The notes under the pieces were generated by a model. That model searched no databases and had not been told where the DNA came from. It saw only the letters and a list, made by a program, of their open reading frames with translations. Source: Struthio camelus (Eukaryota > Chordata > Aves > Struthioniformes > Struthionidae). From it: a stretch of DNA of 64,000 nt. Each line of letters opens with the position of its first letter. The stretch's first letter is position 1. Location: positions 194,860,247-194,924,246 of the forward strand of contig NC_090942.1 in NCBI RefSeq assembly GCF_040807025.1, in the 5' to 3' direction. The position numbers were made by a program, and so were the translations under genes. Positions 1-64,000 of this stretch are shown piece by piece.

Positions 1-556
1 AGCTACGCTGAGAGACTACAAAGATAAGGTGCAGTGAGATGTTCTCTGAAATTAAATCTTTTTTTGGAATGGCTAAGGAAATGTGTTGGGATTATGTTTG
101 AAAATACAGATTTCAGCATTCCTTTCAAGTGCTTTAATTGCAGCTGTACTGAATTTGAGAGAAATGGAGCAATCTTTTTTTTTTTTTCTTCTCATGAGCA
201 AATGAGCTGAGTATTGTGATCTTGGCTGGGCCTGGAAAGAGACTTAATGTGACATTGTTTGAGTATTCTTACTTTCTTGCAAACTGTTTCCTTCTTTGGA
301 CTGAGAGGGGAAGAACCCTTTTGGTTGACTGTCTCTATTTCCACACGTTCCAGGGAAGTATAGCCTGTAAGGAGTCCCTCCTCTTGTCTCGCCCATCTTC
401 TGCTACTGAAAGCTGATGCCATTTTCACAAGACAGGAGCAAAACAGAGAACTAGAGGGGACGTTCCTGCAAGCAAGGATGGAAATGTTAATCTTCTCTTT
501 CCTCGCCCTTCTAAATTTCAGTCTGGAGGAGAGGAATGAGAAGCCCAGAGCAAATA
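1..556. other. Intergenic stretch, no gene recognised
   Basis: AT-rich sequence leading up to the 3' end of a CR1 element. The short open frames here have no recognisable domain, and I see no repeat unit or RNA gene. Confidence 0.6.
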
Positions 557-557
557 G

Positions 558-3500
558 GTTAGAATCACAGAATTGTTTAGGTTGGAAGGGACTTCTGGAG
601 ATCATCTAGTCCAACCTCCCTGCTCAGGCAGGGTCCTCTAAAGCACGTTGCCCAGGATCACATCCAGACGGGTTTTGAATATCTCCAGCGAAGGAGACTC
701 CACTACCTCTCTGGGCAACCTGTTCCAAAGCTCTGTCACTCTCACAGTGAAGAAGTTTTTTCTCAGGTTCAGGTGGAACTTCCTGTGGTTCAGTTTCTGC
801 CCGTTGCCTCTTGTCCTGTTGCTGGGCACCACGGGAGAAGAGACTGGCCTCATCCTCTTGACACTCCCCCTTCAAATACTTGTACACGTTGATGAGATCC
901 CCTCTCAGTCTTCTCTTCTCCAGGCTCAACAGGCCCAGCTCTTGCAGTCTTTCTTCAGAGGAGAGGTGCTCCAGCCCTCTAATCATCTTGGTAGCCCTCC
1001 GCTGGACTCTCTCCAGTAGGGCCATGTCTCTCTTGTACTGGGGAGGCCAGAACTGGACACAGGACTCCAGGGGAGGCCTCCCCCCTGCAAGGGCTGAGGA
1101 GAGGGGCAGGATCACCTCCCTCCACCTGCTGGCAACACTCTGCCTCATGCACCCCAGGAGACCATCGGCCTTCTTGGCCACCAGGGCACACTGCTGGCTC
1201 AGCTTAACTTGTTGTCCACCAGCACTCCCAGGTCCTTCTCGGCAGAGCTACTTTCCAGCAGGTCAACCCCCAGCCTGTCCTGGTGCATGGGGTTATTCCT
1301 GCCTAGGTGCAGGACCTTGCACTTGCCTTTGTTGAACTTCAGGAGGTTCCTCTCCACCCACCTCTCCAGCCTGTCCAGGTCCCTCTGAATGGCAGCACAG
1401 TCTTCTGGTGTGTCAGCCTCTCCCCCCAGTTTAGTATCATCAGCAAACTTGCTGAGGGTGCACTCTGTCCCTTCCTCCAGGTCACTGATGAACACATTGA
1501 ACAAGACTGGACCCAGGACTGACCCCTGGGGGACACCGCTAGCCACAGGCCTCCAACTTGACTCTGCGCCACTGACCACAACCCTCGGAGCTCGGCCATC
1601 CAGCCAGTTCTCAAGCCACCTCACCGTCCACTCATCTAGCCCACGCTTCCTGAGCTTACCTAGGAGGATGTGATGGGAGACAGTGTCAAAAGCCTTGCTG
1701 AAGTCCAGGTCGACAACATCCACTGCTCTCCCCTCCTCTACCCAGCCAGTCATTCCCGTCATAGAAGGCTATCAGATTGGTCAAGCATGATTTCCCTTTG
1801 GTGAATCCATGCTGACTACTCCTGATCCCCTTCTTGTCCTCCAGATGCTTAGTGATGACCTCCAGGAGGAGCTGTTCCATCACCTTTCCCGGGATGGGGG
1901 TGAGGCTGACAGGCCTGTAGTTTCCTGGCTCCTCCTTCTTGCCCTTTTGGAAGACTGGGGTGACATTGGCTTTCTTCCAAGTCCTCAGGCACCTCTCCTG
2001 ATCTCCAGGACCTTTCGAAGATGATGGAGCGTGGCCTAGCGATAACATCCGCCAGCTCTCTCAGCACTCGCGGATGCATCCCGTCAGGGCCCATGGATTT
2101 ATGGATGTCAAGTTTGGACAAAAGATCTCTAACCTGATCCTCCTCAGCCAAGGGAGAGTCTTCCTTTCTCCAGCCTTCCTCTCTCGTCTCCAGGGCCACG
2201 GATTCCTGAGGGCTGGTCTTAGCAGTAAAGACGGAAGCAAAGCAGGTATTCAGTAACTCTGCCTTCTCTGTATCCTTCGTCACCAGGGCACCCGCCCCAT
2301 TCAGCAGCGGGCCCACGTTTTCCCTCGTCCTCCTTTTGCTACTGATGTATTTGAAGAAGGCCTTCTTGTTGTCCTTGACATCCCTTGCCAGATTTAATTC
2401 CAACTGGGCCTTAGCGTTCCTCGTTGCACCCCTGCATACTCTGACAACGTCCCTGTATTCCTCCCGAGTGGCCTGTCCCCTTTGCCACATTCTGTGTACT
2501 TCCTTCTTCTGTTGGAGTTTGGCCAGGAGTTCCTTGCTCCTCCATGCAGGTCTCCTGCCCGCTTTGCTGGACTTCTTCCTCAGAGGGATGCACTGCTCTT
2601 GAGCCTGGAGGAGGTGACACTTGAATATTAACCAGCTCTCCTGGATCCCTCTTCCTTCTAGGGCCCTACCCCAGGAGATTCATCCAAGTAGGTCCCTGAA
2701 GAGGCCAAAGTCAGCTCTCCTGAAGTCCAGCGTTGCAATCCTACTCATTGCCCTGCTCCCTCCTCGTAGGATCCTGAACTCCACCATCTCGTGGTCACTG
2801 CAGCCAAGGCTGCCCCCAACCTTCACCTCTCCAACTAGACCTTCTTGGTTCGTTAGTACAAGGTCTAGCATTGCACCTCTCCTCGTTGGCGTCTCCACCA
2901 CCTGAGTCAAGAAATTATCATCAATGCTTTGCAGGAACCTCTTTGACTGTTTGTGCCTAGCTGTGCTGTCTTGCCAACAGATGTCAGGGTGGTTGAAGTC
3001 TCCCATGAGAACCAGGGCCTGTGATCGTGAGGCTACTTCCAGCTGTCTGTAGAAGGACTCTTCGACCACCCTTCCTGATCAGGTGGCCTGTAGTAAACCC
3101 CCCACAACAGTGTCACCCATGTTAGCCTGCCCGTTAATCCTTACCCATAGGCTCTCAACTTGCTCTTCATCCACCCCGAGGCAGAGCTCCATACATTCTA
3201 GCTGCTCCCTCACATAAAGAGCAACACCACCACCTCGCCTTCCTGGCCTGTCTTTCCTAAAAAGCACATAGCCATCCATGACAGCATCCCAGTCATGTGA
3301 ACTACCCCACCATGTCTCTGTCACTGCAATGAGATAGATCATGGCCCTGCGACCGCACACAGATCTCTAATTCTTCCTGCTTATTCCCCATGCTGCGCGC
3401 ATTGGTATACAGGCATTTCAGAGAGCCAGTCAAGCACGCAGGCTTCCCAGGAGAGGTGCAAGAGGATCCTCCACAGCCATGTTGCATGCTGTCTCCCCTG

Positions 3501-3836
3501 GCTGCATGCACCCGCTGGAGGCATCCTGACTTGAGCGGTGTTTTACTGACTACCCTGTCCCTATACCACTCCCCTTCCCCCGTCTTGCCTAGTTTAAAGC
3601 CCTCCTTACCAGGCTGGCCAATCTGTTGGCAAAGACACACGTGCCCCGCTTGGTAAGGTGGATCCCATCTCTCCCCATCAGCTGTTGATCTTCAGACAGG
3701 GCCCCATGGTCATAGAAACCAAAGCCCTGTTGCCAACACCAGCGGCGCAGCCAGTTGTTACCTTGGAAAACTTGTCTACTCCTCCTCCTGTCCTTTCCCC
3801 TCACAGGCAAGATTGAGGAGAAAATGTATGTTCTGG
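558..3836 (-). mobile_element. CR1 LINE retrotransposon, copy 1, 5'-truncated and inactivated
   Basis: Read on the minus strand, this is a non-LTR retrotransposon of the CR1 family. It starts inside the end of ORF1 (esterase-type tail with GRDGIHLTKRG, about 3600-3830). It continues through the ORF2 endonuclease domain (about 3400-2690; motifs TETWWGS and [14 protein letters not shown]) and the reverse transcriptase (about 2490-1200; [44 protein letters not shown] and the catalytic FADDTK). The 3' end carries the CR1-type ATTCTGTGATTCT octamer repeat at about 560-575, with no poly-A tail. ORF2 is broken: a 4-base insertion in the endonuclease, an extra G in a G-run before YYRPP, an in-frame TGA after DLLG, an extra T before WKKA, an extra G before MTGWVEEG, and a one-base loss after NKLS. 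It is therefore a dead copy. Its partner lies in inverted orientation at 16658-19818. Confidence 0.96.
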
Positions 3837-6209
3837 GGGTAGAATTCATTGCCAAGAAAAGAAAAGACTGAGAAGTCTTGGAGGAGCTGAAGCCACCATA
3901 TGCAACGCTGGTGAGGGAAAGAGTGGTATGGCCCCAAAAAAAGTCTGAAAGACTGACTGAAACCTAATGTTATATGCAAATCTCGTGTGAGGACTGGCTG
4001 ATGACTTCCCTGAAATCTTTGGGAGTGGCGCTGCTAAGAAAAACCTTTATGTGTGAATTGCAGTTCTCAGAGATTTTAACAAGAAATCATGACCTGGATG
4101 CTTGGTCTACAGGATTAGGTCTCCACAACTGAGTGATAGGAGAATTGGTAGCAAATTGAATCTGAAGGACATAGTGAAGAGATCATTGCATTTTTGCAGA
4201 TTAGGGGTGGCTGGTGCAGAGAAAGTTTGATGTCTTCCTGTAAGCTGCTTACGGGTAGCACCTGATAGTCATGCCTGACTTTGAGTCTTTTTTTCAGTTC
4301 TAGACTTGAGCCATATCAGTACAGTGCACAGATCTCTGCAGTACCACCGGCAAGTGGCTGCAGAACCACATACATCTGTGTTGCATGCAAGCCAATAAGC
4401 CCTGCTAAAGGGGCTTTGGATTCTGGTTTTCTTTGTGGTACTACTCTGTGCCACAGAGCTGTCCCAGGTTGTGAACTTGCATCCTGCATCCTTGCATCCT
4501 TGCGTTTTGGCCCTGAGTGCTCATGTGTTTTTCTTCTCAGTGTTTTATGGCACTTGGAGATGTGAGAGCTAGTGACTGTTATCCACATGCTCCAGCATAA
4601 CCCTAGGAGGATAGATTGACATTGCACTGTCTTTGACTTCAAATTTTTGGAATAAAGAGGAAATAAAAATGCAGCTGAAAATAGCGCTTGTATGACTTTC
4701 TCTGTCTTCCTGAAGATAGAAGAAAAACACCATTTGATCTAGTCACCTTTCAAAGGCTGTACCTACAAGCAGCTTAGAAAATTCTCAATAAACAGCAGGA
4801 GAGGGGCAATTATTTCTGTTAGTTTTTTTTAATGTTTTGCTTATCTCTGATGGTGTAAGCAACTATGTAGACTGGCGTTCAAATGGCTTATAATAAATGA
4901 AATGATTTTCAATAAAACTGAGTTGCTCTAAAAACAGAAAAAAAGGGTAGTTTTACAAGTTATTTTCATGTCTAGAAATATTCAAAAGTACATTTTTCTT
5001 CTGTTCACCCAGAGTGCCCTATTAGTAAGCGTATATCAAGAAAGGGTTTGATCTTAGAGCTAAGCATCAGAGGCCAAATAGTTAGGAAAATGCAATAGGT
5101 ATGCTGACTTCAGTATTTTCCCTAACTTTAAATGGATATGAACATGCCGTTTTGCAAGCTGCTTGTGGTTTTTATTGTGATTTTAAAGCATCTGTTCAAT
5201 GACTTAGTTTCTTCTCTTTGTGAAGCTGAGAAGAGGATCCTGTGAGGAGCAGTCATCTTTGAATGACTCATCTGGGACCAATATCATTACTGAGGTGGAT
5301 GAATGCCTAAGTGAAAGGAAGCTGGATCCAGATCTTCCAGGATACTGTAGGTGACGAATGCCCACAGAAAACAGCCAAATCGTTAATGCAGCTATATGTC
5401 AGAGTTTCAAATTACATATGAAAAACCACCTCTAATTTTTTTCCTCAAATAACATATGATAGTTTTGTATCTTTTGAGAAGGCTGCCCTCCCCTCCTGTG
5501 ATCTTCATAAATAACTTCATCTGAAATGTTAGTGCTTTAATTGTAGTGGATTTGATGTCAGTACTGAAAGAAAAGACCTTTGAAAGCTGAAGAATGTTTT
5601 TATTGCTGGGAAAATCTGAAGATTTTGGAGCTGAAATCCTTCCAGTTTTTTTAGATTATCTAACATGACAAGGCTTAACCTGGTAGGTCTTTAAGTCTTA
5701 TTGCAATGCGCAATATTACAAAGTGTCTCGTGAGTTATCCTGCGCAGTATGGAGACTTAACACAGGAGGATTGTTTATGTTTTAGTGTTTGGGATCTGAA
5801 CCACAAATAAGCCCCATAACATTAGGAAGTGTACAGCTGAGGAACAGTACTCAATCTTTGCCCTCTGGTTTTGTCGTCTTTATCTCTTTTTTTAAATTTC
5901 TCTCTGGTGACGGATGCTACCAAGACACAGAAATAGTTTCTAGCTTGGATAAACCAACTGGGCCAAGTTCATTCCCAGCTGGAGGCCACAGAAGACTGTG
6001 GAGTTACATCAGAGATGATGGTGATGTGCGAGACTGTTTTTGTAAACATCCCCTCCTCACCAGGGTAACTAACTCCTCAAGGGCTCTTGTGCAAGCGGGA
6101 ATTTCTTCTGACACTGCACTTCTCTCTTCAGCCTTGTGCGTGAGTGCTGTGCTGTTTGAAGGTATGCTGCAATCTCGTCTGTGAGGGGATCAGAACTTGA
6201 CGGAATAAG
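3837..6209. other. Intergenic and upstream region of the STOML3-like gene
   Basis: No exon or repeat was recognised. The longest open frame (5789-6184, plus strand, 131 codons) ends just before the STOML3 start codon. It resembles no family I know and may be 5' UTR or chance. Promoter elements could not be assigned. Confidence 0.5.
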
Positions 6210-9200
6210 ATGGATCCCAAGAGGGAGACACCCAAGAAAAGCAGCACAGAGCATTTAATTGGTAAGCTTTTTTTTTTTTTTTGGCTCTTTTGTTTGTTTT
6301 TTTCTTGATGATTGTAAAGATCAAAGTCAACCAAACAAAAGAAGTATTTTTGAACCCAGGGTTTCATGGTAGGTCTCTCTTATAGCTTGGAGATGAAAAT
6401 CCAAAACCTGCACTGTCAGTGATGCAGCAAATTATCTCATACTGCCCTGCCAGCATGCTTCAGCATTTACCTTCTGGCAAAATGACCGCCAGGGATTAGA
6501 ATGGCTAATTCAGCCATTGAGCCATAGATACGTAGGCATGGGTGGAAGGGGAAAAGCAGGAGTGAAGGATGATAGACGAATTTTTCAGGCCCCGAAAAAT
6601 ACACTTCATACGTTTGGACTTGCATGATGAATACATGGTGCTCCCTTCAAGCAAACTAACTGATCCCAAATGAAAAGTTTTATTGGCAGCATGTGCTGTT
6701 GTCACCAATGTGTCTGGCCATAAGAATGGAGTGGGGCAAGCACGAATCTCTGCAGGACTGATCTGGGTGCTTGTAGAAAGCACAGCATAGACAGCGGTTA
6801 CAAAAGGCTGAGGCTATTCCATTTCTGTTACTGTGGGGGAGACAGGACATTTCTACATGCCGTTCTTTATAATCTTCATAGGACAACTTGGACACAAGTT
6901 TTTCATTTGCTCTTAGAGCTTGGCACCCATATTATGATTTTGTTGATTGATTGTATCAAGAAATACCAAAATGAATCTTACAAGTGTCCTGGAACTTTTC
7001 TGCAATTGCCTATTGATGAGCTCTCATATTTTGTAGTATATTGCAGCTCTTGGCTTGCTATGGGCTGTAGACGCAAGTGATGTTTCCAGTGGTTGTGACT
7101 ATCATAATTCATATGCAGGTTTGGTAAAGCAGGTCAGTGATATGCTGGATCCTGACTGATCCTTATTCTTCGCTATTGTATTTTTCTAGACTTTTCCACT
7201 TGTCTTATGGAAAATGGTGTGAAACTTTGGGGTTAATCAGAGAACATTTGGGGTGGTCTTTGGAGGTCTAGGCCTGACTTCACTATTTACAGGGTGTGTT
7301 TTCATATCCTGCTTCTCTCATTGGAATCGAGATTTTTTTCAGTGCTTCCATTAGAATCTCTAGGACAGTTCTTATAGAGAGTTCTTTGTCAAGTTTTGGA
7401 TTTGTGCTTCTTTCCAATAGCAGTGTCATTCTTATCAGGGATCTTCACAGCACTCTCAGGTGGATGCTGGTACATTATGCTAGAATCCAAACCTACTGTG
7501 GGTGATCTAGGTGGTTTCTTCATGACCAAGTCTGGCACTGTAGAAAAAGATCTTCGAACACTTTTCTGTATGCTAATTGTTGAGGTGAAATAGCACAGAA
7601 CACTATTACTATTCCCTTCACGATTACTATTTCTCCAAGCTTTGGATTAACAGCTAGGAATGGTGCCCGTTCCATGAATTCCCTTGATCTCTTTCCACTG
7701 ATTAAGAAACATTCGACTGCTTGGACCTGCTGTACTTCAGGTACCTGCTGCAGTCTGACTGCTTGGACCTGCTGTACTTCAGGTACCTGCTGCAGCCTAA
7801 CATGCCACAAGTGAAGATCAGGGTGGCAAACAAACAGTCGTGAAAATGTTATATTTGCACACTGAATCTTAAATCTTATCTTCAAATACATGGCCTTAAG
7901 GTTTGCATGCTAATTTATTGAAGTGAACTGCTCAAATCATTCCTGCGAGTGATTGCAGAAGGGCTGATGATACCTCATTAGAGAACCACAGATTTCAAAT
8001 CACTGTCTGTTGGAAAGAGTCAGAATGAAAGCCACACTCCTAGTGCAGCAATTACGCACCCAGCTGTCATGGAAAACATTCCAAGGAAGGCCTGAAACTT
8101 GGTGCTATTGGACAGAAACTTATATACACAAGAGTGATTAGATGTGTAGTGGGGACCTCAGAGGTACGAAGGGAAAAACTACAAGGAGCAAAGGGCTCTG
8201 TTGTAGCACCCTTGTTTGTAGCTAACACGACTTCATTACCAGAGCTCACAGTGCAGCTAGGCACAAAGTTAACTGAGAGGAAAGGGTTGGAGAAGGAGTG
8301 TTTGGTGTCTCATCTTCCAAGATTGCTGGAGCATTCTGACAAACCAGTTGGTCCAGCTCTTCCAGTATGCTCTAGGGGACTCTCACCTTAGCCTATGCCT
8401 TGCAGACAGATATCCTCATGCTGTTTCACAGGATGACAAGTGTTTCTCAAAAACTATAAAATGAAGTGTTTTGTACTTTTTATTTGTCATTTTCAATCTA
8501 TATATGAATTTTCTGTAACACTGGAAATTCTTATGTTTCTGAAGTAATGTATACAAACCCCCAAGCATTTCTGCGTCAACATGGGGATTGTTTTTGGTTT
8601 TGCTTTGTTTGTAAGAAAAGCAGAAGGAAGAAAGGAAACAGTCTCGTATGGGAGCTCCCGTGAAAATAATGGCAGGCTTCCCCACATGTGGTATGCCCAA
8701 TGCGCTAGCACAAGGCCAGCACAGGGATTACTGAACATTGCCTGTTCTCCAAGGAGGCCTCTGAGCCCTCATCCCTCTCTCCTGCCTTTACTGAGGCGCA
8801 GAGGGAAGGTGCGAAGTGTGAGCATCTGTGTTCAGCTTCCTTTCTGCTGAAGGTCAAACCTGCAAAAACTCTTTTCTGGCTCAGACTTTGCAGCTGGCCT
8901 GCCCCCATGGCTAGCCCACCAGCTCCCTCACTTGCTTTGACTTTCTCATAGCTGCTCTCCTGATCCAAGATATTGTTTTGCCTTTCAGTACTCTGTCCTT
9001 GTGGCAGCACTGGCCTGTTTCACTCCTCACCCTTTTCCATACTTCTTCCATGAGGACTTCAGCAGCTCCTGCTGCTCTTCTCTTTTTGAATGGCAGCTCC
9101 TTGATCCCCTTTCCCCTGTAAAAGACCCTCCTAAACTTTTAGTACTTGAAGAATGCAGCAGTGCTTTTGTTCCAGACACTAAAATAAAACAATTAATAGT

Positions 9201-12200
9201 TCAGGATGTGAAGAGTTTCAACACTGTGAAAGGACTAGGTGAGGCATGGATGTGCGTTTTGATAAGCACTGATTTTGAAGCTTGTCTTCCAGTGGATGAA
9301 CTGGTCCATCAGTCTTCCTCAAAACTTCCATCTAAGGATAGCAAGTGTTCCTCTCATTTTCTGCATTTCCTGCTTAGTACTATACTAAGTCTTTTGACCG
9401 AGCCCTAATATACTGACAAGGATTTATGTCATTGGATAATTGAAATATCCTCATGGATATTGCACTTGATGATTTATTTTGCCTTCAAATCCTCTGGTCT
9501 GGGCAATGCCTTTCACTTTTCCTCTTCCTTTCCTGTTGCAAAATGTACTTTTTGAACCTTTTAACTTTTTGTGCAGAAGGGATGTCTGACTGGATGTTTG
9601 TTTTGGTGCTTTATGGCTTTTAGTGCGTGTAGGAAGGCAGGAGTGAGCCTTTCGACCTAGCAGCCTCTCATTATTGCGGTGGGCTAGATCTATCTCCCTC
9701 AGATAATTCATTTCAAAATTTGCATCGATTGTTTTTCTTACTTATTCTTCTGTAGCTGACAGGCGGGAAGGAATTGGTGTCTGTGGCTGGATCCTGGTTT
9801 CCCTTTCTGTCCTATTGCTTCTCATTACCTTTCCTGTTTCCATCTGGACATGTATCAAGGTAAGCTAGAGGGATTTGGAGCACATAAAGAGTGCTCTATA
9901 ATCATCATATGTATTTATTTATTTATTTTGTTAAAATGAGGGACTTCACATTTGTTTTGTGGAAATCATAAGATTTTATTGCAAAGTTCTGTGTTTAGGA
10001 CAAAGAGCTCCAAGTTCTGCCACAGACTTTCTGTATCGCCATAACTTAGTTTTTTAATTTCTTCCCATCTCAGCTTCCGTTATCAGTTAAACTTACCTGC
10101 TTTACAACAACACTGGTTGACTAAATCTGACAACTTTTGTATTTATCACTATGCTGCCAGCAATAGTGGTAAATAAACATGGATACTGATGAAAACAGGA
10201 GCAAGTCCCTGCCTTCAGGGACTATTCAACTGAAGGCTACAGTTCTTTCAACATACAGGCATAATATGATTAATGTAAAGCAAATTTTTAGAGCGGAGCT
10301 TCTTGGGTGATTGTCCTGAGTGCCAGGGCATGAAGAGTCCTGGTACACTAACTAAAGTAGTTGTGTAGATTATCTGATGTGAGAGAGATTTTATTTTGCT
10401 TACATCTTCTGTGAGTTTAGTCTAGCTTTGAGGCAAAGCTATGGGTAGCTCCATTAGATCAGAGGCAACTCTTGCATATTTGGTGTGGCTTGTAAGCTAT
10501 TTGCAGGGCCAGGGACTGATTTTTTCTCAGCAAAGGGTGATGTGAGGGGAAGACATAAAATGTTTAGACTTGCAGATTTTTTGATTCCTTTATTAATTCT
10601 ATTTATTTTCACATTTAAAATGTATGTCAAAGATTAAAAAAAATTTGGACTAGAAAGCAGGGATAGAATCAGTTATTAAATTCTAATTTTAAAATATTTT
10701 CTTAGGTTATCAAGGAATACGAGCGTGCTATTGTATTTCGGCTGGGATGTATACTGTCTAAGAAAGCAAAGGGACCAGGTGAATGCAAACAATTTTATTC
10801 TATTAAGATATACTGGTTTTTGTTCTGTTAAGATGCACTTAATCTATTAAGATGTACTGTAACCACACAGAGAATTGCAAAGGTCCATGAACTCCTTCAT
10901 AGCATGGGGGGATGAAAAGGTCCTCCCTGCTGTAATTCCTTTACCTATAAGCCTGTGGCTGTGTTATTTGTTCTCCTGGTTAGATGATGATGCCATCCCC
11001 TTGTCACTGCACAATGCAGAAGCTGGAAAACCTTGATACCAGGTATGTGTTTGCTCTTGAGTAGATTGGACTAAGGAAGTTTGAGCTCATGCTGCAGACA
11101 CTGGAATGGGACCTAGGAGATTCAAATGCAGTCTTCGACTCTGCCACAAACTTTCCTGAGTGACCATGGCTGCTCTCTCTGTACCTCAGTTACAACACTA
11201 CTTGTTCTTGCCAGCTCTTTAGCTGGCTTCTGCACTGAAAATTGTAAATGTTAAGGGCAGGGACATTCCTACACTCTGCATCTCTACAGACCTGCAGCAG
11301 TTGCTTAGGATCAGGTTACAAATTATTACAAAACAAAACCAATAACATGAGATATTTGCATCAGTGCAGTAACCACCTCTGCTCAATGAAACTGGGCCAA
11401 ATGGAAGTTCAAGTGAGAAGGTAAAGCAATACTCGCCACCTTCATGAATCTTCCTTCCTAATGGGCCATGTGGTCCAAAGAAGAGGTAGAGCAGTGCAGA
11501 GCTATTCTGCTTAGCTCTGGGCACTTAAGCAAGGTGCCTAGATTAGAAATGCAGTCATATCGAGTCTCCTTCTCCAGTGAATGGAGAGAGTGGGGACTCC
11601 TTCACAGGACGATTCAGACCTAGGACAATCCTGACCTAGGAGGTCCTGTAGGAGGTCCTGATGCGAGGGCCTACAGGTGGTGGATGAATCTGGACCTGAG
11701 AGATGTCTTTCCTCTGTCTTTCCCTGTGTGGGGGGGACACATTATGCTGTAAATGGCTTACAGTCTAAAGAGGGGAAGCTGAACAAAGGCACTTAAGTAA
11801 TTTTTACCAAAAGTCGTATGACAGATTTGAGAACAGAACCACAATCTATACATTCCCAGGCTGGAGCTCTAGACCGTTAAGTTAAACTAAATCTATGTTA
11901 TTTGCAGATATCTACATTCCCCTCTGTTACTTGAAAATTCAAAATGTCACCCTCCTTTCTGCTGTAGGAGGTAACAACAGCTGTAGAAATAAAGCAGACC
12001 ATGGCTCACTGGCTATTTTTGTATGTTTGCTCTGTACATACCAGGATACCTGGCTTTTGGATTAGCTTTTGGAAGCAAACGTTTCATCTTATTTATTCTT
12101 ATTTTTCAGGTTTGATCCTGATACTTCCTTGTACAGATATTTTTATCAAGGTTGATCTTAGAACTGTTACCTGTAAAATTCCTCCACAAGAGGTAATTAT

Positions 12201-15001
12201 TCTTTAGCAGCCATTTAAAACAAATAAAATAGAACTGATTTCTGGCGTGACCAATAATAATGCAGGTGTTTTACATTGTTGCAGCTGTGCACCCATATTG
12301 AATTTAGCTTTTGTGCTGTATCTTCTGACTTCAAAACATCACTGCAGGCCAAGCAGTGATGTCAGCCTCCTCATGCTGACATTCAGAACTGTGAGATAAA
12401 GAAGGTCAGGGTAGGACCGCAAAAATTCATAATTGTATTATTAGTCCACACATGGAGATGAAGCAATAAACTAGTGTAAGATATTCAGAAATGAATGTCC
12501 GAATAAAATTGGATCTGGCAACCACCTTACCGTTCAGAAAAGCCTTCACTGAAGTTGTAATTGCTGCCTGTAGGTATATACACCCTATATGTGTCTTAAA
12601 ATAAAATTACATATATGTAATAAATTACCTTAAATTAATTCATAGACAAACAACTACAAAACTCACGTCCTAATAAGAATGTAGAGGCTTATCTTTAAGC
12701 ATTTTGTTGAAAAACATTGACTGAAGAATTTAATCTGAAGAATCAGTTGCTGAGCATGATGCTCCGACCCCAGGATGCGGTGCAATGTTTTCTGCTCAGG
12801 GAATTGGCATTGCTGTCCCCTTCCTTATACAAATTGAAGAGCAGAGTGGTAAAGCATTGACTCCAAGAGCCCTTGGATACTGGGCTGTCTGTTGTGTAAC
12901 ACAGGAGAGGTTTCTTGTGCTGTTGTCTTTTCATAATCACAAATAGCCTTTTTCTTAGAGAAGCTGACAATGTGGTTTGCAGAATGAAAAGTGGCACCCT
13001 CTTTGGTTAAAGGAAATGGTTAAAGTACTTAGGCACTTAGGCTTAGCAGCCGTTTGCAGGGTTTCTGTGAAGCACCTAATTGGAGGCAAAAGATGCTGGG
13101 GTGGAGCATCGTCAGTGCTCCAGTGAGGCCAATTGCCTGCAGGGGTGCAGGAGACTTGCCTCTCCTTGCACTGGCAAAAGATGAGGCAGCTTATGAATAC
13201 TCATGTATTTTTCAGGGTTTCTTTCTCGCAATTTCATTTCACTTCCCTTTTCACTTGTTCTTCTAATTTACTAATGTTTCTTACAAATACATTGTTTAGA
13301 GAAAGTAGCACAGATCTTCTGAACTGCATGCAATTTATAAAAACAGCAATAGCCCTTTTCACAACAAAGAAGTAGGATAGGCATCATTTATTATTGCAAA
13401 ATAAATTCATGTAGGTTATGAGAGTCACTCACCACTGCAACAGTTATTTAAAGGCTATGTACAGCATTTTGCCCTGCTTTACGCTGTCTGTGATTTGGAA
13501 TAACTTCCCTGAAGTTATTTCTCAGGGGAATGACAAAGAAACCAAAAGAAATTCTTAGTTTCTTTGAACTACTGAGACCTTTTCCTAACTAAAGGAAACA
13601 AATGATTCCCCTTCCGTGGCAAGGGTTATTGGATCCTTTGCTATTTCTGTACCTTTCTCCAATGCAGATTCTCACAAAAGATGCTGTTACTACCCAGGTT
13701 GATGGGGTGGTGTACTACAGGATCCACAGCGCTGTCAGTGCCGTTGCTAACGTCACTGATGTCCATTCAGCTACCTTCCTCTTGGCACAGACAACTCTGA
13801 GAAACGTTCTGGGTACAAAGAGCTTAGCTCAGCTCTTGGCAGGTCGGGAAGAGATTGCACAAAATATCCAGGTAAATTTAGCTCTTGATCACTGACAGAC
13901 ATGGAGATTTGTCGTTAGAAATGCTCTCTTTTTTTCTTTCATAGTGATAGCAAAAGTCATTTTTATGTCTTTCAATTATATATCTTGTTGCTTAAAGTAA
14001 GAAAGAATTGTTGTAAAGATATTTCCCCAGATTCTTGTAGAAGAGTTATTTCCTGTCAAAAAGCAATGGAAATGTTGAACTTAACCAGCAAAATGAATAA
14101 AGCACTGTAAGTAGTCTTTGCACAGAGATTGCTGCAAGCTCTGCAACAGTGAGTAATGAGAGAGAATCCTACTGTTTATAGGAAGCTCTACCTTTAGCTA
14201 ACCCCTGACCGGACTTTAAACTGGCATTAGAGAAGCCATAGGACAGCGCCCTTATAAATTCCCTAGGTACGGGAAAATCTTCAGTTACCCTCTCTGTCTC
14301 AGACACAAATGTCACTCAGCAAGAGATTCATAAGGAACTGGGCTGTAGTACCTGCCATACTCATGCCACCACTGATGTTTGTGCTCCAGGAGTGCTCCAT
14401 CTTTCTGGTGTGTAGATTTGCGCTCCACATTTCCATCTAAAAGGCAGGGTAAATCATACATTTTTCTTTCTGCTGTCACTGTTACTGTTGGTTTGTTTGT
14501 TTGTCTCTAAGACTATCCTTGATAGCACCACAGAGCAGTGGGGAATCAAAGTAGCTCGTGTGGAAATCAAAGATGTCAGGATTCCTGTGGCAATGCAGAG
14601 GGCAATGGCAGCTGAAGCAGAGGCTGCACGAGAGGCAAGAGCTAAGGTGAGGCCCACTGCAATGTTTCCCCCCCCAGCTGCAACGTCCCGCATCTTTGTC
14701 TTGTGCATCCAAGTGCATATTTATTTCCTTCCCATTCTAAAGGTGTCTCTTCTCCTCTGTTGAGCATCACAGTGTCATTTCCCTTTCTCTTACTCTGCAG
14801 GTTGTGGCAGCAGAAGGAGAAATGAATGCTTCTAAAGCCCTCAAGCAGGCCTCCATGGTGCTGACCGAGTCTCCAGCGGGTCTTCAGCTGCGCTACCTGC
14901 AAACATTAACTACGCTGGCAGCAGAGAATAATTCCACCATTGTCTTCCCTCTCCCTATAAATATGCTTGAGGCCTTGGCGCAGAAAAATAGAGGAGGATA
15001 A
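6210..15001 (+). CDS. STOML3: Stomatin-like protein 3 (STOML3-type), seven coding exons
   Basis: Coding exons: 6210-6261, 9756-9859, 10706-10778, 12110-12192, 13668-13871, 14512-14646 and 14801-15001. All have AG/GT borders and matching phases and give about 283 residues; mammalian STOML3 has about 290. The start is the ATG at 6210 ([12 protein letters not shown]), followed by a spliced junction into [11 protein letters not shown]. Residues about 28-51 form the membrane hairpin, with the stomatin Pro (FPVSIW, residue 44) and the palmitoylation-type Cys27. The SPFH/PHB domain follows ([58 protein letters not shown]), then the coiled-coil [15 protein letters not shown] and the C-terminal [16 protein letters not shown]. 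The segments TVTC.IPPQE and [15 protein letters not shown] favour STOML3 over STOM. The family makes oligomeric, cholesterol-binding scaffolds on the inner membrane face; mammalian STOML3 tunes mechanosensitive channels in sensory neurons. Arg of the family motif RLGRI is Cys67 here. It is convergent with the C4 gene. Confidence 0.93.
6262..9755. other. STOML3-like intron 1 (about 3.5 kb)
   Basis: This intron separates the short first coding exon from the membrane-hairpin exon. It holds a two-copy 42-base tandem repeat at 7715-7798. The remaining open frames are unrecognised and have no splice or homology support. Confidence 0.8.
7715..7798. repeat. Two-copy 42-base tandem repeat in STOML3-like intron 1
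   Basis: Units 7715-7756 and 7757-7798 differ by only about one base near the end of each unit (CAGTCT versus CAGCCT). Each carries CTGCTGTACTTCAGGTACC, so the tract is rich in CTGC and PstI/KpnI-like palindromes. It is open on the minus strand (repeating VQQVQAV), which is a by-product of a unit length divisible by three. Confidence 0.9.
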
Positions 15002-16657
15002 GCACTGTTCTACTCAAGTTCCTTGCGCAGAGAGATTTGCTTCCCAGGAAGCAAGAGTTTCCAGGATACCCGAATTAAATGAGATAGCATGCTTTGATCC
15101 TCTGTATCAAAAAAAAGTAAAAATAGTTCAATTATAGCCACACATAGCTCTCACATTAGGAAACTGCGTTTGAGCACAGAAAGCTGCAAAATTGACACAT
15201 CAAGCAGTTTCAGCGCACACTTATCTCCAGGTGAAATGGCGGACAGTATGTAAAAGGCATGTTGGACTAACATGAAATTGGCATGATATTTTCACCCCAT
15301 TTTACAAATTTGTGGATGAAATAATAGACCAGTGATTTATCTCCTATCAAGAACCTATGAGCTCTTGATTAGCTCATAAACCTACTCCACACAGGAGAAG
15401 GGTGAGATGTTGCCGTTTAACTCAAGCCCTGTAAAGTGGAAAGAAGGATTTGTCCCCCAACCTTAGAGAGAGTATTCCAGAACTACTAATAGAATTACTA
15501 GATAATTTGTATGTGGCTGGAACAGCCAATTCTTCATCTTATATAAGTAATAATTAACAGTTGCTTTACTGGCCTCAGTGGAATTTTGCTTAGGTAAAAA
15601 TATTACAAGAATCAAGATTTTGATTTGTATGCTCTTTGCCATATCACTGAAATTTCTATCAGCTCTGTCATAAAAGGAGGAGAATATATGTCTGTCTATT
15701 ACAGCCACATTTCTTAAACTTTTGAAAGCTGAGCCAACCTTGAGGGAAATGAGTTGCTGTTATGTTAATTTAAGTATCTATCTTTCCTCCCACAGAAGGT
15801 TTCTTATCGTCCCTTGCAGATATCATAAAATGGTGGTACAGCTTCTCATAGCATGAGCCTTCTGCACCCTTCACCTGCGCTATGCCTGGCAGTTGAGTAG
15901 GGAATGCTGCTAATATCAGAGTTTAGCTATTGGTGGTATCTGAGTTCACAGCCTTCAAAAATGGCTGGACAGCTCACATTTCAGACACGCTGATGGGTTG
16001 CCTGCAAATGAATCTGCAGGCTCTTGTGGTGTTGCTGTTCTAGTAGGCACTGTGCATATCTCATCCACTCATGCCTCACCACTGTCCCTTGCTATCCAGT
16101 AGGGTCATCTGAGTCCAAATTAGCCAGATTAACATTGATCTCCCCGTTCTGATATTGCTGGCACAGGCCTGTATTGACTGCACACACAAGCAGTCCAGGT
16201 GGCAAATTTGTGGACTTGGTGGCCACTGGCAGGAAGACAGTGGTGTGAGCATCTCAGGATGGTAACCTGTTCCACCAACACAGCTTGTCCCTGCAGCTCT
16301 TCTCTGCCTCAAGTATGACCATCTGAAACAGGATAGGACTGCAAGTAAAACCTACGTTCACTTGTCATTCTACTTATCAGTGTTTTCAATACATTTTTTT
16401 TTTAAAGGATACTGCTATCCTAAGAGAAGAAAGATTTTGAGTTTTGTGGTTGTTTTTTGTTATCATCTTAGTATGTGATTTGCGGAAGTCTTTATAACCA
16501 TGGCAACAAAACTTCCCACCTGCTTCTGTTGACAAATGTTACATCTCCATTACAGTTCTCTGCATACTCACAGAAGCAGCAGTGCTTTTGGGCACACAGA
16601 TTTGCTTCAATTTTTTAAAGTAATGCAAATTACTTGAATTCTAAAACAAACAAACAA
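15002..16657. other. 3' region of the STOML3-like gene and intergenic sequence
   Basis: This stretch begins right after the STOML3 stop codon and runs to the 5' truncation point of CR1 copy 2. No canonical AATAAA lies close to the stop; an ATTAAA variant at about 15075 is a possible polyadenylation signal. I recognised no gene or repeat in the remainder. Confidence 0.5.
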
Positions 16658-19600
16658 TGACCATGGGACCCTGTCTGAAGATCAACAGCTGATGGGGAGA
16701 GATGGGATCCACCTTACCAAGCGGGGCACGCGTGTCTTTGCCAACAGATTGGCCAGCCTGGTAAGGAGGGCTTTAAACTAGGCAGATGGGGGAAGGGGAG
16801 TGGTATAGGGACAGGGTAGTCAGTAAAACACCGCTCAAGTCAGGATGCCTCCAGCGGGTGCATGCAGCCAGGGGAGACAGCATGCAACATGGCTGTGGAG
16901 GATCCTCTTGCACCTCTCCTGGGAAGCCTGCGTGCTTGACTGGCTCTCTGAAATGCCTGTATACCAATGCGCGCAGCATGGGGAATAAGCAGGAAGAATT
17001 AGAGATCTGTGTGCGGTCGCAGGGCCATGATCTATCTCATTGCAGTGACAGAGACATGGTGGGGTAGTTCACATGACTGGGATGCTGTCATGGATGGCTA
17101 TGTGCTTTTTAGGAAAGACAGGCCAGGAAGGCGAGGTGGTGGTGTTGCTCTTTATGTGAGGGAGCAGCTAGAATGTATGGAGCTCTGCCTCGGGGTGGAT
17201 GAAGAGCAAGTTGAGAGCCTATGGGTAAGGATTAACGGGCAGGCTAACATGGGTGACACTGTTGTGGGGGGTTTACTACAGGCCACCTGATCAGGAAGGG
17301 TGGTCGAAGAGTCCTTCTACAGACAGCTGGAAGTAGCCTCACGATCACAGGCCCTGGTTCTCATGGGAGACTTCAACCACCCTGACATCTGTTGGCAAGA
17401 CAGCACAGCTAGGCACAAACAGTCAAAGAGGTTCCTGCAAAGCATTGATGATAATTTCTTGACTCAGGTGGTGGAGACGCCAACGAGGAGAGGTGCAATG
17501 CTAGACCTTGTACTAACGAACCAAGAAGGTCTAGTTGGAGAGGTGAAGGTTGGGGGCAGCCTTGGCTGCAGTGACCACGAGATGGTGGAGTTCAGGATCC
17601 TACGAGGAGGGAGCAGGGCAATGAGTAGGATTGCAACGCTGGACTTCAGGAGAGCTGACTTTGGCCTCTTCAGGGACCTACTTGGATGAATCTCCTGGGG
17701 TAGGGCCCTAGAAGGAAGAGGGATCCAGGAGAGCTGGTTAATATTCAAGCGTCACTTCCTCCAGGCTCAAGAGCAGTGCATCCCTCTGAGGAAGAAGTCC
17801 AGCAAAGCAGGCAGGAGACCTGCATGGAGGAGCAAGGAACTCCTGGCCAAACTCCAACAGAAGAAGGAAGTACACAGAATGTGGCAAAGGGGACAGGCCA
17901 CTCGGGAGGAATACAGGGACATTGTCAGAGCGTGCAGGGATGCGACGAGGAACGCTAAGGCCCAGTTGGAATTAAATCTGGCAAGGGATGTCAAGGACAA
18001 CAAGAAGGCCTTCTTCAAATACATCAGTAGCAAAAGGAGGACGAGGGAAAACGTGGGCCCGCTGCTGAATGGGGCGGGTGCCCTGGTGACGAAGGATACA
18101 GAGAAGGCAGAGTTACTGAATACCTGCTTTGCTTCCGTCTTTACTGCTAAGACCAGCCCTCAGGAATCCGTGGCCCTGGAGATGAGAGAGGAAGGCTGGA
18201 GAAAGGAAGACTCTCCCTTGGTGGAGGAGGATCAGGTTAGAGATCTTTTGTCCAAACTTGACATCCATAAATCCATGGGCCCTGACGGGATGCATCCGCG
18301 AGTGCTGAGAGAGCTGGCGGATGTTATCGCTAGGCCACGCTCCATCATCTTGGAAAGGTCCTGGAGATCAGGAGAGGTGCCTGAGGACTTGGAAGAAAGC
18401 CAATGTCACCCCAGTCTTCCAAAAGGGCAAGAAGGAGGAGCCAGGAAACTACAGGCCTGTCAGCCTCACCTCCATCCCGGGAAAGGTGATGGAACAGCTC
18501 CTCCTGGAGGTCATCACTAAGCATCTGGAGGACAAGAAGGGGATCAGGAGTAGTCAGCATGGATTCACCAAAGGGAAATCATGCTTGACCAATCTGATAG
18601 CCTTCTATGACGGGAATGACTGGCTGGGTAGAGGAGGGGAGAGCAGTGGATGTTGTTGACCTGGACTTCAGCAAGGCTTTTGACACTGTCTCCCATCACA
18701 TCCTCCTAGGTAAGCTCAGGAAGCGTGGGCTAGATGAGTGGACGGTGAGGTGGCTTGAGAACTGGCTGGATGGCCGAGCTCCGAGGGTTGTGGTCAGTGG
18801 CGCAGAGTCAAGTTGGAGGCCTGTGGCTAGCGGTGTCCCCCAGGGGTCAGTCCTGGGTCCAGTCTTGTTCAATGTGTTCATCAGTGACCTGGAGGAAGGG
18901 ACAGAGTGCACCCTCAGCAAGTTTGCTGATGATACTAAACTGGGGGGAGAGGCTGACACACCAGAAGACTGTGCTGCCATTCAGAGGGACCTGGAGAGGC
19001 TGGAGAGGTGGGTGGAGAGGAACCTCCTGAAGTTCAACAAAGGCAAGTGCAAGGTCCTGCACCTAGGCAGGAATAATCCCATGCACCAGTTCAGGCTGGG
19101 GGTTGACCTGCTGGAAAGCAGCTCTGCAGAGAAGGACCTGGGAGTGCTGGTGGACAACAAGTTAAGCTGAGCCAGCAGTGTGCCCTGGTGGCCAAGAAGG
19201 CCGATGGTCTCCTGGGGTGCATGAGGCAGAGTGTTGCCAGCAGGTGGAGGGAGGTGATCCTGCCCCTCTACTCAGCCCTTGCAGGGGGGAGGCCTCACCT
19301 GGAGTGCGGTGTCCAGTTCTGGGCTCCCCAGTACAAGAGAGACATGGCCCTACTGGAGAGAGTCCAGCGGAGGGCTACCAAGATGATTAGAGGGCTGGAG
19401 CACCTCTCCTCTGAAGAAAGACTGCAAGAGCTGGGCCTGTTGAGCCTGGAGAAGAGAAGACTGAGAGGGGATCTCATCAATGTGTACAAATATCTGAAGG
19501 GAGGGTGTCAAGAGGATGGGGCCAGACTCTTCTCCCGTGGTGCCCAGCGACAGGATGAGATGCAACAGGCACAAACTGAAGCACAGGAAGTTCCATCCGA

Positions 19601-19818
19601 ACATGAGGAAAAACTTCTTCACTGTGAGAGTGACAGAGCATTGGAACAGGTTGCCCTGAGGGAGGTCGTGAAGTCTCCTTCCCTGGAGATATTCAAAACC
19701 CGTCTGGATGCGATCCTGGGCAACGTGCTCTAGAGGACCCTGCTTGAGCAGGGAGGTTGGACTAGATGATCTCCAGAGGTCCCTTCCACCCTGGGCCATT
19801 CTGCGATGCTGTGATGTA
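16658..19818 (+). mobile_element. CR1 LINE retrotransposon, copy 2, 5'-truncated and inactivated
   Basis: Plus-strand CR1 copy, inverted relative to copy 1. It enters at GACCATGGGACCCTGTCTG, about 100-170 bases further inside ORF1 than copy 1. The endonuclease (about 16950-17690) and reverse transcriptase (about 17880-19170, FADDTK at about 18920) follow, and it ends in ATTCTGCGATGCTGTGATG at about 19798-19818. It carries the same frameshifts and TGA as copy 1. Peptides from the endonuclease region are identical between the copies (129 of 129 and 93 of 93 residues in two blocks). Over the last 250-300 bases they differ at many positions. It lies between the convergent 3' ends of the STOML3-like and C4 genes. 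Confidence 0.96.
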
Positions 19819-19855
19819 CTTGATAAGCCCACAAATGGCCAGTATTCTTTCTGAC

Positions 19856-20074
19856 CTGTGCAAAATTCTTAGCTTCTAATGAGGTAATGGCTGAGGCAGT
19901 TACGAAAACATTGTGCTTGCAGATCTGATTAAAAACACTCTTTTTCACTTCATCTCTCACAGCATGATTGCATTGTTGAGTAATAGTCAGGGAGACAGGA
20001 ATTCCTGCTCTCTCTCCATCAGTGGCGGGGACAATAAGCACAATAACTAGTAGAATAACTGCAATTTTTGACAT
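19856..20074 (-). other. Unassigned open frame with signal-peptide-like start, downstream of C4
   Basis: The minus-strand frame opens with MSKIAVILLVIVLIVPATDG, a basic start, a 14-residue hydrophobic core and small residues that would suit signal-peptidase cleavage. A further in-frame ATG lies upstream at 20095. About 50 polar residues with two cysteines (QQCNHAV, NQICKHN) follow, ending at a possible donor, CAG|GTCAGA, at 19856/19855. Beyond that the frame runs into CR1 sequence. It lies about 200 bases past the C4 stop on the same strand, so it could be C4 3' UTR, the first exon of a small secreted-protein gene cut by the CR1 insertion, or chance. I recognise no family. Confidence 0.25.
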
Positions 20075-20242
20075 ATTATCCACGTACATATACATCTACA
20101 GGAAGATATTCCATTCAAAGGTATGCCTGTAAGAGATAGAAAGCAACAAAAGCAGCTCTGCCATGTTTCAGATGCCTCTGTCATCTACAGGCTGTGCAAG
20201 AAAAGCAGAAGGAGCTGAGTTGTAGTAATGCCTATTGAATTT

Positions 20243-20255
20243 GGGGGGGGGGGGG
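20243..20255. repeat. G homopolymer (C-run on the C4 transcript strand)
   Basis: About 13 consecutive G on the plus strand, just downstream of the C4 stop codon. It would be a C-run in the C4 3' UTR and is prone to sequencing length error. Confidence 0.85.
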
Positions 20256-20268
20256 CAGCGTAAATCTT

Positions 20269-23200
20269 TCAAAACTGGCACAGGGAGTCATGTGTGTTCA
20301 GAAAGTCCTGCAGCTGGGCACAGGCTTGCCGCTGAAGGGTGGCTTGGCACTTGTCGTCATCTGGAATTTTCTCCACCCAGGCTTGTGAATCAAGGAAGTA
20401 CTGTAGCCTAAGTAAAAATGGGAAAGGTAAAGGAGGCGATTTATTATTGAGCAACTGGCGAGCACAAGCCCCATGACGTCGTATCCCTCCATTGAGCTAT
20501 CTCTGAAGTCAAATAGTGCTATGCTGGCCAGGAAACCTGCATCTAGTTTCATCAGCAGGTTAACTGAGCTTGGAATAAAGTTTAGGAAAAGTCCGTGCCA
20601 AGTTGGGATAAGCCTAGGTGTACTTGTGTTTGGGGGGTGATGCTAAGCAAGTTTGGTTTAAGTTTCTGTTAGAATTCTGTGGAACATCAGAAAAATCCCC
20701 AATGAACACCGGTGGCACACAGTGAAGGGGCATTTTTTTTCGGCAGAACATGTCAAAATGTTGCCTAATTTTTCAAAATGTTACCTAATTTTTTGTGATG
20801 AGAAGCCATGCAGCTTCTGGCATTTTATAACTGGACTGGAGAAGGCTTCAGAGGTTACACCTCTGTTGGGAAAGTCTTCAGGACCTTAGCAGACATCTGC
20901 TGAAGCAGTCCTCCTAACTTACATGCTTGCATCATTTTTATACAGGAGTGGACAGAGAGGACCCTTGAGGGTTCCTGAAAGCGATGCTATAGAAATGGTC
21001 TCCCTCCTAGAAGCTTTCAAAGGCACTATCTTTCTGCCCTTCTGTACAGAGAAATTAGACATTTAAGATGTATTCCTCACTGATACTTAATACAGGCAGA
21101 CTAAAATTTCCCTTAGGTAAATTCCCTTTTTTTTCTTTAGAATGACAGTGAGAAATTAGAAGAATGCGTTATACACATAGATGGTATGACAGAAGCTTTG
21201 AGAGCTGTTCTTAGACATAGGCCCACGCATTTCTTTTGCAAATGCGCAAATTGTGCAAGGCATTCAGGGTAGCTGGAACAGTGCAGAACTTCCCCCTTCT
21301 CCTTTTCTGGCTGTGAATTTTTAACCCAGTAAAGCAAGGGCCAGATTTTGATGCTGATAAGTGTGGGAACCAGGCTCTGCACACACATGGGTGTGCTAAT
21401 AGCTTGGATAGCCATGCTATTCCCCACAGAGGAAGGGCAGCTACCCTTTTACCTGTGGTGAGCCTTTGCACAGCAGTACTCTGTGCATTTTAGTAAAGCC
21501 AGCAGAATCAGTCCCCAAGATTTTTGGCCCTCCCTTTGCTTTCTGGAGGCATTACAATAATTTGAGTACCCTTTGGATACACTAGGTTTGACAGCAGCCA
21601 CAGCTCGGAAAATGTTGCACTTACCTGTTGTTGTAGTCAACTGTTCGTCCATCTTTTCCCATGAGAAGGTACCGTTTGCCATCTTCCATGTTTAACTTGC
21701 AAGTGGAGCGCTTTATGAACTGTCGATGGGCACCCACATAGACGCTTTCATCTTCAGCTGTTGCATGAAAAGAGAAAACTCCATAAACACCTTTTCTAAT
21801 AAAGAGTAGGATCATAGCCCACAGGACACAACTCCATGTGATCTTGTACGATACTGTTAGTCCAAGGTAATATTTCACTCAAGAGTTGCTGCTTGACATG
21901 GGAGTAAATGGCCATCCTGTGGTAGGATATAATGCCCTTAACATTACCTATCTAAAAAATAAGTCTTTTTTGTCTTAGCTGGTTGTCTTGGCCTCCTCAA
22001 TAGCTACTGGAGGAAGAATCCCATGTAAAGCACAAGGCACTGGAAAACCAGAGCAGTATGACAGACGCTTCAAATAGAAAAGAGATTTCCTTGTCCTTGC
22101 CATCCTGCTAACTAGCTTCCCAACTACTGATTGTTACCGGAGAACTAACAGTGCTCCATTCCCTAACAAACATGATACTTCTTGCTATTTGAGCTGAGCA
22201 GCTGCAAGACTTTGTAGTTTTTAGTACCACAAAAGTGTGATGTCCTCAGCAATTCTTTATTAAGCCAATAAACACAGAACTGTTTGCAATAGAGATTTTT
22301 CATTCCTATGGAGTTTATTTAAATCTTAGACACTGAAAGAAAAGCCAAAGGGAAAGAAAATGCTATCTTATATTTCAGATTGCTCAAGCTTCTACTAGTC
22401 TTAAAAGCTGGCAAACTAAATTCAAACGTCTGGAGGCTCAGTAGTGCAGCAGGCAGTGTTAAAAATTCATTCCCCATAGAGCTCCTGACCTGAGCTTTGC
22501 TGATTTACCCTGTATGGCATTCCCTCCAAGCTGATATTTAGGACATGTGCTTGGTGATCTCCATATGGAGATAATTTAGGAGATTCTAGTCTGTATTCTG
22601 GCCCAGAAGATTACTAACCCAGAAAGAGCGTTTGAATTAGAGCTGCATGGCCTTTTACAGAAACGGCCATCCAAAGGCAGAAGAGGAGGATGCTCAGATA
22701 GTGTAGTGACCTGCAAGCTGGAAAGATGCTTATTTATCAGGAAAACACAGGTCATAAAGATACCGCATTATTTTGACAAAGTACAAAAAATAAATCCATT
22801 TACTGCTAGATTGCAAAGTAAATTAAAAACAGGCAAATAACATCAATATGTTAACTTCTTACACTTTTTTCTAAATATAATGCAAAATGCCATACATAAC
22901 CGTAGTGCCAAATTCAACATTAAACCAGCTCAAATTGCATGTAAGGCACTGCAGTCACCTATCAGCTAACAGAGGCTTGTGCACCCTCTGCTCTCTAAAG
23001 TATTATATGAATTTTGAAATTGAAAATAAAATCCTAAGAGAAAAATGAAATCCTAATGTTTGAATACTTTAATGCTAATAAGACTTCAGAGAGTTTGAGG
23101 TAGAGTGCAAAGCTGCAAAACCCAGCACTAAGAATTCCTAGAATCTAAGAATTTAACTCTTAGTTAAAACTTACATTAATTTTACATATGATACTCAGAG

Positions 23201-26200
23201 CCCAGCGAAAAGAAAAGTCAGTGTTCAGTAATACATGCTGTTTTATATATGCATTTCTTCCAAAGAATAATAGAGCAGCATAGGTTTTATCCAAGACTTT
23301 TCTATTATTCCTATGCTACATAGTGTACTGATTTTTCAATTTGTTTGAAGAAGGCAAAAAAATGTAATGATGTATCAGCATTACTTCCGAAAATTGTGAA
23401 GTTTTGTCTCAGGTTCATCAAGTTTGAACTACCATGGTATTTTTCATTTCCTATGCTTCATGAATGACCTCACAGAGTTCAGACTCTGGGGACCATAAGT
23501 ATTCGAGCTCTTACTTAATAAGTAATTAGGTAATTAGCAATTTTAAATCTTCAATTTAAAACAAAAATAAATTTCAATTACCATAATAGTCCAAAGTATA
23601 CAAGTAGGATTAAACTGGAACAACTCTTTCAAATTTTAGAATTGATAGTCAGAAATATAAAACTGGTTCTGTGTTATATTACACGGGCTAAACTGCTTCT
23701 CTAATGGACTCATAAAACAGTATAAACATTAATCCAAAACACATGCACCAATTCTTATAATAATAAGAGCAATCTGAGGAGTGCATATTCACAAAATGCT
23801 CTTTTGCCATCTCCAAAATAGGAATAAGTTTTTCCATATCTCTTCTGAACCAATACTTTCTTTCCAAGGATTGATACTGAAATAATGCTAGGAGTTCAGA
23901 GAATGAGGTGTGGCCCAACTAATTCTCATCTACTTTTGGTGCCAGCAAAGTGACGCCAAAATACCTTACTCTGCTGCCAGCTAACACCCTTTAATTTGTT
24001 GCACTGACTATTAGAGAAACTACAACCTGATGGTAGGACTTGAGTGTAGCTAGGTAATTGAAGAGCACACCTTTATTTCTAGCAAAGGCATGGGCTGGAG
24101 CAGGGCAAAATGTATCACTCACTGTCATTCCTTAGTCAAAGTTTTAGGTACAGCAGTGGCCAACCTCACTCAAAAAAAATTGTTTCCAGTGCTTGCCTGT
24201 GCATTTTTAGAATGAAGGCAATGGGACCCAGATCCCTAACTTCTCTATATCCTGTAGGATCCCTGGAGCGATTAATGAATCTTTCCATCAAGGTATGTAA
24301 TCTGTCAGAGACAGTGTTTTGATCACTTGGTACATTAGCATTTCTCCTGCATATGGAAGGCACTGGCTGTCACTAATACAGTCTCTGAGCTGATAAAATG
24401 TGAACTTAATCTTCCCATAGTAACTGGACACTGGGCATGAATCACAAGTTCTGTGCCATAAAGTACTTGGTGACATAAACTGTCCTCTGGGCAGAGATCA
24501 AGGGAGTGAGCTAATTATTCTGGTCAAGGTATGGAAGATTTTGGAACCTTTAAAGTCTTTCTTTAAAGGCAGTCTCCAGGGTGCCAGACTCAAGACTGAC
24601 AGCCACATAATACATGGTGGTTGAGGTCTGAAATATCATCTGACAGCTTCTCCAGAAATTACTTTGAAGAATGTCAGTGTCTACTGATGCCGCCTGTAAA
24701 ATAAAGTTCATATGGGGACAGCTGGGATGGCAAGCCTGCAAAAGGACACTGCCTGAGAAGGGTACATATTTTCACAAGGTAATCAAAGAAATAGAGAAAA
24801 GGGCTTCTTTTTTGTTATTACAATTATTAAATCAAAGTTTCTGAAGTTTTCCTGCGTTCACTGACTTCAAGCAAGTCTGTGAGAACTCTAAGCCTTTTCT
24901 ACAAGGGTCACACGCTACGTGCATAATAAGTATCTGAGTAACGAGCTCTCCAAATCTTGATTCAGTATGAAAACAGAGGTCAGTGGGTCTGTCTAGAGCA
25001 GGAAAAAAGTGGATCAGTAAGAGCAGTTACAGAGTGAAATTTTTAGTGCTGAGGACCTAATATCCACACTTTGCATGTTTTCAGAAGGTTTATTTTAGAC
25101 TAGCTCCCATCAGATCCCCTGTCCTGTTGTGAATGCCCCATTTAACAGCCGGAATGTGCCTTCTGGTTCAGTTTCATCCGAAAAGAATAAAGCTTGTGAG
25201 CTCCGAGATTGCTGCACGGTGTGAACCACAGCATGGTAAGTGGAGATGATTCATTTCAGCAACCTGCCCCTGAGCTGAGCTAAACTCCTAGCTGCACCCA
25301 ACAACTCTTTCAAGAAATAAGTCTTCTTGCAAGTATCTGACACTACTTTCCACAGCAAAAGGGATCTGCATGGATCATGGTCACTGTCGTTTAATTAACC
25401 TAGTTTTGCTATGGGTTAATGCAAGTGCCCAAACATTTTGATACTTACTGTTTTTAAGGATTCTCTGGATTTTGACTTCATAGTAATCAAAAACATTCTT
25501 CTGTGTGCTATTGAGGAGCTCTACCTCGTACACTGCAACAGATAACAACTGTGTGAGGCCAGATGGAAACACTAAGTTACGTCCAAAACTGAACAGTGAG
25601 TACACTTTTACCATATGTCAGTATAGAGGCCCGTCTATTACCTGTTCACCAGTTCTGGGAATGTAGAAGGCGATAGGATAGTAATTCAGTGCACCTAATA
25701 TGCTTTCAGAAAGTCAGGAACTAATCAACAGCCTCGAGATTCGTATTCCCTTTGCCATTTTGTTTTAGGAGCAGCTACTATATAAGTAGGTTTCCACCTG
25801 TACAGAGAAAGCTGCTTTTCTCCCTGTCCTTCTGTTAGTGTCTAACTCTCCAAAGCTGCTGAATCAGTCTTCCATCAGTAGTTATTCCAATTTTTCATCC
25901 AAGGAAGAGTCCAAAAAGGCAAATTAACAAAGGAGGAAATGTTCAGCTAGCTCAGCAGAGCAGCTGCTGAGCTATGGGATGCCAGGTACGGTAGCCTACT
26001 GCTTATCTCCATTGTATAACAATAGGGATCATGAGGATGATGGCACTCACTGGTCTTTTTTAAGCCCTATAATGGAATTTTATCCCGTCTTTCTTCCTCC
26101 AGCATTCTACAACATCTTTCAGAAACCATTCCTTTATCCTTTCCCTCCCCAGATGACTGCTGTAGCACGTGGCTTCATCTCATCTCCTCAGTCTCCAGGC

Positions 26201-29200
26201 CAGCTACAGAAGTTGTTTGTTTCAGGAGAGGTCTCTGCATATAAGACTCAACTTATCCTTATTATTCATCCTTATTTGTGTTTATCCTTATTTATCCTTA
26301 TCCTTAAAAGCACTATGTTTAAAATATATTGACAATTGTCTTTCATGCCTTACCATAATCTACAGTAGGGTTGTAGCACACAAAATTCAAGCGTGTGGTT
26401 ACTGATATGGCTTTACTGAAAGTGGATCTTTGTCTTGGACAGGGACCTAGAGTGAACAATATAAATTATGTATCTATTTCTACAGATATGGATATTTAGA
26501 TAGATATAGCACACACATACTCATCCACTCAACATCATAACAGATAGTATAATAAAACAGCAGAACAACTTTCTTAGGGGTATGATGGAGAGTTTTTACA
26601 TATATATGTATATGTACATATACATCACATGTAAATATCAAATCAGTCCTAAATATCTGTAAAACAACTGTTATGAATGTGGCACCAAGCATACTAGCAG
26701 ATACTCTGTGTCATGTATTATGCATTAAGTTAAACATAAGGATCATAATGGTCAATTTTGGACTTAAAAATTCTTATTTTAATGGTTTTCAGGAGTAACT
26801 ATTTTCTTTTAGACTGACTTATTTGACAATTCATCACCTTCTGCGCACTGGCAAACGTCTCCGTGGCACACCTTTGAAAGCATTGCACTGTGCTGGGGTG
26901 CACTATAGAATATACTGCACTTTCTTTCTATAGAAAAAAAAAACAGAATAACTTGTCTCAGAAAGTTCCAGTGAATGCGCTTAAGCTGCAGAAAAGAACT
27001 CTGCAGCCCAATTTATCCCTAGTCCAGAGAAGTCAGAGCACGAAGGAGTTAGTTAGATGCACATCAACAGTCTACAAAGACGTGCAGTCTAGGCACCTGG
27101 AATACAGATACTGCCTTGCTTTTGAGCTGGACACTTGGGGTCTTACTTCTGTTTTATTTGTTTAAGTTTTAGTCTTTCTTTTTTTGTTGTTGTTAGTTTG
27201 TTACCTCCCATAAGCATGCAACTTAAAAGCATCTTTAGACCATAGGGTTACAGTGACCACTGTACCACTTTAGAGGAAGGAGATAGGTTCACCATCAGTA
27301 AACGGTTTGTACCTGGTACTTTTAGCCATCAGAAAGAAAAGTCAATGTGGATGAAGCTTTGGGTGATGTACACTATTAAGGCTCTCTCAGCTTCAGGCAA
27401 AGGAAAGGTTTCACCTTATTTTCAAGTATTGTTTTCATGATTCTGGCAAATGGGGAAAGTTTGCATTTAATCTTCCTTGAATGGTGGATGAGACTGATTC
27501 CCCCAGAAACAAGGCACTTAAGCCAGACCTCTGAAGTTGCCTCTCTTGGATGCATAGAAAGACAGTCTAAGCAAAAAGATAATGCCAATAGAACATCCTA
27601 AGAACACCATGAGAAGCAGGAAGTCAAGAAACCTTATTTAAAAAAATCCATGAGTATAAAAGTATGTATTTTCAGTATATTTGCAATGATGGACCTTTCC
27701 TGAAAGGATATCAGTGTACATGTTTTTCAGTCATGGTATTAGAAGATGTTCAGGGTGGATTCTTTAACCCTGGAAAAAAATCACATGGTTTCATACACTG
27801 CATTGAAAGCACCTTTCACCATTGCGTTAAAAGCACTGAATTTCATTCTTAAAGGTCTCCCTTTCTAAACGGTTGCAGGTTCATTTTTCTATTTCCTTAA
27901 GTTAGCTTACCAGGATTGTAAAAATCATAAAGGATGGCATTTGCTGGCTGAACCAGGCCCATGGGATTGATTTGCTTTGCCCCAAATGATATACAGTCTG
28001 GTTCTGGTCCACTTGCGAGCTGGAGGGAAAAGGAACAATAGTTGCAAGGAGTAAACAAACTCATTCTCCCCAGTTGGTTCGATATTCATTTGTCCCTGTA
28101 CTAGCTGCTGAATGATTGTTTCTGATGGTGAGGGTGAGTTAATCCTGATATCTGTAACCTCAGCTTTACAAGCAAACTTTTTTCTATTAATTTATTGGGA
28201 AAATCTGTGGATGAGCCAAGCCTGGTTTTGTGAGATATGTGCAGTGAAGGTTTTCTCTCCTCGCAACTGACTGATCCTGAGTCATATCATCACTACTTTC
28301 AAGATTACTTGAACAGGCATGGCCTTAATATATGGTCAAAGCCTATCCTCTACTGGGGGCTTCTGGGTCTTGTGCCAGTATGTGCCCTTTCCACACTAAA
28401 ATGTTAAGGTCAGGGACAGCTTTTGACTTGTGTTAAATATACGGCTACTCTAGGGCAGTCATAGCAGCAATAATATTTAAAATTATTCCTTTTTCTGTTG
28501 CCTTGTTTTTATCAAAGCATTGCTCTGTTTGTGTCTTCTGCAGGGCTCACCCGCTATGAGCTACAGAGCTGGAGCATCTCAAGCCGGTATAGGATTTGGT
28601 CATAATCCAAAATATGGAGAAATGTACATGGAAATTGGGGAGTTTGATGACTCCACTTGTTTGTTACTGTATCAAGATTCATAGATCTCGATCCAGAAAT
28701 ACTGAACTTTACATGCAAGGCATCCACGTAGAATTTACAGGACCACCAGTGTTAATCTTGGACATAAGGACCTCCCATTTTTTAGCAACTGTTCTGGCTA
28801 GAGAAGATTGCTTAGTTTTTGGTCAAAAGCCCAAATCCCAGGCATGGACTGCATTTCCTTCATTTTCCTTATAAAGACCTGGGGTGAGGGTTCATATTTT
28901 CCCTCTCCTTGAAACTGAACACTTCAATAATACATGACAAAATCACAGGAAGGTAATACAATATGAAAAAAAATAACGGTCAGGTTTGAAAATAAGCCTG
29001 TATGTACTATCTGAACTGGAAGAGGTTGAAATAAACATTACGTTTGCTTACCTCGCCAAAGTAAAGCAAAACTTTTCCTTCCTTGTGCTCAAAGTGCTGT
29101 ATGTATTGGTCTGAAGACATTACCAACTGCAGTAAAATAAATAAAAAACAAACCAAAACCCTATGAGAACGGAAACGACATTGCTATCATGCTTTATAAT

Positions 29201-29704
29201 CTAATTTTCTTTGTTCTAGCTGTTTGCTTTATTCTGCCTTATGTATTCTTCCCAATATAAGAAACAGTCAGGTTTATTCAGCCATTTTATTCAGGTACAG
29301 AACCTAAATCGGTATAGTGAGGAAATGTTTTAACTCAATGAGGACAGTAATATTTAAGTGCTTTCCTGAGCCTTGACCCAGGTCCTGTTACAAAGGAACC
29401 CACTAAGAAGGCTGAACCCTACCAAAGCTACACCGTTAACCTGTCATTTTTCACATATATTCAACTTTTTTTTTTTTTCAGAACAAGAATAGTGAAAATA
29501 TGTCTATCAAAAACCTTAGTTTTCCCTTCATTATTCTGTGGACTTCAGGAAGATTTCCAGGTGAAATTTATATAGAAAAGGGTATAAAAGGTTGCACAGA
29601 AAAGTATGTTTCTCACCTGCTCAAGTTCCTTTGTGTCAGGCTCCAAGCCACTTAACAGAGAGAGATCAACGAGAGACATCTTTGGCACATTGGAACCTGC
29701 GGAC
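20269..29704 (-). CDS. C4: C4 exons 34-41: MG8 and C345C/NTR domain (gamma chain), stop codon
   Basis: Exons: 29617-29704, 29052-29126, 27911-28019, 26838-26927, 26354-26446, 25449-25532, 21625-21757 and 20269-20407 (ending in TGA). Exon 34 gives [20 protein letters not shown]; its acceptor is taken at TTATAAAG because only that keeps the frame and the C3/C4 spacing after VCVR. Exon 35 gives [19 protein letters not shown] and exon 36 gives [17 protein letters not shown]. The C345C (netrin-like) module follows: [61 protein letters not shown]. The C-terminus ([34 protein letters not shown]) matches human C4 closely. In other family members this domain docks the protease partner (C2). No AATAAA was found between the stop and CR1 copy 2. 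Confidence 0.95.
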
Positions 29705-32700
29705 CTTTATAAGGGAGACCTGTCATCAGTGAACATTTACGCTGAACAGTTAGCCTTGCTCTGAAGAGTTTAGCTCTTCAGCTGTGCTAGTGATGAACCA
29801 AAAGATTCCGTACAAGTTAACTTTCCTTAGCGGATTTTAATTTGAAACTTAGCTACTTGCCTAATAAAGAGTTATAAGGCAGAAACAAGTTATCCAAACT
29901 AGTCAACTAGTCATCTAAAACCAAGATGTCTTGTCTTGTCAACTAGGCTTTCTTTGCAGCTGATAGGCAGAAACAATCACCTTCAAAGAACAGTTCATCC
30001 CACCCATCCTTTGAAGACAGGAAGTATAAGCAGCACTTGCAAGATGTCTATTCTTATTTATTACCTAGAGGGGTAGGCTAAGAAGCTAGCTTGTTCAAAT
30101 TCTTTATGGATAAGGTTATATACATTAACTCTACCTTTGCTGTCTAAGGCCTAAATCCTTATTGCCCTTACTACCTATTCTGCATTTATATTGGACTTCC
30201 AATCTTTTCTGCTTCCACCTTCTCAAAAATCAGGTCACTGTGTCATTGCTGGATAATGAGGGCATTATGCACTCAGATGGGGTATCTCGCCATGGTACAC
30301 CGTCGACATACACCTAGTGGTATTTTATGAACATATTATTTTGTCATCCTCTATTCTCCATAAGAGATGTAGCATAGTGCAGGGAAGCTCTGTAGCTATG
30401 GTGATGTAGCCAGTGTCTTAAGTTCGTCTCCTGTGTCTTAATTACAAAAACTGAAACTTGACATTATCTTTTAAGTCTCACCCTAACACTCGGCAATGTA
30501 CCGCAGAATAATGGATCTGATTGTTGATAAACTTCTCATAGTAATAAATGAAGAAAATTATGCCTCAACCAGAATTCACTGAGTCCAAGGTTAACTAAGG
30601 AGAGCAAAGCCTTGGAATAATGGTAATTCTTGTCCTCCAGTTGCCATTGTTCTTGCTGCTATCTGTGAAGGTGAGTAAAAGTCACCGCTCCCGGGGCTCT
30701 CTCAAAAGTCAGTGGAAAGGTATTTTCCACTGAGGAAATGCCATCATTCATGTTTCTGTAGGCCCTGTGCGAGTGTTACTCTGCATGGGAGGATTTCTTT
30801 CTCACTAGCTCTGCCTTTGCTGATTTCTTGATTACCAGAATAAAAGGATTTTACCATCTGTCTTCCTCCACCCCAGCAAATAGTAATAGACATCTTTTAT
30901 CTTTCATGAGGCCAGAGTGGGACTACGAAGAAGGTAAGTGGCAGCCTCCAAGTGGCAGTATCTCCCTAAAAAGCAGTGAAACTCTGTAAATGTGTCATTA
31001 CTGTACCCCTATCAGGTCTACTTTATTTAACAGACAAACCAGTGGTTAATGATCACTTTCAAATGATTCACTGTTCAGGGACTTTAGAGTGCCAGACCTC
31101 ACTAGTGAGCCAGATGGGGCAGAATCTGGAACTGAGTGTTCAAGATCTGTGCAAACAGCCTACACCTTGTATCCTGCATGGAAATTGACTCTCCTGCCAT
31201 AGAAGAGAAAATGTTGCCTCACCATATATACATACTTGCAGGTTAGATGCCCAGCTTAGTGATTTGAAGGGTGTGACCAAGAATTCTTTACAAAAATGAA
31301 TTCATTTTCTAACAAAATCTGCAAATCGGCAGACCTACCTCACACAGACTTTGTAGTGTAGTGATTCTGCTTTACCGGGAGAGATGACATCCCTTTTCCT
31401 TCTGCTGTGAATGTCAAACCACTCTATTTCAGACAGCGGCTGATGCAAGCTGCTTTCTATAGCAAAGGAGTCCTCATAATCATAGTTTTCCTCAGAGTAT
31501 GCAGCATCTGGAGGTGATAGACACAATCAGCCTTGCACAAACCTGACTGAAGGACCTGCTAATTTGGCTCCTTTTTTATATAATGATAAGGATATGGGGG
31601 GAGTTATACCATCTCCGTGGACTTATAAACCTTTGTTGTCTTCCATTTCATTATTTCTAATCCATTCAAAGTTAAAACTTAAGAGATAATTATACTAATA
31701 TCAACCAACAAATCTAGCTAAGAATGGGATTTGGGCTTTTCACAAATACATAAAAGATAATCCCTTTCTCTCAGTTAATGATTCAAATAGAAAAGGAAAT
31801 GCAGATGTAGGTAGAGGGGATGATGCCACACTTCAGGGAAGGGAAAAGATCATCTTGACAATATGAAAATACTGCTAACAGATCTGTTAAGGACCACAGC
31901 CAGTCTCTCCTCAGTCAGGGAACTGAGCTGAGCTTTCCCCGCGTGGCAGCCAGGATCTCCATCAAGAGAGATTACCAGCTCTCCTTCCAGTAACAAAGAG
32001 CAGTTGCTAATAGCATTGGTATACCTATTAGTTAACCTCTGCATCTACAGTTGCCCAGAAGGTTGTTAAATCATTTAAAAATATAAATGAATTGAATGTA
32101 ACAAAAATGTCAATAGCTCTGCGCGGTCCAGAGGCCTCTCTCTTTCCTTGTTTTGCTCATTTATTCCCACTCTACAAGGCCAGAAAGCCAACAAATATTA
32201 TCAGCAGTTGGGTGAACCTGCACCTTTGATACCACTTGCCCTTTTCACTCACCGGTGTATTTAATGCTTCCTTCCACTTCCACTGTCAAAATCAGATCGT
32301 TACACGTGTTTTTCTTTAGCTCAGAGGACTGGTACACTTTTAATACCTAACATAAAAACACAAATCATAAACTTCTAAAAACAAAATTTAAATGACAAGA
32401 GTTTTACTCAGTTGGGACTTGTACTCAGCAAATTGCTGATGGGAGATGGGAGTGTGAAGAGCAACATGGGTCTCCCAGAGGCTTAGGGTAGTCTCAGAGA
32501 ACTGCCACGGATATAAACAGGAGAGCTCTCATGTGCGCATCCCATGGTCCAAATTGGCCAGGGCCCTTTGAAATAACTCCCCCTTCCCAAACGCAAAGGG
32601 GTCTTTCAAGTTTCAGCCACCTTTGCCAGCAGGTTATTCTCACTGAGGACTTTATGAAGTTAAGAAGAGGTAAATTGACCATCAGGGCAATTTCTAAATT

Positions 32701-35700
32701 TTAGAGATGTGGAGGTGGGAACACAAAGGATGAGGCCATGGGAATTACTTTTTCACTCTATTTTCAAGAAATAAATGAAAGAAACCCAAGCGAATTCTGA
32801 ATTACAGCTTACACTCATAGTCCCGTTTCCTCTGCCTTGTACAGAAACTTGAAGTTTGCTCCCAAGACCAAACTGCAAATCAAGGTAAAAAAGTAGAGAT
32901 TTAGCGTGTACTCAGCATATAAACTATTTTCTTTTTCCTGTGGTCTTGATAGTCTTTCTTGCCTTTGGCCATCAGATCTGGGATATGGGAAATGTGTACC
33001 ATGCTAGGAGCTATGGTAGGAGTTAGGAAACTCCACATTTTCAGAATTTTTAATGTGCAGGGCTGGAGCATTTTACTTGCTCATTCTGGGGCCCAGGAGA
33101 TGTATCTTCCCCAACTTTAATCTCTTCTTTGTAGCTGAGACTGGAGATTTTCACAGATCCCAACACATTGTATATCAGACTATTTCTCTTCCTCGTTCTC
33201 TAGGAAGACTTTGAATGGACTGCTGGCTTCTTTCCACTCTAGGGAAAGATTCAGGATGCTAAAGTCTTTGAAGAGGCAGAAAAGGTCCTATAAATGCGAT
33301 GAGTTTGCTGCTAAGCGGTTGGGACTTTTTGGTTTTTGTTTTTTTGTTTGTTTGTTTGTTTTTAATCCGTAGAAAGACTTTTCGGTTGTTTATAAATTAA
33401 ACTATTGAAAAATACTATGACCCAACTACATCATGATTGCTTAACATAAGGAAAGCAAGCCCAGCTGATCCAGTATTTCTCTTGTTTGAGGAAAGAAAAA
33501 TATTGGAGTAATGGATGGTTGTGTACCTCTAGTTTCTTCTGAATCTCTTCATCACTATCAGTCAAAGTAATAAGATAACTTTTTTGCCTTTCAGGTGTTT
33601 CCACTCTTACAGTCAAGTTCGTGGAAGCCGTTCCTAATGATTGTATGCTATACGCTGACAGAGCTTCCAGGGCCACCACTGTGTCCTAGGTGAGACAGAA
33701 ATGGAAAAAAAACCCAGCAGTTATGTCAAGCTATTGCAACAATAGACAAGACGATGCGGTCAGGTCGCCTGAGGCTATTTTAGGTTTTTGCTGCTTTGAA
33801 ATTCTCTTGTCTTTGTCTGTTCCTACCGGCACAGACATTTCATGTCCCAACTTCCCTGTTCATCATTAAAATCCGAAAAACGCTGTAGGCCTGACCTTCA
33901 ATTATTATGTCATCATAAAGACGAGAAACCTTCACTAGCTCCTAACACTTTTTATTAAAAATTCAAAATCTTGTGTGCCTCATATGCTGAAGAAATTCAA
34001 GATTATTTTTTTTGATGCTTTTAAATGATAAAGTCCTTAGGGGACCTCCCTTTTCTTCCACTTCCCTGAAGTCCACCTGGGCTGATAGTCAGGTACCTGT
34101 GTAGAGCAGTATCCTCCACCGTAGTTCCTTCTTTCTGTCAGCCATGTAGCAATAGGCCTTGCATACTCCATGTCCCTCAGGAGCAAAGTTTGAAGCAATG
34201 CATAGGCAGTGGCTTCCACTGAGATTGCATCTCTGCCATTTCCCCAGTAGCGCTGCTGCTTTGCTGCAAGAGTAACTCAATCTTGAATCCAGTTGGTAAA
34301 GAGATTTGCAAAAAAGGACTATGATTCTGCACGACAGATAGTTCACGTCATAGCACTGATTAACCAGAAATCACAGATGCTAACATGAGAGCAACAGATC
34401 AGTTGGGAAGCAGAGAGAGTGGAAAAGGAAAAACATATAAAGTTTTCAATTCTGCCAATGATCACAGTCTGTTAATCCCATTGTACAGCAATGTCCCTCC
34501 AATGAAGCGGTAACATTGTCTTGGATGGTACTCAAAAGATAATAGTATTAATTATCCCCATAAGTCTAGGCTTGATTAAGAGAAGCATATTCCTCATGCT
34601 TAAACTATGGCTATTAAACCATGATGGATTTACTAAAGGAATTTTGAGAAATAAATAGCTTTGCTGTGCAGCCACACAATGAAGTGACTCAGGACTGACC
34701 ACAGCCGCACACTGGTGGGGAAGAAGGGGCTAGTGTGGGGGCTTTGAAAAGGGGTGGACTGGGAGACACATATTCGCCTTTGCTGGTAAATCTATTTTAA
34801 ACTGCTCCCACATGTAGCTGCTCAATCCTGCTGACCATCAAAGGTTTCTTCCTCCTCAGCTGGCTTGAACATTTTTCTTGCTGTGCTTTCAGGGAGCAGA
34901 AACTTTGGTAGGCAGTGAGAAAGCAGAGAGGAGGAAGCAGGAATGGCAACTGATTATTTATCATGTTTTTTTTTCCAATTCCACTGTCAGGGGAGGTCAT
35001 AATGTAAAATTCAGAACCCTAAGTTGTTACTTGAAAGTGATGTCAAGCGTATAAATTACATATTGCAATTTCAACATCAAAATATGTAATTATGCAGTTT
35101 ATACAATTAAGTATATTACACACACTTGCATATATACACTTTTATAATATTAAATGGCCTCCGTGTGCTTGAATTTGCTTTATTCATGTAGCAGAGGGCT
35201 CAAGTTTTTTAAAGAGGGCTAAAGTGTTTTAATTAGGAAGTCTACTTTCCAAATTTAATTTTTAAAATAAGTTACTATCACCTTCATCAAAAGAAGAACA
35301 GCCCCTTAATTTTTCCATCGCCCATTGGGCTTCCTCACTGTTGGACTGAACAAGTGTCAGAGCATAAGCAGTGATGGCTGTAGAATAGAAATTCAGATTT
35401 CTTGAAAGATGGTTTTTCATGTAAGCCACAGCTTTTCTGATCACTTGTATCTGTGAAAATAGAAAAAGTGGTCCAAAGCTAGTAAGTGCTAATGCTGATG
35501 AGAATACTAGGAAATTAGAATAATTCAGTGCAGCTATTTTTGAGACAATTTTAATAGCTTTTACTTTGTGGTTAAAGCCATTGATGATGAAGTGTCTAAC
35601 TCAAAACACCTTGTTGTACAAGCTGTTGTGTCTTTTCTTGTCCATCATAGATGTAGTAAATAGACTACATCCCTTCCTTTTTGCAGTACTGTAAGATGGG

Positions 35701-38700
35701 AGGGTGGACATGCCACTGGTCAACAGCCTTCAGAGTTAGGTACCAAAAGTCAGGTTTCTTACCGCATCAGATGGCTCATTGTAAACTGGTAGAGACTGTT
35801 GCAATGCAATGGTTACAAAGGCTGTCAAAGCCAAATCCTCTTCTGCTGTCTTAATGCCGCCCTGGAAGATGAGACAGGAAAAGGAAAAGTTAAATGTACG
35901 TGCTTATGAATATGCTTATCAATGCTTTTAAACTATAAAATCACCTTTCACGAATTCAAAGCTCCTCTTGTCAAACCATCTGAGTGTAGGCCTTGCAGTT
36001 CACCCTTTAATTTTACTCAATAACTTGTGTCTTCTACACTGGCAGCCAGTTTTAATTAGGCATTGTTAAGAGCTGAAAAACCTACCACATCCTTCAACTG
36101 GAAATCAAATATTTAACTGTTTAACTCATGGTTAAAAATTTACAGTTTCTCATTGAAATATTTATGGCTTCAATTTCTAACCACTGTTTTTTTCTCTACT
36201 ACTCTTCATAGACTAAAGAGCCCTTTAGAAATCAGAACTTGCGCCCTATGAAGGTGACATACCCATCCACATAACCAGATCATTTCTCAATCTGCTTCTT
36301 GATAAGCTAAATAAAGTGCCCTCCTTAGCATTTTTCTTAAGATCTGCATTTTCATTACCATTTCTCTTTGCAATTCTTTTGTTCATGCTCTCCTCTGGCA
36401 AAAGGACAGATTGTTTGCTTTGAAAGATTTCAGTCTCTGTACAAAAATATCATGAGCTGTTCTTGAAGAAAATGTGAAATAGAAGCTAAGTAGCTCAGCA
36501 TGAACACAGGCGAAAATAAAAAAAAAAAAAACATAGGCCAGGTCTTGAGGTGGTTGTTTTCAATAGCATTGCACCAACTGAGGAACAGGGTTTGAGAGGG
36601 AAAGCCTCACTAATCATTTGAAGAAGATCACTAAAAAAAAAATCTCTTTTTTTAAGGGTAGTACAGAGGTACCTGTATTTTCAATGAATTTTAGAAGGTG
36701 CATATTATTTTTGTACCTAGATGCTTGGAGAGCGTAACAAACTTGTATTTCTGGGTGTTTACACGAGGTGCGTAGGCTAACATAAATTCCTCAGAAGTTC
36801 TATTGTCTGACATCAAGAATAAGCCTCTGGGGCAAGGATCGCTGCTGACAGCTACGTGATCAAAGGGTACAGAGAAGATGGAGCTAGGCAGAACAAGAGG
36901 CAACAAGTATAAGGTGGAAAAAAGAAAATTCTGATTAGATATTAGGAAAAGGTTTTTACCACAAGGATAGTTAAATACCGGAACAGGTTACCCAGAGAGG
37001 TTGTAAGCTATCCTTAGAGGTGTTCAAGACTTGACTGAACAAGGCCCAGAGCAACCTGATCTGAGCACAAGGTTGGACCAGATGACCCCTGGCGGTCCCT
37101 TCCAATTTGTATTATGATTCTATGGGTTTTGGAAATAAAAGGTACAAATTTGTGCATAGCACAAAGATCCCAGTACTAATTTCATACCTACTCTAGAGGT
37201 TGAGATCAGGTGCACAATTATCTGAAGCTGAATCAAAAAATAAAGGTATCAAAATGCAAGCTATACTTCTCTGACATAATGGGTCTTTTAATAGATCATT
37301 GCATTACAGGGTTTGCACTTACGTTACAGATTTCTTTTCTTTTAGATAAATTAGTTGGTACTCAATAAATGAGAATATTCCCTTGATCCCTAACAGCTCT
37401 AAATGTGCAATAGATTCTACAAAAGTCTAAAACACTAAAGACTCACCTGCATAGTCCTGTCCAATACTGGGTGATGGTCATGAAATGAGTTATCCGCCTG
37501 CTGTTGATTAAGCAGGTAGGAAATGGATTTGAGTATGTGATCGTCTTGGACACTAATGTGTTCTCTGCACCTTGTGAGTACTTTAACAATGAAAGCAGTT
37601 AACCTGCATGAAAAAAAATGTCCCAAACTTGTGTTGACATATATTTATAGATGACCGTATTGATGGGAAAAGAAACATACCTGTTCTGTGCAAAGAGTCA
37701 GATTCAACACAGTGAGCTCACTGGAATCCAGTGAGTTATCATGCTCCACCAGAGCTGCAATGACAACGTAAACCCTCCTACTCTATGGCATATGCAAAAT
37801 AATTAGCGGCTAAGTATAAGCCTCTTTCATTAAGGACTAAACCTGCTTAGAGACTTGTATGGCTGACTATCCGTGACAAAAGTACATAGGCAACACTATG
37901 CCCACCAGCTTTTGAAAATCCAGTCCAAATCCCCCAAATAATGCTATTTATCAAATTATAATAGTGATATTTTAGAAAAAAACAGCTAAGGCTGATTATG
38001 AAAAATACACTTACCATACACTGCTGGGGATTTTTTTAAACGCTCCATAGGAACCATCTTCCTTTTGAAACTCAAGCAGCCTAGTATAGCCTATATGAAC
38101 AAGACAGCATATATACCATTCAGAGAATATGCACATTTGTTAGGTGTTTTCATACATCACTTATGTTATCAAGGAGACATGCATTATTAACTAGCGGGAG
38201 AGTACATGGAAGTGTCCTCTAGTATGTTAAAGAGGAATGACTGGGTGAGATGACCTGTGAAACAGATAAAAGGCTAAACTTAAAAGGTGTTATTTGATTT
38301 TGGTTGAGCCATTAGAAGAACCTGAACACTGCAAACATCTGTAGATATGTGGATACCAAGGCATTTTCTGCATAATGAATCTTGGGAGACTTTTTCCCAT
38401 ACAGTCGTCTTTTTAAGCAGTTGATTTTATGGAGCATGGAATCAAAAAGGATACAAAACATCATTTACCGGGTCAGATATAGGCTTAGAAATTAGGAGTT
38501 GTGAGCTCTGTTCTTGATTATGCTGTTATCTGGACAAAGTCTGTATAATTTCTATAGAACTCATTTTCTACCCCAGGGAACTTCTCTAGAAAGTATCAAT
38601 AAAAGCACAATGTAGGAACTGAATGCTGCTAATAATAAATAATCATCAGCATGATTTCATGTTGCTTTAGGCAACCTTAGATAAATGACTAAACACCACC

Positions 38701-39970
38701 ACTCAGCAACTACTGGCATGTGTTTTTAATCTGTGTATTTACCCTTGTTCTTCATTGATGAATTCTGTGCTGCATAGGATCTGAAGCTCATAAAGGCAGG
38801 TGCACTGTCTGTGGTTCAGGGAGACAACTAAGCGTTTTTAGGATATGATTCATCTTGGCCTTTTTTGCACCTATACATTAGGGTGAAATGAGTCACACAC
38901 TGTAACTGCCCTTTTCTATCCAGTAACTCTGAGGGCAGATGACAGTGATCAGCTCAGATTTTCCTTCCATCCAAGGACTCATGCTTCTGAATTAATCATG
39001 GGAGAGGGGTGACTGTGAATGCCAATACTGCTGCAATGTCAGATGTAAACAGTTAGGCACCTAAATCTTGTTTCTCATGCCTTGTCAATGGTACTTCTGC
39101 ATGGCTGTGTTAAGGTAATGCTCAGTCCTTTCTCAAGCAACAAAGCGTAATACGCAATGCAAGGGATTATAAACCAGTGTAGGCTCGTTTCTTTCTTTTT
39201 TGTTGCTTTTTTTTCCTACATACCTCGTTCAATCATCCTAATGGCTTCATCTTTCCGTTCAGGGTTAAGTTTCACCCACTGCTCACTTGCATCCAAGTAC
39301 TCAATAGCATAGACTGCAGGGGCCATTTTCACCATTGTCTGCTCTGCACAGCCTGTTGGCATCTGGATAAGTTTATCAATTCCAGCAGCAGTAAGACAAT
39401 TTTCAACAGACTCCCCCATAATACTCCCTGTAGTAAAAGACATATGCCAAAATACTGTATTTAAAGCTGGCTGATGTAAAAAGAATAAAATATGATATTT
39501 ACTATAGGCTGACACTCGAACATGGCCTGATTACACAGCTGTCTGATACTTCTCATTATGAAACACTGTCTTTAGCTAATTATCACTCTACAAGGCGGAG
39601 GAAGATGAAGGGTGAGAGAATAGGCCCTGGAAAAGCTGAAGGAGGCTGAGGCAATGAAGGAGCACAAAGGAGAAAGTCCTGGGGCTGTTGGAGGCAGCGA
39701 AGCAGGAAGAGGGAGAAAGACTGGTGCCTCAGGTTCAGGCTGGAAAATTCTTGTCAAATCAGACTTGGTCCTCCCACAGAGCACAAAGAAAATGGCCTTA
39801 AATATGTAAGACATTTGGGGCAACTTTTTTTTTCCTATGATTTTTGTCATTTGATGAGTTCAAGCACTTTAGAATGGGGATTGGAAATGGATAGCCTTTG
39901 TCTCAAGGATGCATTATTTTATAGTTCCTGGGAAATTCTGTGTATTTGCTATCAGATAATGATATATGTA

Positions 39971-40007
<37 letters not shown>

Positions 40008-43000
40008 GATTTGATTAAATGAATATATAGTTATAGATATCTTCTCACTAGAAAAGCAGACCTTTCCAGAACTTGTAGATCACAGTCTGATGTCTTTATT
40101 TCTGAAGAATTCTGTGGACTTCAAAAGGACTACTTGCTGTGTGGGGTTATTAGAGAAGGTGAACCCTTTCCTTCTTTTCTGCCCTTTCCATAAAGGTAGT
40201 CTGGGGACAGTGAGGCAGGAGGGACTGCATGAAGCTATTATCCAGTTCAAGTGGGGAGGAGTAATTAGAAAGGGTAAAGTACTGGATCAGTCTCAGGTTT
40301 CTCTTCTTCTATGGCCTGGGCATGTAGCACAAAATATTTGAATCATGGCAGAAAGCCTAGGAAGGACTGGAGACTCAATGTTAAGGAGTCAGCAGAAAAA
40401 AGGTGCATATACTGTGCCACTTATGGAAAAGTTACTGCCAAAAAGTTACATTTACCTTTCAGGCTAATAAACACGTGACTGTCAGAACCTGGTACCATAT
40501 CAGATGGTCTGTTCAGGTCCAGTGAACGGGACTTAACTGTAGAGAAATAATAAAGACTTACATTGCTTTGAATGCAAATAACATACGCTGTAATTTTGGA
40601 ACAGACTTTTCATGAAATGTCTCACAGTTGATAGCAATTATGGCAGAAATGTTATAAGAAATGTTAAATGGAAATTTATGGAAAAAAATTATCTTGCTTT
40701 AACTTAGTTTAATTTTCAGTCATCCACACTGTTCGTTGGACTGAAACGAAGAATTTAATTTCACTTTTTAATTTCTTTTAAAACCCTGTAATAATAAAAG
40801 AATGCTACATGGAAACACAGAAATAATACAAATCACTTCTAAAAGTTTAGAATTAAATGACTGGGCTTTCCTGAGGTTTTTGGCATTTTTTTGGATAAAG
40901 AGATTTCTGACAAGTTTCTGTCAACCCAAAGCAACATTTTTGTGTTAAGAAATATTTCATCACACTTGTTGAATGTTCACACCAGGCTTTACAAGAACTG
41001 CCCCTACTCCAAACTTCATCTGTATCTCACTCTTCCGTGTAACTTACAGTCACTATTAATGCACATGGTCTGCTCTTCTCTCCGCAAAACACCTTCAGCC
41101 TGTACAATTGAGGCAGGGGGGGAAAAAAAAAAAAAAAGTCAAACTTTTTGCAGGCACTCACACCTGAGAATAAGCTACGTGAAACTTTGGTCTAAGCCCT
41201 TACGGTAGACCAGCAGATGGCAGAAGTAGTTTTGTTTTGGAGTGAGATTTCTCTCCAGATGAAACTGAAGCTTGAAATCAGAATTTCAGTCTCTCAGATG
41301 AAATGCTAATGAACTCTACTGGCCTTTTTGTTATTATTGACACATTTCCCTGGATGAAATACTATAAACCAAAAATAACTCAGAAGATTAAAACTTCAAA
41401 GTTTGTTTTCAGCTCAATGTACTATGCAAGTCAAGTTCTCGGCAGGACTCTATTTATACACTGGTCATCTATGAAGTTCACTAACTTCTGAGTTCATATT
41501 GTTGATAAAATTCAAATTTACTTTCCTGCTAATTTCCACATATCCCAAAAGCCTATATTTTGATGAAGGTCTGTTTACAGCCACCTTAATTGTTTTGGTA
41601 TAGCACTGAATTCTGAGACAGTATTTATCTGTAGAAAAGCTATGGTTTGTAACAATGATTTCTCAGCATCCCTTGCCTTATCTTTATTGCTGGGACTATG
41701 CCTTCACATTAATGGTGCAAGGAGTCATATTCTTCCCTTTTTATGTAATTTAAATATGGCTCAGCGTGCTTCTAATGTGCTGTAATGAGTCTGTGCTAGT
41801 CAGCGCTGACTTTGAAAATGGCACCTCCTTTTCATTATTTCAAAAGAGAACAATAAGATCAAATAATCAATACAGCATCTTTCTTTTCCTTTGCGTTCTC
41901 CACCTATGCAACTGCTTAGCTTGAAGATCCACTAACTAGAGGGAATAAAATAGGGTTAAATACTGTGATTAGCAGAGGTTATTTCCCTCTCAAAATATCG
42001 GTAGATGAACAACTTCAAGCTTGGCTTCATAAGGGAAAATAGACCTTCTATAAATATTGATGAGGCACGTGGAAGCTAAATACTAAGTGATGACCACTGG
42101 CTGTATGAAGAATGTTGCAACAGTGTTGTGAGTAGAGCATTGCCTTTTTGCCTTACAGAATAATTCTTGCCACATACAGGAGTCACAAGCCCACCCCAGG
42201 GTGAAGTTTCTTCCCTGTGCTATAGCGTCCTTTTAGTCCTTGCTGAGAATTAGACTTCTTGAGATTGCTCCCAACCTTATGTTTCTAGGATTTCTTTCCC
42301 TTCACAAGAGCTCTGCACATAAAGCATAGTCTTATTTGAGGAGAAAGACGTATTTATGATGTGTCTGCCCTCTCCTAGTTATACTTACCACAACTTTGAG
42401 GTTCTTTCTGATACTATCACTGTGCCCAGAAACTGGGTCAAAAGCAGTAATAGTAATTGGAATTTCTCCTACAGTCAGAGGAACAACTGAGAAATAGGCC
42501 GGTGTTGCTGAGTTCGCCTTGGCTGTCAGCTTCAGCTGCACAGGCTTTTCTTCTGTTTCTGCAGTGCACAGCTCCTTCTCTGCAGCCATCTTCACTGTAA
42601 CCTACAGAGACAAGGCCTTTGCTCAGAAACAAAATAGCGATATAGACATTCTGCAAACAGAAATTATTTTCCTCTTAGCTCCCTTAAATTTCTTATTCTC
42701 CACCTATGAAGATGGAAAACCTTTTCACCAGGAGGTGGTCAAACATGGCAAAGGTTACCCAAAGAGACTGTGCAATCTCCGTCCTTGGAGATGCTCTGTG
42801 TTTGATCGGACAGGGCCCTGGACTTGCTGCTCCACCTGGACTTGCTCTTAGCAGGAGGTTGGACTAGAAGCCTCCTGAGGTCCCTCCAACCTGAATTCTC
42901 CTATGATCTTATGGTCTGTTTACACTCATCAATACTGGTGAGGGCTATGAAGGTAAATTAGCTAGTAATTATTCATTACATTGAATATACGTTGTAGTTT

Positions 43001-46000
43001 TGGAAGATCCTTGAACCATAGGGAAGTAAAAAGGATAGTACACTCTTCTAGGTCTGCTCCATTCAACCCATTTCAGAAGATGCCAGCCGGCAGAGTTGGC
43101 TGAGGTAAGAGATAAAGGTATTGGACTACCTACTCACAAAATACCTCTGCATTTTCTATATCTGTTTTTTCAGTAGCTCAGTGTTTCCCAGACTGGCAGA
43201 CAGCAAAAAAGTAGCTGGTTACTTCAATAATGTGGGAGAAGACATGTCCAAAAGACATGGAATTTGGTAGTATAACCATTTACCGTTACTGTGGTAAATG
43301 AAATCTATCTTATACAGCAAGTCTGATGAGCAAGCAGAATTGGATCCTGTTCTTGGTGAAACTTTCAAAATGGGAGCACAGTGTTCGGGTTTTAGGAGGG
43401 CAATGAAAGGCTGTCGGGTTAGCTCTATTTTACAGATAGATAGCTATATAGCTAACTAGATCTGCATATCACAGTAGCCAGTGGTAATACTACCTGGAGA
43501 TCTTTAGGTAGATAGTTGTAAATCACTGCTTTTATTTCTAGTTGTTCATGTCGTTTAACAGAGTACGGTAACCTCATGGATATAAAAAAGTCTTTGAAAA
43601 CCTCAAAGGTGTGAGGGTCAGCTATGCAAAATCCTGGAGTAAGAAAAAAAACAGAGCTGAGAATTAAACACTTAACATCATTAGTTGATAAAAAATCAGG
43701 TGTCTAGCCAGAACTCAATGCCAGGGCTCCTCCAAGGTCAAGAGCAGGAGGAGACAGGTATCTCCCGAAAGCATCTTCACCTTGTTTTCTTTATATATGT
43801 ATGTGTATGTAGCCCTTAACGTCTAGCTGAGTTTCAATACAGCATAAAAAGGAAGATTAAATAGAATGGTCAAAAGATTATATTTTGCAATATAGACTGT
43901 CTCACCCTGTCAATTTAGCATTGCAACAATACACATTCTCTATTCATGAGTATAAAGCAATCCAATAAAAGAAGAATACTTTTACCTTTTTGGGGAGATA
44001 TACTTATTGCTTGAATTTCCCAGGTAGTTATAGAGTCAGGAGCAATGTTTTTTACACTAAGAAACAGAAAATAAAGTCTATTAAGAAGAATGTATGAAAT
44101 GTTAACGTTATTTGCTGAAGTTTGAGGATTGTAAGGGAAAAAAGTATTCCCTCAGTAGTGGAAACAAAATACTTGCAAATTTTCTGAATTCTTTGTACCA
44201 GGTAACACATAAAACTGATATTTATATAAATTTTATTATACAAATTAAGCTGGATTCATCTATTCAGGTAATATAGTACCTATGGTTTCCAGGATTGTTC
44301 ACTTCTTCTAAATTCCACCACCAGCTCTCTGGAAAATAACTGCGCAAGCTGATGGAAGTTTCATCAAATATGTCATCTTCGTGAAGATCATAATCTGTAA
44401 GATAAAAGTGGGATTCTGTTCTGAAGTCTTTGGCTGCTGACTTTACACTGTCTTACAGGACACCCTGTCAGAGAGAAAGTAGCATGAAAAATATTCTGTA
44501 TTCATCTGGGTTTGATCCTGTGCATTTCAAAAAAAGGTGAAAAAGGGATGCAATGACCCTGGGGATGCAAATGATTGTCTTTGAACAAAAGCATAAATCT
44601 TCCTTCCAAGCTCAATAATTATATGCTACCAAATAAGAAAATATTCCCCTGTAGTTATGAGTGGCAAAGCTATTCCCGCTTCCCAGTCACATATTTGTGA
44701 TAGAGCGTGCAAGTGAGATCAGAGAAAAATGGTAGCAGAAATCACACTTTGAATATGGTCATTTTCAATGCGAAGGATTTTTTTTTTTTGGTAACATGAG
44801 CTCCTGTGTGATCAGAGATAGATATTAGGGAGAAGAAAAGAAGAGAGAGAGATAAAATTATCCCTTTATATGAGATAGTGTTTTGCAAGTACTTGGAAGC
44901 TGTAATAATAGTACCACTAATAAAACACTTGTGAAAGACAAGGTTGCTCAGAGACTTGACTGGGGATCCCCCCTTTACTCTGCTCAGCCGTTTGCACCCT
45001 CCCAGGGTGCAGGCAGAGCCCAGTAGTTCCATGTTAAAGCGGTTCTGGCTGCAAAGGCTGCTAAAGCGATTCCTGCCTTTTCTCACCCCAAGAAGTTACC
45101 CTTTCACTCTCTCACGCTCAGCAGCGGCCCTGCAGCATTTGACCCCCCTTAACCCTCCCTTGTCCCCTATATGAAGGATATTTTTCTTTTGACAGTTGCA
45201 TGTCACCAATCTTTACATCGGGCCAATCCCACTCCACTTCTTCGCTTTGCCGCCTCCTTCCTGAGGGCTGTGGCCTTCTCGCAACAGACCTTGAAAGCTT
45301 TTTTGCATTCAGTGGAACCAGCAATTTTTGTTAGCCTTTTCTCACAAGAAAACCTCATGGGATTTAATTTCATTCCATCATGACAGCATTTTCGTAGACC
45401 AGGGTGTTCATATTTGCTGGCTGTAACATAATTAAAGCCCAGGATTAGTGCTGTGGAAGCAGCAGTAGACATAAAGGTGTTCATTCTACTTATTGTACTT
45501 ATTCCTGTCATTCTTTGCAGTTAACATTGACTGGTATTGCAACAGTCTAGCAGCAATCGGGGACCTGTGACTATCCTAAAAATACAATACAAACATAAAA
45601 GCAAAGGGTGGGCCTTACCCCATCCTAGAGTTTTTTCTTCACATGGAGATTACAAATTAAAAATGCCTCCTTAACACACTAGAATTAGATATCCTGGTAG
45701 AAATAATCATGTCATTGTTCTTGTTCTTGAAGAAAATGACAAATTTCAGAAGTTACGAAGAACCTGGCTTCAAGCCTTGGTAACTTTTGGCAAGAAAATA
45801 TCAATTTGTGTAATCTGGTCTAAAGGAAAGCTTTTTATTATTATTATTTTTTAAATTTAGATCGTATATTATATTAGCATTTCTCTTATTTGGAGCACAA
45901 ACTGCCAAAGCTAGCACAATTTTGAAGCAGAATATCACCAAAAAGTGGGATCTAGGCAACAAATTCTAGCCATAAAAATAATTTTCAAAAAATGGTCTTT

Positions 46001-49000
46001 CTCTTGAATATACAGCTTGAAGAATATAACGCTATCTCATTCTATGACACGATATCGAGTAGAAGTGCTTTGCATTTGGGTTTAGAAGATGGTGAATGAG
46101 TTTCCATTTGCAGCTATATCATTGTTTGTTGGTTTTGTTTTTTGATTTTTTTTTTGATAAATGCACATGGCACATCATGGCATTGTATACACCCTTGCAT
46201 GAGGTTATATCACATAACACAAGAATTGGTACTGTGAGTGTGCTGCTGTCCTGTACTGTCCCATCACTTGCTGCTTGACAAACGCCAGCTACTTCTCTTT
46301 GCCTTTCCCTTTACTATGTGGGCATACCAATTCCTGACATTATCTTCTGGAAATCCAATGATCTCTTCTGCCTTCTGGTATCCTGGGGGCATTTATAGCC
46401 TGGGAAAGTGGAACAGAAAGGCTTGGTTATGATACTGTGATAATAAGAGTCTCATCAGGTAAATCAGAGAAGATCCATCTCAGGATCCAGCTCATTCGCA
46501 AAAGCCCTACAATTTACAGAGTTACCTTATAGCCCTGGCTGACTGCCCCAGCTGAATTAGGTGCCCAAAGATCAACAGCCAAGATCTGAACTACCTGAGC
46601 TACTGGCACTCAGTGGAAGAACAGAAAAAAAAAATCCACATAGAAGGGAAGTCTTACAACAGTACAACAATAGAATGTTTCTAATTTTTAAATAATCAAA
46701 CCCCCCTCAGATATGTTGTGATCTTGCGTAAACATCTAAAATAAACGATAGATTGCGCTTACCTTCCCGAAAATTGGATTTAATTGTATCTGATAAAAAG
46801 GCCAGACCCATATCAGTAAAAACTTGTACATTATCTGCACCGCCACCTGCAGAACATCCAAGATCATAGGAATTCATAGCATTAAAGACCTGTCAAATAA
46901 AAAAGCACAGATGGACTGTGCACACTTGCAAAAGTTTCTTTTTTTCTTTATATACAAAAACAATATTGCAACCTATTGCACAGTTGCTCAATATACAGAA
47001 GCAAGACGAACTGGTAGTACAAGCTACACTTAAATACTAAGATTAAAGCTGATGGATGTTTTAGTTGGGGAATAATTTCAATTAATTTATGTTAATTTAC
47101 GAACGTGTCTGCCATAGAATGGAAATACCCAGACAGCTGGTCTTAAATATATTGTGAATTGCAAGAACAAAAACATTTTCAAGATCATCAAAGCTTTGAT
47201 TAAGTAATTGATAGCCATTAATTGCATTCTGGTCCTCTCTCTAGCCATGCCAAAAGTTACTTGACTAGTGGACATGATATTTTCTTCTTGTAGATATCTT
47301 ACTTTTTTGGATGTAAGCTTATTTTGCTTGTTCAGAATAAAAACTGCTCTATCAACCACAGCTAAGGCCACTATTCCCGCATGGTCCGTTTCAATCAGTA
47401 AATTGACGTTGTCTGTTGGTTTATATTTCTCATGTTCTGTCCTCAGTTTGATCTAAATAGAAAATATTGAAACAAAAATATCATATTTGTTAATAAAATG
47501 CAAATACTTTTTGGCCAGCTGATACTGTCAGCTGTGATTGTCAATGGTTAGACACTGGGGGGGCATTCCTGCTTCTATTTGGGATCCTGCCTTTTGGAAG
47601 AAATAGATGCAGACATAACCCACTGGGGCAGGTAAGAGAGGGCTCCAAGATTTGTGTGTCTATGTGAGATATTCAGCCCTGTGTTTCAATGGGACTCAAG
47701 CGTCACTGGGAATTAAAAGTATGCATAAGGGTTTTGCTGAACTAGGGCCTTCAAAATTATTTTTTTTATTTTCCAGTGGAAACAAAATCACCATGAAATA
47801 GACATAGGAAAAAACAACTAATTTATATCAAAAATACAGTGTGTAATAGTACCATCTCCTTTCTATGTCCCGTTTGCATTTTTCAGCATGACTGAGTTCA
47901 GATCAGGTGCATATCTGATGTAGATATTACTGTAGTTTTTGGTGGAAATAGCCATGGTGATTCTGAGCTTAATAGAATTATTTTTTAAATGCCAATCTCA
48001 GTTAAATGGGGTTTTCTTACTTGATAAGTGCGGAATTGGCTCTTTAGCCTGGAGTGTGTTAGAGATGGACATTTTTTTCCAGCAAACTTTTTTCCCAATG
48101 GAATATCATCTTCTTTAAAAAAAAAAATGGAGGGAGAAAAATAATTTGAATGTCTTGCACTTTTCAATGTTTCATTCTATTGGGAAAAATATTATTGTCT
48201 TACTTTTTCCTTTTTACTTTATGACACCAGAAAAGAGGATGAGTAAGGTGTAAAAAAGGGTAGAGGGACTTATATTGTTTCTACATTTCATTTTCTAATG
48301 CAAAGAAGTTTAAAAAAAAAGTGATTTGGAAGTGCTATGGACTCTCAGAAAATCACTTTTAACAGAAGTGAAAATTTGAAAAATTACTTTCAATTCCTTT
48401 TAATTTTTTTCAAAAAATATACTTTACTTCCTTTTACTTGATAAATTCCATTGCAACCTGACAAATTTCTAAAGAGATTTTATCCCTTGCAAAAGTTTTA
48501 CTAACGGTGTTTTTTATTATCTAGACATTTGCAGAGAGAGATTTACCTGCCCGAAACTCTATTTTCTGCCTTTTTCAGGTATAACCTGTCCTATAGAAGA
48601 ACATCGTCTCTGCCATCAGTTTTGGGAAACTTTCCCAGATATACTTTTTAGCAAGAATCCTGAGGACTCTCTTTTTCAATAGAAACTAAAATTTCCAGCA
48701 TATCTGTCATTTATAACTCCAAATCTGAAGTGTACCTGCACTCACTCTCTCTGCAGATATCCCTGTTTTTTATTTCAGAATGTAATGATTAAAGCATTTT
48801 GCTTTGACTGTACCTTTCCTTCGCAGACATCCACAACGTCTACCCATATGGAATCGGCGACGATCTCCTTATGACCCTTGTTCTCAACGAAGTAGTAAGC
48901 TAAGAAGCGAAAGGCGGGCACCATGTTCTCTGTGATTTTAAGGTTTATTATTTTGTTTGAGTAGGGAACCCTCCCCAAAAGCTCAGCTTGCCCCTTTGTC

Positions 49001-52000
49001 ACGACCTGCAGAGCAGAAACAAGCACATGGCACATCAGATATTGTGAATTTGCACTGGATTGTGCATAATTTTATGTTCATATATAAAATATTCTCAGGC
49101 CACTTCCATTTGAACTATTTCTAACAGCACCTAGCAATTTTAACTTCCTGGCTGGTCTGAACATCCCTGCATGCTGGTAGCATGGAGGGGACATGGCATG
49201 CAGCGCCCCTTGGACAGGAGCACGGAGGTAAGTCTCTGTAGCACTAGTCCTGCAGCCCGGGTTTGAACACACAGATCTACCTACTTTCACTCAGTCTTGC
49301 TACCTGAAAACAGGCCCTTAGAAGACAGTATTACTTCTATCTTCTATATAACAGGTCATCGCCCCCAGCAGAATATCGAGTTCAGTTAATGTCATCTGTA
49401 CTGAACTGACAGCGTGAAACGCAGCAGCTTTCCAAAGTCCACAATGAATGAGATTCAGAAAGAAACAAAGTCCTGTTGCAGCCTGCTCTGAAATCCTCAC
49501 TACTCTTCTTTTAAGTGACCAAAGTACAGGGGAGACCCTCACCTCTCAGCTACAGCAGTATCTCCTGTCATCCCATCTCCAGCTGTCAAATCACCCATAC
49601 GCCCTACCTGCCAAACTCTACCTCTTCCTGGAAGTAGGCAGCAAGGCATGTAATCCTGTGCTGAAGTCCTCTAAAAAGGGAAAGGGAAAGGGAAAGGGAA
49701 AGGGAAAGGGAAAGGGAAAGGGAGAGGGAGAGGGAGAGGGAGAGGGAGAGGGAGAGGGAGAGGGAGAGGGAGAGGGAGAGGGAGAGGGAGAGGGAGAGGG
49801 AGAGGGAGAGGGAAGGGAAGGGAAGGGAAGGGAAGGGAAGGGAAGGGAAGGGAAGGGAAGGGAAGGGAAGGGAAGGGAAGGGAAGGAAAAATATGAAAAA
49901 ATAAAGCCTACATTAAACTCCTAGGGATATAATAATTCCATTATATCAGTGTACAACAAAAAATGAATGGGAACTGGTGCACATTGTGTGCAGCAGCCTG
50001 GGAAATCTAAACCATCAAGGGAAATTATGAGGAAGAGAGGCAGAAGAGGAATTAAATACAGAAAACACATTTGACATTCAACAGATTTGCTCCTAGAATG
50101 TATCCATGGACACATCTGTCTTCTTCAGAAAAATAAATACTTTGCATGCCTGGTCTCAATCTGAGCAGGATTGTTTCCTTCCTGTTGCATTAACTTAATA
50201 TCCTTGAGCCCAATTTCAGAGAGGTATTTAGGGACATAACATCCAATACCTTCAGTGGCTCCTCATTACGTTATTTATTGGGGATAACAGTGACCTGTGA
50301 ACTAACACCAGATGCAAGTTGCATAGTAGTTTATAAATTGTCTTATTCATGAAATGAGCAACAGTTAACTAGAAGATGCATTTTCTGAGACATTCCAGGT
50401 CCCCTGGAATATGACTAGGTTTTCTATTTACAGGGATAGAGTCTTATTTACACGTATGCTTCTGAACACAACAAGGACCTTCCATTCTGAAACAGTAAAA
50501 GAACAGTTATTTATAAGAATTAGACCAATGAAAATAATATAATAATAGTGTGACGTAACTTTCTGGGGGACCTATTCCAGTGTTCCATTTGCTACTAGTG
50601 AAAACATTTTTCCTATAGACCAAAGTGAATCTTCCAAGCTACAGCTTGTAGCATTTACCCCTTGTTATATTCCATGACACTACACAGAAAAGTTTGTTTC
50701 CATCATGTCTGTAACGCCCCTCAAAGTAATTTTAGGTTGTTGTTAGCGCACTCTTCAGCCTCTTCTTCACCAAGCTGAACAAGTCCAGTTCCTTCAGCCT
50801 CTCTTAGTAGGTCCAGACCTACTAAGCACGTTGCTAGCACGTGCTAACGCGTATTAGCACGTTGACCACCTTGGTTGCCCTCCAGTAGATCCTCTCTGCT
50901 TTCTGGCTATCTATTGATAGATAAGTAGATAGATGTTCTGGACTACATCTTTTCTAAAAGAAGTTATTAATATGCTACTATCCTATTTACCATATAATAG
51001 AAGTAGTCTATCCTTCCACTGCCAGGCTGATGAATATCATTCAAGGTAATGGGTAAGGTATCTCCAGGTGCCAAGACAGTATGTGGGACACTGAGGCTGA
51101 GGTAGTTGCGGGTATCAGACTTGTATCTTTCAGCTCTGACACTGGTTTCAGGTGATTCTAATTTTTCTTTTCCCTCTTCAGCCTTTACCTGTGAGGGTAG
51201 ACAAGGATAGAGTGAGTAGACAGTCACTCAGGAGGCAGTATAAAGTGTCACTCTTAATTCATATCTCTCCAAGTCACACAGAAAGTGCTGGGATCTGAGA
51301 TGAATCGCTACTGAGATTTCATTAGTAGAACCTGGCATCATAAAACCATGATTTTCATTACTTTGTTCTCTCATCCTATTTTGTCTCTTGCTGAATTTGC
51401 GTTTGATAATTTCCCGGTATGGCTTTTTCTAAAAAAATCAGTGGCTTAAAATCACAAAGGGGTATTCTGACAGCTCTTTTTCTCTTTCTATATTGTGCAC
51501 GTAATTGAACTATCTGGGTGTCCAGATGTAGCCTTCTGTCTGTACTGCTCAGGACCTTTTCCTTCATCTCTTTTGTATCGTTTGCTATCCTTCCTCATGG
51601 TTATATCTTTCATAGTCTCATCCCCATTCCCATCCTACATGCCAGGAAAATGCACATCTGTATCAAATAAGAAGGCATCACCACCCGTGCAGATACTGCT
51701 CATGCACCAATGTACCAGAGTTTCATTCACTTCAGTGAGACATTGTGCAGATGATGTAAGAAAATATTTTCCACGTTCCATGCTAATTTCATGAAAACTG
51801 AACACCTTCACATTCTTTCTTGTCTTATGAGCTCTTCTCAACAATATATTTTTAAACATTAATGTTTAGGGGTTTTTTTACCATTATTTGAAGCATCTGT
51901 GCATCTGCAGGGATGTTGAAAATGAAGGGGACTAGACCCTCTTTATTAGACAGTGCAGTCTGTTTTATTGGGGGGGTTCCAGGTAAGGTAACAGTAGCAG

Positions 52001-55000
52001 TAACAGGCAGAGAGGCAGCAGGAGACCCATCAATTAGAGTGACAGATGCCTATTGGAAAAAATATATTTCAGTTACTTCAAGAAAATGCTTGGACTGAAA
52101 AAAAATGCCCTCAAACAAGAAGAAATTATTTGTATAAACTAAGAGGAAACACAGAACTACAGATATTACTATTCCAAAATGTGAACTTTAAGAAAAGGGG
52201 TCACAACTAACATTGTCTGGATTCCAACTAACATCAAAAGCTGTGAATGTAGAATAACAGCTGTCCCAGGTCCTCACTTAGCATACCTTACATCTTAGCA
52301 GCTCCCAGACACCTGAATCTTTAACTATTTGTAGGTAAATTTCTAGTCCTAATTGTTTGTAGAAAACTTTGTAGAAAAATTTGAAAATATGAAATCTAAA
52401 AACTCAAAAATATCAATGCATTTTTTAAAGTCAATATCGTGTTTTTTTAAATAATTTTAATTTGATATGGGATTAATCTGATATGACATTATTATTCTAA
52501 TCTTCTGATATGGAAGTGAAGAAGGGGCTGCTATATGATTAATATACCCTTGTAGTGGAACAGTTTATGCAATAGATAATTTCCAAAACAGAACCACAAT
52601 ATTTTTTGGCCTCCATTCCCCTGCTAAGGCTCTGTGTGTACAGAAGGAGACAAATCAGAATCACAAAACAGTAGCTCCATGTTGGACCTGTTCATGTGGG
52701 TATCTCTCCTACACAGGTCTAAATAAGGATTTTGTAGACAGATCAGATATAAATCCCTTCCTATGGAGGAAAGCAGACATAGCCAGCTAAATAAATGCTA
52801 CATACCACAACAGAGAAGGGAGCTCCAGGTACAAAATATTTTTTGGTGTTAGATAGATCAACAACATAAGGAGATTTCACAAACTTCACATTACTGAGTT
52901 CTTCCTCCCTCATCTCACCACCTGTTAATATCAAACAGTATGTGTTGCCATCAGAGCCATCCATAATTATGTACTTGTGTATTACCATAGTGTCTATGGT
53001 TTCTAATTTCAAGGTGAATTGAATTTTAAGCAGTGTATGTAAAGACAGCTAAAAGATGATCCTCATCCAAAGCACTTCAATGATAAGAAAAGGAAAAGAT
53101 GGCTACCGGTGGATTGGTACCAATCCCCCTAAAAACAACAAGAGGAAAAATCTTGCCCATGTTTGAAGGGTCAGCTTCATGGTAGATTTAACTTCAGTAA
53201 TCAACACTCTAGTCACAGTTCTTATATTAGCTTTGTATGACTAACAATAGCATCTGTTACAACTCAATAGACCTTCAGTCACCATGTTCAGCTCCACTCT
53301 GTGCTCACTTGTGGGTAGCTCTATGGCCTGTTCAAGGTACTTGGCATTGCAGCAGGTGAATGTTTCCACACATCCCTTGTAATGAACTGTGGAAATATTT
53401 CTCTCTCTGCTAGGAATACGAGGGCAAGAAGCCACTGAAAAACTTCTGGGTAGGTACACTGCAGGCTCATGTCCCCAAGTGTTGTCCCAAATGAATAACA
53501 AGACCAGATTATTCAGGCTATATCGTACTTGTACATATGCCACAATCCTCAGCTGTGCAGGAGACATGCTCAAGGCACTTAATGGTTTCTCTCAAGTCCA
53601 GAGCACCCTTTTTCTTTGATCATCCTTTGAGATCCCAGCATAGCAGTGTCAGTTTAAGTTAGTTCCCCATAGTTATAGGTCTGACTTATATGGCTCCTAG
53701 CAGAGATCTCCCGACAGTTCTTGACCATCTGGCAGCATCTTGGGAAGACGATCTCCTAGGCACAGCATTTTCAATACAAGTATTATAGGAGCACCGCTGA
53801 AATGAATTTAAGGTGAAAAAAACATGTAGAAACAGGCTATTTGTACAGCTGACTATTGCTGTAGCAGCTGACATGGGTATGTGCTGAGAAAATATAATCT
53901 GCTAAGACTATGAGAAGGCCTAAGATGACTAGCAGGACTCGTAAGACCTGGATCTTCCTCCACATCGCTCTTGGATGTAGTACCTGTGCTTCACCTCTAG
54001 ACTGATAGCCAGCTGAGATACAAAGCAAGCTAAGTATGAAGTTCAAATAATAAGTGGGTGTGTAAGGAATAGACTTAGCTGAGGTAAATGCTCAAACAAG
54101 AACACAAGGGGAGCAATACCGTTGCCTACATCCAGGTGTCTGGTGCCACCTCAAATGTTCTAGGTATCTTGGTATCCTTACAGGGCCAGTGAATATTGGA
54201 CAGACACTATAGGAGACTACTTAGAGGAGATTTGAGCACTTCTGGAGCAGCAATGGAAGACCAAACAGAATGACATTGAGGATTTAAAACAACACTGGAC
54301 GTTTGTGTTTAGAAATCTGAATCCCGCCTGAGATAAGTTTGTAGAAGGGAGTCAGATGAAAGAGACTATCATGCACTATAGCATGAGCAAGCTTTGTAGT
54401 GAAGATTGGTCCAACGGCCCAGGGTTTCCCACATGAAGGACTACATCAGAAAAAGATTAATATGAATATTACAGGGTATATCAGCCAAGCCACAGTGTAC
54501 TCACTTGCAGTTTCTACAGTGGTAACAGCAACATATAAATGAAACCCTTCCAGAGTGGAAATGCTCTTTTTCAATTTCTCTTCCAGAAAGGGTGTACTTA
54601 AAGTGACTCTTCCTTTTCCATTTTGGATCTAAAACAAAGGTGGAAAAAAAGTAACTGCCTTTTCTACTTTCTTACTGTTACAGTTTAAAAAATTGCTGCT
54701 CATAGCCTGACTATAGAATTACAGTATCCATACTTTGACAGTTTTTGACAACATTCAGCCCTCCTGGGATAAATCAGTATAGGTCCACTGGACTCCAGTA
54801 CTTACTGACAGCTGTTGTTCCAGGCCTGGAAGAAAGACTTTTTTCTCAGTTTCATCCACTATGCCAAATCGCACATATGCAACACCTTCAATTCCTTTTC
54901 CGTAAGAGTGTCTTTGCAAGGAAGAAAAGTGATGAGATGATCATCACATTAATAAAAAGTGAACATAAATTAGACTATTTAGGTTATGATGAACATAATG

Positions 55001-58000
55001 TGTTTTCTGTATTTAATTCCTCTTCTGCCTCTCTTCCTCATAATTTCCCTTGATGGGTATTGATGGGCATTGTATCTTTTAAACTAATGACTTGGGAATG
55101 AAAAACAGTCCTGATCACTAATAAAGCAAACATGATGATTTTTACAGTTCCATGTACAAAACAGCGATCCCAAATACAGACAAACATATAGTGTAAACGC
55201 TTTGTCAGGATTACACATGGAGACATCCTCTGACAAAATTTACACCAGAGTAATTTAAGCATTAATTTTAATAAAGTAATGAAAATTTCAGATGCTCAGA
55301 GGTGCAAGGTCTCACACAACTCATCTTCCTTGCAGAGCACAGAGGAGGCATCCAATCTATTAGAACTGGACATCCAGCTAATTCCTTTGTATTAGATGCC
55401 TCATGCAGAGTGCTTAAAATAGGGGACTGAAGAACCATGCGGAGGACCTATCTGATGTAGCTGGTGCCCTCCAGAGACAGATCCTGTCTACCGAAGTTTT
55501 AACATCTGCATTAAGCAGACTGGATCCTCACATATCTCCCATGCATTTAGGCAATGCTGCACAAAGGTCTCTTCTAAGCCTTGATCCCATATTGCACATA
55601 TGGATCTGGCCACCAGATCACTCTGCTCTCCATTTAGGTCATGGAGAGAGAGAAAAGGACGTGACACTGCACCTGACAGGATCCTTTCTCGAAGAAACTC
55701 CGGCAGTGGCGCCCTTCTGCAGCAGAGCAGGCGACGTACCACACAAAACCTGCCTCCGCTCATGTCACAGCCACGATGGTGTTTCTCGCTTGTGGAAATC
55801 CTGCTTCATTTCAGTTTTATAATGGATTATTTTTGTTTAGACAAAGCCACTTCCAAACCGACTTGATCAGTAGCGCTGGTATATACCAGTGAAACTGAAA
55901 CTTCTCAAAGGACTGAGACACAGTTCCTTTGAAAGCTCTTTAAAATGACAAAATTAACAACTAGGGGAGCAACAGGTCACATAATTGTTAATTACTTGTA
56001 CGGCAAGTTCATAAAAGTAAGTTCAGTTGCCAGGAATTTCATGTTATTTTATCAAAATCATGTAGGCCTATTGAACACCACTAGGACCTTTTCCAATAAA
56101 CAAGGTTTTTGTTTGAGTGAAGAAAGTTTGAAAAAAGAAAAAAAAAGAAAACTGAAAAATAGCATTCAGTTATTCAACTCAATTTTCCCTCTTAAATAAT
56201 TATGAAATTAATGAAGAATGAAGTATATGTGAAGGAACTGCACAGTCCGTAAACTGGAAATTGAGTGCTACAATAACATAAAGAGAAAGCTTTGCAAAGA
56301 ATTAAATTATTAAAGCTAGTTATCTGAAATCACTAGCAATATCAAGTAACCATGATTAAAGATAATAATTGTGTAATAAAACCAAATAAAGAAATGAAGA
56401 TGAACAAGAGGAGAAGAGCTGGGTTTGTTTAGTCTAGCAAAAGGTGGCCCATGCTGGGATATAAGTAGCACTGGGGAAAGGAGAAGTCAGCATCCTCAAG
56501 GTAAAGAGCTCAAGGATAGCTGGTAGAAGACCAAAAGCTTATGAATTGGCCACGGATGAATTTAAACCAGAAATAAAACCAACTAGAAACATGAGGGGTG
56601 GAAGAGCCAGGGTCCAGGCAACACAGCTGGTGCCTGGACCCTCTTAGGGCCAGTACGATTAAATTACACGAGCCCAGTACTATACGTGATGCTTAGGTCA
56701 GTCAGCAAAATATAGCCTATGCCTGCTTTATTAAACTCTCTTATCTCCACAACAGGGTGGCCACATGTAAACTGCCTACCTGGAGTGGACCTTGGTCTGT
56801 GTTTATTCCTGAACTGTTTCCTGGAACTGTTTGGGAGAGTCAGCTGCGGCTAGGGCCAAACGCACACCAAGCACTAGCCCAGCAGCGCTCAGCAGTGTTT
56901 CCTGGAACTGTTTAACTTACTACCCAGACAGTTCAAATACATTCTCCGGTATTACATTTAACTCCTTAAATACAACCATCAGAATTTTTTCTCAGGTAAG
57001 AAAAGCACCTTTTAGTCACATGGTAGTCTCATAGTACAATGCTAATATTTAATTCTTATCTAACTAAAGGATACTGCAAGCCAAATTACATGCAAGTTCA
57101 GTTAAAGTCAGTGCTTGAAAAATTCTATAGATCACAGACTTTAAGTTTGTAGACCAGGCTTTTTTACTCTTATCTGCAAATTGGATTAGCTGGTTTTATA
57201 CAAGGATCTTTTCCCCTTCTATATTGACATTTTCCTCCCTGCTATTCCCGCCAGCTGCAGAGTCCCATATAAAATAGACGAGACACAAGCTACCATCCAA
57301 CGCTGACCTATAAATAACTTATGTGTACACTATTCAATAACATGTATGTGTGCAAAAGGCAACACTGAATGGGGCTTTGCCTAGGAAGCCTAATGAAATA
57401 CTGTGATAAAATGATGCAAGTTACTCTGTAGTAGTCAGTTCAAGTTACTCTGTAGTAGTCAGTTGGCAGAATCCAGCTTCACTGTTAAAATATCTCCCAG
57501 CGTTAAATATCATGTATAAACTTATTTATATTTTCCAGATATAGTACAAAACATAATTGTAAATCATTAAAAATCAGAATACTGAAAGCGAATGGATACT
57601 ATAAGCTTTACCAGGCTTCAGCTATAAATATTATTAAATAAAAAGTACACGATTCACTTTCTTCTACCTTGGGTATCATTATAATACAGAAAAATTGCCC
57701 ACTATCTGCTTAACATTAACTACAATGTTAACAATATTAACTACAATAACTCTGTATGACCCAGCTTCTGTTTTTTTGATAAAGACTCTTAAGGAACCTA
57801 GTGAATCAACTTCAAAAAGTCATGAAGTGTGGACTTACTTCTTAGGAGTTGTTTTGAATGAAATTCTGGCATTACTTACTGATACTTTGTGTTCAGCTCT
57901 GCTGACACATCCAAATTGCCTGGGAATAAATTTGAGATTTTGTCTAGATAGAAAGAATTAACCAGAATAACTATTCCAGTGTTATTTAGATGAGGTAGAG

Positions 58001-61000
58001 TATCTGATTTCAGGATATGTATCTCTTCCATAGCATTGATTTGATAAGTTTGGCAATATCCCAAAAAATGTCCCAATTTGATAACACTTTCTAATATTAT
58101 TTTATGATCTTTGAAGATATGAAAAAATGAAGACTCTGCAAAAACAAACAAAAAAGGTGGTCAATCTCCTCATTACTTTGAAACTGAAAAGATTTCTCCC
58201 AAATATGAGAGAAAGTCAGCTGCTTGTGCTCCTTTCACCCAATTTATTCCTCTTCTGAAAAAAACAGATGACAAACCAGGTATCAAGTTTTACTGTAATC
58301 ACCAGAGAGACAGCAATGAAATGATTGTTACTTCTAACTGCTCACACAGAGGTTCTTTGATCTCATAAAATGCAAACTTCTGTTTCAGTGCAGTATTAAG
58401 TCTGCTGTTGATTATTTCTAGTATGGTGTTTCTCTTGAAGGAACTTTGCACTCTTTTTCATCAAAATGAGATCATTTTCATACCACTAAACTTTTTACAC
58501 TAAATAACTAAATTGGCTTAAAACAGATTTAAAATCTAATTTTAAATCAGATGTGAAACATGTGATTTAACGTGCAACACTGAAACACTTGGCTTAAACA
58601 ACCTGCATGTGAATCCTGGACTTGCAAATCTCATATAAATAAATCCCACCAAAATCATCAACTATAGTTGCATGAATAGTTACTTTAATGAATACAAAAT
58701 ACATCACTGAGTCTCCAGAGATCTACTTCATTTCTGCCTCTGTCTTTCTAATGCAGAAGGAGGCCAAGATGTTTCTAGTTCTTTCCGACTACAGCTGAGT
58801 AGTAAATAAAGCAAGACTGTCCTCCTAACATATAGTTATTCTGTATTTCCGCTCTTAATAGCCTTGAAAATTCCATAGCCAAGGAGGCCTGGTATGCATG
58901 TGAGCCATTGCTAGACTGTACAGTAAAATCAGATTTGGGTCTGTCAGTGTGGGTTCAGAAATACTAGATCTATGCAGCATAAAATACTGATTCAGTACAG
59001 ATTCAATCTGATTCTTCAGAGGTATTCAGAATATTTTGTTGGGTTAAATTTTTGCCAGTTGGCTTTTGAAGTGGTCAGATAATGTATGTTGATGCCATTC
59101 TAATCTGATATGGGATGAGGCATAGTTTTTTTCTGCACAGGGCCCTACCATGGGGCTTGGCCAGTACGGGAGCTGTGCAATCATGTCTGATCCAGGTCAG
59201 TGTTGTACTACCATGCAGTAAGGCACATATCACAGTGATGGTCACAGAAACTCTGTGAGATTAACTCTATTTATTTAACTGGAAGTGCTTCTGTAAAAAT
59301 CCCTATTCTCAAGTAATAACTAGCCTGTTACAGCCTAACTTCATGGGGCTTTAAAGAAATTTCGTATTCAAGCTTGAACCAGCTGAATTACATTAAACAA
59401 CATCTGGAGCTTTAGAATGTTTCTAAATGTTTAAATCAAAATGTATAAAGAAAAAAAAGTTATCAGTTTGTCTGGAATCTTATCTAGCAATACAGAAGAG
59501 AATTCTAAATCACTATCTTTTTACTAATAAACCAAAATATTCAGAAAATCTTGTTACATTTTGATCACCACCACTTGGATCCATGTAGCATTTTATGCTG
59601 ATGTCCCAAGTTAGTATCAAAGTAGAAACAGATAGTATAGTATAGAAAGTAAGATTCAAGTAAAACCAGAACCTGGTTAACTATTAATGACCAGGAAAGG
59701 AAGAAGCAGCAGGGTTCATTATCTGCTTTCCCATGTGTCTCCTGAAATGGCCTTGCTTTGACTGTACTTACTTTGCATCGATATCAAATATAAAGCTTTC
59801 GTTCCAGATGTGGTAGTACGGCTGAAGTGGGATGAGTTTGACCTCAAAAGATGGAAGCTCTGCATAAGAAAAGAATGCAAAGGTTCATGGCATGTGAGCT
59901 TGAAACACACCTTAAACTCCTGGCATGAGGTAACACTCATTCAGAGGGCAGAGCCACATTACTGTTTTGGGTTGGATTAGCAGAGCATGCCTGAAGCAAA
60001 TATCCTCATCATCACTGTGCTTTGCTTCACCAGCTGTGGAGCAGTCTTGGAGCTCACAAAATCATTTCTTTCCAAAGGAAATGGGCATTCAGCACACTAA
60101 AATAGAACCAGTGTGAAGTAACACCCCCATCCCAGCCCCTCAAAATATGTTTAGCATGGACATGAGGTCCTCAGCATCAGCTGCATCGTTCTGAAAATGC
60201 GTTCCTATAAAGCTACGCTACTTGCGTATATACTGCAGATGTATCTAGAGAGTTACTTGCTCTTGGATATAGACATTTGCAGTGGTCTCTGCTAGTCTCT
60301 AATCATCACATCCACTAGCTGAAGCAAAAACTTAGTTTTGTTAAAGAGAGATTTTAATATAATTATTGGGTTTTATTTTGTCTTAAAGGGAAAAAAAACA
60401 CACTACATTTAAAATAAAGCATAATTTCAGCATAGAAAAACTAAGCCATTTATTTCCAAATGTTTGAATTTCTACATTTTTACTGTTTACACAGTGCTCC
60501 TTCTTGTGGATATTTTGTGAAAAATGTTGAAGTTACTCAATTTATATAGAAATAAGTTCTATATCAAATTTAAGTTGTCAGATTTAAGAGTCATCAATCA
60601 GAGTTAGCAAGGATGAAATGAAACTCTATGAATCACGTCTGTAGTACCTAATTACAGCCATTTATAGTCACTGTAGTATGTCTGCTAAAAAGTAGGGATG
60701 ACTTTATATCTTTATATTCCAAAGTAGTTACTCTCTTACCATAATTTTTAACTTCAAATGCAGCTGAAACATTCGACATTTCATATCCTTGAAACCAGGC
60801 TGTGATTTTCCAGGTTCCAGGTCTAAAGTTCAGATTCAACAAAAAATAGTTAATTAAGATTTCTCAGATATTTTATTGTGTTAATATATTTAAATTATCT
60901 CTAAAATGAAAAATAAGCCCCAACAACAATAAATTGAATACCAGTATTTTACTTGCTTTGATATTATACAAAATCAATTTATTAACAAATTGCTCTTTGT

Positions 61001-63769
61001 TTTGGAGGAGCAAGCAATGTATTTCCAAAAGCATTAGATACCATTCAACAAGAATTTATGAGGAAAAGCCAGATATCATATCTTCAAACTGCAGTTAACA
61101 TGTTCTGCCTGTGAAAAGCCCACAGAAATAGAGAACTCATCATATATTTGCTATAACTTATCTGCACTATGAATTCAAATTCATTCTAGCATGCAAGATC
61201 ACACCGAATACTAAGCAAGGAAGGGCTTAAGTCCCTTTGAAATTAATGGCATTTAATTACACTCTAAAACTTAAACCCTTACAGAGGTGCTCCCTTGAAT
61301 GGGGTTTGCATTTACCCCTTGAATGTAGTCTTATGATGAAGGCAGATATTTAAGCAGTGTGCTAACTTGTTCCTTACCAATAGAGATGTTACTAACTGTA
61401 CACTATTAAAGCCTGGGCTCACCCTCTCCAACATGAGGTGCTTAAGACAAAAGCATATCAACCATAAATCTCTACTCCATGAAGAGATGGAGCAAACTTT
61501 GAGAAGTAATTCAAGGAATTCAGCAATTAAAAGTCTTAAGTACTTTGGGTAACTGTTAACAGGTAAGGAGGATGAATCCAGATGGCTTGAACTTGCTCAT
61601 AGGAGGTGGGGTTAGTGCTCCTTTCATGAGACACTATAAAGTGAGGTCTTCCATCTGAGTAAGTCACCCTGCACTCCTTTACAGTCCACGGAGAGAAACA
61701 GCTAGTCCTGAGGCATGGTACATCTCATCCTAACATAGGCGTCTAAAACTGACCAGCCAAATCACAGCCTGAATGCACGGCTTTTGTTCCAGTTTCGGAG
61801 AAGGGAGTGCAGGGTGACTAGCTCGGACGCAGACTGCAGTGCAGGAGTAGCTGCTGGAGGTGGTCGCAGCACAGCCACCGGCTGCCTCCTGCTGTCACGC
61901 TTCAGCAGCGCGCCACGGCTGCTCTTAACTGCAATCAAAGCAAAAATATCTGCTTTAGTGTACATAGTATTTCTCTGCTACTCTGAAAGAATGATAAAGA
62001 AAATAATACATATAGAAATAAAATAAAGTAAATCACTCTTCTGCCCCTAAAATTGTCCTGGAACCAAGATCAAAAAAAATTGTCTTGGAGCTGCAAGAGA
62101 CATTTTGACTTGTGACCTTTTGGATGAACAAGGCATAGTAACATACTCAGCAACATCAGGTATTTCAAAATGTTCGTTGAGCACTGTTTTTACTTTTCGG
62201 TCTGACTTTTTAACCACCATTCCTTTGGAATTCTGTTAAGGGAGAGAAGAAGCAAATACAAATTTATGCACCAGATGCTGACCATTCTTGTTAGAAAGCT
62301 CAAGTTCACACTCTAGTCCTAAGCAAACGAAAGAGTGCTCTATTTATTTTCTTACCTAATTATTCACATTTTACCCCTCCTCCATACTTGTGATATTGGC
62401 CAAAACCACTAGAAATATCTCGCAATAGGTAAATGCCACTCCTTATTTAAAAAGGAACAACCACCATCTGCCAAAACAGTCCAGGACTTCTTCCACGCCC
62501 CAGGAAGGGAAAGTGGAGGTGAACCTGAAACTATCTTGTAACATGGATCTGGTTCATAATTTTTACAGCTGTAGGATCAAGGGGCAGTGTGAGAGAGAGC
62601 GAAAGAGGGAGAGGAGTCACAGCTATAGTCTTACTCTTGGATCTTTAGTATGATTTTTTCACAGTGCATGCGGTAAAGAAACACTTGGTAAAACTGTGTT
62701 TTGTATACTCACTAGAACAGCTACTTGAATCGGATCATTTGTTGGCCTCATAGTATTGTCCAGAATGAAGATCCTGTATTTTACTGTTTAATAGAAGAAA
62801 AAAAATGTATTTTTATATTCATTTATAGCCTTTCTATTCTCTTTCTAGAGAGTAACTATTACACGCTCTTAAGTGAGTTACTGAATTTTGGACAAAACAC
62901 TTTCTTTACAAGAAAAGAAATTCAAGAAATTTCAAGCAGAGAATCTGCATTCTTCACTAGGCTTTGAGTGTTACATGAGTGACCAAATACATTAGCCTTT
63001 TTGAAGCAACTTCTGAAAAAGGTATGGGGAACTTCACCTCACTGCTGTATTCCCTCTGTGTTCAAGGACTGCAGCCAAATTCAGTAGCTCTTTTGACTTA
63101 TAAAGGTCAATTTTTTTAGGTTTTTCCCTCCTCGTATTTTTACTTAATTAGATTGTTAAAAGTAGTGAAACATTTACAGCCAAAAAGTGCAAAGGATGAT
63201 TATGGCAGGAGTTGCAAACAGAAGGAATAGGTTTTTTTTGCGAGGGAGGGAAGGGGCTCCCACTTCGTTTTATTTTGTTTTTCTGAGGATAGTCATTATT
63301 ATGTTTTCTGAAGATTTAGTTTGGCTCCTGTTAGAAGGAAAGAGAGAAAGACTCCCCAGCTCCTCTGGTGTTTTATGAGAGTGCCACGATGGGCAGTGCA
63401 GAGCCTGCAGAAGCCCTGGCTGCATAACGTGGGTTTAAAATCTAATCTAGCTCATGTATACGCAAATAGCTGAGGTTAAAAGGGAAGAGTCTTGATTAGA
63501 AAGGATCAAGCTATTCTTACTTTCTTTAACTGTGCCCTTGTAACATCTATTTTCAGTATCTGAAATGCAGTATTTGCGTGTTAACCTTTGGAAGTCGGTG
63601 TGTATATAGGTTTATCCGTCTGAATGAAAATGTAGCCTTTCTTGGAAGACAGGAGGATGCGAATATTTTGAACAGTCTCCTTGAAGAGCCCCCTGCTTTC
63701 GGTGACCAGCAGAACATATGGCAGCTTTCTCTTCTTGGACATATCCTTATGAACAGTTTCTGGATTGAC
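20269..63769 (-). CDS. C4: Complement component C4, Asp-type isotype; 5' end beyond the window
   Basis: C4 is the thioester protein of the classical and lectin pathways. C1s or MASP-2 releases C4a, and C4b bonds covalently to targets and forms the C3 convertase with C2a. I place exons equivalent to mammalian exons 3-41, with 18-base exon 16 doubtful. They total 4,752 bases (1,583 residues plus stop). All junctions are AG/GT with matching phases. Exons 1-2 (signal peptide, MG1 start) are missing at the right edge. C4 rather than C3 or C5 is shown by [25 protein letters not shown], the Tyr/acidic stretch plus RRKR before the gamma chain, and the C-terminal [12 protein letters not shown]5 lacks the thioester, whereas GCAEQ is present here. 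The residue that is His in C4B and C3 is Asp here. The gene spans over 43 kb, convergent with STOML3, with no MHC neighbour visible. No premature stop was found in any placed exon, so it looks functional. Confidence 0.95.
21758..25448. other. C4 intron between exons 39 and 40 (about 3.7 kb)
   Basis: AT-rich intron with no recognisable exon, repeat or RNA gene. Several 60-76-codon open frames on both strands have no splice or homology support. Confidence 0.7.
31339..33685 (-). CDS. C4: C4 exons 30-33: CUB domain and alpha-gamma junction
   Basis: Exons: 33527-33685, 32813-32872, 32253-32346 and 31339-31507. Exon 30 gives [20 protein letters not shown] and the sequon NLT. Exon 31 ([18 protein letters not shown]) and exon 32 ([20 protein letters not shown]) match human C4 SLGSKINVKV and TYNVLDMKNTTCQDLQI. 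Exon 33 holds [15 protein letters not shown], three tyrosines in an acidic run like the sulfated EDYEDYEYDE segment of human C4. It is followed by SRRKRD, a furin-type tetrabasic site that would free the gamma chain. The exon ends in HYKVCVR just before the gamma-chain MG8 strand. In mammals Tyr sulfation here raises C1s affinity; in this gene it is inferred only from sequence. Confidence 0.94.
34097..38090 (-). CDS. C4: C4 exons 25-29: thioester domain with the isotype-defining Asp
   Basis: Exons: 38015-38090, 37447-37603, 35763-35861, 35282-35450 and 34097-34263. They form the alpha/alpha toroid of the thioester domain: [84 protein letters not shown], then [16 protein letters not shown] and [12 protein letters not shown]. 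In exon 26 the codon at 37459-37461 is GAC (Asp) in PVLD. In human this segment separates C4A (PCPVLD) from C4B (LSPVIH), and C3 has His at this place. A catalytic His speeds transfer to hydroxyl groups; Asp leaves direct reaction with amines. Two His residues lie four and five positions before Asp in HDHHPVLD; whether they contribute is unknown. Confidence 0.95.
36906..37126 (+). mobile_element. CR1 3'-end fragment in a C4 intron
   Basis: A degraded CR1 3' tail in the intron between exons 26 and 27. It shows GAACAGGTTACCCAGAGAGG, GGTTGGACCAGATGACC and the ending GATTCTATGGG, which is the CR1 terminal octamer type. It is antisense to the C4 transcript. Confidence 0.88.
39224..44394 (-). CDS. 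C4: C4 exons 18-24: acidic alpha-chain start, MG7, CUB start and thioester exon
   Basis: Exons: 44280-44394, 43986-44056, 43494-43633, 42389-42601, 41048-41099, 40456-40536 and 39224-39427. The new alpha-chain N-terminus is acidic ([12 protein letters not shown]) and is followed by [14 protein letters not shown]; human has RSFFPENWLWRVE. Then come [20 protein letters not shown], a MG7 block ([19 protein letters not shown]) and [17 protein letters not shown]. Short exon 22 ([17 protein letters not shown]) aligns with KEGAIHREELVYELNPLD, and exon 23 has [13 protein letters not shown]. Exon 24 contains the thioester sequence [14 protein letters not shown] at about 39320-39356, the Cys and Gln of which form the internal thioester. 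Mammalian C4 reads GCGEQ, so the Gly to Ala change is a variation seen in other family members. Confidence 0.95.
39969..40008. repeat. Compound (TG)n(TA)n microsatellite in a C4 intron
   Basis: A short GTATGTGTGTGTG run passes directly into about 13 TA units in the intron between exons 23 and 24. It is likely to be length-polymorphic. Confidence 0.92.
42712..42915 (+). mobile_element. CR1 3'-end fragment in a C4 intron
   Basis: A degraded CR1 tail in the intron between exons 21 and 22, with GGTTACCCAAAGAGACTGTG, ATCTCCGTCCTTGGAGAT and GGTTGGACTAGAAGCCTCC. It ends near CCTATGATCTTATGG. Confidence 0.88.
45217..45420 (-). CDS. C4: C4 exon 17: C4a anaphylatoxin domain
   Basis: This exon encodes about 68 residues with the six-cysteine anaphylatoxin pattern: [16 protein letters not shown], then TEC, then KVCC. 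It ends RRSGVGLAR, and the next exon starts on the following base. The terminal Arg is the activation cleavage site (C1s/MASP-2), which frees C4a. The core (LRKCC.DGM..NPMRFSC) is closer to the C3a-type sequence than human C4a is, but the rest of the gene is plainly C4. It opens phase-compatibly with exon 15 or with the candidate exon 16. Confidence 0.95.
45619..45636 (-). CDS. C4: Candidate C4 exon 16 remnant (beta-alpha linker micro-exon)
   Basis: Reading on from exon 15 (ends in phase 1), these 18 bases give EKTLGW and end in phase 1 before a good GTAAGG donor. EKTLGW-AS aligns with the end of the human linker exon (EKLGQY-AS). The frame cannot extend further upstream because of a TAA five codons before, so no tetrabasic RKKR-type site can belong to this exon. 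The acceptor (GTGAAG) is weak. Skipping it also keeps the frame, since exon 15 ends with one base and exon 17 starts with two. Confidence 0.4.
46763..54911 (-). CDS. C4: C4 exons 8-15: MG3 to MG6 (beta chain)
   Basis: Exons: 54806-54911, 54505-54628, 52806-52921, 51882-52049, 50991-51188, 48814-49005, 47303-47452 and 46763-46889. Recognisable segments in order are [20 protein letters not shown] (exon 8), [14 protein letters not shown] (exon 9), [20 protein letters not shown] (exon 10; mammalian C4 has [20 protein letters not shown]), an MG4/MG5 exon with [14 protein letters not shown] (exon 11), and [18 protein letters not shown] (exon 12). These are followed by [16 protein letters not shown] and DVCEGK (exon 13), [15 protein letters not shown] (exon 14) and [19 protein letters not shown] (exon 15). 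The last is highly diagnostic of C4 and C3, just before the beta-alpha linker. Junction phases run 0, 1, 0, 0, 0, 0, 0, 1 at the exon ends. Confidence 0.94.
49673..49890. repeat. Purine-only tandem repeat tract, (GGGAAA)n-(GGGAGA)n-(GGGAA)n
   Basis: About 215 bases of pure A/G on the plus strand, in three successive blocks: GGGAAA units at about 49678-49720, GGGAGA units at about 49721-49810 and GGGAA units at about 49811-49885. It lies in the C4 intron between exons 12 and 13, so the transcript carries the pyrimidine strand. The regular GGG spacing suits G-quadruplex folding, and the mirror symmetry suits triplex (H-DNA). Confidence 0.97.
50563..50935 (-). mobile_element. Degraded CR1 fragment in a C4 intron
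   Basis: On the plus strand, CAGCCTCTTCTTCACCAAGC, AACAAGTCCAGTTCCTTCAG and TTGGTTGCCCTCCAGTAGAT are the reverse complement of the familiar CR1 3' region ('rules' for GAGAGGCTGAAGGAACTGGA). It lies between exons 12 and 13. The inner part at 50814-50870 contains an odd run of near-palindromic GCACGT/TAGCACGTGCTA words. Confidence 0.85.
55891..55902 (+). promoter_or_regulatory. ISRE-like motif GAAACTGAAACT in a C4 intron
   Basis: This is an exact match to the interferon-stimulated response element core GAAANNGAAACT. By composition it is expected well under once per window. It sits in intron 7, far from the unseen C4 promoter, so any enhancer role is inference. Confidence 0.35.
56402..56600 (+). 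mobile_element. Old CR1-like fragment in a C4 intron
   Basis: The words GAGAAGAGCTGGGTTTGTTT and AGTCTAGCAAAAGG resemble the CR1 GGTTTGTTTAGCCTGGAGAA segment, but the copy is strongly degraded. The borders are approximate. Confidence 0.5.
57417..57464. repeat. Perfect two-copy 24-base tandem duplication
   Basis: CAAGTTACTCTGTAGTAGTC plus four more bases is repeated exactly (57417-57440 and 57441-57464) in C4 intron 7. The identity of the copies suggests a recent slippage duplication. Confidence 0.93.
59772..63769 (-). CDS. C4: C4 exons 3-7: end of MG1, MG2 and start of MG3 (beta chain)
   Basis: Exons on the plus-strand scale: 63586-63769, 62713-62783, 62147-62232, 60740-60822 and 59772-59859. 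Exon 3 encodes the MG1/MG2 junction with [20 protein letters not shown], the classic 'QTD.PIY' beta-strand of the alpha-2-macroglobulin/complement family. Exon 4 gives [17 protein letters not shown], exon 5 ends in HFEIPDVAE, and exon 6 gives [19 protein letters not shown] with an N-glycosylation sequon (NVS). Exon 7 gives [20 protein letters not shown], with another sequon (NES). Exon 4 is 71 bases, the size I recall for this exon in mammalian C4. The acceptor of exon 3 is a good polypyrimidine-CAG. The upstream intron runs out of the window. Confidence 0.92.
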
Positions 63770-64000
63770 CTGAAGACAACAAAAGGAGAAACCCTGTAGA
63801 ATCAGACATACAGCTGGTATCCTTGGAGTTACACCAGCTGGGGAGCAAAGAAATAAGTAAAACACTTAAATCTTTTATTAGCACCCTTCTACAGAAGATA
63901 ATCAATTATATCTTTCTTACTGGGTGAATATTTCTTTGTAAGCAGAAATATTATCTCTTTCTCCATGTTATGACATGGAACGGTGGGAAAGGACACATTT

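Follow-up and report, generated by a model that had tools for sequence, protein, structure and literature searches.

The window analysed here is a stretch of 64,000 nucleotides (G000:C1:194860247-194924246 in the 1.45-Gb Struthio camelus assembly, C1 being the contig on which it lies), and it contains most of a complement C4 gene. The spliced protein-to-genome alignment, for which the window and the next 10 kb served as input, places the gene on the minus strand and divides it into 41 exons, all with GT donors and AG acceptors and with neither stop codons nor frameshifts; 39 of them (exons 3-41) lie inside the window (Table 1). The spliced product comprises 1687 residues and is identical, letter for letter, to P0001, listed as "complement C4-A isoform X1 [Struthio camelus]", a record name that should not be taken as orthology to human C4A. 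Exon 26 lies exactly where the first-pass annotation had placed it; the exon, flanked by AG and GT, is translated as (W)[52 protein letters not shown]. Since the 41 exons join without a stop into a protein identical to the listed ostrich record, this reading is not due to chance. The GAC codon previously noted at the position of thioester reactivity is present as the reverse complement, and the encoded residue, Asp1108, falls opposite an Asp in the alignment with human C4A, which confirms the observation. An intron of the gene also harbors a purine-rich tandem array of the AAAGGG type (positions 49675-49886, 37 copies of 6 bases).

Table 1. Coordinates of the C4 gene, its principal sites and the neighboring open frames, numbered from the first nucleotide of the window.
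Feature	Position	Strand	Basis
C4 exons 3-41 and stop codon	20269..63769	-	Spliced alignment; TGA directly after last exon
C4 exons 1-2, outside the window (beyond position 64000)	offsets 68056-67992, 65091-64899	-	Spliced alignment
Exon 26, isotype-determining Asp1108	37447..37603	-	Spliced alignment; codon GAC at 37461-37459
Exon 24, thioester motif GCAEQT	39224..39427	-	Cys993 TGT 39350-39348; Gln996 CAG 39341-39339
Exons 16-17, RRQKR processing site between beta and alpha chains, and anaphylatoxin domain of C4a with GVGLAR at its end	45217..46399	-	Pfam ANATO; aligned to human C4A
Exon 33, alpha/gamma processing site SRRKRD	31339..31507	-	Spliced alignment; aligned sites
Exons 37-41, C-terminal C345C/NTR module	20272..26927	-	Pfam NTR; exon coordinates
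Two open frames, stomatin-family neighbor	13593-14763	+	Pfam Band_7 PF01145, 1.7e-12 and 1.5e-5

The flanks of the gene were read as open frames of at least 90 amino acids, covering roughly 30 kb to one side and roughly 80 kb to the other. Both of the neighboring open frames tested match Band_7. The first-pass annotation had called this neighbor STOML3; its stomatin-family nature stands and is consistent with STOML3, and the name itself rests on published synteny, PMC7768046 giving STOML3 and FREM2 among the C4.2 neighbors in chicken, gar and zebrafish. A minus-strand open frame with a Calx-beta match, at about 143 kb when counted from the first position of the window and about 75 kb past C4 exon 1, is consistent with FREM2, as judged from the frame itself rather than from a whole-gene model. 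On the opposite side are open frames which we take to resemble PROSER1 and NHLRC3; a Pfam scan of two pieces of these frames gave no match. The surroundings are of the STOML3/FREM2 type, with no class III gene in the flanks read, in agreement with the earlier proposal that the Asp lineage is located outside the MHC. The stomatin-family gene is flanked by a 3.15-kb element present twice in inverted orientation (561-3713 on the minus strand and 16657-19810 on the plus strand). The two copies are 97.9% identical, and their open frames presumably encode the reverse transcriptase of an avian LINE of the CR1 family.

In the ostrich protein, Pfam identifies 12 families at E<=1e-3, in addition to one weak match below the cut-off (UPF0489). 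The domains comprise MG1-MG4, the bait region, A2M, ANATO (residues 686-721, E 1.3e-10), TED, C4 CUB, the receptor-binding domain and NTR (residues 1560-1666, E 9e-24). The gene thus shows the domain plan of C3, C4 and C5 (anaphylatoxin, TED and C345C), combined with two furin-type sites that would give rise to three chains. These sites, RRQKR (beta/alpha) and RRKR (alpha/gamma), as well as the Arg that closes C4a, are all aligned with the sites of human C4A. The thioester Cys and Gln are present as Cys993 and Gln996 in GCAEQT, a motif that differs from the human GCGEQT and is common in C4, as seen in the alignment of relatives. Among solved structures, the top match of the exon-26 segment is human C4A (1hzf_A, E 9.6e-9), with Asp opposite Asp, and the best relatives of the whole protein are human C4A and C4B.

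The conservation of these features among birds was assessed in the best 120 of 377 matches. In this set the GCAEQT motif occurs in all 120 orthologues and Asp occupies the isotypic site in 116, while the sequence HHPVLD at the site and the processing sites are kept in most. The four exceptions in the set carry Glu (Crypturellus, P0007), Asn (Phaenicophaeus, P0041, and Catharus, P0097) or His (Notiomystis, P0112); they are scattered in a FastTree phylogeny of the 120 birds and human C4A, with ordinary branch lengths of 0.042-0.065. Each exception is a single record and may reflect an error of assembly or annotation. As four of the 120 listed birds lack it, Asp is not strictly required. The idea that the adjacent conserved His of HHPVLD takes over catalysis was abandoned; the fish members do not possess those His residues.

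A length-limited search for wider, more distant relatives found 85 proteins, 77 of which were aligned. The resulting tree of 75 rows leaves out 108 of the 120 bird orthologues, P0195, P0198-P0205 and 15 of the records P0121-P0194, these being near duplicates (P0131, P0132, P0133, P0134, P0137, P0139, P0144, P0146, P0148 and P0192) and over-long or fused rows (P0154, P0174, P0179, P0189 and P0191). Its support values are SH-aLRT alone, from a quick run; a second set of 38 rows, hand-picked from the 75, was evaluated by both SH-aLRT and UFBoot. Columns round the catalytic site were masked in the trees.

In the 75-row tree a single clade (SH-aLRT 100) holds the 12 non-MHC C4s of birds together with 17 C4s of ray-finned fishes, and the same grouping is found in the 38-row tree (SH-aLRT 99.9, UFBoot 100); it includes the chicken and ray-finned-fish C4.2 and is separate from MHC C4. 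Asp is found in 16 of the 17 fish rows and Ser in the other. The opposite bony-vertebrate side of the 75-row tree numbers 38 rows (33 His, 4 Asp and 1 unreadable), and Asp inside this His lineage occurs in human C4A, wallaby (P0178), Anolis (P0170) and Euleptes (P0171). In the 38-row tree human C4A groups with elephant (100/100), and the His-type C4s of goose and pheasant, which fall in the tetrapod His clade apart from the bird Asp-type genes, group with turtles (82.6/59) within an amniote clade (100/100). The two C4 lineages proposed in the first-pass annotation are therefore recovered as separate clades, and the ostrich gene is not a recent copy of the bird His-type C4. Placing human C4A inside the Asp clade costs 1910 lnL units and is rejected (p-AU 2e-77), such that the earlier interpretation, including the convergence of the human C4A Asp, is supported. 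Among squamates, Asp is seen within the His lineage in Anolis sagrei (P0170) and in one of two Euleptes records (P0171); by their position in the tree these are apparently independent gains, like that of human C4A.

The five shark rows have His (two), Ala and Met (one each) or an unreadable residue at the site. They join the Asp clade in the quick 75-row tree (98) and in one other 75-row tree without support values, and the His side in the 38-row tree (35/46) and in another 75-row tree without support values. The shark placement is thus unstable between trees, and the duplication may have preceded or followed the shark split.

The closest known counterpart is the chicken non-MHC C4 on chromosome 1 (C4.2, P0089), an orthologue with 76.6% identity over 1686 aligned residues, the same Asp and the same GCAEQT, which differs from the ostrich protein only at the species level. 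The C4.2 or D-type proteins of ray-finned fishes (Amia P0121, Anguilla P0124, salmonids and zebrafish P0147) belong to the same clade with full support and likewise carry Asp, at about 43-47% identity; nearly all of them, however, read xYD at the site as opposed to HHPVLD in birds, and Megalops (P0138) has Ser. Human C4A shares the aligned Asp and the domain plan, but it is a member of the His lineage, resides in the MHC, acquired its Asp independently and is only 38.4% identical. The MHC or His-type C4s of birds (e.g., goose P0193 and chicken P0210) share the C4 domain plan and the thioester, yet they belong to the other clade, at about 33% identity, with His in all 22 and GCGEQS/A in the 21 that are readable.

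Much of this framework has been described. PMC8813856 and PMC7768046 describe the C4 gene on chicken chromosome 1 with its synteny and its Asp, and report that mammals have lost it. In the former, the two-lineage model is presented with the non-MHC location, conserved synteny, Asp, mammalian loss and independent regain in human C4A, and Nonaka 2017 is cited; PMC7768046 gives most of the same scenario, covers chicken C4.2 and fish synteny and takes another view of the timing of the duplication. According to unpublished data of the authors of PMC8813856, the chicken chromosome-1 C4 resembles C4A both in its residue and in assays, and is abundant, or the better expressed, in blood. Shark C4 is treated in PMC10751288. 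The bird non-MHC Asp-type lineage, convergence included, is thus already known, and the ostrich gene is one more member.

We consider it about 95% probable that the C4 gene in the window is the ostrich representative of an ancient Asp-type lineage located outside the MHC (C4.2, or "D-lineage"), which birds and many ray-finned fishes have retained. The gene might instead have arisen recently, as a copy of the bird's own His-type C4 from the MHC that moved to this locus and exchanged His for Asp as occurred within mammals, and the same substitution did arise within the His lineage in the mammalian and squamate proteins listed above. Such an origin is nevertheless extremely improbable, considering the 33.7% identity to goose His-type C4 compared to that with the chicken Asp-type gene, and the rejection, with the catalytic stretch masked, of a clade that unites bird Asp-type and bird His-type C4s (dlnL 317, p-AU 5e-4). 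It is just as hard to credit a decayed or repurposed gene that lacks thioester function: the two-residue differences round the site and the GCAEQT in place of GCGEQT could be read in this manner, but the 41 exons are free of stops and frameshifts, and among the best 120 of 377 bird matches the thioester motif is invariant and the processing sites are largely maintained.

A separate question is whether the ostrich, perhaps along with other palaeognaths and with passerines, has the Asp-type gene as its sole C4, which would then have to serve both protein and carbohydrate targets; we regard this as rather unlikely. The second, His-type C4 envisaged in the first-pass annotation was not found in the ostrich assembly and is present in chicken and other birds. 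As a query, the goose His-type C4 (P0193) found 27 proteins, 22 of which are bird C4s, all with His; in the ostrich assembly it matched just two exons of the window gene. A TED-family search of the assembly yielded 52 matches, and among the places opened, which are a part of these, there was no other C4-like place. Candidates for an MHC C4 were rejected as C3 (C31; GCGEQN, His), as C5-like without a thioester (C20), as having a GCGEQN of the alpha-2-macroglobulin type (C26) or as having no C4-like site (C25); L001-L008 (C1:88.9-89.3 Mb, C26 and C3) are alpha-2-macroglobulin-like, with 28-48% identity to the C4 queries. In addition, the 22 bird His-type records (P0193, P0194 and P0206-P0225) in the database searched include no passerines and no palaeognaths, compared to 50 (40 passerines and 10 palaeognaths) among the Asp-type records in the best 120 of 377 matches (Fisher p 4e-5), where we assigned the bird orders from the names, by recall. 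This gap could reflect database sampling or the difficulty of assembling the bird MHC, the regions of which are GC-rich and poorly assembled. Moreover, a search of the ostrich assembly for MHC class I (PF00129) gave no match, as did an equally silent control search; since class I, TAP2 and CD1 are reported from an earlier ostrich genome (PMC5002281), the block may be absent or may have escaped the search. As class I was likewise not found, the missing His-type C4 may reflect either a loss or a gap. MHC class II beta was detected at one place (L033, G000:C1:220100125-220100331), on the same large chromosome C1, where beta-1- and beta-2-like open frames lie close together. More doubtful still is the extended proposal that the non-MHC Asp gene is all that remains of C4 in the ostrich, and perhaps throughout palaeognaths and passerines. 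In that case the classical and lectin pathways would depend on a single, amine-preferring C4, and the scattered substitutions seen in birds (Notiomystis His, Catharus and Phaenicophaeus Asn, Crypturellus Glu) would represent retuning of this sole C4.

In C4 chemistry, His at the isotypic position forms an acyl-imidazole intermediate and directs the thioester to hydroxyl targets, whereas Asp leads to direct aminolysis and protein targets. From the sequence, gene structure, motifs and phylogeny of the ostrich Asp-type C4 we infer its cleavage, chemistry, target preference and expression. The secreted precursor would be cut at RRQKR and RRKR into beta, alpha and gamma chains. C1s or MASP-2 would presumably cleave after the Arg of GVGLAR to free C4a, thereby exposing the Cys993-Gln996 thioester. 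Because Asp1108 stands where a His would form the acyl-imidazole, the acyl group would be transferred by direct aminolysis; the Asp should therefore favor attachment to proteins, and ostrich C4b may attach mostly to protein amino groups, for example on immune complexes, as in human C4A. Together with C2, the C4b would then form the C3 convertase.

The ostrich gene provides a palaeognath data point for an Asp lineage that spans the listed birds. The features that lend themselves to further tests are the changed residue in four of the best 120 of 377 bird matches, the recurrence of Asp in the squamate His lineage, and the absence of passerine and palaeognath His-type C4 from the database searched. 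The split between Asp and His offers a clean natural case in which a single residue determines the kind of chemical group that an immune protein targets: birds and fishes have an old, specialized pair of C4s, and Asp was re-invented in mammals.
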